Shown: in pieces, positions 1 to 64,000 of the stretch
Position numbering within the stretch: the first letter of the stretch is position 1
Layout of the letters: every line of letters begins with the position of its first letter
Source of the DNA: Mesaphorura yosii
Taxonomy: Eukaryota > Arthropoda > Collembola > Poduromorpha > Tullbergiidae
Assembly (NCBI GenBank): GCA_009869945.1
Contig: WIXG01000295.1
Coordinates: forward strand, 35,529 to 99,528
Direction of reading: 5' to 3'
Length of the DNA: 64,000 nucleotides
Made by a program: the position numbers and the translations under genes
Notes under the pieces: model-generated
What the model was told of the DNA's origin: nothing
What the model saw: only the letters and a program-made list of their open reading frames with translations
Database searches by the model: none

Positions 1-3000
1 CATTCACTGACAAACTGAAGTTCCTGATTGAGAAGCAAGGAGCGGACTGCCACGCGGTGGACATGGAAAAGTGTAACGCGGTATGTTGTCAATAATTATG
101 CACACGGTTTGCGTTTAAGATTTTATGATTTATTGCCAATATCTTTGATTTTAGTTGGGTTTATTGGTGACGTTGGAAGCGAAGGAACTTGTAAAGAGGA
201 TGTTTTGCTATGAATGGGTCCGAAAAGAGCTAGCAAAGGTACGCAGCTATTCAGATTGAGACAGATGAAATTATACTCGAAGTTTCCGTACGGCATTTTT
301 CTTTAATTCAGAGCCCGAAACACAAAAAATTTGGGACGAAAGAAAATCCGTTGTTATCTGCTTTAATGCCTCAGGAATCTTACTCTACTGATTATTCTTA
401 TGAAGAGGTACAGTAAAACCTAATTCACAGTTTGTTGTACAGGCTCTGGCGTAAAGTTTACATTTTGGTCAACTAATTTTTAGCTCGTAAAGAACCGCAC
501 AGCCATTCGTGATGCGGTACTCCTCCTGCTAAAACACGGTTGCAATCCAAATGCAATGAACACCCACGGTGCATCTCCAATCAGTATTGCTTACCTGGTT
601 GGATGCACTGAACTCGTTTCATTGTTCCAAGAAAATGGGTTTGGCGTTACAAGCATTCATGTCACGCGTGAAGGTGACACTATCCTTCACTGCCTCGTCA
701 AACTAATTTGTTCGACAAGACCTACAGCGTATCGCATGCAACTCAAAGATTTTCTACGAAACAACACTACCAAAGATCCAGCCGTGCTAAAACTATTTCA
801 AGACATGAGCAGGATGCCGAACAAGGCTGGGCAAACCCCGTTGCACCATTTGCTTCAAAATTTTACCGATGCAAGTCTTCTTGAGAACGCAGCATTGAGA
901 GCCATGAACAACTATTACGAGGAAACGTTGTCATTGCTCGTCAACGACCTAAATTCGGACGTGAACGCCGCTACCGCCAATAAAGCAAAAGATTCACCGC
1001 TGCATTTGGCTGTCCAACGAGAAACATTTACGATCGAATCAATTCAGCAACTGCTGTCAAAGATGCCTGACTTGGACTGCCTGAATAATGAATTGAAAAC
1101 ACCATTGGTAGTAGCAATTGAAAACAAGAGGGAGGCAGCTGCAAAGTTTCTCATTCAATCTGGAGCAAATGTAAACTTCGTCTCTCGAAGACACCAAAAC
1201 AAATCAATCCTCATCTTGGCCGCTGAGAATTTCTGCAATGAATTCAACATCGTACCAAGTTTGATACAGAAGAATGTGCAGCTTAACACGTTCGACAACA
1301 AAACTGGAAATTCTGTTTTGCATTTGTTGGCGGTGAAACCTAATGTACCAAACGTTGCCGACGCATTCAAGAAACTAATCGCTGCTGGTTGTGACGTCAT
1401 GAAGGAAAATGTGCACGGACAAACTCCGCTTCACGTGGTGGTCAATGAAAGAGCAGGCGAAACTGATGTTTCATACGACTTGGAAGAACTGATCATTGAA
1501 GCTAATCCGAAGTCACTGATTCAGCAAGATGGAAAGGGAAGAACTCCATTACATTACACATTTGTGAAACAGTCGAAGAAGAGCAAGACCGAATACCCGT
1601 TTGCTCCTGCTCCGGATAAACCATTCATAAAGATTGATCCAATTGAATTGGTGGCACTGTTTACCAGATCAATGAAGGACTTGGCTGCATCGCCACAATC
1701 AATCTTCGCCAAAGACGTTCATGGGGCCACACCATTGCACTACGCCGCCCAGTGTGGGTCAATCATTTGTATTTCACTCTTAATTTCTGAACTGAAGGCG
1801 AGCAATTCCCGTGCAAGTATTGACGAGCGTGATGAGGAAGGAAATACTGCGTTTGCGCTAGCCGTTTGGAAAGGCAACGACGGAGCTGCTCTGCAGTTTC
1901 AACAGAACGGGGCGGACTTCTTGTGTGCACTGAACACTTACAAACAGCATAAAACCCAACGTCCGCATGAATTTGAATGGAGGCACGTTGCACAAGTTCG
2001 AGCTGAAACTCAGCGGGAGCTTAAAATCAGCCTCAAGTATCCAATCATTCAAGAAGTGATGAATCAGAATCATCAGGGAATCCTTCATTTGATGCTGGAG
2101 AAACTGAACATGATGGGCAGCGGTCATGGAATTATTAATGCGGTCGAGGCAGCTCTGAAAACAAAACGATTCAAATTGGCTCTCAAACTGCTGCACCGAG
2201 TAAAATCGTTCAGTAGTTCGTTGCAATCGAAGAGTGCTGGAACCCTTTTCCATGTTATGGGGAAGACAACGGACGCGACTCAGCAAGCGGAAGTGGTGCA
2301 ATCTTTAATATCGAAGAACGTTTCCTTGCAAGCACTCGATGAATTTGGTGCGAATGCAATAATTTACGCTGCAATTAATTGGAACACGGAACTATGTGAA
2401 GAATTCACACGTGTGCTTGGATTGGAGGAAGTGTCAAGAATGAGACCCGACCATTTCCGCAGAACTCCGTTTTCGGCTCTGTTTTGGAAACTGGTTAAGA
2501 AGTTCAAGCAACCTCTTCCGGAAGGGATCAAGACATGGGCCGAAGACTTGCTCCGGTCTGGCGCGTCACCAAACGTGCTCACAAGTTACCCAATTGTTTT
2601 GTCAACTTCTCCCGGGATTGGCTATCTGCTGATTGACGATAACAAAAACAACCATAACACAATGACTACGCCTTTGATAATGGCAGTGCTGAGCAGAAAC
2701 TACGACGCTGTCAAATGGTTGCTGAGTTTGTGTGTATCGGCCGGGGAAGGAAAAATGAAAATTGAGTTGGACGCGCAAGATGAGCTGGGAAGAACTGCTC
2801 TCATGCACGCCGTAAAATTGGTACATTGCTGCATATACACATTTTGAGTAGTTTAAACTTTATAGAAATATTAATTTCTTGATTTCACAGAATGATATTA
2901 AGATGGTGAAGCTTCTGCTCAACTATCGCGATTACGATGAAGAATTAGACATAAGGCCTTGGTATGAGAGTTCCCAAAAGAAAAAGAACGCGAAAGGAAC

Positions 3001-5544
3001 CGCTTTCACCGCTATTACCACACCGAGCCTGAAGATTGCGGACGCGAAGGGTTGGACCGTATTGCATCATTTGGTTTGTCCTTTGGTGTCATCTGTGGGC
3101 CCAATCTGCTACTCTAACAGCTTTAGAATTTTGCAACTCCTTGCCAGTAGTATGGGATTGGAAGGATTGGCGTCCTTGGATGTTGGAATGCGAAACTCGA
3201 TTCACTCAGCGTTTGAACTGGTCAAATCAAATTCGAAGTATCAGCCGATCATTGAACAACTTGAACAAATTCTTCGGATTGCAGGCCACCAAAAGAGTAA
3301 ACATACGCCGTCGTACGAATTTGTCAGAGTATCACGAGCTGATAATTTCGATCCAGAGTTGGTAGAAGCGGTCACAAACGATGCCAGCCTTAGTTCACGT
3401 GAAATCTTGAAGAAAGTGCAAGGAAACGAAAGCACCGATATGGAAGTCGATAGAGCTCAGCCCAACAACGTCAAATTCCTACTGAAACCAGATCCCCTCG
3501 CCGGGCTTAAGAAGGGACATGCGATCATTATTCAAGACACCACTCAAGACAACCTGCCATTTGATGTTCTTCTGACGCATGTCGATCTTGCGTACGGGCA
3601 GTATGGCCTTTATAATTTCTACAAGATGCAAATGATAAAACAGACCAAAGGCAAAGAGCTCATCTTGCTCTTCACTCGCTGGGGTCGTGTCGGTGACCAA
3701 GGTCAATATCAGAAAACTCCGTTTCCGGACGAAGAATCTGCGATAAAAGAGTTCAAGAAAATATTCCGCGCGAAAACTGGCAACAACTGGGAAGCGCTGG
3801 ACCAATTCAAACCCTTGGCAAAGAAGTACAGACTCGTAAACTTGGAACGAAGGAAGGGTGGAAAGGATCAGTTGAGCAAAGTCAAAGTTGACTTTGGAGT
3901 AATTGAGAAAGCCGAGAAGATTCGTTCCAAAATCGGTGATGAGAAGGTTCTCAATTTGGTGAAGAAACTTTGTCTTGTGCATAAAAAAACCGCGGGCAAG
4001 CCGAAAGAACAAGGAGACACCGGCATCGACGAGGAGAATGAAATTGGCCCTGATGTCGTATCAAATGAAAATGAGGACCAAGATCTTGTGGTGGATGAAG
4101 AAGGGCAGGGAGCAACGACCAGCCTCCAACTACCAGTCATGTCAAGGCCAAATGTTGCCGGTGGAAGTCCCGAAATCGAAAGGTCATCAGGCTCAAATGA
4201 AGATACAGACGCTGTTGAGGAAGAAGAGGAAGAGGAGGAAAATGAGGATTATAAGGAAGGGTCTGATTTGCCTCTTGCACTGTTGAACAAGGAAGTATTA
4301 GAGAAAGGTGAGTCCAGAACCTCAAACAAAATTTCAGTTACCATTCTTTTCATGCGATACTAACATTTTCCTTGTGATTTGCAGGCAATGAAATTCTTAA
4401 CGAGATATCGGAGCTCGTACTGCGAAAAGGAAAAATGCAAAGCAAACAGAATGCGGACACAAGCAATAATGAAGAATACACAGAAATTTACAACTCTTTG
4501 ATAAAGCTAAGTGAAGAATATTTCTCGTTAATTCCGGTCCGCGGATTTTCATTTGAGAGAATCGAACCAGTATTTGACGTGAACAAACTACGCGAAACTC
4601 AGCTACAAATTCATCATCTCGTTCACCTCGAGTATGCCACAAAGGCTCTTCTTGGTTCGCAGCTGAGGGCGAACGCAATCAACCCGTACGATTATGTCTA
4701 CAAGAGTCTAAGTACAAAGATCGAGGTATTGGATCCTAACACTGACGAAAGTCAACTGATTCTTCAATACATTCACAATACTGGTGGCTCCAAGCCGCCA
4801 ACCGTGGAGGCTTTGTATCGTGTGGAGCGACATGATGAAATGAGAGCCTTGAAAGAAACAGGAATTGATAACCGCTGGCTGCTCTGGCATGGTACAAGCG
4901 CGAAAAACGTTCTAAGTATTTTGCACAGCGGGCTGCAGGCTGTGCCACTTGGTGCTAGGTTGAGTGGATCTGCATTTGGCAAGGTAAGATATTGTGCAAT
5001 TGGATTGGTTAGGCTCTACCGTTCTTCGCGAGAACCCGTACTATAATGTCTTCTTTCTGTTCTATCTCGTAGGGAATTTATTTCGCGGACATGTTTGAGA
5101 AGAGCAATAACTTCTGTTCCAACGATGACCAGACAGGGGACTCCTCCAAATACATGCTCCTTTGTGAAGTTGCGTTGGGCAAATTCCAAGATGTGAGTGT
5201 TTCCCGAATATATGGAAGTACGTATGACACCGTGGATCCAGAGTTCAACAGTTTTAAAACATGCGATTCAGAGTATGAGCCAGATCCCGGGACGACCATC
5301 TTCTGGAACGGTAATTTGCCTGCCGAAGTCTTAGCATTGCAACACAAAGAAAGGTACTTCTCTATAATTGGTCTACCTTTCTACAGGGCGTCATGTTCCA
5401 TTGGGACAGAAGACAAAGTACTTTTTCGAGCCGAGGACGAATGAAGATGACCCTTACTTGTATTACGGGTTGGACTATAATGAATACGTGGTGTTTAATC
5501 CCAATCAAGTTTGTCTGCGATATTTGGTACAATTTCACGACTGA
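1..5544 (+). CDS. pme-5: PME-5-type poly(ADP-ribose) polymerase (ankyrin-WGR-PARP), 5' end outside window
   Basis: An ADP-ribosyltransferase that would attach ADP-ribose from NAD to proteins, probably in nuclear or stress signalling. Exons by frame: 3-80, 155-238, 312-407, 484-2820, 2891-4307, 4385-4983, 5073-5310 and 5387-5544; phases join throughout, giving about 1668 residues in the window. From the N-terminus it holds many ankyrin repeats (484 to about 3000, with TPLHH, SPLHLAV and TPLHYA signatures), a WGR domain (about 3560-3850, FTRWGRVGDQGQ), an acidic Glu-rich linker (about 4210-4260), a PARP regulatory helical domain (about 4385-4700) and the catalytic domain. The H-Y-E triad is intact: His in LLWHGTS, Tyr in GIYFADM, Glu in YNEYVVF, so polymer synthesis is plausible. 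Vertebrate tankyrases lack WGR, which favours the PME-5 subfamily. The last junction (AACG to GGCGT) restores the conserved end of the fold; the continuous frame there is false. The start lies upstream of the window. Confidence 0.92.
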
Positions 5545-6078
5545 GCGTGCGAAATGGCCTTTCGGAAATTCTTGCCTTGAATATTAATGATAATGATAAC
5601 CAATTATGAATTCAACGCAGCTAGTTTGCAAGGCTCATTGCGTACTACTAATGATTAATTTTATCTAGCTAATTTTACCAATTGGTGCTTTGATTGCAAT
5701 TAAACTTAACCTCAGCCTGCTTTACTTTTACTCACGTTCATTTCTTTTATTTTCAAGGCTGAAAAATGGGAAAATAGTGAATCATGATTCATTTAGACTT
5801 ACGAAAAGCATGCATTGCCTTGTGAAAATGTGATGAAATAAAGAAAAATTCAAGAAACACAATATTACTGTGTATTGATTTAATGAAAGCACTAACAACA
5901 TCAACGTACTGTGATCAGATCGATTCAATAAAGGAGGGAGTATCTTCAAGTTGTTCTCAAGTTGCTGTTACTTTCATCGAATTTATCGACAAAACATGAG
6001 AACGATGAAATAACAAGGAAATTCTCCAATCTTTGCAGCCATCTTAACCTTGAATTGTCTTAAATAAAGTACAGCGCC
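5545..6078. other. 3' UTR and spacer after PARP
   Basis: AT-rich, with no coding potential seen. It holds the two AATAAA signals and a third (6063-6068) just before the next ORF. Confidence 0.6.
5837..5842 (+). promoter_or_regulatory. AATAAA polyadenylation signal of the PARP gene
   Basis: AATAAA lies 293 bp after the PARP stop; a second copy is at 5927-5932. Placement fits the 3' end of the transcript. Confidence 0.5.
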
Positions 6079-6948
6079 ATGCACGGCAAGCCGACAGCAG
6101 TTGCATTAGCGCATCCGTGGCCACCACTTCCAACCAACTTGACCAAGCGACAAGTGCTTCGATTTCTATCCAGTGAGAAAAACCAACACCAAAATGGCAA
6201 CTGCATCGGCAGCGACGATCTCGAAGACATAAAGAGAGCTAAGGAATTCGTTGATCAGGAAAAGCGACCGCTCAAAATGGCTCCGGACTCAACCGAGAAG
6301 GAATTGATCAGTGAAATCGAACTTGCTATCTATTGGGACCGCCACGCGTATGAGTTCAAGCCCAAGCGCAGTAACAGCGCAGACCCGATCCGAAAGTTCA
6401 AATCCATGAGTTCATTAATTGACAAGAAGTTGAACACAGCTGATGTTGGTGTGCAAAAGGATTTGTTTGAGGACACAGCAGACGAATTCGAGAATGAGAA
6501 ACGACTTCGCTTACTGCAAATTGAGCGTAAGAATGCGTCCAGCCAAACCGCCGACCTTCGTGACGCGCCATGTCAATGCTACTGCTGGAAACATCAGCCC
6601 CATCCAAGATTAGTTCGTTCGAGGAGTGCTGTCCCAAAATTAGTCAAGTGTATGAGTACAAATACAGTGGACGAAGGCGAGCGACCGAATCCGCGACCGT
6701 GGCGCGACTGCTGCAAAGACAAATACTTGACGTCAAATCCCGTCCCTAAGATATTGCGCTGCAAACAAGTTGAATCAAATCACATGAATTTACAGAAGAG
6801 GAACCCAGCCTTAAAATTCAACACCAAACCGAAGAAATCAACTGAATACACCGCCAACTTTCGCAACCCATTCAAAATCGGAGACGCTGAGAGCAGAATC
6901 CTGAAATCCAAAGTACTAAATCGGTGTTTTGAATGTTCAAGAAAATGA
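6079..6948 (+). CDS. Unknown intronless basic protein, 289 aa
   Basis: I do not recognise this protein. It is a single uninterrupted frame of 290 codons including the stop, the only clear intronless gene in a window where all others are split. It is charged and Lys/Arg-rich, without a signal peptide or membrane span. Cys-rich spots occur mid-protein and later (CQCYCWK, RDCCKD, CFECSRK near the end), and there are many Pro and Asn residues. The first ATG of the frame was taken as the start; it follows a C-rich GCC context. Intron absence could mean a retrocopy or a germline/testis-type gene, but neither is shown. Length well above chance and biased amino-acid composition argue that it is real. 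Confidence 0.6.
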   Translation: MHGKPTAVALAHPWPPLPTNLTKRQVLRFLSSEKNQHQNGNCIGSDDLEDIKRAKEFVDQEKRPLKMAPDSTEKELISEIELAIYWDRHAYEFKPKRSNSADPIRKFKSMSSLIDKKLNTADVGVQKDLFEDTADEFENEKRLRLLQIERKNASSQTADLRDAPCQCYCWKHQPHPRLVRSRSAVPKLVKCMSTNTVDEGERPNPRPWRDCCKDKYLTSNPVPKILRCKQVESNHMNLQKRNPALKFNTKPKKSTEYTANFRNPFKIGDAESRILKSKVLNRCFECSRK

Positions 6949-7185
6949 GATCATTTACTCAAATACAAGTGTTAGTTTCTTACTCTAGGACACAACACAA
7001 CATGATTACACGATGAACAATCATAATCATACAATCTCAATTTCTGAATTCTTCGAATACTAAGGAAGAAAGTTAGTCAATACTTAAGTCTAGAAGAGTA
7101 GCTCCGTCATCCTTATCATTTGCCACCACGCACACAGTAATCAGTAGTAGTAATTAGGTCATTACTACAACTCTCATCTGATTCA

Positions 7186-8432
7186 TCATTCTGAGCTAGG
7201 CTTGGGACTCGAGCTACAGAATTTTCTGTCTGGTGGAATTTGTAAAAGTGTATCAAAATATTTGAACAATTTTTCAACGCTAGGCGTGTACTTTAAGAGG
7301 AACACAGTATACGTGAAATAAATCAATAGCATACTGTTGTAGAAATTGTTGCTTCTTGCGATTTCATTGTGCTCTGCAAAAATGATCATTCTCTTGTCGC
7401 AGTCGCCATTAATTAAGTTGCCTTCTAGGATAAGAATGTATGGGTGACCAGGAAGATTTCTTTTCTTTGCTCCTCTTTCTCCGGTCTAAAGATAAATCAT
7501 AATAACAATCAATTAATTTAAACATGCCTGACCCAACCAATATAAAGCAATTCTAATAAAATTACCTCGTTTTCAGTATCGTCCCCAAGATCAAAGAATC
7601 TGTACAACTCTCCATAATTCATAGTCACGTCAACGTCTAGGAGGTCATGCAACAATAGCAACAGACCCACGTTCATTCGTAAATCTGTAAAAGCAAACGC
7701 ACAAAGTTAGAATAGAAAGTCAATTAAACGGAGGCGGCTTGCTCATCATGCCAGACCTTTATATTCCGTGTGACCTTTCGTCGATTTCGCTTGTTCCAGA
7801 GCATCGAGTGACCTCTTACACAACGGATACTGCTGTGCAATTTTGCCCAATACATCGTCCTCCCTTAAATACCAATCCAGCAGTGGCTGTAACTTCATAT
7901 CGAGGTCGACCGGATCCACTTTTGTAAGGAGCTTAAACTCCAACTTCAGCTGGGAATAGCGGCATACAGGCATAATTTGGTTTAGGCACTGCCGATGCAA
8001 GAGCGCAAGAACAGAATTTGGAACTGATTACAATTTCCTACGTACCAGAGCTGAGAATCCTAGTGCTGGATAGGCTCTTAGGATTGCATGAATATACGGG
8101 TTTTGTTGAATCCAATAGCGTCGTTGAAAAAAAGTTTGCGTCATTATGCTTCCCAACATCGCCATTCTCGGTTGGACGTCGGTGGTTTCTCGTAGCATGC
8201 GGATGCAGACCTGACTTTTTGTGAATGGGGGCAATTTGACCAACCAGCTCCTTCCTTTGGTCGTGATTTTCAGATTCACTTTTGGTTTCTTCGCTTTAGG
8301 CTCTTCCGGTCCCGGTTGTTCTTCAAGTTTTTCAGGAAAATCATCCGTCTCGTACTCGAGGTAGTTGTCTGGCCGAGTTGACTTTCTGCATGATCTTCGA
8401 AGCCAGCGGTTTTTTTGACGTCTGGTACTCAT
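7186..8432 (-). CDS. SAMD3-like C-terminal region protein, 332 aa
   Basis: Four minus-strand exons join in frame: 8046-8432, 7757-7949, 7566-7684 and 7186-7485, all with GT-AG borders, giving 332 residues. The N-terminus is basic (STRRQKNRWLRRSCRKS), then acidic. The middle has the pattern TFFQRRYWI..P.I..I...YPAL followed by LEFKLLT and a helical stretch, and the end has HPYILILEG with a predicted all-helical tail (about residues 230-310). From memory this matches the conserved C-terminal region of fish and invertebrate SAMD3-like proteins (TF..RR.....P......WPALF...), a family of unknown function often present in many copies. No SAM domain is visible. It is divergent with the SDR gene upstream and convergent with the unknown ORF at 6079. 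Assignment is by pattern only; a database profile search would settle it. Confidence 0.6.
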
Positions 8433-9957
8433 GCTGGGCGAATTCGGAGGTCAGAATTGAGAAAGCTGGATTTGGAGGGCACGCGATTACTCGATTCGAT
8501 GGCTGCTTTTCAATGGGTTGTGCGCTGATGGTTTGTGCTGGTTAACTGCGAATTATCCCCGTCCACAATTGCCAATGGCAGGTTTCAGCAAATTAAACAC
8601 AAATCACCACGGGACCGGATTTAGTGGATCAGACACACAAGACTACATTGATGGCGACAGAATGACGAAATGACAACTCGAGCGTACAACTTAGACAAAT
8701 GAAAGCGTGCTCTGCTAGACAGTTCACAACGTAATTGCAACGCAACTAATGAACACTGGCAGGTTCATTCCGCCAGCCAGGGTTGACGGAATGAGGAACC
8801 CTTTCTCCACTTCATTTGCATTGAAAAAACGAAAAAATAAAAGTCATGAGCAAGTTGAGAAAGGCTTTACAGTTCATTCTAAGATGGCTGCACTTTATTG
8901 TTAGAGCTCTCCTACTATGTTGTGCATTTGTGATTTTTCAGAAAAATTAAAATCTTTAAAGTGTACGGGACCGATTGCTTCTTCCATTAACCGAATTATA
9001 CATTCGTAGATAGTTATACTTTTATGCGTCGAACTTTGGCTAATGAGACAGACACTCAAGTCTATTATTGCATTGCATCATTTGACCTTGTTCTCTATGA
9101 AAGTCGTTTACCAACGAACGGACTCGCCAGTTAACGGGACCTGCTTCGCTTCGCAAACTTTGGAACCAAACACGTACGTGTTAAGGAACTTCATGTGATT
9201 ATCACGCGAGAACCGATAGCTAGTGCCATTTGATGAATAATGCTGTGCAGTTAATTCGCCCGCATATTATCTGTCAATTTCAATGTCAGTAGTTGTTCTT
9301 TGTTGACCTTCACCTGCGGATTCACACCAACGTTCCCAGTTGCAAATGCGCAAAAGAAGCAGCTGCTGAAATCGTCTAAAGTTATACCTTAACAGATGTT
9401 AGTCGTGTAGTCGCGTTAGAAAATTAAGATTACTGTAAGTGTTTAAATTAAAAGTCAGGCTCATCTCTTTGCTATTACACATCACGCACCAAGTTGCCAA
9501 CACCATTTAACATCTACGCTAATTAGTATGGAATGAATCATAATTCACGCATTAAGCTGATCTTCATCCTCATCGCATCCAGCAACCAGCAACCGGTGAA
9601 GCGAATGGGATTTGTAATGATGAGAGACCGACACTGAAGGGAGAATCATGTCCTTGTCAGCTGTTTGAATGGATACAACCTTGAACACACTTCGCAATTA
9701 TGAAAACACATGTTCATTGTGCCTGCTAAGCTGCTAACTGCTTACTTGCTTGCGTAGCAGTCAGTCAAGCGAATAAATATTTATCAGCAGTTACGTAACT
9801 GAACATCTAATTCGCATATGTGTTGAATTGCCTGAATTGCCATTAAGTGCAAGCGGATTTCTTCGTTTATCGTTCCAGTAAGCGGTTCTCGCTCGTACTG
9901 TGCTAATTCCTGATTAGACCGGCAACTCACTGTGACAGGCTTGAATAAGTTTCTACA
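8433..9957. other. Intergenic region between divergent genes
   Basis: About 1.5 kb between the minus-strand SAMD3-like gene and the plus-strand SDR gene, so it should hold both promoters. I see no coding, RNA gene or repeat structure I can support. Confidence 0.5.
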
Positions 9958-10948
9958 ATGGCAACGAAACAAGGGCGACTCGAAGGGAAGATTGCTTTCA
10001 TCACGGGAGCCGGGCAAGGTACGTCCTCGAGTCCAGGTTGTTCAAACACGGAAATATAAACAATCCAAACTTACTCTGGTTTGGTTTCTAGGAATTGGGC
10101 GTGCGTCAGCACTGCTCTTTGTACAGGAAGGAGCTCAAGTAATCGCCACCGACATTGATCCGTCAAAGTTGCAGGACCTAGGAAAGGTGAAAGGCGTGAT
10201 CAAGACGGCCAAGTTGGATGTGACGAAGAAGGATGAAATAGTCGCACTGGCGAAGGAAATTGCAAAGATTGATATTATCTTCAACTGTGCTGGGTACGCT
10301 TGTGTGTGACCTGCCCAACTCATGACTTTTGGTCTAGCTTGTGCTAGCTAACACATTCTCTTTCAGGATTGTTCCCGGTGGTTCCATTCTTGAGACAGAT
10401 GACGCAACTTGGGATCTAACCCTTAACCTAAACGTGAGATCAGCATTCCACGTGTGCCAGGCACTCATTCCAATCGTACTGAAGAATGGCAACAGTTGCT
10501 CCATCATCAACATGTCCAGCATGGCATCTTCGTTGAAGGGAGTCGAAAACCGGTTCGCATACTCCGTGTCCAAAGGAGCGTTGAACGCCCTGACGAAGGC
10601 AATCGCCGCTGATTTCATCGGCCAGAAAATACGCGTGAATGCAATTTGCCCTGGCACAGTTGACACGCCAAGTTTCCGTGGCCGTGTTGACTCAGCCGAG
10701 GATCCGAAGAAGGCAATGTCCGACTTCATAGCAAGACAGAAAATGGGCAGGCTGGGCACGGCTGAAGAAATTGCAGCGTTGGCTCTTTATCTGGCGAGTG
10801 ATGAGGTAGGTCACACGATTAGATCACGTTCAAAGTCCAACTGATAAGATAGGGTGTGTAATGTAATGCTCGCTTTGAATCTTGTGCTTTACAGTCGGCC
10901 TACATGACTGGACAAACACTGGCGATTGATGGAGGCTGGAGTCTTTAG
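9958..10948 (+). CDS. BDH2: Short-chain dehydrogenase, BDH2/DHRS6 type
   Basis: NAD-dependent oxidoreductase of the cytosolic type-2 3-hydroxybutyrate dehydrogenase (DHRS6) family, to which ketone-body and 4-oxoproline/siderophore-related activities have been assigned. Exons 9958-10018, 10092-10293, 10367-10805 and 10895-10948 join in frame. The nucleotide-binding TGAGQGIG loop is split by the first intron; the family features IATDI, NCAG, LNVRS, NMSSMASS and YSVSK (Ser-Tyr-Lys catalytic set) are all present, followed by CPGTVDTPS and the typical last residues DGGWSL. Length (251 aa) is close to BDH2. The first exon starts at the ATG directly before the RLEGK strand. It runs convergently into the secreted-protein gene at 11126-11889. 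Confidence 0.92.
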
Positions 10949-11002
10949 AGGAAATTGCTGTTAATGGTTAATAATTGCAACTTAATTAAAGGAATTGTTC
11001 AA

Positions 11003-11015
11003 AATAAAATTTATT
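11003..11015. promoter_or_regulatory. Back-to-back AATAAA signals shared by convergent genes
   Basis: AATAAA on the + strand at 11003-11008 serves the SDR gene (55 bp after its stop). Its reverse complement TTTATT at 11010-11015 serves the minus-strand secreted-protein gene (about 110 bp after its stop). Confidence 0.65.
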
Positions 11016-11125
11016 AAAGCACATGATGGATACTTGTCCAAGCAGTCATTCCGCTTGGGAGTAGATTGGTCAAACTTCTGTGATTCTCACCGGTATGAAC
11101 AGGAACGGCCAGCTCAAGCCGACTT

Positions 11126-11889
11126 TTAATTTGTGCCGAGAACCTTTTCTTCACACATCTGCGTTAAAGAAAGGAAAATGCACATTTTGAGATTTTTGCC
11201 AGCCACCAATGTGAAAGAAGTCTGGAAATGTCTGGTACTGAATTTTACCCTCGTTAACTGGTTAACTTACGTTGACAAGGTCCAGAGCCTTATTCATGTC
11301 CATCTTGGCCTTTCGAAATTCCATCGCCAAGCACATTGCGTACTGTAATGTATTACAGTCACGAGAAAGTAAATGCCGTTTACAAAAGAGTAATGATGAC
11401 TAAAAACCGGACGTTGGAGTTACAGCTTTAACTATTTTTTTCGCATGCTTACTTGTGGGAATTTGTAGATTTCTCGACACGACTGCTTCAGATTCTCCGG
11501 AGTATTCAGAATATACCCGTTCACCCGCTTCTGGCATTTGACGAAGAGCTTAATTCCGCCGTTCTGCGAGAAAGACCGAAGCACAGTTAAAGTTAAAGTC
11601 TGTAAACTCCTTGAAGTTTTGATGTTCTTACCGGCGCAGCGTTGTAGCAGTCGAAGAACTTTTGAGCGTCCCATTTACTTAGCCTCGGCCCAGTACACAG
11701 TCGTTTTATGACTCGGAACGTTGACATGAGCCCGTATGGAGTCGGAAGAGATATCCCACCTCCTCCACCTCCACCACCGCCACCTCCTTTGCTACCACCA
11801 TTGCCACCGGCTCCTTTTCCGCCACAGCTGCTCTCACTCAGAATGCAGGCCAATACTGCCACGACCAACGCGAGTCTCAACAATTTCAT
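11126..11889 (-). CDS. Small secreted Gly-rich and Cys-containing protein, 157 aa
   Basis: Not a family I recognise. Four minus-strand exons (11632-11889, 11453-11563, 11271-11342, 11126-11158) join without a frame break. The protein begins with a clear signal peptide (MKLLRLALVVAVLACILSES), followed by a run of glycines (about residues 23-45, with 11 consecutive Gly) and then a helical domain with six spaced Cys (RLC, FDC, VKC, QSC, AMC, NMC), suited to three disulfides. It should be extracellular. The spacing W..QKFF.C before a helical bundle recalls small arthropod haemolymph or odorant-binding-like folds, but I cannot assign it. It is tail to tail with BDH2. The glycine run gives a false proline ORF on the other strand. 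Confidence 0.72.
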
Positions 11890-12834
11890 TCTGAACTCTG
11901 ACTGTGGACTGATCCGAATTAGACAACTTTTGTTGCTGTCCTGCTCTGCATCGGTTGAATCGTCTTAATGATTGTCAATCATAACTTCAGACGCCATTGC
12001 AGTTGCATTGCGATTGTAGCTCGTATCCTAATTATGGGAGCAAACAGTGCATCTTCTTGACATGAATTCCCGTACGCGAGCTCACTCATACGTAACATTA
12101 CAAAGTGCATTCAATGCTCGATGCATATTCGCATGTTGCTCAAGGAAGCCCAATTTTTGTACGCAATTAAGTCAAGATTTATTTATTTGCGTTTATTTAG
12201 GTTATATATAGAAAGGGAAAAGATTCGACTCAAAGATGCGATGCGAATCGCTGAGCACGCTGAAAAGAATGTGAAGATGCGATTTGCGATGCGACTGGAT
12301 TGTGTAATCGCTCCGCATTGCGTTTGAAGTAACGTGAATATGTGAATCTTCAGAATAAACTCGGATTTCGTAACACATTCAGTTTCAGTTGATATTTTAT
12401 AGGAAATCGGCATCGACATCATTTTGTCGTACACGGTGACAGTATGACAGTGCAATTAAAGAAGTGATTTAGGTTGGATTCGGCTAGCTCCTCACTCGCT
12501 TCGCATTGTGGACTGTTTACTAGAGTAGCTTGAGTCATCCTACTCTTTCTTAATGTCGATGTGACTTGCGATGTACTTAGACTGTTATAGCACGGGTTAA
12601 CACATGACTGTCAGGGAGGGAGACCGGCCAGCGGCCAGAGCCACGTCTTGCATAATTGAGCATAACAGGCACGTAATGTAATGTAATGCAGAAAATAGTA
12701 AAGCTAGTCTTGAATCTGACTTGAGCTCTTTTACAAACTTGCGTTCAAATTAAACATTTTCAGTTTGTCACACTTCAAGCTTTGCATCTACCCTTTCATT
12801 TCATATCTTCGTACTTCTGATTGTCAACGGCGAA
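11890..12834. other. Intergenic region upstream of ALAD
   Basis: It contains a cluster of GATGCGA/GCGATGCGA units at about 12234-12295 and TAATGTAATGTAATG at about 12675-12690. Nothing coding is supported; it should carry the divergent promoters of the secreted protein and ALAD. Confidence 0.45.
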
Positions 12835-14295
<1,461 letters not shown>

Positions 14296-14436
14296 TAGAG
14301 AAAAGCTCAAACCGCATTCTTCCTGATAGTTTCATCTGAGTATCAATGTGCCTCTTTTAGAGTTGGGCATGCAAATTTTATGAGTATGCGTTGGAATCCT
14401 CTTTTGTTAGACCATTAGTGTATGCTGACGATGATG

Positions 14437-14442
14437 AATAAA
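14437..14442 (+). promoter_or_regulatory. AATAAA polyadenylation signal of ALAD
   Basis: Located 142 bp after the ALAD stop codon. Confidence 0.6.
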
Positions 14443-15144
14443 ATATGGTTATGAGTGCCGGCCATTTTCACTGACTCATGAATGCGGTACTTGGAAAAAT
14501 TACGAGCTTCATACTTATAGAAATTGTACGATGATGACGCGCAAGTACAAATCCTTGTTCCAACTTTACTGCGTTCATATTACGAAGACGAAGGAAATTA
14601 TTACGACGTACGTGTTATATCGTTTTGAATTTTACGACGATTAATTACCAGCGAAGTATAGAAATTAAATTAGAAATTACATACGATCAGTGATTACATA
14701 ATTATTCATAAAACCTGACCTGAGTCCGGCTAAGGTTGTTTCTTGAATTTACCGGGGACGGGCTATCAAAATTAGTTACAATCAGCAAACTTTGTTATTG
14801 AATTTGTACTTGTTTACACAATACTGTACACATTAGGTGAGTCACGTCATTTATGAAATTATGGTATGAAATATCCTTGCTTGCTAAAAATGATAACGGT
14901 GACCAAGCACTAGTGATAAAATGCTCTACTTTTAAATGCTAAAGTAAACTACAATTTTTCAATTGATAAAAATTTGTGCAATTTCGCTTTCTCCCATTGC
15001 TGTTACATTATAATAATTGTTGGACCTTTCTTATCTCCACGGGAAGGACGCGTCGAGCTGGAAACAGTTTGTCACCCGTGTGAGTATTTGTTAGAGACAA
15101 GGTTGGTTTGGATAAACCACCTTGTGCAAGTGAAATGTAGATAA
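14443..15144. other. Intergenic region before ATP9
   Basis: AT-rich spacer; nothing coding or repeated is supported. Confidence 0.45.
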
Positions 15145-18100
15145 ATGATAGAGCTGGATGAGCTGTTGATGGAAGAAGAAGAACCTCTACTTCATGATCA
15201 AACTCATAGTTCAGTCAAAGTTGAAATTCGAACAAGAGCAATGGAGTCAGCAACAAACAGCATTTCAACTTTAAACTCCACTACGCCCATTATAACGCTT
15301 GAGGAACGAAGGGCCCAAACATCAAATCCTCGATCTCCTAACAGTCATAGTTCTTCGTTGAGACCTTCCATATTGGTCCAGTGCTTCTCTGGATTCTTTC
15401 GTTTCTTTACGTCATGCTTCACATCATCCACGGAATACAAACCTCGTGAATTTCGTCTTGGGAGACCAACTACCGAGAAGTTTGCACCCAACGTAATCAA
15501 GAACCAAAAATACAATATCATTACTTTCATCCCTTTGGTAAGATCTCACGTGATTCGGTAAAACATGGGAACTGAATAAATTATCTACTTTCTTTTTGAA
15601 AACTAGGTTCTGTTTCAACAATTCAAGTTCTTTTTGAACTTGTACTTTTTGGTGATGGCATGCAGTCAATTCTTTCCGGATGTACGAATTGGCTATTGGT
15701 ACACGTACTGGGGACCATTGGTAAGTAAACATTAAAAAGTGTGCCTCACGAATCACCGAAACTCCAAAGGGTTCATGTTCATTAAACTGATGCTTCTAGA
15801 TATTTGTGTTATTGGTGACACTTATTCGAGAATGGGTGGATGACTTCAGAAGAATGCAACGCGATAAGGAGATAAACTCCCAAAAGTATTACAAACTTAC
15901 AAAGGGAGAAAGGACGTATATTCCTTCTTCGTCATTGAAGGTTAGCTGCCATCAAATATTCAGATAAAATTAAATTCACGGAATACTGAATTTAAATGGT
16001 CACACTTCCAGGTAGGAGACTTGGTCGTCATTGAAAAAGATCAGAGAATACCGGCAGACATAATCTTGCTTCGAACCTCGGACCGCAATGCAAGGTGTTT
16101 CATCCGGTAAGAAATTAAGAATTAAGAGTAGGAAATAATGCCTATTAAAGGAATAATTAATTATAATACTGACTAATAATAAAAACCGTGGGTTTCAGAA
16201 CCGACCAGCTTGACGGCGAAACTGATTGGAAACTTAGAATCCCAGTGCTCCAGGATGTCGAATCTGATAACGAACTGCTGAAGCAGCACGCAGTAATTTA
16301 TGCAGAAAGGCCTCAGAAAGACATTCATTCCTTTATTGGCTGCCTGTACAAGGTAAAAAAAATTGTTTTTGATTCCACTGCAATTATTCTGATTTTCTCT
16401 ATTGCTCAATAACAATATTTGTAAAATATTGTCTTAAACAGAAGGATGATAACGATGAAATCATCGAAGAGGTGGGTATTTCATTAGAAAATACGCTTTG
16501 GGCCAATACAGTTTTGGCAGCTGGAGAAGCTGTTGGTGTAGTCGTCTATACTGGAAGAGAAACAAGAAGTGTCATGAATAACTCTAAACCCCGAAGTAAA
16601 GTTGGTCTAATTGATCTCGAGATCAATGACCTGACAAAGGTATGCGCAGTGAAGAAATACTCAATCTGATTTTATTGACGCGCTCTTAATTCTGTTTAGA
16701 TTCTGTTTGTGGCAGTGGTTGGGTTAGCATTTCTGATGATGTGCCTGAAGGGTTTCGAGGGTCCGTGGTATCGATACATGTTCCGATTCGTTCTGCTATT
16801 TTCGTACATCATTCCAATTAGGTAATCAACCTCTATTTCATTAATCATTGATGCCAATCGAACATCATCCTAAGACAATTATGATTCGTTCAGTTTGCGT
16901 GTGAACATGGATATGGCCAAGTCTTTCTACGCATGGAGCATTCAGCGTGATAAGGATATTCCTGGAACAGTTGTTCGATCGAGTACAATTCCAGAAGATC
17001 TTGGCCGAATTTCGTACCTTCTGACGGACAAAACAGGCACATTGACTCAAAACGAAATGGTGTTTCGACGCCTGCATCTGGCCACAAGTCAATACGATTC
17101 CGCATTGGACGTTTTTGAGAAAATCAGGGACGGCCATGCCCAAATTAGATCAGAAATTAGTACCTCAGACTCAGTGCCACTACAGAAAGTCAATGAAGTC
17201 ACACGAGTCGTGGAAGCAGTAAAGGCGCTCTCCCTATGTCACAATGTAACTCCCGTTTATGAAGAGACTGCTCCATCAAGACACACATATGAGGACGACG
17301 AAATGGTTGTTGGAATGGAGCGCGAGGCTACTTTACAGGCTTCAAGTCCAGATGAGGTTCGTTTTGTAATCAGAATTCACATTGATTAACTCAAGAAGTT
17401 AACAACGCATGGTTTAACTTGATCCAGATTGCATTAGTCAAGTTTTCGAATGATGCCGGCCTGTTGCTACTGAAACGTGACCAAACAAAGATGTCAATCA
17501 AACAGATGGATACTGGAACTGTCAAGGAGTATACCATTCTGCACATTTTTCCTTTCACTTCAGAAGCTAAAAGAATGGGCATAATCGTGAAGGTAAAGTA
17601 ATTGTTAAACGAATATTTTTATTTACATGAATCCTTTCCAAACCCTGTCGATACTTTTAATAGGACCCTGAAACGGAGGTCGTAACCTTCTACTTGAAAG
17701 GCGCGGACACCGTCATGAAGGACTTCGTAAAATACAACGATTGGATGAAAGAGGCGTGTGACGATATGGCTCGAGAAGGATTGCGTACATTAGCAGTCGC
17801 CAAACGAGTTTTAACCTCCGTTGAGTACGCAGACTTCGACCGTGCTTACTCCGCTGCTAAGAGCAGCAAAGTGGATCGAGTCACCCAAATGAGTTACACC
17901 ATGGGTTCAATTGAGAGGGACATGGATTTACTTTGTGTAACTGGAGTTGAAGATACATTGCAGCAAGATGTCAAAGTAACTCTTGAAACTCTAAGAAACG
18001 CCGGCATCAAAATCTGGATGTTAACCGGTGACAAACTGGAAACAGCAACTTGCATCGCGAAGTCATCAAAACTCATCTCGGTGCAACAAGAAATCTACAC

Positions 18101-19322
18101 ATTTAGAGACAAGCCGGACGAATTAGATGAGCCTGGAGACGTTGGTGAAGGCGGTGGGGACAGACAACACGCGTTCAATGAACTCAATTCATACCGTCGT
18201 AAATCAGACGCTGCATTGATCATACGAGGAGAAAGTCTAGAAGTTTGTCTGAAATCATTCGAGAACGAATTCATGGAGCTAGCCTGCAACGCGCCAGTGG
18301 TTGTCGTTTGCCGTTGTTCACCAACACAGAAAGCGCAAGTTGTTGAGCTGGTCCAGAAACACACTGGAAAGCGGGCAGCCGCAATTGGCGATGGCGGAAA
18401 TGACGTCGCTATGATTCAAGCGGCAGATACTGGAATTGGTATTGAAGGGAAAGAGGGAAGACAAGCTTCTCTGGCTGCTGACTTCTCAATTCCCCAATTC
18501 AGCTTCGTTTCAGACCTCTTACTGGTTCACGGAAGATATTGTTACAAGCGTTCAGCCTCTTTGGCGCAGTTTGTCATGCATCGAGGCCTGATCATCACAG
18601 TCATGCAAGCAGTATTCTCTTCAATCTTCTACTTCTCTTCCGTTGCATTGTACCAGGGCTTTTTGATGATCGGATATGCAACTGTGTACACGATGTTTCC
18701 CGTTTTCGCACTTGTTCTGGACAAAGATGTTAAGGTCGAGGATTTAAGACGTCTTCCGGAATTGTATTCAGAATTGGGAAAAGGAAGGTCGCTGACTTAC
18801 AAAACTTTCTTCCTTTGGGTGCTGATCTCCGTATTTCAAGGCACGTCCACTTTCTCTCGTCTGGGCACCCGACGTAAAAGAACGCAATATTTTTTAACGA
18901 AATGAATTTTCTTGCAGGTGGAGTGATTATGTACGGTGCTCTCATCTTGTTCCAAGACGAGTTTATTCACATTGTGTCAATCAGCTTTACATCCTTGATT
19001 CTTACTGAGCTGATTATGGTAGCGTTGACCATACGATCAATGCACCGCCTCATGCTGATAGCAGAACTCACATCTTTCATGTTTTACGTAGCGACACTGA
19101 TTCTGTTTCATGAATACTTTGGTAAGCTATAAAATGTATGCGTAATATTTTTCTGGAATTCTATGCCATGCCTCTTGCTCTGTTTCAGATTCAAACTTCA
19201 TCTTGTCATTTGGTTATTTCTGGAAGGTCGTGCTAATCACAACCTTGTCGTGTGTACCAATTTATATTGGCAAATACATTCGCAAATACGTGGCACCTCC
19301 GAGCTATTCCAAACTGAATTAA
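15145..19322 (+). CDS. ATP9A: P4-type ATPase, ATP9/Neo1/TAT-5 class phospholipid flippase
   Basis: Transports phospholipid from the outer/luminal to the cytosolic leaflet, in endosomal or Golgi traffic; relatives are yeast Neo1 and worm TAT-5. Twelve exons join in frame: 15145-15537, 15607-15720, 15800-15940, 16012-16106, 16199-16352, 16442-16639, 16700-16821, 16894-17356, 17428-17592, 17664-18840, 18918-19121 and 19189-19322 (1119 aa). Visible motifs: [12 protein letters not shown] (actuator loop), PIS at the fourth helix, [10 protein letters not shown] with the phosphorylated Asp, KGAD in the nucleotide domain, [10 protein letters not shown] and [11 protein letters not shown]. The class-specific end (PPSYSKLN) matches ATP9 proteins. 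The N-terminus has EEEEPLLHD, an acidic dileucine-type sorting signal. The tenth intron begins with GC instead of GT. An AATAAA lies at 19388-19393. Confidence 0.95.
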
Positions 19323-19387
19323 TCCTTTTCGCCCTTCGTACGTCGCACCACGTCTAAGCCTCTGGCGAAAAAATGAATATTAGGAGA

Positions 19388-19393
19388 AATAAA
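19388..19393 (+). promoter_or_regulatory. AATAAA polyadenylation signal of ATP9
   Basis: Located 66 bp after the ATP9 stop codon. Confidence 0.6.
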
Positions 19394-20329
19394 GTGATAC
19401 TGTTACATGTTGCAAATGTATATTATTTATTCCGTACATGTATGAAAGAGTCTCCTAATAAAGGAATTTTCTGCACTATGACTTCTTTTGCTCTTATTCT
19501 TATGTATCTTCCATCGTGTGTCCTAGTGATACGTATTTTTAGACTCCCGCCGAGCTATTGATCAGCTTCTTATTAACTTTTTCCTGGAAGCGGCTTACGT
19601 TAATAAATTACACTTTCGTTCTTGGTGACAGTTCTCCTGTCTTTGTACTGTATGTTAGTACAAGCATACGCATTATTACACAATACACAATAGAAAGAGA
19701 AGTGAACGATTTTCAATAGAATGTTTCACCTTCCCGGCCACGACATGACGTGACTCAAGCCTCATTCTTTATCCATTGTAAAGGGCAAATAAGCGAAGGA
19801 GGAAAGTGATGACGAGCGTCAAGGTGAAACAGTAAATGACGCCTCCAGAATATTGATCTTTTGCTAGGAATTATGTCCTTCTAGTCAAATGAGTTCATAA
19901 AATTAGCGAAACGAGGAATTGGCATGTTCGCGTGGATCAGAATGGGTTGGGACACGATCATGAATTCGTAATGCGTGTAATTTATAAGATGCGTGCGGCG
20001 TGCCTTGAACATACATAAAAAAAACCGATCAAGATTCTGAAAACAAATTACTTCTTTAATTCGTGTGATCCGAATTGCATTGTCTGAGAATTGAAGGCGA
20101 GGTCAGACGAATTGCGAGTGCCCACACGTCGAAGGTCGGCTTAATACTTTCGCGTTTGACGGACCAGGCACCACAAATCGATTTCTTTGACTTGTAGTGA
20201 CTGACTCGTAGTCCATCAACACATTATTGGTTAGACTGTTTACACGTTTACAGGCGTCATCAGTCGCCAGCTGACCCTCCAGTCGCAAATTACGCCCGGT
20301 GCTGACAAGTTCACTTGCAGTTTTTAATT
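19394..20329. other. Intergenic region before the GST
   Basis: No gene supported. A TTGCAG at 20315-20320, 9 bp before the GST start, looks like a splice acceptor, so a 5' UTR intron may lie here. Confidence 0.45.
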
Positions 20330-21142
20330 ATGGGCCTGGATTTGTACTACTTCCCCGTTAGCGTACCATGTCGAGCAGTGTACATGGCAGCTACGAGTAT
20401 TGGAATCCATTTCCAAGTCAAGCCAATCAATATCATGGCTGGTGAACACTTGAAGCCAGATTTCTTGAAGGTAGGACGGAATGTTACAAGTTCACACACG
20501 CACTCGCATTCATAGAACACATTCCAGAAAATTTAAATTTAAATTCTGTACAGATCAATCCGCAGCACACGATTCCAGTGATTGACGACAACGGGTTCGT
20601 TCTCAGCGAAAGTCGCGTTATAATGCAGTATTTGGCGAATGCATATGCAAAACAAGACACGCTCTACCCCAAAGGGACAAGAAAGCGAGCGATTGTGGAC
20701 CACCGTCTAAGTTTCGATATGGGGACGCTAAATAAAGCATTTGGAGAAATATACGTGAGTGTTCATACGGTGATTCGATCCAATATTTGATCCAATCTCT
20801 CAATTTACTATTCCTGAGTAGGTTCCAATCATATTCGAGAATCAGTCACTAAAACCTGACAAGGTAAAGAAATTCAACGAGTGTCTTGGGTTCCTGGACG
20901 GCTTTCTGAAGGAGTCCAAGTACGTGGCAGGAGACCACCTGACAATTGCCGACATCTCAATCATTGCCACGCTAAGCTCAGCCGTCGAAGCAGGGCACGA
21001 CATGAGTCAATTTCCACGGATCCAAGAGTACATCAAAGTATGCAAGAAGGAAATCAAAGGCTACGAAGAAAACGCGGCGGGTGCAAAACAATTTGGGGAT
21101 TTTGTCAAATCCAAATTAAATCATTTAAATTCCAAGCGTTGA
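20330..21142 (+). CDS. Glutathione S-transferase, delta/theta-like
   Basis: Cytosolic detoxification enzyme conjugating glutathione to electrophiles. Exons 20330-20470, 20554-20754 and 20822-21142 join in frame, 220 aa, normal for the family. The thioredoxin-like N-terminal domain has the early Ser in YFPVSVPCRAV (the delta/theta catalytic serine position), the cis-Pro region NPQHTIPVIDD and the glutathione-binding ES in LSESRVIMQYL. The helical C-terminal domain has GDHLTIADISI. First-exon start is the ATG just before the first beta strand. The sequence resembles arthropod delta-class enzymes most. An AATAAA lies at 21222-21227. Confidence 0.92.
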
Positions 21143-21221
21143 AGATTGTGTAAAGTATGGATTAATGAAGTCGGACTCGGAACATCAGAAGACCCGAATC
21201 CAGCTCTGTTAAATCGAATTG

Positions 21222-21227
21222 AATAAA
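21222..21227 (+). promoter_or_regulatory. AATAAA polyadenylation signal of the GST
   Basis: Located 80 bp after the GST stop codon. Confidence 0.6.
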
Positions 21228-22138
21228 CATTCTCACAGCACCATCTTTATTACATGTAGTGTTTCTGTGCAAAATCGAAAGACTTTTTATGGATTTCTAG
21301 CCTTGCATTTCAACTATGCTTTGGCTCACGGGGCACGCTGAGATTGCGCCCAGGCTGAAACTGAAAGAGACTAGCATTTTAGCATTGCTAAAATCCTATT
21401 TTGATCTGGAGCCACATCAATTCGTGCAATTTTAAAGCGACAACTCGGTTAATTTGTCCGTTGTCGATGAATTCATCGATTAGATCTTCCACTGTACTCG
21501 TCTCTACCAGTTCAGTCTATATTCCGAATTTTCATAGTTTACTTTAGGCTTTTCTGCAAAAATAAACATTATGCCCTATCTGTATGGTGCTTGCATTCAT
21601 AATTCATTAATAATATCCGGAGATTACATAAATGTCCGTCGTCGACCTGCGAATATGAGCATGTGCCCGAGTTCAGCCTGACTTCACTTTTCGAATCGAG
21701 TTTGGTCCATTTCCTTTGCACCGTGCGTGCGTGTGTCTTCTCTGCAATACAGATAGCAATCAGTAGCTTCAATTGCTTCTAAAATTAAATCTCGCCATGC
21801 ATCTCATCTTCATCACGGCCGACCGCCGCCGTCGCCTTCCTGTCCATGCTGCCTGAGATTTTCGCCGAGTTGCATACACGCCTTTGATAAATAAACAGTG
21901 GAAAGAAAGACTCATCGAGCTGGCAAAATTTGTACATATTTTGTCATGTGCCAGTGAAAGAATTTTGTTATGCTCAATCTCCATCGCCTTTTTTGTACGA
22001 TGCTGACGAAGCTAAGATGATCGCCGGCCTACGCCTGGCGCACTACACCGTAACGTGGCCGTGGGCATTTTGCAGACCCGTTCATTGCATTTTGCATCAG
22101 ACATGCGTCTCCAGCTTAATTAGTGCAAACCCAAGAAA
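21228..22138. other. Intergenic region before the four-span membrane protein
   Basis: Nothing coding is supported. A short perfect inverted repeat (ATTTTAGCA, one base, TGCTAAAAT) sits at about 21374-21396. Confidence 0.4.
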
Positions 22139-23259
22139 ATGACAAGGGCAAGCGTTTATCGTCGTATCATCCAAGTTGTGGCAGTGGTCGACACGGTAAG
22201 CTGGCGCTTTGTTAAAGAGCTTGCGACAACTTGCGTCTAAATTTTGAAAATTGCAGGCCATTGCGCTGTCCTACATATTTTACGCATCCTACCAATTTTC
22301 GCATGGTGAAGATTTAATTCCTGGAGGACTGAAGCGAGGAGAAAGTAAGTTTGACAATTTAGTACTTCACACATAGACTTAAATTATGAAGCATGGATAG
22401 AATATGAGCACGCATTAAGCTAGTTTTCATAGTCAGTTAGCAAAATTGTAGTGTTTTTCAAAAATTTCGCAATTGCCCGCATTTGTATTCGCGATTTAAG
22501 TGTGAAATAATGTGGTCTAAACTATGAAGTATTGATTGAAACAAATTGGAAGTATTAATCGAGTGTTTGACCCCAAATTATAATATCGCACGAAAGCCAC
22601 GGTTCAGACACGAGTGATTGGGTGAACGGGTGATTGTCAAAGACTAGTCGGCCCAGCTATGGTTAGAATGGCAGCTAGGAGTTAAGCTCAGATAAACTAA
22701 ATCAAAAGATAATAATTGAGAGAAGAAACAAACGCTTTTACCTGTCTTACTCATCATTTGGCTAATTGGTCATCTTTATTCCAGAGATAAGCCGACTCGC
22801 TGTATATGCTGTTCTCACGTACATATTTCTTGCAATTCAGCTGGTGATGTCAATTACTCTATTGTATAGTGCAACTAAGGTACGACGAAACTTGAATGTT
22901 AATTCCCGAACTGTACGTTCTCATCCTTTCTTATCGGAGCCATACCATTGCCATTTCAGGTTCTGCACCATCCGTCAATTCACATCATGCAGACGTTCGC
23001 CCGATGGAGAGCCTGGTCTCTGGTGTACCTCCTCTTCATTATTATAGACTTATTCGTCGTAGTCCTCCTGATGGAAGATAATCACCGAAGATCTGTCACC
23101 ATCAGTTTGCTGGTCATTCACATTGTCTTTCGCCCAATTGGCATCGTCCTAATACGCCAATTTGAGCAGATTTGTCTGATACATTACGATACATCCATCA
23201 CAGTCATCCGACTACCTCGAGTGAACAGCAGCACCGGGACAAGAGTCACGGCGACCTAA
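22139..23259 (+). CDS. Small four-span membrane protein, 179 aa
   Basis: Not assigned to a named family. Exons 22139-22195, 22257-22344, 22785-22879 and 22960-23259 join in frame. Four hydrophobic segments are visible: about residues 10-28 (QVVAVVDTAIALSYIFYAS), 50-75 (LAVYAVLTYIFLAIQLVMSI), 100-120 (LVYLLFIIIDLFVVVLL) and 125-145 (VTISLLVIHIVFRPIGIVL). A short polar loop with GGLKRGE separates the first two spans; a basic cytosolic-type loop (HHPSIHIMQTFARWRAW) precedes the third. The layout recalls small insect four-span proteins of unknown function and tetraspan-like proteins, without the Cys pattern of true tetraspanins. An AATAAA lies at 23367-23372. The second intron (440 bp) is long for this window. 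Confidence 0.72.
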
Positions 23260-23366
23260 CTGCTTACCGTGAAACTAAGATGACCCAAATGAATCAGGGC
23301 ATGTAATCGTACTTTCGTCAAAGTTGGAATTGTGCAGTTCCCAACTGTGAATATTTTATACGAATT

Positions 23367-23372
23367 AATAAA
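23367..23372 (+). promoter_or_regulatory. AATAAA polyadenylation signal of the four-span gene
   Basis: Located 108 bp after the stop codon of the four-span protein. Confidence 0.5.
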
Positions 23373-24019
23373 AGACTCTTATTTACTCAAGAGGGTTACT
23401 TATCTTATCTTTTGTGTACCAAATAGAGGCTTCGAGAGAAACTCCAGCTCAGTCTCATTCACGAGCAGGAATAGAATTCTTCGAAAAATCTCATCTTTCA
23501 TTCATTTCATTCAGGGATTTGGAGACAACAAAAGCGAAGCTAGAATTTTCAAGTTTTACAGAACCCCACAATCCGAAGAGAAAGTAGTCGAATACTTTGT
23601 TCAACATTTCACACAGCAACCAACCCGTATAACGTATAATCAACCTCAGCGCAGGTTCTGCGTTTCATCTCTCAGCACGGTCATGATCATGGGTTGTATA
23701 CAAATTGGAGCCAACGAGCGCAGGCGGTGAACTTCAATCTATTTCTGACAACCTGTCAGAATCCTGTCCAGGATTCAGCTTCCATTCTGCATTAGCCAGT
23801 AAACTTAGCGTAGGACGGTAGTTACCATTTGCCACCACCGATACTTTGCACTGCACCTCAATGCACTAATAACACGTAGGGTCACTTGCCAACTTTGAGC
23901 TTACACCACTCGTTCCAAGCATAGTACTTAACCTTCGACCTTTAAGTGGAAATACTCAGTTAGTGTGCTCATTCCGGCCATTTCCTTCCACGTGTGGATT
24001 TCCACCAGCGTCATTCGCC
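23373..24019. other. Spacer and 5' region of Vav
   Basis: A 132-codon open frame crosses here but overlaps the preceding 3' UTR and resembles nothing. Vav could also start 57 bp upstream, at 23963, in the same frame. Confidence 0.4.
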
Positions 24020-27000
24020 ATGATCTCAGCAACCTCAAACACATCGTCCGTTTCCTCAGAAGACTGGTCCGCTTGCTCCAAATGGCTAACCAAGATTGGG
24101 CTTCTCCCACCGGATCACCGAGCCCATGAATCTGTTCGCGACCTAGCAATTGTTCTTCGCGATGGTGTGCAACTCTGTCGGCTCGTCAATTTGCTTCAAC
24201 CAGGGTGCTTGGATATGCGAGAAATTAGTCAACGGCCTCAAATGGCCCAGGTAAAAATAATATACTACAACTGACAATTAAGTACATGAGGTCTTTGATG
24301 TAATTAGTAAAATGAATGTTCCAGTTTCTCTGTTTGCGAAACATCCGGTCGTTTCTTCAAGTATGTCGTAACGTGTTTGAGCTGAAAGAAGCTGACCTGT
24401 TCCAACCTTCAGAATTATTTGAACTTTCGGACTTTGGTAAAGTTTTGGCTACGCTCAGCAAGCTCAGCTGCACTGAGAAAGGCGGTGGAGGGTTCGTGAG
24501 GTAATCGCTTTAATTTGCATGAGTTAATTATCTTTTGATAATCTAAAGAAAGTGGGGCAGTGTAACGAGGCTAACTGTATTTCTACTACGAATATTTGAA
24601 TTATCTGTCAAAGTAGGCAGGGACACTAAAATGCGTAGCAATAAGTCTAATCGATCTTTTACAAATTCTTATAGTGCGTCAAGTCCAACTGCAATTACAT
24701 TCCAACCCAGCCGAGAAAGTCAGCTGGAATCACTGCTCGATGAGGAAAGACCAAGCACTTACGCGTAAGCAATTTAATTATGGTTTTATTCGCTCTAACT
24801 TAACTCATTTATGCCGGTATTCCAAAGTGATGGAGTGAGCGATGAGCAAATGTTTCGCACCGAGAACGAGAGCATTTACGAAGAGCTCTGCTACATTAAT
24901 TTTCAAATTCCGAACCAGGTTTGCAATTTGCGAACACTTATCGATGTCGTAATTGTCATTGTCTTGTATGAATTCGCTTTTTGTGTCATTTGCTTTGCTT
25001 TGCTGTTGCCCAGAATTCGGCATTCGAATAAGTGTCGATGATTTATGATTTTGTAAATCATGGGCGCTTGAACAAAGAGTCCTTTTCCAATCTCCATATT
25101 CTACTAAGATTCATGTTTTGCAGTCTCCAACCCGAATATGATTACTATTATTCGACAATCGAGTCTTCATCTCGGGAAGAAGATATTTACCAAGATCTTT
25201 GCTACATTCACCATTCGCAAGTATTGCTTTCTTTGTTTTTGTTTTGCTCAATGTTCAGTGTTATGTTCGCACTCACATTTGGTAGCTCACAATTTTTTAC
25301 TTTCTATTAATTAGACTCCAGTGACCCCGAAGGAGGGCAGAGATCATGTGAAAGACGAACTACTTGAAACGGAGACTAATTACGTTGAGGCTCTAAATAT
25401 GCTCAAGAAGAAATTTGTCAGGCCTCTCAGCAGCATACTCAAAGAAGAAGAGCGAAAAGTTGTGTTTTTCGGAATTAAGGTGATCTGCTGAATAAACTAA
25501 TCGTATGGATGAATTGCAATTTTTGTTGAAACCCTTGCATTTTGTACAGGAATTAAGCGAGATTCATTCCGGCTTCCTTTCCGACTTGAATCGCTTCCTT
25601 CAAAATAGTTCTTATGCTTCCGGTCATTGTAAAACTATTGGCGACCTCTTCAGCCATTGGAAAGAGAAGTTCATAGTCTATGGGGATTATTGCGCCAACC
25701 TCACGAGGGCACAAGGTTTGATAGAGGAACTTGGTGCCAAAGAAGGAATCGGTGCGGAAATTGCCGTAAGCATGAAATAATGAAATAAACTTTGTCGCGA
25801 AATCAGGAAAGGATTAAAAGAGTCAACGTTAATATATTGTTAGAAATGTGAACGTGAAGCCAATGGTGGACGCTTCAAACTCCGTGATTTACTTTCAGTG
25901 CCAATGCAACGAATTCTCAAGTACCATTTGCTCCTGAAAAATTTGCTCGATAAAACTAAAGTTGTAAGTTTAATGCTATACAGATGCATATTTCAAAAAT
26001 TTCAATGGCCTCTGTCGCTGTCGCATAGGAGTTACATGGATTCGACGAATATAAGTCAATTGAAAGAGCTTGTCAGGTCATGGCCGATGTTGCTGAATTC
26101 ACAAACGAAGTCAAGAGAGACAGCGAAACGTTGGCTATCATTAGGCAAATTGAGGTGAAACTTGAGCATGCAACTGTGGTCGTATTGACCTCACACAATC
26201 CTGATTCACATTTCCAGGGATCAATCTACGATCTCCGAATGCCCGAAGGGTGGCAGCTTTCGGATTATGGCCGCTTGCAAAAGGACGGAGAGATCAAGAT
26301 TCGTGGACATGATGACAACCGCGTGAAGTCCCGCTATGTCTTTGTCTTTGACAAAGTGATGCTGATGTGCAAGAGCACAAGGGTAAGACGAGATATTCTC
26401 TGCTGCTTATCAGTCGTAATCGGTGCTAACTTTAACGTTGATCTTCATTGTTTTCTGGTGCTTTCGTTCGTGTTTAGATGATGGACAAATTGTTGAGGGT
26501 AATTTCATTTAAAAGAACTCTCATTGTCTGTGTTATGTTAGTTAGTATCGTGAATAGCTAACTGTGGTAGCTTTCTTTGTGAGTTTTGACTGGGATAAAT
26601 GGTACCTATCGCGATTTACCCGAGAATTCAATGACATTCGTCTATTGCCTATGCTGGCTTAATCGTTATTGTCTCTACACTTTAGGGAAGAAACAGAATG
26701 CTTTTAATTGAATGTTGCATCCCCCGTGCTGTGTATGGCATTTACGATTTACTTATATCTTGACAATGCGTTTTAGGGAGAAGCCTACTCATACAAGCAC
26801 TCATTATGTCTACAAGAATATCACGTCGAAGAGCTCCCGCCCGATTCGGCGAAAAAATTATATGGGTTCAATCTTGTCCATCATCTTCAGAAAAACGTGT
26901 ACACGCTTCTGGCTCCTAGCGAACAAGAGAAAAGGCGTTGGATTAACGCTGTTGAAGATGCTTTGTACGTCAGCGTAGTAAAACACGCAGTCGAAATTAT

Positions 27001-27735
27001 CATTGAAAGGCCTATTTAATTTTTAGATCCAACATTTCTCCACTGGAGGCGCGTCATACGAACCATCTTTTTAGTATGCACACTTCCGCTCAAGGCGCCT
27101 TCTGCGACGTTTGTCATCTATTCCTGAAAGGCCTATTCTACCAAGGCTATAAATGCATCAAATGCTCCATTACGGTTCATCAAGCTTGCATTTTAACCGC
27201 TCCGTCTTGTGGCACCACCCCTGCTCCCAGTCTTCCGCCCAGACCGGGCACTCTCCTGCCACAGAGTGCACAGAAACAAAATGATGTGGCAAAGGAGACT
27301 CCGATTGAAGCGAATTACATGAATCTGAGTCTACAGGCATATTCGTGGTACGCTGGAGAAATGGAGAGAGACGAGGCGACAGCTGTTTTGAGCCCACAGG
27401 AGAATGGAGCATTCCTTGTGCGACAGCGCCCAGGTTGTGGGACTGATAAGAGCTTCGCGCTCAGCCTAAAGTAAGTATTGGCATTCGATGAATAGGGCTC
27501 CTCAGCCCGAAATTACTTGCTAATTAACAGAGGTTTTGTGTGTGATTACAGATGGGCTGACGGCGTAAAACACATGAAAATACTTCAAAGCCAGGAAATG
27601 TTTTATCTTTCAGAATCCAGATACTTCAAATCCATTGTTGAACTCATTCATTGGTATAGTGTCAATTCTCTTGCAGAGAGTTTCAGCGGGCTCGACGCCT
27701 GTCTAGAAACTCCCTTCGAGCTACCTCCTCTGTGA
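24020..27735 (+). CDS. Vav: Vav guanine nucleotide exchange factor (CH-Ac-DH-PH-C1-SH2)
   Basis: Activates Rho/Rac GTPases downstream of tyrosine kinases at the membrane. Exons: 24020-24250, 24325-24500, 24675-24764, then one of 24828-24918 or 25124-25220, 25315-25479, 25550-25765, 25844-25963, 26029-26154, 26218-26382, optional 26478-26498, 26777-26964, 27027-27470 and 27552-27735. Domains: calponin homology ([14 protein letters not shown]), acidic Tyr motif (IYEELCYI or IYQDLCYI), DH ([15 protein letters not shown]), PH (AYSYKHSL to [12 protein letters not shown]), C1 zinc finger ([12 protein letters not shown] to CG), a Pro-rich linker ([11 protein letters not shown]), and SH2 ([21 protein letters not shown] with the phosphate-binding Arg). 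It ends right after SH2 with no SH3, and AATAAA follows within 20 bp. An in-frame ATG at 23963 would add 19 residues. Confidence 0.93.
24828..24918 (+). other. Vav: Vav alternative exon A (Tyr motif SIYEELCYI)
   Basis: 91 nt, entered with two bases of a codon pending and left in phase 0. It encodes an acidic segment with SIYEELCYI. Acceptor ends AAAG; donor is GTTTGC. Confidence 0.75.
25124..25220 (+). other. Vav: Vav alternative exon B (Tyr motif DIYQDLCYI)
   Basis: 97 nt with the same entry and exit phase as exon A. It encodes [20 protein letters not shown] and then DLCYI, related to exon A and to the Vav acidic-region tyrosine. Donor is GTATTG. Confidence 0.75.
26478..26498 (+). other. 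Vav: Candidate 21-nt Vav microexon in the PH domain
   Basis: Flanked by TTTAG and GTAATT, it would insert MMDKLLR between CKSTR and GEAYSYK without changing frame. Vav relatives need no insert here, so it would be a cassette or a decoy. Confidence 0.35.
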
Positions 27736-27748
27736 TAACTTGTCGCGG

Positions 27749-27754
27749 AATAAA
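27749..27754 (+). promoter_or_regulatory. Vav: AATAAA polyadenylation signal of Vav
   Basis: Located 14 bp after the stop codon, close enough to exclude further SH3-coding exons on this transcript. Confidence 0.6.
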
Positions 27755-29094
27755 TTCAGTCGTGCTTTTTTGTGCTATTCGACCCTTGCATCCCACACGC
27801 TGAATTTTTTTCCAGCTACCTTGCTGAAATGACGACATAATTCACTAGAGTGATCAACTAGCCCAGTTGTCCAAGTCAGATAGATTTGATCTTGACATTC
27901 TTCATGTCGTCATCATCGTCTTCACAGCACAGTCTTTCTCGATTTTCCGGCCCACTTGAGTCCTTCGTTTCATATTCGTCCTCAAAGTTGACTGAGCAAG
28001 TGACATCACATCTTTTATTATCGAATACGGTACAATCGATATTGATTAGCATGAACGAACTAAACTTGAGAAGAAGCGTGCCATAACGCTGCATGCAATT
28101 ACAATGCAAACAAAGAATAGATCTGAGAACGGACGGATTGTTTACGTTTTGATGAATGTTCAAGTCGTGTTGTACAAGAACCTGGCAAGCCAAAAGTAGA
28201 GAGCATGAAGATCATGAAGATGCAGATGATGACTCGTTGTTTGTCTCATTCAGTCTCATTTTACCCTTTCTCTCACACGTACGCTTTCTCATCGCCGTGC
28301 CCGGTTGGGTCGCCAGGAATTCTGCGTTTTCTTGTGTCGTGTCTTTCTTCGTGACTTTTATTTACAATTTTGTTCAGAAGGCAGCTTCCTCTTTCCAACC
28401 GTAAACACAACTCAAGCATCGAATCATTTGTTATAAATAAGCATTACATAATCCAGCGTCTCCGAATTGCAAGGCCCAAGTGTAGAAAGCAATTTCAGAC
28501 TCGACTGGTTGTATGAGTTACCAAGTCATAATAAAATAAGAAACCAGAAGTGAACTCCAAGTCGACACGGACGCGGTAACGTAAACATCCTGAAAGTGAA
28601 ACAGAAGCTATCTTGAATTTACATCTACAAAAGTGTGAACGGAACGCGTTCGCGGGAGCGCTGCCGCTGTTCGGAGTAATGATGATCTGACTCTTTGGGC
28701 AGTATTCCAAAAATACACCAAAAGCCAGAAGAAAAATCATTCTATAATTGTCTGGACGTTTAGCATTAAAGAATGAGCTCCGAGTCTGCGTCTGACTTAA
28801 CGTAACGGTTCAGACTCTGGCCGGTCTGGTCTGACGATGATGATCTGTGAAACGAGTCTCGTCTTTCTTATTTTTCACACTCTCGGCGAACGAATCGAGT
28901 CCAACGAGCTGACGGGTACCGATACCGACTGATTGTCGTCCTGCCTCTGACGAGCTTCTGCTTCATGTGTCAGTTAATTATACAATTAGGTCAGACTAAA
29001 AACTGGATTAGCATTAGCATTGTGTGTGCTGTTTCTTGTGATTGTGTTCAACGTCTAATGTGATCAGCAAACAGTGCCACGGCCACAAACAAGA
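27755..29094. other. Intergenic region between Vav and the CCDC141-like gene
   Basis: No gene is firmly supported. On the minus strand, 27876-27986 reads like a short acidic terminal exon (ENRERLCCEDDDDDMKN) after a plausible acceptor, but I found no partner exons. Confidence 0.4.
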
Positions 29095-32000
29095 ATGATG
29101 ACGGATACAATCTCCATATCAGATCGGATGTCATCCAACTCCGCTTCAATGACATCCCTGAATCAACTCGGCGGCGTTGGTGCTGGAAGTCTAGCGCATG
29201 TCAACTTAGCTCAGAGCGAATCGGGTCACACGAATCCCAGAACAACGACCATTTCAACGATTTCCGTCCAATGTCTCAACTGCCGGATTGTGGTTGCTCT
29301 TCTTCAGGTACGGCGTCTGTCATTGCTCTGCTTTGTGGGCCCTCCCCATTCTGGGGTTTGAACTCTGTAAACCTATTAACCTAAACCCATCCCTACGTTC
29401 ATTTATGGTTCTATAAATACAACCAAATTATTCATTCCTCTCTTTCTCGCGTATCGCGTTCGTGTTCTTGAAAAAATGCTGCTTTTTACGTCAGATTCAA
29501 CATCTGGTATCGAATAAACAGGGTAGCATTCAGGGAATGGATTGAGTTCATGTTTTCCATTGCAGAGTACCGAAGTCCAATGTATTCTTTGAAATGATAC
29601 AGAAAATCTTTCCTACTGCCCCTGAATCTGTTACATTTTTGACAAACACAAGCACCCACTTGACTTGTCAATTCATGGAGAAGCAAACCATGTTCATTGG
29701 GATTTGAGTTGAATCAGACGATGAATGAATGATGAGAATGTACCGTAACCCATCACATCGCAGCGACAGGACAAGTAAATTATGAACCGAACCGCGTGCA
29801 AATCTGATTGAATTGTTCGATTTATAAGAGAGACTTTGGCTCTCATAATTGATTCTAAATAATAATCGTCGTTTATTATCACGCCTGCCCAAATAAGGAG
29901 TTCAAACAAGAATTATGACAAAACTTTTAAACCTGATTTACGGGCTGCATCGTGGCGCAGTGCACTGCGTTGCACCGGCCGGCATCAACAATGCACTGCC
30001 TTTTATGTAAACTGCAATCTGTGGAAGATGAATAACGGATCATGTTTCTCGAGCTGCGCTGTGTTGCGTGCAAGTGCATTGACAAAGTCAGGACATTATT
30101 CATTCAAAAGTCGTGCCCAGCGTGCACAAGTGACACTGACTCATAATTTAATACAACAATGCGAGTTAGTCTGCCTCCGAGAATTGTCTAGTAATTTATA
30201 CGATTCTGTTTGATTTACTCAGAGTCGAGATATATTGACTCTTCGAGTCCTCGAGTCGGCTCCGTCGTTTCACACGATCGGAGAGAATGCAAAGGAAGCG
30301 GAGGAGATGCTGCAAGAACACATGAATGTACTGACTAAGTTGCAGGTATGAAACGCATAAAAGAGCGTCGGGCAGCAAATTAACGTCGAACTCGCCACTT
30401 CACAGAACATAGAAAGCCCCGTTGAGGAGCTGCTCCGAAGAATCGACGCGAGTCTTGTTACAAATCCAAACCCTGAGGTCTACGTTGCAATGGCTGAGTC
30501 TCTCGGCCAAGCATGGAAAGATTTGAATAATATGCTGGATCGAAGACGTGAATTACTTGACCTTGGAGCAAAATTCCACACGTACGCTACTGCGGAGGAA
30601 GGTTCCCTTGAGAAATTGCTAGGTTTAAGTTTATATGTTTTTCAGGAATCACAGTTCATGCCTTACGAAATTGGTTAACACAACAAATGTAGAAGCTGCT
30701 GGAAGAAGAGAAACACTGAAAATGTATGCGGATGTGAAGGAGCTCGGGAAGCGTATCGTAGAACACATGAGCGGTATTGAAGATAGTGCATTATGTAAGT
30801 CGATATTCGTCTTATCTCTGAAATAATCGACGAATGATAGAATAAACTGAATTAATCGGTCATATCGGTCATACATTTGAGCAGCAGTCGCCCAAGTCGA
30901 AGCGATGCTGGAGGAGCTTTGGTTGAGGTTGACACAATGGAAGCAGGAACTGCAAATCAAACAGAAAAGTGTAAACGAGGACAATCTCTTTGACAGTCTC
31001 GTCCAAGAACTCGATGACATTGTCAAATTGAGTGATAAAGATCCTGAAGCAGCCCGACGCAAGCTGTTGCTCCTCATTTCGCGACTGGAAGAGGTTGAGT
31101 TAGGAGACAAATCAAAAACTGAAGTCCTAATCAAGAAATGTTACGAGCAGCTGGACAAGCTGAATCAGATGCTTGAGGTTGAATTGAGTTTAAATCAATT
31201 CCTGTTGGATAACAAACAATTGCATGCAGATAACTTTAAAGCTGAACATGAGCAAAGATTGAGAGAATTAGAAGCGGCTGAGAGGCAAAAAGCAGAAACC
31301 CAGCCTCAGGAGAATGCAGCCTCGGGCGCCGACGCGGATCGGAAAGAATTGATTGACATTATCAAGACACGGTTGAAAATTCGGAACGAGTATGAATATT
31401 TGCAGGAGAATCTTCTGAGTTTCAGGAACGACGATGAAATCAATGAGAGACTGTCTGTGGTAAGTTGAATGCCAAAAACAAATTTTTAAATTCGAAAATA
31501 TACGTCACCAAACATAGGCAGATACGTCGATGTTCCGTTTTCAGGGTCAGCCTGCATCGGGAGGTCTCGAAATCGATGGTGCTTTGCTAACCTTAAAGGA
31601 GAAGCGAGAGCAATTGGAGAATGAGCTGTATTACCAATTTAAACCACAGATTGATGGAATTGAACAGTGTTTATACGACATCGGAGAGATCGGTACTTTG
31701 AAGGTGAGCCATGTCCGTTGCCCGTTCTCTAATCCGCAAACAGTGGTATTGAGATGCTATTTTTTCGCTTGCTCCTCCAGTCTCTGCTAGAGAAGACATA
31801 CCAAATCCAAGCTGATCTTTCGCATGCACCAAAGTTCAATGGCAAGGAAGAGCTAGAGCACGCTTGTGACACGCTCATACATCAGTTGGAAACTAAAATC
31901 AATGCGCTGTACTCCGTGCATCAATTCCTTTTTGAAAATCGTGAGCTGACCCATCCTGACTTCCAACGCCTTCATGAGGAGCAGTTGCTGAAGGTTGTCT

Positions 32001-35000
32001 ACGAACTTCACAATCATGACCTAGAGTCACGCTTTCACGTCCGGCTTGGACTTCGCCAAATGTATGACGAAATGTTGCATGTGCCGCTGGAGTACGACGA
32101 AGAACAAGTGAAGCACTTGTTAAGAGAGGTCAGACTTTCTCGTCCGTCATGTTTCTCATCCTCTTGAATATTAATGGTGCACAAATTGATTTTGCATCAG
32201 GATCCAACTCTGGATGTACGACAAGCACTACAAAATTATCGTCAAGCTAGGCGAATTGACGAACTTCTTGCGACTCTTGACTTCCCACTGCCAGAGAATT
32301 TGGCTACCGCAAGAAATGATCTGGAAGACTTCAAATCTTTCGAGACACTAATACAGGTTGGAGTATTCGTAGCTTCCATTTGTTTGCACCAATGAGTTTA
32401 CGCTACTTGGCATTTCACAGACTCTACTAAACCCACCCAATGAATTGGTAGAGAAGGCGAGGATCAAGAAGGAGAATATTTTGAAATGCATTGAGCTTTA
32501 CGAGATTCTTGAAAGGGTTGACCGGTACGAGTACATCACACGAATAGAACAATTGGAAATGGAATTATTTGGTGAGACGCTCAAGCCAGGGTCAAAACGC
32601 CCATATTTGATCACTTAAGAAGTACCTTTGCATTTAGGTTCGAGCACTTATGCGGAAGCTATTCAAGAAGAGCACCGACGAAGTCAAGAAATAGAAATCG
32701 CGCCGCCAATTCCACCGCCACCGTCGGAGGACGCATTGTACAGCAAGATAGTTGAACTTGAAGATGAACGCGACCGCACCAAGTCCCCGTCGCCTATTTC
32801 GATTGTGACCGCTCGACCGAAATCAGCTAGCATTGAAACACAAACAGAGCAATATTACGAGCCGTACCCACCTCAGTCACCCCCGCCGCTCTTGAATCCT
32901 TTCCAGGCAGAAGCATTTGTACAACAAACTGAGCATTTGATCACGGAGATCTTGGAGCGCCGTGAGCAGCAGTTGGCTCGTTCCAGGACACCTCTGCACG
33001 AGATGGAAACACAGACCTTTGAGCCGCAGCCGATTGAACTGTCGAATGAGGAAACTCAAACCACGATGTTGCTGCTACTGCCAGCTCCAACCATATCCGA
33101 TGAAGGTTGTCAAACAGATGACACGCCAGACTATGATTTCATCCCATATTCACCTCCAATCGTGTTTTCACCACCGCCGACCCCTGGAATCGAGATGGAG
33201 ACGCAAACAGGAGTACACCTCATGAAGGCGGTTGAGACACAGACTTTCACATATCAAGTCTTGGCTAACCGACAAACTCAAACACCTGTGGAGTTTATTA
33301 AAGCTTTGATACCGCCAGTACCTCCGCCCAAACCCAAGTACGTTTTTACCGCTGGAACCCAAACAAGCCCTCCGCCACCGGGGCAGGAACCAACCTTGGC
33401 AGTGAAGCGGTGTGAGGTCGACACGCAGACGGTTGAGTGCCCCAGATTCCTTTCGCACATGGAAACACAAACCTTAGAAGACGACCGAGCACCGGTAACG
33501 CTAGAGCAGTCTGTAGTGACTACAACGACTGAACAGGTTCATACTTACATTCACGAACGAATTGAGCAAGTGCAGGAAACCACACCCTTCCATGATCAGG
33601 GAAGCCAGGCAGGGTCATTCCAGCAGGAAATGGAAACACAAACAACCATCTCAATACCAATTATTGAATCGTCACCCTCGAGCTTCATCTTGCTCCAAAG
33701 CCCACAAATTGCCAAAATATTCAGCAATTCAGAAAGTCAAACTGAAGACACGGGACAGGTGCCTTCCGCAGTTCTCCACGAATCTTCATCTGAATTTAAG
33801 CCCAGTGAGCAAGAAGTCACACCGGAGCGAAATACGCAAAGCTCTACGGTATTCGCGGATTTGATGCCTCAGGTTGTCAACTTGCAATTTGATGTGACGA
33901 GCACGGCACAGGAAATGTGTTTTGCGTCTGAAGAAGTCTTTGAAAAGGTAACGGATTCAGTATGCCGTTTACGAATTTCAGATTTGAATGCTTTGATGTA
34001 CAAGTTGTGGTAGATCATTAGTGTTTGTGCCTCTAGGCTACTTACGAAGAACCGCTTGTGCCTGCTACGCCCATGTCAACTCCAGTGGAGAAGCCAGTTA
34101 AGCATTTCACTGCGCCGCCATATCAGCCAGTATCTGAAGATTTCGCACAAGTCCCTACAGGCGAGGCAGCCCCAAAGCAAGTAGAGCCATCTGTGACACT
34201 TGAGATACCCATCTCCATTGAGAAGACACCGCTGACGGCTCCTGCAGAGGAGAGAGTATGCGCTAGGATACAGCGTCCCACTGCCACAGAAGGTCAGCCG
34301 AGTGAAGCGGTCACATCAGTCTCTCAATACGAAACAAAGTCTAGCATCTTCGAACAATCTTACGTTCTTGAATCTACATCTGAAGGTTATGCACAGAATA
34401 CGGCGGATACAACGGTAAGCGGCAACCCGTAATAAGTACTAATATTTTCCGTAAATTACGAGCAAATATCGCTTATGATGACGGTTTTGTAAATACGGCT
34501 GTACATATCACAATGCTTCACTCTATTTAGATGGAAAAGGGTTCGGGAACTCCGCTTTCGAAAGTTTCTGACCGAGTGAAGGCGTGGGAAATCTATCAGC
34601 ACGAGCCAGACGCTACTGCGAAGGCTCCTCAAATGAGAGCAGCCAAAGATCAGCAACCAGAACTCAGACCATCGTCGATATCAGATTACAGGCTCTTGTT
34701 TCAGAGTCCGAGCCCACCAGAAGTTGAACCTCACCCAGTTCCAACTCCGGGCTCCATCAATGAATTCTGTAAGAAATTCGAAAGTAGTGAAAGCATGACA
34801 CAGATTAAATCAACAGCAGCCACACAGAAGCCAGCAATCCCAGAAAAACCGAAGCGAATTTCGACCGTGATGGAGAAACCAGGTACAAGGTCGGTGCCAG
34901 GAACATCAACCAGAATTGAACCAGGACTCGGTTCGTACAACAGATTATTTGAAAGTTACGAAAAGACCGAAACTCAAACTTCGACGCAAGCAACTGATCC

Positions 35001-37248
35001 AAGTAAATTGCAAGAAACCTTGCAGCCGACATTTGCCACACCCGGTCCTGCTGCCCAGGATTACGACAAAGGAATTGTTTCAAAGTTTAAGCAATTCTTC
35101 CAGTCACACGAACAGCAACCATCGCACACGACAAGCACGGGACATTCTTTTTTCAAGCCGACTCCAGGCGCGTCAGCATTGCCAGCTTCAGTTACATTTG
35201 CAATTCCAGAAGATACCATCTTAACACGGACCTGCCAGAGTTCATCCGCCACATCAACCACAAGAACGCATATAAAAGTTCAGGAAATGGTGAAACCGTC
35301 GACATTTGTCCCGGTCACTGCCGGGGAATGGTCGGAACAATCCGATTATGAATCGGACCTAGACGCGTGCAAAATTCCTCCTATTTGGATACCTCCCAGT
35401 CAACGTGATACCATGTCACCTAAATTTCGCCCTACAACCCAGGCGTCAGCAACACAGCCTCACGTAATTACACCAATACCAATTGTAAGGACGTCCGCAT
35501 TCACATCAGTGCAGGAAAGGTCAGGAATCAAACCCGTTCCACCTCCGAAACCAGCCCTGTCACCAATTCCAAGTGCAGGCGTTGCCGGGACCGAACAAAA
35601 ATCCGCATTTGAGAAGCCAATTATTGCTCTCAAACCGCAAATACCATCTCCCCGCCCGGGAGCAGTCATTACTACTTTGAAGAATGTTAACCCGACTCCA
35701 GTCGTTGTGCCACTGCCATACGAGTCCAAGAAAACATCGATGACCTCAACTCTGACCAAAACAGAGGAAACTAAATTCTTACTTCGACCAATCAAAAGCC
35801 CCGAGTTGATTGATTCTGACCCTGAGCTAAAAATTGCCAGGAAATTTACACAATCTCCGGAATATTTTGTATCAATTACTGCACCGCCGATCACGGCGAC
35901 AACAACCGCAATACAGCAATCAAAAGATAAGCAGTTGAGCAGCGAAAATCAAGAAACTGTTCGCAAATTGTATGAGACAACGACCAGCAGCAGCAGCATG
36001 ACAACGACGAGGAGAATCGTTGAGCAAGAGGAAACTGGCATTGGTGGGCCTGGCACAGCGGGAAGCCCTGACATGGAGCCATACTACAATTGGAGAGAGG
36101 CCACGTCAACAAGCCCATTTTATCCATTGCACGAGCAACCCGGATTTTATTCATCACGTGAGGAGACGCCTGTCTTGCGGAAATCAGTTGAGACGGTGAT
36201 TCCAATTGAACGGGAAGGTGAAGGATATCCATCAAAGCCTGACGAATCTGAAGTCAAAATAATTAAACCGGAACCAATTCTTAAAGGTGTGGAGGTAAAA
36301 CGAGATCCTGACAACAATGCTTCTAATGAACAGCAACCAAATTCGGATTGATGTACCTTATTGTACCCTGCATTGTTGTAAATTACCTGTACGTATTAGC
36401 ATTAAGTATCCTGGAGCCTAGAGTAGAGTAGATTATGTTCTAAAATATGTGTCGCATTGATTAAAATATCTTGATCTTGACTGTGAACGTAGTATTATCT
36501 TTGTTGTATTTGATTCTTCTGATGCACATCGTGTCATTTCACAGCATTCTGTCTTGTGGTCTTTGCTTTGTTCGATAGTCGCAGAAGTAGTTTAGCATTC
36601 TCTTCTAGCATTTAACTTCTAATTTTCCCCGACATCGTCACCATGCTTGCTTACCAACGGATTCTCAGAAATCCAAATCCTTAACCACATATGCATACCG
36701 AAAACGCAGCAAAGCAAGAAGTATCTCGTAATTTTATTTGCGTTCTAGGGAGTAAGATTTATTCCAAGTAAATTCATACCAGCCCTCACCACAGACGAAG
36801 AAGGGTCCACCACGGAGGATGATGACCTCGAGTTTCGCGTGCGACCAAAATGGAGACCGACTGGAATCTTGTACGGCGGAAATATGAAACAGGCCGAAGA
36901 AATTGAACCAAAGTACAGACCAGTTCGAGGACCGTCTGTGCGAGGAATTCTGAAAGGTATTCCATCAATTTTGCTCTTATGTTTCTTGAAACATCAGGTG
37001 CTGATTTGCTGAATCATGCAGAGCCTGGCTTTTATTTGGCGTGCGACTTCTCGTGCGAGTACGGAGTAGTGCCCACTGCAGCTTTTAATACGAATTCAAA
37101 GGGTGGATTGAAAAATAGTTTAGAAATTGTGTTTCCGGCTACAGCGGCATCAACTGCACATATTCTGCCCATACAACAGGCCGGAGGGTTTACGCCCGCT
37201 TCAGGTAATCGTGCTGGCCTTATTGCCAAATCCAAGCTAAATCAATAA
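29095..37248 (+). CDS. CCDC141: CCDC141-like spectrin-repeat protein with TQT (LC8-binding) array
   Basis: Exons: 29095-29307, 30223-30345, 30406-30622, 30693-30794, 30885-31459, 31545-31703, 31781-32128, 32201-32356, 32421-32571, 32638-33947, 34037-34414, 34531-36294, 36749-36956 and 36998-37248; all phases join (about 1984 aa). The first 200 residues match vertebrate CCDC141 (CAMDI, a myosin II and DISC1 partner) in order: TTTISTISVQ, IVVALL, ESAPSFHTIG and YVAMAESLGQAWKDLNNML. Spectrin-type three-helix repeats continue to about 32570 (for example EELWLRLTQWKQEL). Exon 10 then changes to a disordered Pro/Glu-rich tail with about a dozen TQT motifs, and exon 12 has repeated aromatic FES-type motifs. 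No Ig domain is seen, whereas vertebrate CCDC141 has one near its end. Reading through the exon 12 donor gives a shorter form ending at 36351. Likely cytoskeletal, possibly muscle. Confidence 0.82.
29308..30222 (+). other. CCDC141: First intron of the CCDC141-like gene
   Basis: 915 bp, GTACGG to CTCAG, between the codons for VALLQ and SRDIL. No other feature supported. Confidence 0.6.
32835..33746 (+). repeat. CCDC141: Array of TQT short linear motifs (LC8/DYNLL recognition type)
   Basis: Within one exon: IETQT (about 32832), METQT (33003), EETQT (33048), CQTD variant (33108), METQT (33195), VETQT (33231), RQTQT (33270), AGTQT (33352), VDTQT (33417), METQT (33459), METQT (33630) and a SESQT variant (33732). 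A further TETQT is at about 34966 in exon 12. Spacers are mostly 12-30 residues, Pro-rich and disordered-looking. TQT is the established anchor of LC8-binding peptides. Confidence 0.8.
34567..35112 (+). repeat. CCDC141: Repeated aromatic FES/FQS motifs
   Basis: Four to five related segments: VSDRVKAWE (34567), DYRLLFQSPS (34684), EFCKKFESSE (34762), SYNRLFESYE (34930) and KFKQFFQSHE (35080). Each is an amphipathic stretch ending F-[EQ]-S, separated by Pro/Thr-rich linkers. Confidence 0.55.
36295..36465 (+). other. CCDC141: Alternative 3' end of the CCDC141-like gene
   Basis: If the GTAAAA donor at 36295 is not used, the frame continues 18 codons to TGA at 36349-36351, and an ATTAAA variant signal follows at 36460-36465. 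Confidence 0.5.
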
Positions 37249-37393
37249 ATCGCTATCTGCATATCAATTTGGAATATTGGACGACGGGAATCTTTGAGAA
37301 TTATTGCCTCTTCCTATTCTGCGACACTCCGTTTCTCTTTAAACTCTCTGGTGTGACTTTGCTTTTTGGAATTTGGTTCTGTAATATAAACTG

Positions 37394-37399
37394 AATAAA
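37394..37399 (+). promoter_or_regulatory. CCDC141: AATAAA signal of the long CCDC141-like transcript
   Basis: Located 146 bp after the TAA at 37246-37248. Confidence 0.55.
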
Positions 37400-39010
37400 T
37401 GCAATTTCTACACTTTGCTGTTGATATTTTCGCATTTTCTTTCATTCTTGACCATAAATCTGTCGCCGTTCTAGTACATTAGCTGTAGTCATTAATAAAA
37501 TTCGCCACGATCGTGTCTTGGCTTGGGAAACTCACGAAATTAAATCTACAATCTAAATAGCGCATGGCATGAGCTTAGTCTTTGGGGAGGTTCCCTTGTA
37601 CAAAATAAAATGGGTAAGTAATTCTAGAAAACTACGTCTTGAAGATGCTCAGAAGGATTGCATAATCTGAATACGAACATACCAACATGCGATGTGCAAT
37701 TCCCCGATTTCGAGTCTGGCTCGACTGGCGCTGGCGCGCCGCATTAGTCTGAATCCGTGCAATATGTGTGCATATTTTGTGGAAAACAGAGCGAGGAAAT
37801 CATAATGACTAAATTTAGATTGGGTTAAATTCTTTTCTGGGTTCCTTACTCAGGAGCTATTTTTAGCATCACCATCTCTCATCGTTCGGAGATGGTCTCA
37901 AATGAGCTCAGTGCAAACTTGTGCTTGTGTTGTACCTCGAACTGTCTAATCCCTTGCTTTCCGCGTCCCGTCGTCGTCGTCCCGGTAAAGTGGAGATCTC
38001 CATTACATGGTTCGGTTCGATTGTATGCATGGTTCTCTTTCGGGATTTTCGGTTTTTGCTGCTGCAGTGAATAACGAAAAATACCCCCTGCCCTGATTGA
38101 CTTTGTCGCCTGTGCCGTGTTGCCCCACATCGCCACATCTACCATTTCACCATTTCACTGAAGTTTCTTGAATCCTGATCTCTCCGTGTGCCATCCGGTA
38201 CACGTTGTTGATGTAGACTGTGATTTTTTATAATGTAGTCCGCGTGGGAGCTCACAACCAACTACAAACTATAGGCAAGCTGATTCTCGTATTTCTGGTG
38301 CACACGCCGGACGTCCATGTGTGGGATTGCTACGATTTACAATTACAATAATGTTAGACTGAAGATCGAAATTTGAAAATGCCGTGGCCATGCAAGATTG
38401 TGCCGCTGCTGCAGTGTAATGTAATGAAAAGTCAAAACACAGCGATAAACTTAACCCTTTTCGCTTGAAGTTTGTCAAGTTACGCACACGCCATACACGT
38501 TGTCGGCTCGAATCAGTTCTTCACTTCACTTTTACTTTGAGTACCGTGCATTTTGTTTTCAGTCTAGTCCCAAACACTCGTTCACTCACAACACGTTAAT
38601 CTTAAGGTATTTGTATCACTGAAAGAAAACGAGACGACGACATTTTGAGATACTTAACGAACCCTTTAACTAAGAAGAACATTTAGCGCCAGATTAGTAT
38701 TTGTCTTGAAATTTCTATTTTTGCAAAGATTGTGTTCAGCTACGTCAGAACAAGGTGAAGTGTAAGGTGATATTAATCACGATTTGACAGAAAAGAGATA
38801 CCGCTTGCTTGTGATTCTAATTTGTACATCAACCTCGAGTGTTTGTCGAGCGCAAATTCTTCGTGTGTGCTTTACCTCATCTCTAGTGTGTTTGTGTGCT
38901 TAAACGAAAGTTCAGTGAGACCGTGTGAATGTCCATCTTTTTTGTGATATCAATTCGTGAATTTTTGACCATTTCAGCATTAGACTAAGAATACAAACAA
39001 CGACGACAAA
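37400..39010. other. Intergenic/5' region of the titin-family gene
   Basis: About 1.6 kb between the CCDC141-like gene and the kettin/titin start, expected to hold the muscle gene promoter and 5' UTR. No coding exon supported. Confidence 0.45.
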
Positions 39011-42000
39011 ATGAATCGCGATCAACTGCAACGGCAAGGCTCCGGGCCTCAGCAGCAGCAAACTCAACAACAAACACAACAACAATCGACAACAATGACT
39101 TCGAGACGAACCGAAATGAGAACTAGTCAACAACAGTATACACAAGGTGCCGTAAAGTTTATCCAGATTGAGTTTTGTGGTGTGATGATTAAGCATCCTC
39201 ACTCGTGTTACACGTGTAAGGTTTGAGATTTGTTGCTCCTGCTTGTCACCTGCGCTGCGTCCCGCACGCTGCACTCCGCGTTGGGTTGTTGTATTCAGGT
39301 TTTCAGTTCCGGGTACCGGTTCCAAATTTTCGGCCGGTTAGCTGCATGATTAGACCAAATCGCAGTCGCACCCGTTCGCGTTATAAAATATCGGCAGTAC
39401 TTTCATTTTTAATTTAGATTCACGCTGCATTCTGATGCGACATGTGCTGATGGCATTAGTATTCTTACAGTTTATCAAGTTAATTTTCAATTCAATCCAA
39501 TGTTCACATATTTGCATGGCGGCTCTCGATCCCAGCACTAAGAATCACGCGATATCGCCTCGCCACATAGTGCATGCAGAATTTATGGCGCTTTTCACCT
39601 TAATAAGGCGATGTAGGTGAATGGGTAATGGGTGAATCCTCGCAGCGCTGGCACTGAATCACAAAACTCTTGCGAATTGAAACCCGTCGACGATTTACAT
39701 TTACACACAATACGAATTTCGAATTACAGCGTAGCGCAGGGTAAGATTTAGGTCTCTGCAAGTCAGGTCTGAGCTGAGCTGAGACGCAGAGAGACTAACA
39801 ATGCCAGTGCAAATTCTTTGCGGAGGAGATATGATTATTATATTTCATCCAACCATTTATGGACAACGTTAATTTCAGTCTACTGACAACTGAACTTTTG
39901 CCGATGAATTTACTTTGCCTTTCCTCGTTGTTTATACAAGAGGCTTAAGCCTGATTGCGTGGCCCACGGCTGTGTATTGTTCAAGTGCTGCCACGTGTGC
40001 GACCGTCAGTCGCAACTTTACCATGTTGTGTTATTTTGTATGGTAGTCTGCCGTTACTGATTCATTGAACTGTCATCTTTGACTCGACTATCGCATTAAG
40101 AAATGTTAAAGAAAATAGCATGAGAATTTTTGAACGCCTTGGCCTTTGACGCTTGGAATAATTTCTAACGGTCTGGCTGACGATTTGATTTTTATGAACT
40201 ACTCTTGCTCCATGATTTTTTACTTTCGCTTTCACTGCAAATGCATATATGAAAATTCTGTGCGTTTATATTGCATGCTGTTTGCTTGTGCCTGCTCCTA
40301 ACCCCAAGAATGGAAAATGAACTCATACTGAACTACGAATTACAATTTTAGTTACACAACAAGACCACCAACAATTAGCACAACAGCCCCAACAGCAGCA
40401 GCAACAGATCCAGCAACAGCAACAGCATCAATATCAGATTCAGCAGTCACAGCAGCAGCAACAACAACATTATGCTCAAAGAATGCAAAGTGGAAGGTAT
40501 CCAACTTTTCCTCACATTTACATTTACGAAAATCAGTCAGTCTGCATCGTGGTGGTGCTTCCTTCTTTACCGATTATTTTTAGAAATGATTCTTTACGTT
40601 TGCGTTTCCTCCTTTCCAAAACAATTCAAAGCATACAATGAATGCAATGTGTTTGGAAAGTTAAGCCCAGGATCAGATCAGGCCAAGTCGAATAGTCGAG
40701 TTAGAGTCTTTGCACTCAATTTGAAGTTGGAGCAGACGAGGACGAAGACGAAAGATGAACCGAACCTTCTTTTAAAAAAAGCATAAAACGCTTTTGAATG
40801 AAGCCTGCATTTTACAGTCTGCTCAGACTCGTTTCCTGGTTAAACGGTCGTATTGAGTCCCTTGTCTGGTAGCCCGCACCGGGTTCTCGGTGCTGTGTAC
40901 CACTTCAATAAAAATGCCAGGAAGCCTTTTTTACGACCACACTCCATTTCATGAATGTATTCTTGTGCAGCTCAGCTCAGACTTTCTTCTTTTCGTTCAA
41001 GTGCAATTTTGCAATACAATTCACGGCTAATTAACGTCCATTAAAGCTCTCCACGCCGCTTGAGTCTGAGCTAATTAACTAGCTAAGACTATAGAGTAAA
41101 GGGCTTTGAGTGTTGCGGGGGCCATCCTGTAAACTTGGCTACGTTCCGATGTTATTGGTAAAATGAGATGAAGGTGAATGAAACGATTGATTTTTCTCTA
41201 CAGCCCTCCGGTCTTCGAACAGATATTTCGGAATGCCAGATTCGCTCAAGGAGGCCAAGCCACATTTGAGGGACGTGTCCGTGGTAATCCGAAACCCACA
41301 GTTCACTGGGTTAGAAAGGGACAGACTCTACCACGTAAGTTTTACCAAGCCAAGATTAAAATCGTGATTAGGAAATGCACCTCACTCGTGTCATGTTGTG
41401 TCTTCATCTTGAATTCTTGCCATGGTACGACAGAGCCAAAATGGCGTATCCACGTCTATCGCCATTCGCCTGCATAAATCGACCTCGCGTCTCAGTTAGT
41501 CTCGCCTCCAAGATGAATTAGCTTTTAGCGTGGATATTTTATTCTATGAAACTTAGTCATTATTTTGAATTCAAAAAATTTATACAGCGACCCACGCAGA
41601 AGTGAGGGCTCGTAATCCACGAGTTGGCAGCGTTGGCCACCTTCCAGAAAATATGTAATGCTTCGAGACTCTACATTTCTTTTGTTTCTCCGTAAGCAGC
41701 AGGCGATAGCGATAATATTCATTCTCAGAACTGAGAACCCATAGCCGCAATAACAAGCATTGGTATTGGCTGAATTTCAGTGAAGCAGAAGATAGAAGAC
41801 GTGGTCTCCCGTCTCTTCGATAACGTTAATTTGATTTGCCAAAAGTTCACACAGACACCCACAGTTCAGAAGAGTTGGACACTTTCCTGTCATTATAATT
41901 GCCACAGTTCATAGCAATCGCATTGACTGATGATGACAGAAGATTGGTGCCCTGACAATTCAACTTTGCCAGTGCGAAGTCCTGACGAAGCTGACGACGA

Positions 42001-45000
42001 GAAATGATAAATGAAATTTCCCAATGTTGCGTTGCGTCTCCACTTTGGCTCATAACATTAGGTCACCGTGATATGACATTGCGAATATGAGCAATGAGCA
42101 ATAAGAATGTGGAGATGAGTTGTGAAGGTGTATTCGGATTATAAATGTGAAAACAAACCGTCCATGTAGCTGCGCTAATAATGTGGGAAGATCTGAATGT
42201 CAGATTGAGAACTGAGAAGAGGTTCATCCTTAGAAAATGTTCGATCATGGCGTGGGTAGTGAAACGATACGAATGCCATATGGATATGTCACTTAGGATA
42301 CTTCCCGAGAAATCGGAGATAAAAATGCAAAACGTAGGAGAATGAACATGTGTCAGAAAAGTCAAGATGTACTTGCAGCTCGAAAATTGTATAAATTCTA
42401 TTCCTGCTATGATAAAGCTTGAAACCCTTTTGCATTATGTCAAATATTTGCAACTATAATAGATGCATTTGAAAAGCTTTATGGTGATGTCTAGCGTTCT
42501 GAGTACGGATTTGTGTTTCAGCGTCAGCAAAGTTCCAGATGCGATACGATGAGATGACCGGCCGAGTGATCTTCCAAATCAACAACATTAGTAGCGCTGA
42601 TGAAGGTCTTGAAAATATGAATACTTGCAATTATGAATTATTTTGCACACTATTGCATTCATGCCTTATCTGATTAGGTGATTACACATGCGTCGCGAGG
42701 AATCCTCACGGAGAGGCAATTTGTACTGTCTCAATTCAACCCGAAGGTAATTTAGACATAGATAAATCAGTATGATTGCATGAAATGCGCTGAAACTGAA
42801 ATGAGTAACTTCTTATCAATTTGACGAACTGTAGCTCAAGTTGTTACCGATCAGCGAAGTCAGCAGGAAGAGGAACAGTACCTTCAGCAGCAGCAACTTC
42901 TGAGGCAGCAACAGGTCCTTCAGCAGCAGCAGCAAGCCCAGCAATACTCTTATCAGCAGCAAATAATTCATGAACAATCTCAGCAGCAGCAGCAACAATA
43001 TTATTTGCAGCAACAAGAGATCCAGCGGCAGCAAATGGAAATCCAGAAGCAGCATAGAATACGGCAGCAACAATTACAGCTGGAGGAGCAGCAGCGGCAG
43101 CAGCTACTGAAAGTCCAACAACAGCAGCAATCAAGACAAAATGGATACGACTCGGCGACAGAGTTCAAAGTGGATACTTTTGAGTACCGAATTCTCCATG
43201 AGACAGAGTACCGGCAAAAGATAACGATGAGATTCAGCGGTGAGCAGGATGCAGCACTTGCAATACCCGTTGGGAAAGCAGTTCCTGTCCAGATTACTCA
43301 AAAGCTGAGAAACAGCAAATTGTTGGAAGGCTCAAATGCAGTCTTCCAAATCAAGTACAATGGAAACCCGCCACCGAGGGTAAATGGCTAGCGAGCACCT
43401 TTGCCCTATGCCAGCCCAGCAAGTTGGATGCGAATTTATATACAATCGTTCGCTTATTTCTAGGTCACATGGTTCAAAGATGGTAATAGATTACTGTCAT
43501 CGAATCGTGTGAGCATTACGACAACAAGCACGGTATCAACATTGGAGATCAGAATGGTACTTCCTGAGGACAGCGGACATTACACTGTACGGAAGTATTC
43601 CGAATTATCCGAATTGCGTCTTGCACACGCAAAATGCTAATTTCTTGTCCGTCATTTCAGGTATTATTGGAAAATACTGCAGGATGTCTTGTCCAAAGCG
43701 CATATCTTGCCGTGGAGAAAACTGAACAGGAAGCTGACATGGAACAGAAGGCTCTGGCTCCGTCCTTCCTTCGCGTGCCGCAAGATCAGGAAATTCAGGA
43801 GTACAAGCAAGTGAGGATCGAGTGTCGTGTTGCAGGACGCCCTTATCCTCAAGTAGAATGGTTTATTAACGGGCTCTTACTTCGCAACGACAGTAGCCAT
43901 AAAATTCTTGTAAATGAAGCCGGTAACCACGCTTTACTCATCACAAGTGTTAGCAAGGGCGATGCAGGTGTGCTCACTTGCGTGGCCAAGAATAATTCAG
44001 GAGAGGCCAAATTTAGCATCAATCTCAACGTCATCGAGCGGGAATCTGTTATGGCCCCCAAGTTTGTGGAGAGGTTCTCCACAGTCACCTGCAAGGAGGG
44101 CGAACCACTCATGTTGTTTGCAAGGGCAGTGGGAAATCCAATTCCACGGATAACCTGGCAGAAAGATGGAGTTTTACTTCATGAATCCGAGAATGTTACT
44201 ATCAACACTCAAAATGGAGCGTCTCGCCTTGACATTGCGTCCGCAAGAGCGTCGGATGCAGCCTGGTACCAATGCACTGCGCAGAACTCTGCGGGCTCAA
44301 CTGCAACCAGAGCTAGAGTTTTTGTTGAAAAGGAACAAGAGTTGAGAGCTGAACCTTGGAAGCTTAGTTTGCCAAAGCCCAGTAAAGTTATTGAGCCAGA
44401 GTAAGTAAGAAACTTTAATTCAGTTCTTTCTATGTAAAAGAAGTTAATCACATATGCATGTGCTTTAGAAAACCTCCATCGCCCGAAATTATTTATCTTC
44501 GGCATATTGAACGAGCACATCGGCAAGTCATCAGAACAGAAGAGGAGCGAGTGTATGACCCGCCCGTATTTCTGACGCCGTTGAAGGATGTCACGACCGT
44601 CGAGGGGTCTCGGGCTCATTTTGAGGCTAAAGTCCACCCTGTTGGTGATCCTACGATGCGCCTGGATTTTTACTTCAATGGCAAGAGCCTCAGCGCCAGT
44701 TCTAGAGCCAACATCACATACCGATTTGGATTCATCGCTCTGGACTTGCTCAGTCTTGTGGTTGAAGATTCTGGCGTCTTTACATGTGTCGTCAGTTCGG
44801 CAACGGGAAGTGCAGAATCCAGCGCAACACTGAACGTTATCGGTAAGAAGCCCTGCACCTCTCACGCGCCCAATGAAATGGCGAGTAAAGCATAAAAATC
44901 TTGCAGCCCGACAATCAATTGAGCAAAAGCCGCAGCACCCTGAAAGCTGGGCGAGAATTCAGCAAATTGAAGACTATTCTTCACGATACTATCGAAGGCA

Positions 45001-48000
45001 GGAGACTGTCGAAGAAAAATTTGAGCCTCCTCGATTCACAAAGGAACTGATCAACTTAGGCCAACGTGATGAAGGTACGAGTGACAATCAAAGAATGCAT
45101 TGGAAATTAAGAACCCTTAACGTAACTCTGGCTTTATTGTGTCGCGTAGGTACCAATGCCCATTTTGAGGCCATGATCTATCCTACGTCGGATCCAAGTA
45201 AGACGAAGACCTCTGCCATTTTTAACCGCCGAAGATTCTAAATGAAATGCTACTTTTCGAAATTTCAGGCATGCGTGTGGAGTGGTACAAAGACGGGAAG
45301 GCAGGTAACTGACCAGCTACTTAATCACCAATCCTGAACACCTTGAGCATACTGGTACTACTAACAATGATGTGGTTTTCTCTCATTTAGTCACTGCTGG
45401 CTCACGAATTCGCAATGTTTTCAACTTCGGATATGTGTCGTGCAACATAATGCATCTTCGAGCGGAAGATTCTGGCCTGTACACCGTCCGCGCCTTTAAC
45501 AAGGTAAGAAATATCTATTAATAATAAGGCTTGAAAATAGATCTGGGTTACTGAACGTATGTTTGACCTTACAGGTTGGTGAGGCCACGAGTTCAGCTCA
45601 ACTATATGTGAAACGTAAGGATGCTTTCAACAACTGCTCAGTTATTATATGGCATGATTCGTCTATGAACCATAATCGGAATTGTCTTTTGAATCAGCGG
45701 CAGCATCCGTTACGGCGAGTCTTGGAATTCCTGAACAACAAAGCTACATTCAGAGCGTGGAAGAATTGGAAGCTTACAGTCAAATGAATCAAATGCGAAT
45801 AATGGAGGAGACCATCGAGTCGACGAGTGCACCGATCTTCAAGACACCAATTCGAGACCAACTCTCAATCCGGGAACATGGCTTCTGCCACTTCGAAGCT
45901 CGACTTGAGCCCGTTGGTGACAGCACGATGGTCGTCGAATGGTTCAAGGATGGAAAGGCAATGGAAGCCAGTGAGTGACGGCTCCCAAGCAAGATTGTAG
46001 AAATCCTCCATTATCTAATCCTGCTTATGCTCATGAAATGTATTTCAGGCAGCAGAATAACAAGATTTAACAACTTCGGATACGTCGCCTTAACCATTAA
46101 GCAAGTCACTGCGCTAGATGCTGGAACTTACACTTGTAGAGCAACCAATTCTAAGGGGCAAGCGTCAACGACTGCTCAACTGACCGTCAGCGCCAGGGAA
46201 AATATTCTTGTGGACTCACAGCACATGGAAACTCTTGAAAAGCTGCAGTATCTGGAGGACAGTTCAAAGTATTCTCGACGAGTCGATGAAACGGTAGTTG
46301 AAGTCCGGCCAAAATTCTTAGGACCATTGAAAGGAACAAATCGCATTCGTGAAGTAAGTTCATTCGGACAGATTATCTCGGTGTTGGAGTGTTGATTGTC
46401 CCTTTCGTCTTTTCTAGAATCAAAGGGCTCACTTTGAGACAAGACTTGAGAATCCATCAAGCGATGACACAATTACATGGTACAAGGACGGGCAGGTTTT
46501 GCAGAGTGCTAACCGCAGTCACTGCTTCTCGAATTTCGGGTACGTTTGCTGCATAAACGGATGTTGTTATCTACCTTGCAGCTCACCATATAAAATTTAA
46601 AAAAACAGATTCGTAAGCTTGGACATTGTCGGAGTTCGTGAGTCGGACTCTGGAACTTACACTGTCGTCGCCAAAAATTCCGCTGGCCAAGACCAAGTCT
46701 CTGCAGACATGGTGGTCGAATCACTTCAAACTATTGACACCAGCTCAATGCACCACATCAGAGAGAAAGAGGTTCACCACCGAGTGGAGCACGTCACCGA
46801 GCTCCCAAGAGTCAAGCCTCGATTCGTGCAGCAGCTGAACCAAATTGGAGACGTTTTTGAAGGAAAGAATATTCACCTCGAGTGCAGATTGGATTCTACA
46901 AACTTGGACCCTGGAACAAGAATCGATTGGTTTAAGGATGGTGAGATACGAATAATCAAGTAGACAAATTCATGTCAATCTCTGTTTAAAATGTTCCAAT
47001 TATTCCATATTCAAAATGCAGGCAAACCCTTAACGGTGGGATCAAGGTAAGGCAGGACGAGGGAGGAGATCGGAGCTCATATTTTTAGACCATGTTGCTT
47101 AAATATTTCCTACTTTACAGATTTCATCACTATTTTGACTTTTCTTATGTTGCACTTGACATTACACAAGTGACCAGTCTGGATTCGGGAACATACACTG
47201 TTGTAGCAAGCAACCCGCTTGGATTTGACCAGAGTTCTAGTGTAGCACGGGTGATTTCAAGAAGCACAATTGACACAAGCACCATAAATGAGAGCGCATT
47301 AGAAATGATTGAGTACTTGGAAGACGAGAGTAACAGATTCAAACGACGAGCAGACGAAGAAATTACGGAGCGAAGACCGCCTGTGTTTATACGTCCGCTG
47401 AAAAATATTCAGACCATTGAATTATCAAACGTGCATTTGGAATGCCGTCTTGAGAATGTCAGCGACGATTCTCTGAGGCTCGAATGGTTTGTGAATGATC
47501 GACCGATCACCGTTGGTCATCGCTTTCGGCCTGCCCATGAACTTGCTGGCTATGTGGCCCTGGACATTCTGAGCCCATACACGACCGACTCAGGCGTTTA
47601 CACGTGCAGGTAGGTTTTGGCGCTATGAAATTCAGTACAATACGAAATGTTAACGAATAACTTCAACAATGAAATATCACACAGAGCCACAAATGCAGTC
47701 GGGCAAGCGGTTACATCTTGCACTCTCAAAGTTATCTCCCGCAAAGATGCTGAGCTTGGCCAAATGGGATCGGGAGCCAACCTTCAGCAGCTGCAATATT
47801 TGGAGGACAGCAGCCGATACAAGAGAACCGAGCAAGTCGAGCAGGAGTTCTTCCAGAAGCCCAAATTCTTAACCCAGCCAAAGAACTTAATTTTGAAGGA
47901 AGGACAGCTTGCTCACATGGAATGCAAGTTGGAACCGGCGAATGACCCCAATCTAGCGGTACGATTTCGCAGTGCATTTCGTACTAAGTGTCAGTATTTT

Positions 48001-51000
48001 CATAATCTTCATAATTTTATCTCGTGTTTCAGGTTGAATGGTTCAAGGACGGTGAGGCTGACGTTTACTAAAGAATTCGTCTTCTTATCGGTTAACATGG
48101 TTTAAAGATTCACATTCACATTCCAGGCCGGCCACTTCAACAGGGCTCTCGATTTAAGCCAATTCATGAACTCAACTATGTCGGACTTTCAATTTCGAAT
48201 ATAATTGACACTGACAGCGGAATTTACACTGCAGTTGCAACCAATCTGGTTGGAATGGACCAAGTGCAATGCGAACTGATTTGCAAGTCGGGTAAAAGCA
48301 TCATTACGCAGAGGCAAATTGAGACGAGCAACATAGAACGATTGGAGAAGGGTGAAAAACGTGGTGCTAAACGCGAGTATGTCGAAGAGCTTGTGACAAC
48401 CCAAGCTCCGGTTTTCACCACATCGCTGAAGAATATCGAAGTTCGAGAGGTAAACTTGCCAAGAACTCCAAGAACTTGCTTGATTAAACTCGTAAAGTAT
48501 AACATATTAATTACGTGATGCATGCGTGATTTAGGGCCAGCGAGCACATTTTGAGTCAAGACTGATTCCCGTGTCGGATCCAACGATGAAAGTAAAATGG
48601 TATTGTAATGGCCAGCCTCTCAAGTCTGGCTCAAGATTTTCGGAAATAATGTCCTTTGGATTTGTTGGACTGGATGTTGCACAAGTCACAGCGGATGACA
48701 TTGGAGAGTACACTTGCGTCGCAACTAATGCGGTAAGACCGAATTAATTTCCTCATCGTTCATCACGTTTAAATTCGAAATTATTTTGCCTTTCACAGCT
48801 AGGAGAGGCCATGACTGCTGGAACGCTGAATGTTCAGAGTAAGATTACAAGCTTTCTCGCTTGAGAGAACTTATAACCATGAATTGTACACGTCTGTAGC
48901 ACTTCAAAGAATTTCGACTGAAACGCTGAATGAATCGTCACTTGCACAAATTCATTACTTGGAATCGCGTCATCACACTAAGGCGGTTCAAGAAGATGCT
49001 GTTCATCAACCGCCGTTATTTACACAGCCAACCAGGGACATTACAAGATATGAGGGCCAACCCGTCCATTTTGAGGCTAGGTATTCACGGCGTTTAGCTA
49101 AACCATGTTCTTGGCTTGGCACTTCTAATGACCACCAATTTTTGTAGACTTATTCCTGTCGGGGATCCGAACTTGAAGGTTCAGTGGTTCAGAAATAACC
49201 GTGAGTAAAAATTCGCAGCTTCTAGAGAGTAGCGATTTCACATCCATGCTCACTAATGATTTTTCTTTCCTATTTTAGAACCAGTGGAATTGTCGAATCG
49301 GACCAATTTCATTCACGATTTTGGTTAGTTCACTTAGTCATTCATGAAAACAAGCGTATTTAATCTTTTCCATTTTAGGATTCGTATCATTGGATATGAA
49401 ATACTGCCGCATTGGAGATTCTGGAACGTATACATGCGTTGCCACCAATAAGGTTTGTTAAACCTCTTTTACAAAAGCTTTCGAATCAATCGCGCCTTTT
49501 GCTAATGCCCATGGTTTTGACGGGTTTAGCTTGGGGAAGCTGTTACGTCATCAAAACTGGTTATCCTCAGCAAATCTGAGATCCCGGCTGACAACTTGGA
49601 AGCGCTTGAGAAAATCCGAATGCTTGAGGATCACGCCAAATATGGAAGGCGTGAGGAAGAAGATGTGGAGTATCGCGTCCCACCCAAATTCATTATTCCG
49701 CTTCAAGGCAAGACGGAATTGTGGGAAGGTCACTCGTGTCATCTGGAAACACGAGTAGAACCTCATCGCGATCCTAATCTCAAAATTAGTTGGTACAAGG
49801 ACAACAAGGAAGTATTAATCGGATCTCGCTTCAAGCCAACGCCAACACCGGACTTCGGATTCTGTTCAATTGACGTCCTGGATTTGATACCTTCGGATGC
49901 GGGAGAGTATATTTGTGTGGCAGAAAATAAGTACGGTAAAGATGTGACCAGATGCAACATCAAAGTTAAAGGGAGAGGAAGCTTGGACTTGGACACTCAA
50001 CATGAAGACTCACTGGCCAAAATTCGAACTCTGGAACAACCAATGAAGCGACCCAAGATTGAAGAAGAGGTACCGATTGAGAAGCCTCAATTCATTCGAC
50101 CTCTGGCAAACGCCATGGCTAAAGAAGGCCAGCCGATTCATTTGGAGGCGACTGTGATCCCAGTTCATGATCCCAATCTTAAGGTCGAGTGGTTCAAAGA
50201 CGGGAGGCCGATACCTGAAGGCCATCGATTTAACACAACACATGCATTTGGTTATGTAAGCTTGGATCTGCTATACGCGTACCCAGAAGACAAGGGAATT
50301 TACTCGGCCAGAGCGAAGAACAAGGCCGGAGAGGCAATCACCACCTGCAGCGTCGAGATTTCTGGCTCACCTGGACTTGAGTTAGGAACTCTAGATGCTG
50401 AACGCCTTGCCAAGATAAGAGCACTTGAAGCTTACGAGCACCCGAAACCTGTTGAGCTTGAGCAAGGCCCACAGAAGCCAGTGTTCACAAGTCCACTCAA
50501 GAGCCTGGACTTAAAGGAGGGTGACCACGCACATGTGGAGGTAAGAGTTTTCGGAAGTTTTCACTTCAGAGTATAGGGATGAAACAATGCAGAAACCTCT
50601 AGCTATCAACTATCTTTGATTTATACAGTGCACTCTTATCCCAATTCAAGATCCGAATTTGAAGGTAGAATGGTTCCACAATGGTGAGATTAGATTCAGA
50701 TTTTTCAAGTCCGTTGACAGTTGACGACATGACCAACGTTTTTAAATTCCGTTCTTAGGAGCTCCACTAAAAACAGGACACCGGTTTAAGACAACACATG
50801 ATTGGGGTTATTGCTCCATGGACATACTTTATGCGTACCCGGAAGACTCTGGTACCTACACGGCGGTGGCCAGGAACTTGGTTGGGGAAGCCAATAACAC
50901 GTGCAATATCAACATCCATCAGAAGTCGTCACTTCTGTTGGACAGTCAGCATCCGGACGGATTGGCCAAGATTCAGTCTCTGGAAACACCACGGACTCAA

Positions 51001-54000
51001 CGGCCGGCCGAACCTGATGAAGCGCCCACAGCTCCAAGATTTACATCGAAGTTAACGGGCACCACAAGGGTTATGGAAAGGGAGCGCGCTCACTTTGAGA
51101 CAAGAGTTGAGCCTACGAGAGATCCCAATCTGAAGGTGATATGGTACAAGGATGGCAAGTTGTTAGAGAAATCATCAAGGCATCACGAAACATTAGACTT
51201 TGGATACGCTGCGCTTGATATTCAGCACTGCATGAAGAACGACGAAGGCACTTACACTGCGCACGCCAAGAACACCGTTGGCGAAGCAGAGGAATCGATT
51301 CACTTGGAAGTGATTTGTGAAGGAAACATCATCTCTGAGAGTCAAAGGCCTGAAGGTTTAGAGAAAATTCGTATGCTGGAGGACAAGCCTGTCTACAAGC
51401 CCGAAGAACAGCCCGTGACATTCCAGCGTCCCGTTTTTACTGTGCCTCTTCAAAACATCGACTCCATTGCTGAGAATGAAACTGCCCATTTGGAAGGACG
51501 TCTAATACCTGGTAATCAATAGGAGAAGAGTGCTTAACGTTTTGTGATTTAGCCCTCTTGGTGACAATTTCGCTTACCTTTCTAGTTGGAGACCCGAAAC
51601 TCAGAGTGGAGTGGTACAGAAATAACAAACCGCTAGAGGACAGTTCTCGAATCAAGAAAACTCATGATTTTGGATACGTCGCATTGGACATTACGGGCGT
51701 ACGGCCCGAAGATGAAGGAACTTACATTTGTCGCGGTGTAAATGACGTATGTAACGTCTTGTTTTGCTTTTAATATCTGTATTATTTGCAGCTTTTGTAA
51801 TGAAGTAATTTTTTATTTTAGCATGGCGAGGCGATGACCACTGCCAGCGTTTCTATTAAAGGTAAGGGTTAGTCGTCTAGTAATAGTTAAATTTTGTGAC
51901 CAAATCATTTGAGATTTGAACTCTACTCTGCAGCTAATTCAACAATCTCAACGGAGTGTCAGCACCCGGAAGGATTCAAGAAAATACAGCAATTGGAAGC
52001 AAAACCAGCTGTGAAACCAGCAGAGATGGATGTACCCTTTGGAAAGCCAGTTTTCACTGCTCAACTTACAGGCACAGAGGAATGTTGGGAAGGTGAAATG
52101 CTGGCATGCTTGTGCAAATTGATGACATTGATGAAAACATTTAATTGTAATTGTCAGGCGAAAATGCTCATTTCGAATGTAAGGTGACCCCCGTTGGTGA
52201 TCCTGATCTCAAATACGAATGGTTCATAAATGGAGTAGAACTGCAAATGGGTTCACGCTTCCGCACGACTGCTCAATTTGGCTATATTTCTCTTGACATC
52301 TTGAAAACTGTTCGTGAGGATACCGGAATTTATTCGATCAAGGTAAATGCAATGTAGGCAAAGAAACTTTGGCCAAACTCATTCCTGTCACTGAAACATT
52401 GTCGCCTCTATTTAGGTCTCAAATAAGGCCGGAGAAGCCACGATATCCATATCGTTGAGGGTGAAAGGTACACAATAATACAGTGCCTGCATTTGCGTGT
52501 GAAATAGCTTTTCCTTAACCTGCCCTTTTCACTTTCAGTCCGCCCCGATTCTCAGGGACCGATACACCCTGAAGCCTGGTCTAAAATTCAAGACTTGGAG
52601 CGAGTACCAGAACAGCATCTTCCCGAACAAGCAGAGATTCTTGTTCCTCCTGTGTTCACAAAGAATCTGACTTCATTTGACGGGCTGAAAGAAGGCAGCT
52701 CCCTTCATCTGGACGCTTTTGTCGAACCACGCCATGACCCGCACTTGGTGACGGAATGGTTCAAGAATGGAGTACCACTTGAAAGCGCTACTCGAATTAA
52801 AACAACATTTGACTTTGGTTTCGTGGATTGCACAATTAACGGATTACGCGATGCAGACCAGGGCATTTACACTTGCAAGGCTCGAAACAAAGGTAAGAGT
52901 AATTATACGGTCACTTGACGTCCTTATAACCTATACTGTATTTATTTAGTTGGAGAGGCAGTCACTACATGCTCAATTAAAATTGAAGGTAAGCTAATAA
53001 AGTGCACAATTCACTTCACACGTATGACATCAGAAAATTGCAATGGCGGCGTTAACTTTTGCAGCACGTCCGACGCTAGAAACCGCGTCGCTACGGCCAG
53101 ATGCTTTACCAAAGATTCAGGAATTAGAAGCCCCATTGCCCGGCGTCCCGTTGGAACCAGAGACAGTGTATCCTCATCCAATCTTCATTAGTCCGTTGAA
53201 CAATGTCGAACTTTGGGAAGGTAAGAGCAAACTCCTCGGAAAAATTCAATATTCAATTTACGTAGGATACGAATACTAATCACTTTGATACGACGCAGGC
53301 GAGAATGCTCATTTCGAAGCAATGGTTGTTCCAAAAGACGATCCCAGTATGAAGGTGGAGTGGTTCATCAATAATAGACCACTTCCTCATGCTAACAGAC
53401 ACAAGAGCACATTTGACTTCGGACTGGTGTCACTCGATATCGGCCATTGTTACCCACATGACGAAGGCGTGTACTCTGTGAAAGGTATCAGCAATCAGTG
53501 GATGCTAACGACGAATTTCCTTCTTATGAGTCAGCAATTGAAATTATTATGGTACATTTTTAACAGCAACAAACAAAGCTGGAAGTGTGAGCACTTCGGG
53601 AACACTGAAGGTCAAGAGTCTCAAACCAATTTCAACAGATACAATCCATCCGAAGGGATCCCAAGGGCTTCAGTCGATTGAGCAGGCAGAACAGGCGTTA
53701 GCTGACAAACACCAACGAAGACCGTCACTACCGCCGCAGGAGTTCGAGAAGCCATACTTTAAGCCTCCAATGGAGCCGGAATTCAGGCTGAAAGAAGGAG
53801 AACATTTGTTTATCACCTGCAGAGCTGAGGTAAAGAAATCAATACGGGTCGTTTAATAGTTTTGAGTTAATACGACTTTTCTTTGCAGCCTAAAGAAGAT
53901 CCTGACCTCCGAGTTGAATTCTTCTTCAATGGCAAGCCTCTTGAACAGGGGACAAGGTAGGAAAGAGTTCTTTCGCAAACTTGACTTGGTACTGATCCCA

Positions 54001-57000
54001 CACAGCAATGCATCAACATAAATTAATCTACCAGGTACAAAACCACGTTCGATTTCGGATTCTGTGGTTTTGACGTCGGTGACGTCTTTGAAAGAGATCA
54101 AGGAACAGTAACGTGCCGAGCGTATAACAAACATGGCGAGGCATTTACATCTTCAACGATTTACGTCACGCGTAAGACCGTCTGAATAAAATTGAAAATT
54201 GCTTTCATTTTCAAACAAATTTGACTATTCATCACTGCCTAATTTCAGCTAAGGAGGGATTAGTTTCGAAAACTCAGCATCCCAAAGGAGAAGAAGGGCT
54301 ACAAGCCATCCAGCAATTGGAGAATGCAATTAAGCCTAAGGATAAGCCACAAGAAATTAGCCCAGAAGGAATGCCACCAAAGTTTACAACACAATTTCAA
54401 AATTTGGAGCGACTTACTGAAGGGTACAGCAATCTTCTTTTGTCGTCGTGCACACTGACGAATTCAAGCGCATGCATTAATTCTTAGGGATTTGGCGCAT
54501 TTCGAAGCGTGTGTCATTGGAACAGAGCCAATTGAGGTTGAGTGGTTTTATGAAGGAGTCAAAATGGAAGCTGGTAAGTGCGTCAATCTTTGTGCTCGAG
54601 TCCCTCACAATTTTAGTGTTACTGACGCGCCTTTGTCTCAGGTGCACGCATTCGAACTGTGTACGCATTTGGCATGGTCGTAATGGAGATTCAGGATGTT
54701 AAAATGTCTGACTCGGGGCGATACAGTTGCAGGTAGGTAGCGAGATAATAGAATATTGCATAATCTAGGAAAGTCGCAATATTTCCTACCGAATTTTTAG
54801 AGCCACAAATGTGTATGGTTTGGATGAAATCGATGTGAAACTTCGATGTATAGAATTCGAGAAAATACAACGACCTCGATTTACCAGTCAAATTCAGGTA
54901 CGTCTTAATCATTTCTTCTTAGTCAATTACTTGATTACCTTGAACCATTTTGTATTTCTCAGCCACTTGTACTTCATGATGGCGAACCCGCACATTTTGA
55001 GGCAAGTTTTTAATTTGTTTCAACCTAATTTTTGATCACGAAGTTTTATTTCTATCCTTTCAATTTTCAGGCCACTCTTGTTCCTGTCGGTAAGAACTTC
55101 GACTCGTTAATGACCCTTTTGTTGTACGCAGCGTCGTTGCATGATGACCTTTTTTGCTCAGGTGATCCTGACATGGTCGTGGAATGGTGGATAAACGACG
55201 AGCCAATATTCCCTTCAGCAAGAGTAAAAACAATATATGACTTCGGCTACTGCATCATGGACATAAGTTCAGTCGGACCAGAGCATGCCGGCAACATCAA
55301 ATGCACTGCAAGAAATAAGTAGGATTCAAATGTATTTATTCAACTTAATTCATTCCTGCAACGTCTTCTAATTGATTATGTAGGCATGGCTCAGATGTCA
55401 CCAAGAGTACACTGGGCATTGTCGGCGGAAGACGAGGTGTGGATTATGATGTCCTGCAGCCTGATTCGTACGCCAGGATTCTAGAATTGGAAGGTTTCGG
55501 GAAGGAGAAACCTGATTTGTCTATCAAGATAAAACCTCAGCCGCCAAAGTGGCTTGAACACTTCCAGGATCTCGACCTCATGGAAGGACAGTCGGCACAC
55601 TGTAATTCTAATTTTATTGATAATCATTATGAACAACAATAGTTCATTAGTTGATAAGCAACTATTATCATGATTTAGTTGAGGGCCGTCTGATTCCAAC
55701 TGATGATCCAGACTTGAAATTGGAATTCAAGCACAACGGCGTGATCCTGCGAGATGGGCACAAATTCAGAAAATTCCACGATTTTGGTAATCTTTTTACA
55801 ATGGGCTCGAGAATTTCAGTCTGATGGAGTATTTCATATCGAGTGTTAACATTTTTCAGGAATTGTTATTCTCGACTTACTCTACACTTACGGGGAAGAT
55901 TCTGGAGTCATTGAATGTCGTGCGTACAACAATCTCGGTGAAGACACAACTCGATGCAAATTGAAATGCACAGATAAAGCAAGTTTGATATTCGACCCTC
56001 AAATTCCCAAGGTATTTTGTTCTTGTGAGCCCATATACCCGATTTATGCCTTTCGGAATTACTCCTCACATCCGTAATTTTAATTTTAATCTAGAAAATG
56101 ATGAGTGGTCTGGAGAAGATTCAGCAGATCGAAGACAACATGAACAAGAAAAAGAGGGAACGCGCCGACTTATTCAAGGGAAGAGCTCCAGTGTTCACTG
56201 TGCCGTTGAGTAACGTTGATGGTCTACGTGAGGGCGACAACGCTCATTTCGAGGCAACTAAATTTTAACGCAATTATTTCTGAAAGCCGTTTCATTTTCT
56301 GCATCTTTATTTATAGGCACGCCTAACTCCAACAGATGACCCGAAACTCAAAGTAGAATGGTTCTGGAACGGTGAGATTTTGAGTTACTAGCAACTATTG
56401 CCTAATGGCAATTCACACTCAATTTGTAATTAAAATTCTAGGCAAACCTCTAAAGTTCGGTTCACGGTTTAAAACGTTTCACGAGTTTGGCTTTTGCGTT
56501 TTGGAGCTGTCCTCTGTGTACGCTGAGGATTCTGGCGAGTACAGTTGCCGTGCTTCGAACGAAGTAAGCGCGCTACTTTTGGTAGCAATGACCTTATTTC
56601 TGGCCAGTGAAAGCAGTGTCTCATAATCTAGTTCGGAGAAGCGGTGACGACTTGCAAAATGGTATGCACTGGACGCAGAACTTTAATTTTGGACTCTCAG
56701 CTTCACAGTGGAACCGCTACGATGCAAAAAATTGCTGAACTCGAAGGCCTCGGTGCTGACACTTCTACCACTGAAAGGCTTGATACTGACTCAGGTGAAG
56801 GTCCGAGCCTCACCCAGCTTCGGGACCTGGAGCTGACTGAAAACAGGTTTGCAACGCGGTCTTGCCTTTAACATTCATCGCACCATTCAATATGTAACTT
56901 TAAAAACTTGTTTGTCCTTCAAGCCTGGCACATTTCGAAGCCAAATTATCTCCAGTTGGTAGTGACACGAAGGTGGAATGGTTTCATAATGGAAGGGCAG

Positions 57001-60000
57001 TTTCTCACTCTAACCGATTAAAGATGATCAACGATTTCGGATTCTGTATTTTGGAAATTACTGGTGTAACACCACGTGATTCTGGAGTCTACGTCTGCAA
57101 AGTATGTGAGCTTGATGCACTCTGTTGGAACTGGAACTCCCTGATTCTCATTATTGACGCATGTGACTTCCAGGCTACCAACCGTCACGGAGAATCGTCC
57201 GTCCAAGCATCCCTGAAGGTGAAATCAACTTCAAATATTGTTTTGGAGCCACAGCTTCCATCACAGTTCAAGTCCGGGACTCAATCAATTCAAGAGCTCG
57301 AGGACAGTTTGTTCAGGAAGGATGAAGTCAAAGTGGAGGAAGAAAAGGCAAGTCCACCGCAATTTTTGTCTGAGTTGCAGGACATTGAGATCGTCGAGGG
57401 TCAGGCCGCCCACTTTGATACACGAGTAATACCACATGAATCGCGCATCGAATGGTACTTCAACGGTGAGAACATTAAGTCTATTGAAAACTTAACCGTT
57501 CGTAACTTTATACTTCCTTTTTAAAATAGGCAAGCCTTTGGTCACTGGCTCAAGGTAATTTTTAGATCTCCGGACCGTACCTAGAAGCGAGACGCAAAAA
57601 TGATTTACCTTAACTTAATTACACCAGGATATCCGCAAAGAACGACTTCGGGTTTGTCTCACTTGATCTCGATTGGACGTTTGCTCGAGATTCTGGCGAA
57701 TACATGTGTCGAGCAATTAAGTGAGTTGCTTATTACGTTTCATGTGCAGACGATAGAAGCGCATCTTGATACAATGCCGTGTGTTTTGCAGTAAATGGGG
57801 ATTTGCTACAACAAGAGCCAAATTGATTTGCAAAGGAAAGCGAGACATAATCTATGACTCGCAACTCGCATCCGGATTGAACGCGGAGAAATTGAGCGAA
57901 CTGGAGCGGGGACACTTGAGGGAGCCAATTCAGGATGACGAACCATCACAGCCACCAAAATTCACAACTCAAGTACAGAAATGAAATTGTATCTAGAAAT
58001 GTCATCATTTAATTTCTTTATACCTGCATGTCAACTTTACAGATTCAGTCTTTGGGTCTGGGAGAGGGAGAACCCGCGCACTTTTCATGCACTGTGGAGC
58101 CAAAGAAGGTAGCGCTTTCTGTTTTGTCAATGTGAATGGAAGCCGATTCTAAAGCCATATACTTAATTGTAGGATTCCCGACTAACTGTTGAATGGTTTA
58201 AAAATGGTGAGTCATATATTCTTGCCTTTTCATACTGTCGGATGCCTGGATGTTGATTCGTCCCATTCGTGATCCGAGCAAACTGGAACCCTTCGTCCTT
58301 CAGTGAAGGTAGACAGTGACTACAAATTTCTTTCAGGCAAGCCTCTTACTACTGGCTCAAGATTTAAGACTCTAATAGAGGCCGGATACGTAAGTCTCGA
58401 CATTGATTATACGAAAGCTGAGGATGAGGGCGAGTACAGTTGTGTCGCACGAAATGAATTCGGAATGGACGTGACCAAAGCCTTGATACAAATCAAGAGT
58501 AAGATTTTCTGCCCTGACCACGGGGGCACGCACGGTGTACGACCATTGTTATTTATGCGCATCTCCAATTCGTAACAGAACAACCAAGCATCGTGCTTGA
58601 TAATCAACTTCCAAAGGGAATGAAAAAGTCTGACACATTCTTACAAATGGAAACTGCCATTAAAAAGTACATGGATACCGTCTACTTGACTGAAGACGAT
58701 ATTTATGATCTTGATAAGAAGCAACCTCCACGATTTGTCACCCAAATAGAATCAAGAGAAGATTTAGTCGAGAACGACCAAACAAAGTTTGAGTGCCAGC
58801 TGGCGCCAGGTAAGAATTGCCTGCAGAACACCTCAAATAGCTACTTTGAGTGAGAAATTGATTCCGCCTGTATTGTGTTCTAGTTGGTGACCCAAATCTG
58901 AAGGTTGAGTGGTTTAAAGACGGAAAGGCAATGCCTCACAGTAAGCCGAACACTATTTAAAAAAACACGTGTTTTGCAGCATGCGGAACACTGATTCTGA
59001 TTGTGCTCATTGCAGAAAATCGTTGCACGGCAATCTATGACATGGGTTATGTGGCATTGAATTTCGGATGGGTCTATCCCGAAGATAATGGAGTTTACAC
59101 TTGCAGGTGTGTGTTCATTTTGCTCTAAAACACAAAAGCCGCACTTTCAGTGTGATAATACGTTTCACATAAACCTTTACATTAATAGAGCCACCAACCT
59201 CTACGGTTCTGACGAGACTATTGCAATCATTAACACAAAGGGAAAGCCAGGAATCATTTACGAGTCGCAGCTGCCTGAAGGAATGCAAAGTGTGAAGAAG
59301 ATTCGTGAAATGGAGTCCAGTTGGTTGGTTGCACCAGAAGAAAAGGTCGAAGAGCAGCGTAAGAAGGAGGCGCCGATGTTCGTGACTAAGCCAGAACCAG
59401 TCACCGTTTATGAAGGAGGCTGGTCAAAATTCGTGTGTCGTGTGACAGGTAATGTTTATCAGCCTCATGTTCATAATGCTGCTTTTAGTACCGCCTTTTT
59501 CTTCATAACTATCAGGATATCCACGACCACGTGTACTTTGGATTGTCAACGGAAAAACTGTGCTGAACGTATGCTAACATTCGATTACACTGACATTTAA
59601 AACTGGCTTAACAATTATATGTTGACATTAGGGCACACGTTACAAACTCACACACGATGGCATGTGGCATTTAGATATTCCAAAGACTAGACAGTACGAT
59701 CATGGAAAAGTTGAAATATTGGCCAAGAATGGGTAAAGAGTCGTCATTTCTAATTGATGTATTAAAGAACGCAGCGCGAATAAGACAAACGAGCTTCACA
59801 TCAACGCTTTGAAATAATTGTCGTTTCAGACTTGGCGAAGCTTACGCGGCGACCACACTCACCGTCTTGAATCAGCATGAGGACTATCGCGGAGTTTTGA
59901 AGAACGCACCAAGACGTAAGTTCATAGGAGCTGTGCATGAAAATCTACTCCTAGACACAAAATGTCTTGTCTGAATAACTCCACACCACACTCCCTTCCC

Positions 60001-63000
60001 TTTCTTCCTTTCCTATTGTGTCCCTTGTCATTGACTCTTTTGGTAAGCCACGTTTTTTGTAGCATGGTATGATTCAACTGGGAAGAAGTTTGACGAAGAG
60101 GGAGTGGAGAAAGTCAGTCTTCAACAAACTGAACCCCGAAGACCAGGCGACGAAGAGCGCCCGGAATTGGAGTGGCAGCAGAAAGCTAAGAAGAAATCAG
60201 ACGAGTACTATGAACGAATTCGACAGGTATGACTGGTGCACGTGAGAGAAAATGGGATAATGCCCACACTGCTTTTGAATTGACATGAGCTTATGAAAAT
60301 ACCTTTAGTTGGAGGGTGAGCAGGTGACTAAGGAGCATAAACTGCGTCAACACAAACAACCGTTGGCCCAGGCACAACTTCAGCGGAGTCAAATTGAAGA
60401 AAAGGGAATTGAGGAAGACAAGGCCAAGCTGGCGATTGAAGAACACGCAAAAGCAGTTTCGAGGAAAGAGGTTTCGAATGTTTTCAACAAATCGCAGCTG
60501 GAGGCTCTGGAGAAGGAAAAGAAGGAGGAAGTTGAGAAAGTAAAACTGAAGAAATGGAAGACAGATGTTCAGAAACTACAATTAGAACCAAAAGAAACGT
60601 CAGAGTACGGAAAAGAAGTGGAAAGCTCCACGTCGAAACAAACGCAGAAAGAGGTGCGGAAACGGATCCTCATTTTCCTCCGCATTTGATATTATTCTCT
60701 CTTGTTTTCACTTTTTCTCTACAGATGCAAGGTGATGTTGAAGTCACGCGTAAGATTACAGCGACAGAAACTCAAGAGAAGGAGCACAAGGCAAAGACAC
60801 AAGAGAGAGTCGTTCAAGGGCCAGTGTTGCCGTCCAAGCCACCAATTTTCACCAAGAAGATGCAGCCTTGTCGTGTCTTTGAAAAGGAACAAGGAAGATT
60901 CGATGTCGAATTTGATGGAGATCCACTTCCTACAATAACCTGGTTCCGAGAAGATTTTCCCATCCAAAATTCCACCGACTTTCAGATTCAAACGTTCGGT
61001 ATGAAATCAATCTTGATCATCAAAGAGGTGAGGCGTTTCTGCATTCAGACCTTTGTTATTGTCTTCCGTCCAACCATGCAGTTGATCTCGTGTTGGAATG
61101 CGATACCGAAAATGTGAAAGCGTATCACAGTCTTATCTTGAACCTTTAATGCCCTCTTGTTTAGGTTTTCATTGAGGATAGTGGAATCTTCAGTGCGATT
61201 GCAGAAAATCGTGGTGGGAAAGCTAAATGCAGTGCTAACTTACTAGTCGAGCAAAAGAAGGGCAAGGCCGCACCAGGTCCGCCGAATTTCCTAACCACTA
61301 TTCAGGACTGCAGAGGGAGACCAGGAGTCACTATCAAGTTCGTTGCTAAAGTTGCTGGAAATAAACCCATGGACGTTTATTGGCTAAAGGTGCGAACCCA
61401 TGAAGACTACGAATACAAGAAACTAACTAAACCTCGCCAATCGGCGTCCTAAAGTCCTAATTACGCGATTGATTCATTGTAGGACGACAATAAAGTTCTT
61501 CCTGGCAAACGACACCGAATAACTCAGTCTCAAGACACTCACACTCTTGTCATACAAAACACGATCGCCGAGGACTCTGGAAAATACGAATGCGTGGCCA
61601 TGAATCAGATCGGCGAAGCCAGATGCGAAGCAGTCGCCGCAATTGAGGGACCCTCCACCTCGAAGCCTCAAGTTGAGAAGACGGCAGATGAAAAAGCAAC
61701 CCTTGTGCAACCTCTCGTCAACATTACAGCTCACGAAGGACAACCAGCTGTCTTCTCATGTCAAATCAGTGGCAAACCAAGTATAATACTTTCGAGCATT
61801 TTTTCCGATATTCGAAAACTAACTAAGCTGTTTGATTTCAGCTCCTACTGTCAACTGGACAAAAGACAACAAGCCTTTGAGACCAAGCAAGTATTTTAAA
61901 ATCAGCCAAGATGGTGATACTCATACACTGCGCATTTCTGAAGTATTTAAGGAAGACCAAGCGAATTACAAGATCACGGCCAAGAACGCGCTTGGCTCTG
62001 TCACATCAAATGCGACTCTGACGGTGCTTCGTAAGCCAAAACACCTAATCCAAATAAATGACCTTGGTAGTGAAACTCTGAAATAATGCCATCCTTTAAT
62101 TTTCTTTTTCAATAACCAGCACGAGAGAGTGCAGAAGTGGCTCCCTCATTAACACAAATGAAAGACATCATCGTGGATGAGGAGGCTCCAGCAGAGTTTC
62201 GTACTCAAGTCTCTGGAACACCAACACCGACGGTACGCTGGTATCGCGAAGGAGCATTGATCCCAGAGTCGGAAGACTTCGCGGTAAGTTAATGAGCCGT
62301 AATTGCACAAATTGCTTATGTAATGCGGCCCGCTCGTTCATTCCATTGCAGATGCTCACACAAGGGAAATGGGCTGTGCTTTTGATTAAAACCACTTACG
62401 AAGAAGACTCTGGCATCTTTCAATGTAAAGCTACGAATATTGCTGGCCAAGCAGAGACAAGTGCCAGACTCACTGTGCAAAGTAAGGATGAATAATGATA
62501 TTCATAAAATGATGTTAGTCCTTATTAGCAATTCAGTAGCTTCGCTTATCGCTCATTAAATTGTGTTCCTTATTGTTGGCAAGAGCTTACCGCCTGAGTG
62601 AAAATAAAATAAATACTACTTTAAAAATCAGCAATGATTCCTGGCGAATCTTGTTCTATTTCGCTTTTGAGCCATTTTATTTCTCCTCATGGCATTTGTT
62701 CTTGTCAGCTGAGGAAATTTCACGCCTTTACTATCGGTAGCGGTAACACGGGAGCTTGACTATTCTTGCATTACTTGTTGGTAGAACGGAGCTTGGTTGC
62801 GAAGCAGCAAGTGGGGCAAACCTTGGGTGGAGGGTCAAAAGGTCTTCAGCAATTTCAAACAATGGAGGACAAGGATCTGCTTGCAGTAGAGCAAAGAATT
62901 CAGGAAGAGTTGTTGAGGAAGGCGTCCGGCGGGCCAGTTTCTTGGCGACGCAAAAAGCCGAAACTAGAGGAGCCGACTCCATATTGGAGTCGAAAAACTC

Positions 63001-64000
63001 CAGCCAAAAAAGCTCATGCCGCCTCACAGGAGACCTCAGAAGCTCAGGAAACTGAGGATTCGGAGATTAAACAGCTCGATGATGCAGAACTTAGAGCTGC
63101 TGGCCTGCAGCGAACACGTGACAAGGAGGGAATTCCTATGTTTACACGTGAAGATATCGTAGAAGCTCAGGCTATTGACCAACCTCGAATTTGGAGGAGG
63201 GGAAAGAAGGAGAAAGACAGGAAACCTACAGAGCCTTACGCAGAAGTTGAGGAAATCACTTCACTGTCACCCACACCGGACATCGATGAAATACAGAAGG
63301 AGGATGCTCCTTCATCGCAAATTAAAACCGAGGTAAAAGAGGAATTGATATGGGAGAGAAAAAGACGAAACACAAAAGAAAAGAAGCAACCTTATAGTAC
63401 TAAAGAAGATACATCAATCATTGAAGCGGAACGTGTCTTAGAAAAAAGCACGGAGAAAGTACCGACTTGGCAAAGAAAGAAGTCTTCCATCCCTCAAGAG
63501 CAGGTACCCGAGGAGAAACTGCCGTGGCTGAGACGTGGATCATCTGAAGCTCCTTCTGAAAAACCCGGAGCTATTTGGACAGCACAATTACGCCCAAAGA
63601 AAGCAACAGACAAGCGAAGCCATTACGCTGACATGACCCAGCCAGCTCAGAAATTATTAGAAATGTTGAATGGCGCGTCAGATTCTTTTACGCAAGGAAA
63701 GTTAAGAAGAGGTTCAGACCAGGTGAACGAAATTGAGACCTTCCTCTCAAAAACGGTGCAAGTCGGGGATTTGGTCACATTTGTACCCCAGCCAGCGGCG
63801 GAACTCAGCAAACAAGTTTCCAAAATACAACATAAACTGGACAAAGGGGATACACAAAATGCTCATGCAGAATTGGATGTACTGAAGACATACTTAACCG
63901 AAGCGATACAAATCGGTGAACCTGTCACGTTTAAACCAACTCCACTCCCTGAAATGAAGCGTAAAGCACAAAGAATTCAGAAAGCGATTGCCGAAAAGAA
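39011..64000 (+). CDS. sls: Kettin/Sallimus (arthropod titin), 35 Ig domains plus start of PEVK-like region; 3' end outside window
   Basis: Giant sarcomeric spring protein that anchors actin at the Z-disc and links it toward myosin. About 80 exons were traced in frame from ATG 39011 (39011-39146, 40352-40496, 41204-41334, 42522-42605, 42678-42746, 42835-43379, 43464-43586, 43661-44400, 44469-44842 and so on to 62352-62481, then 62785 to the window end). The N-terminus is Gln-rich; Ig1 starts PPVFEQIFRNARFAQGG, as in Drosophila Sls. I count 35 Ig domains, the number in Drosophila kettin. Ig5-Ig31 are mostly separated by about 35-residue kettin linkers of the type ESQHP..L.KI..LE. A long charged linker (60063-60850) precedes Ig32-35. 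The last exon is PEVK-like. Typical Ig text: AHFEARLEPVGDSTMVVEWF and FGYVALTI. Introns are short except the first three. Confidence 0.96.
39147..40351 (+). other. sls: First intron of kettin/titin
   Basis: 1.2 kb, bounded by GTGCCG and TTTTAG. No exon or repeat is supported inside; long first introns often hold enhancers, which I cannot see directly. Confidence 0.6.
40352..40496 (+). repeat. sls: Gln-rich exon 2 of kettin/titin
   Basis: Mostly CAG/CAA codons, including QQPQQQQQQIQQQQQ and SQQQQQQHYAQ. CAG/CAA mixing argues for selected Gln content rather than pure triplet expansion. Confidence 0.85.
40497..41203 (+). other. sls: Second intron of kettin/titin
   Basis: 707 bp, GTATCC to CTACAG. 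Nothing else seen. Confidence 0.6.
41335..42521 (+). other. sls: Third intron of kettin/titin, inside Ig1
   Basis: 1187 bp, GTAAGT to TTTCAG, splitting Ig1 after TLP. No exon seen; minus-strand open frames here look random. Confidence 0.6.
42835..43139 (+). repeat. sls: Gln-rich insert between Ig1 and Ig2
   Basis: About 100 residues with more than half Gln (for example LQQQQLLRQQQVLQQQQQ), then the conserved FKVDTFEYRILHE segment before Ig2. It makes false Ala- and Leu-rich frames on the other strand. Confidence 0.85.
62482..62613 (+). other. sls: Short kettin isoform end: read-through stop and poly(A) signals
   Basis: Without splicing at the GTAAGG donor at 62482, the frame reads SKDE then TAA (62493-62495) directly after Ig35. 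Two overlapping AATAAA signals lie at 62603-62608 and 62608-62613, inside what is otherwise the intron to the PEVK-like exon. Confidence 0.75.
62785..64000 (+). CDS. sls: PEVK-like exon of titin/Sls, open to the window end
   Basis: An uninterrupted frame of about 405 codons entered from the Ig35 exon (phase 1) and still open at 64000. It is rich in Lys, Glu, Pro and Arg and carries a recurring W-x-R-[KR] unit: VSWRRKKP, YWSRKTP, IWRRGKKE, IWERKRRN, TWQRKKSS and PWLRRGSS, spaced about 15-70 residues. The last third changes to helical repeats with VGDLVTFVPQP and IGEPVTFKPTP. Such regions act as elastic or actin-binding spacers in Sls; the PW-type motif is known there. It belongs to the sls gene, not a separate gene. 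Confidence 0.85.

What the first reader, a model, noticed from the sequence alone, without database searches (positions are those of the whole stretch)
32835..34980. About a dozen TQT motifs: a candidate multivalent LC8 (dynein light chain) scaffold
One exon has ten exact TQT motifs and two near variants in a disordered Pro-rich tail, and exon 12 adds one more (TETQT). TQT with an acidic or hydrophobic flank is the known LC8-binding anchor; arrays of this kind in ASCIZ and Nup159 recruit many LC8 dimers and zip two chains together. Such an array in a CCDC141-like protein encoded next to titin is, as far as I know, not described, and suggests a beads-on-string polymer in muscle or dynein transport.
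Basis: partly seen in the sequence, partly recalled or inferred. Interest (0 to 1): 0.85.

Follow-up and report, generated by a model that had tools for sequence, protein, structure and literature searches.

The report
Likely LC8-docking array beside titin gene
An animal gene lying next to a titin-like gene encodes a floppy tail with about a dozen sites that look right for docking the small hub protein LC8, which could zip two copies of the protein together, but binding has not been tested.

Summary
Ten TQT in 437 residues is above chance (residue shuffles: mean 0.5, maximum 4 of 5000; dipeptide-preserving: mean 3.7, maximum 9 of 5000). The array is not a DNA tandem repeat: nine codon spellings for ten TQT, no tandem array reported in exon 10. 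Flanks fit measured LC8 binders: 7 of 13 motifs outscore at least 24 of 27 published non-binders, 5 are intermediate, and the exon 12 motif outscores only 2. [S/T]Q is followed by T in 11 of 14 exon 10 sites, unlike an ATM/ATR cluster. The gene lies just upstream of a kettin/titin-like gene, the place of CCDC141 in human and zormin in fly. Best reading: a multivalent LC8 client of the CCDC141/zormin lineage, spaced more like ASCIZ than Nup159. LC8 binding, conservation and muscle role are untested; no orthologue was found.

The parts
29095..37248 (+). CCDC141/zormin-like gene, 14 exons: 29095-29307, 30223-30345, 30406-30581, 30646-30794, 30885-31459, 31545-31703, 31781-32128, 32201-32356, 32421-32571, 32638-33947, 34037-34414, 34531-36294, 36749-36956, 37022-37248; 1978 aa
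   Evidence: GT-AG at all 13 introns, one open frame, TAA at 37246-37248; hand model, no transcript data. The exon 3/4 junction has an equally open alternative (30622/30693) and exon 12 can run on to a stop at 36351
30887..31459 (+). Exon 5, modelled as helices; taken as a sample of the N-terminal region (exons 2-9), the rest of which was not modelled
   Evidence: mean pLDDT 78.7, single sequence; no Pfam spectrin hit; Foldseek: 308 matches at E <= 10, none at E <= 0.001
32638..33947 (+). Exon 10, tail with the LC8-motif array (10 TQT, 1 CQT, 1 SQT)
   Evidence: AlphaFold2 single-sequence mean pLDDT 39.2, 343 of 436 residues below 50
32838..32846 (+). motif 1, ASIETQTE (isolated; strong flank score)
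   Evidence: above 26 of 27 non-binders
33009..33116 (+). cluster A: HEMETQTF, SNEETQTT, SDEGCQTD (linkers 7 and 10)
   Evidence: intermediate scores, above 18, 21 and 19 of 27 non-binders
33201..33284 (+). cluster B: IEMETQTG, KAVETQTF, ANRQTQTP (linkers 4 and 5; the best-scoring cluster)
   Evidence: above 25, 24 and 27 of 27 non-binders
33357..33473 (+). cluster C: FTAGTQTS, CEVDTQTV, SHMETQTL (linkers 14 and 6)
   Evidence: above 16, 24 and 24 of 27 non-binders
33636..33743 (+). distal motifs QEMETQTT and SNSESQTE (linkers 49 before, 25 between)
   Evidence: above 24 and 17 of 27 non-binders
34972..34980 (+). exon 12 TQT, EKTETQTS; probably weak or no LC8 site
   Evidence: above only 2 of 27 non-binders; T at -3 as in the non-binder EETETQTC
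39011..64000 (+). downstream kettin/sallimus/titin-like gene (Gln-rich start, Ig domains); its exons were not joined here and it probably runs off the window
   Evidence: I-set Ig domains in the three stretches scanned (49530-50576; 43568-44404 and 47089-47613); ATG at 39011

Best explanation
The gene is the CCDC141/zormin-type neighbour of a titin-like gene in an animal, probably an invertebrate. Its disordered tail is a multivalent client of the hub protein LC8. Each TQT-type motif would add a strand to one groove of an LC8 dimer, and the second groove would take the same motif of a second chain, so that up to about 12 LC8 dimers zip two chains side by side beyond the N-terminal part. Shown: the motifs, their excess over chance, their binder-like flanks, the gene's place beside a titin-like gene. 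Inferred: disorder (weakly supported), LC8 binding, duplex formation, and use at Z-discs or M-lines (from fly zormin). The motifs fall into three clusters of three (linkers 4-14) set apart by longer linkers (19-49), so a partly filled, heterogeneous assembly as in ASCIZ is more likely than the rigid stack of Nup159.
For: Ten TQT against a residue-shuffle mean of 0.5 and a dipeptide-shuffle maximum of 9. Flank log-odds of the 10 exon 10 TQT average 2.56 against -1.93 (sd 0.91) for random flanks drawn from the same exon, 0 of 4000 as high; 2 of 4000 without the four METQT copies. DMETQTE and DIETQTP are measured LC8 sites in fly ASCIZ (Kd 14 and 7 uM), and the OFD1 peptide with NMETQTS binds. 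T follows [S/T]Q in 11 of 14 sites of exon 10, with T at 11% of residues. Nine codon spellings for ten TQT. Low pLDDT. Position just 5' of a titin-like gene on the same strand; recalled CCDC141 matches the N-terminus (lead only).
Against: The published peptides include many TQT peptides that do not bind; my score separates binders only moderately (leave-one-out AUC 0.75). Of 13 motifs, four have a hydrophobic +2 residue, two a small -3 residue, and the exon 12 motif scores like a non-binder. The random-flank control uses the Pro-rich composition of the exon, which probably lowers random scores. No orthologue, expression or binding data. No spectrin or Ig domain found in this gene by Pfam. The human CCDC141 part recalled (1154 residues, without the C-terminal tail) has no TQT; whether its tail has any was not tested.
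Confidence: 0.75

Rival explanations
1. ATM/ATR-type kinase target: the tail is an S/T-Q cluster and the kinase, not LC8, reads it.
For: 14 [S/T]Q sites in 437 residues of exon 10; ASCIZ, the best-known LC8 array, is also called ATMIN, 'ATM interactor' (listing).
Against: Such a kinase needs only S/T-Q (recalled), yet 11 of 14 sites are followed by T (T frequency 0.114), and the -3 position is enriched in M/I/V (7 of 13, expected 1.8), in keeping with the large -3 residues of LC8 binders.
Confidence: 0.05
2. Duplication by-product with no partner: the motif spread by DNA duplication and is neutral.
For: Four METQT copies form an 18-nt family (78-83% to the reference copy), and two pairs of copies are 171 nt apart; three motif pairs share the offset of 209 residues (751/960, 808/1017, 841/1050); the two halves of exon 10 align with score 67 against a shuffle mean of 44.5 (sd 7.5), although the highest of 500 shuffles reached 75.
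Against: Nine codon spellings for ten TQT, no tandem array, no single offset standing out in the ungapped scan, and binder-like flanks even without METQT.
Confidence: 0.08
3. Dynein adaptor: the array recruits LC8 as a dynein subunit, for transport or centrosome positioning, as CCDC141/CAMDI is linked to neuronal migration.
For: LC8 is a dynein light chain; CAMDI is studied in cortical neuron migration, where the centrosome must move (start of abstract of PMC8353494 in the listing).
Against: LC8 is distributed irrespective of dynein, and its two equivalent grooves pair two client chains, so a groove filled by this tail is not free for dynein intermediate chain (inference from that mechanism).
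Confidence: 0.08
4. LC8 sink or sensor: the tail buffers free LC8 as ASCIZ senses it, with no structural role.
For: Mixed long and short linkers as in ASCIZ.
Against: No known regulatory domain found by Pfam in this gene; position beside a titin-like gene suggests a structural role (inference).
Confidence: 0.1

Closest known systems
ASCIZ/ATMIN (human 11 verified LC8 sites, fly 7; PMC5963919, PMC10046861)
   Same: Disordered tail, many TQT sites including METQT and IETQT cores, mixed linker lengths
   Different: ASCIZ is a zinc-finger transcription factor; no zinc finger was found here and this gene lies beside a titin-like gene
Nup159 LC8 array (yeast, 5 sites)
   Same: Several sites in one chain that stack LC8 dimers
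   Different: Nup159 forms rigid uniform stacks; here linkers range from 4 to 49, so filling is expected to be uneven
CCDC141 (CAMDI) / Drosophila zormin, neighbours of titin/sallimus (PMC12198301)
   Same: Same strand and place directly 5' of the titin-like gene; N-terminus resembles a recalled human CCDC141
   Different: No Ig domain and no Pfam spectrin hit found here; no paper linking CCDC141 or zormin to LC8 was seen in the searches, whose listings are partial

Membership tests
Multivalent LC8 client | Several TQT-type motifs in one chain, above chance | tested here: met
   10 in exon 10; shuffle maxima 4 (residues) and 9 (dipeptides) in 5000 each
Multivalent LC8 client | Flanks (-5 to -2, +2) compatible with binding | tested here: met
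   array average above random; 7 of 13 above at least 24 of 27 non-binders, 5 intermediate, 1 (exon 12) poor; model AUC only 0.75
Multivalent LC8 client | Motifs in a disordered region | tested here: inconclusive
   343 of 436 residues with pLDDT below 50, Pro-rich; a single-sequence model, so only in keeping with disorder
Multivalent LC8 client | Measured LC8 binding and stoichiometry | not testable with these tools
   needs bench work
Multivalent LC8 client | Motifs conserved in orthologues | not testable with these tools
   no relative confirmed in viral or prokaryotic collections; no eukaryotic collection offered
CCDC141/zormin | Directly upstream of titin/sallimus on the same strand | tested here: met
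   gene ends at 37248 in the model, Ig gene starts about 39011; synteny described in PMC12198301
CCDC141/zormin | Spectrin repeats | tested here: inconclusive
   exon 5 modelled as helices, but no Pfam, PDB-sequence or confident Foldseek match
CCDC141/zormin | At least one Ig domain | tested here: not met
   no Ig hit in residues 1-740 or in exons 10-14 scanned exon by exon; a longer transcript into the Ig gene is not excluded
CCDC141/zormin | N-terminal sequence similarity | tested here: inconclusive
S/T-Q kinase cluster | [S/T]Q without preference for T after Q (recalled rule) | tested here: not met
   T follows in 11 of 14

The most novel reading that the evidence does not exclude
An LC8-zipped rod is built into the sarcomere: in some invertebrates the ancient titin neighbour CCDC141/zormin carries an LC8 array as large as that of ASCIZ, and LC8, known as a dynein light chain, acts as a structural cross-link of a Z-disc or M-line scaffold whose stiffness depends on how many sites are filled.
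Probability: 0.3. Interest if true: 0.75.

Novelty: new member of a known kind. Interest (0 to 1): 0.55.

Why it matters
If LC8 binds, this would rank with the largest LC8 arrays described in the papers I saw (12 candidate sites in exon 10, against 11 verified in human ASCIZ) and would tie LC8 to the titin neighbourhood. The authors of the synteny paper say that the functions of SESTD1 and CCDC141 need study to explain why the gene order is kept. It gives a simple, testable way in which a CCDC141-type protein could act as a dimeric scaffold.

Tried and rejected
Rejected: chance, DNA tandem repeat, S/T-Q kinase cluster. Weak hint kept open: an old internal duplication in exon 10. Led nowhere: own-genome search (no genome held); relatives in viral and prokaryotic collections (7 stretches matched a pattern, none confirmed; 82, none confirmed), searched with the exon 7 product only; PDB sequence search of the N-terminal 699 residues (3 hits up to E 10, best 0.14, unrelated); Foldseek of the exon 5 model (none at E <= 0.001; 50 of 308 rows shown). 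The LC8Pred matrices are in a figure that is not held, so I built a small score from printed peptides: 26 binders (11 of 12 'Y' rows of Table 1, the second MUC4 row dropped, and 7 of 7 of Table 2 in PMC6607443; 6 of 7 ASCIZ peptides, QT3 dropped; 2 from PMC3078936; 4 'weak' rows left out) and 27 non-binders (17 of 31 'N' rows of Table 1 and 10 of 12 of Table 2; the rest lack the anchor pattern used, are a duplicate, or are the shifted BSN peptide).

Papers: PMC12198301 passages and section 13; PMC6607443 outline, results parts 1-2 of 4 and two sections; PMC5963919 passages; PMC10046861 outline with abstract and two sections; PMC12057147 outline with abstract, and passages; PMC3078936, PMC5746249, PMC4095857, PMC5521747, PMC7515907, PMC11199618 passages only; others only in search listings. 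Absence from print rests on (LC8 with CCDC141: 0 papers; 15 of 440 listed, none with zormin; zormin: 25 of 27 listed, titles and starts of abstracts, none naming LC8; 20 of 101 listed; the two listed that hold both CCDC141 and DYNLL1 were opened at those words and report no link; 20 of 61 and 20 of 1,114 listed, no listed paper holding the LC8 term; 25 of 115 listed, none with LC8). The library lacks most subscription journals.

Full report
What is there. The window is eukaryotic DNA (spliced genes; no whole genome held). On the + strand a gene of 14 exons runs from an ATG at 29095 to a stop at 37246-37248; all 13 introns are GT-AG, 60-116 nt long apart from introns 1 and 12 (915 and 454 nt), and the product is 1978 residues. 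The model is made by hand. Two points are open: the exon 3/4 junction, and whether exon 12 is spliced at 36295 or runs to a stop at 36351.

More than chance. Exon 10 has 10 TQT in 437 residues. Residue shuffles give a mean of 0.52 and a maximum of 4 in 5000; shuffles that keep dipeptides, which already keep the many TQ and QT, give a mean of 3.7 and a maximum of 9. Nine different codon spellings encode the ten TQT. Tandem Repeats Finder reports nothing in exon 10. A direct-repeat search finds an 18-nt family of four copies around METQT (78-83% to the reference), and two pairs of copies 171 nt apart. Three motif pairs share an offset of 209 residues. A gapped alignment of the two halves scores 67 against a shuffle mean of 44.5, but the highest of 500 shuffles reached 75, and no single offset stands out in an ungapped scan. 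So some motifs may stem from an old duplication, yet the array as a whole is not a run of copies of one unit.

Does it look like LC8 sites? I scored five flank positions with a log-odds model from published peptides (26 binders, 27 anchor-bearing non-binders; leave-one-out AUC 0.75). Seven of the 13 motifs exceed at least 24 of 27 non-binders (751, 872, 884, 897, 946, 960, 1017), five are intermediate (808, 823, 841, 924, 1050), and the exon 12 motif exceeds only 2. As a set, the exon 10 TQT have flanks that random draws from the same exon did not match in 4000 trials; without the four METQT copies, 2 of 4000 did. E is at -2 in 9 of 13 (1.5 expected) and M, I or V at -3 in 7 of 13 (1.8 expected). 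The same cores are measured binders elsewhere: DMETQTE and DIETQTP in fly ASCIZ, 14 and 7 uM, and NMETQTS in OFD1. Against: four motifs carry F, F, V or L at +2, which the LC8 literature calls not well accommodated, and two carry A or S at -3, where large residues are favoured; and many TQT peptides fail in calorimetry. Weak single sites are nonetheless usual in ASCIZ, where neighbours help each other.

Not a kinase cluster. In exon 10, T follows 11 of 14 [S/T]Q sites, although T makes up 11% of residues; in exon 12 it follows 1 of 8. An ATM/ATR-type site needs no T there (recalled).

Shape. The exon 10 product is modelled with low confidence (mean pLDDT 39.2; 343 of 436 residues below 50), in keeping with disorder but, from a single sequence, not proof of it; a helix is modelled between motifs 1 and 2 (residues 771-798). 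Exon 5, the only N-terminal exon modelled, comes out as helices (mean pLDDT 78.7), but neither Pfam, the PDB sequences nor Foldseek confirms a spectrin repeat. Taking each motif as eight residues, the linkers are 49, 7, 10, 23, 4, 5, 19, 14, 6, 49 and 25. In fly ASCIZ, linkers of 6 and 9 gave homogeneous complexes, 3, 30 and 41 gave mixed ones, and 12 and 16 may already be long. I therefore expect three partly cooperative groups of three and uneven filling overall.

Which gene. Human SESTD1-CCDC141-titin and fly CG15822-zormin-sallimus keep the same order, with CCDC141 or zormin directly upstream of the titin gene (PMC12198301). Here the next gene downstream on the same strand starts about 39011 and encodes I-set Ig domains in the three stretches scanned. 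The gene upstream has PH, C1 and SH2 domains, Vav-like by recall, and is not SESTD1. A human CCDC141 recalled from memory matches residues 50-172 (49 of 124 identical, E 8e-22; shuffled and reversed controls none at E 1e-3; the rest of the recalled sequence nothing better than E 1.3). No Ig domain was found in this gene, though CCDC141 has one and zormin several. Fly zormin is reported at Z-discs and M-lines, and transcripts that span the two neighbours are cited, so a longer isoform here is possible.

How it most likely works. LC8 dimers would bind the tail motifs of two chains at once, zipping the tails into a duplex beyond the N-terminal part (inferred from LC8 mechanism). In muscle this could give a dimeric or stiffened scaffold at Z-disc or M-line. 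The dynein reading is less likely: LC8 is distributed irrespective of dynein, and a groove filled by this tail is not free for dynein. Binding, conservation and place in the cell remain untested, which search viral and prokaryotic DNA, confirmed no relative.

Novelty. A library search for LC8 with CCDC141 returned no paper; the listings for zormin, sallimus, titin and LC8 showed none that links them (partial listings), and the two listed papers that hold both CCDC141 and DYNLL1 report no link at those words. It is a new candidate member of a known kind, multivalent LC8 clients, in an unexpected protein.

Noticed in passing
window 34567-35110 (exon 12): A second short motif recurs: four matches to [DESN][YFRK]xx[LKFA][FW][EQ][SI] at residues 1260, 1298, 1324 and 1381, plus a near copy SKFKQFFQS at about 1430. 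The pattern was chosen after seeing the sequence; 5000 shuffles of exon 12 give a mean of 0.005 and a maximum of 1. Partner unknown.
   Followed up: partly
window about 35335 and 36749-36956: A two-copy block, FVP/FIP - acidic stretch - xPxWxP - PKF/PKYRP, around residues 1505-1550 and 1840-1895; possibly another docking element.
   Followed up: no
window 32831-33743: Motif pairs 171 nt apart, three motif pairs with the same 209-residue offset and a borderline similarity between the halves of exon 10 hint at an old internal duplication.
   Followed up: partly
window 484-28000: Upstream genes on the + strand: an ankyrin-repeat gene with a WGR/PARP-like part (the latter name from reading, not from a scan), an SDR dehydrogenase, a phospholipid-translocating ATPase, and a gene with PH, C1 and SH2 domains; SESTD1, expected from the human and fly order, is not the direct neighbour.
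   Followed up: partly
window 39011-43140: The titin-like gene begins with Gln-rich stretches before and among its first Ig exons.
   Followed up: no
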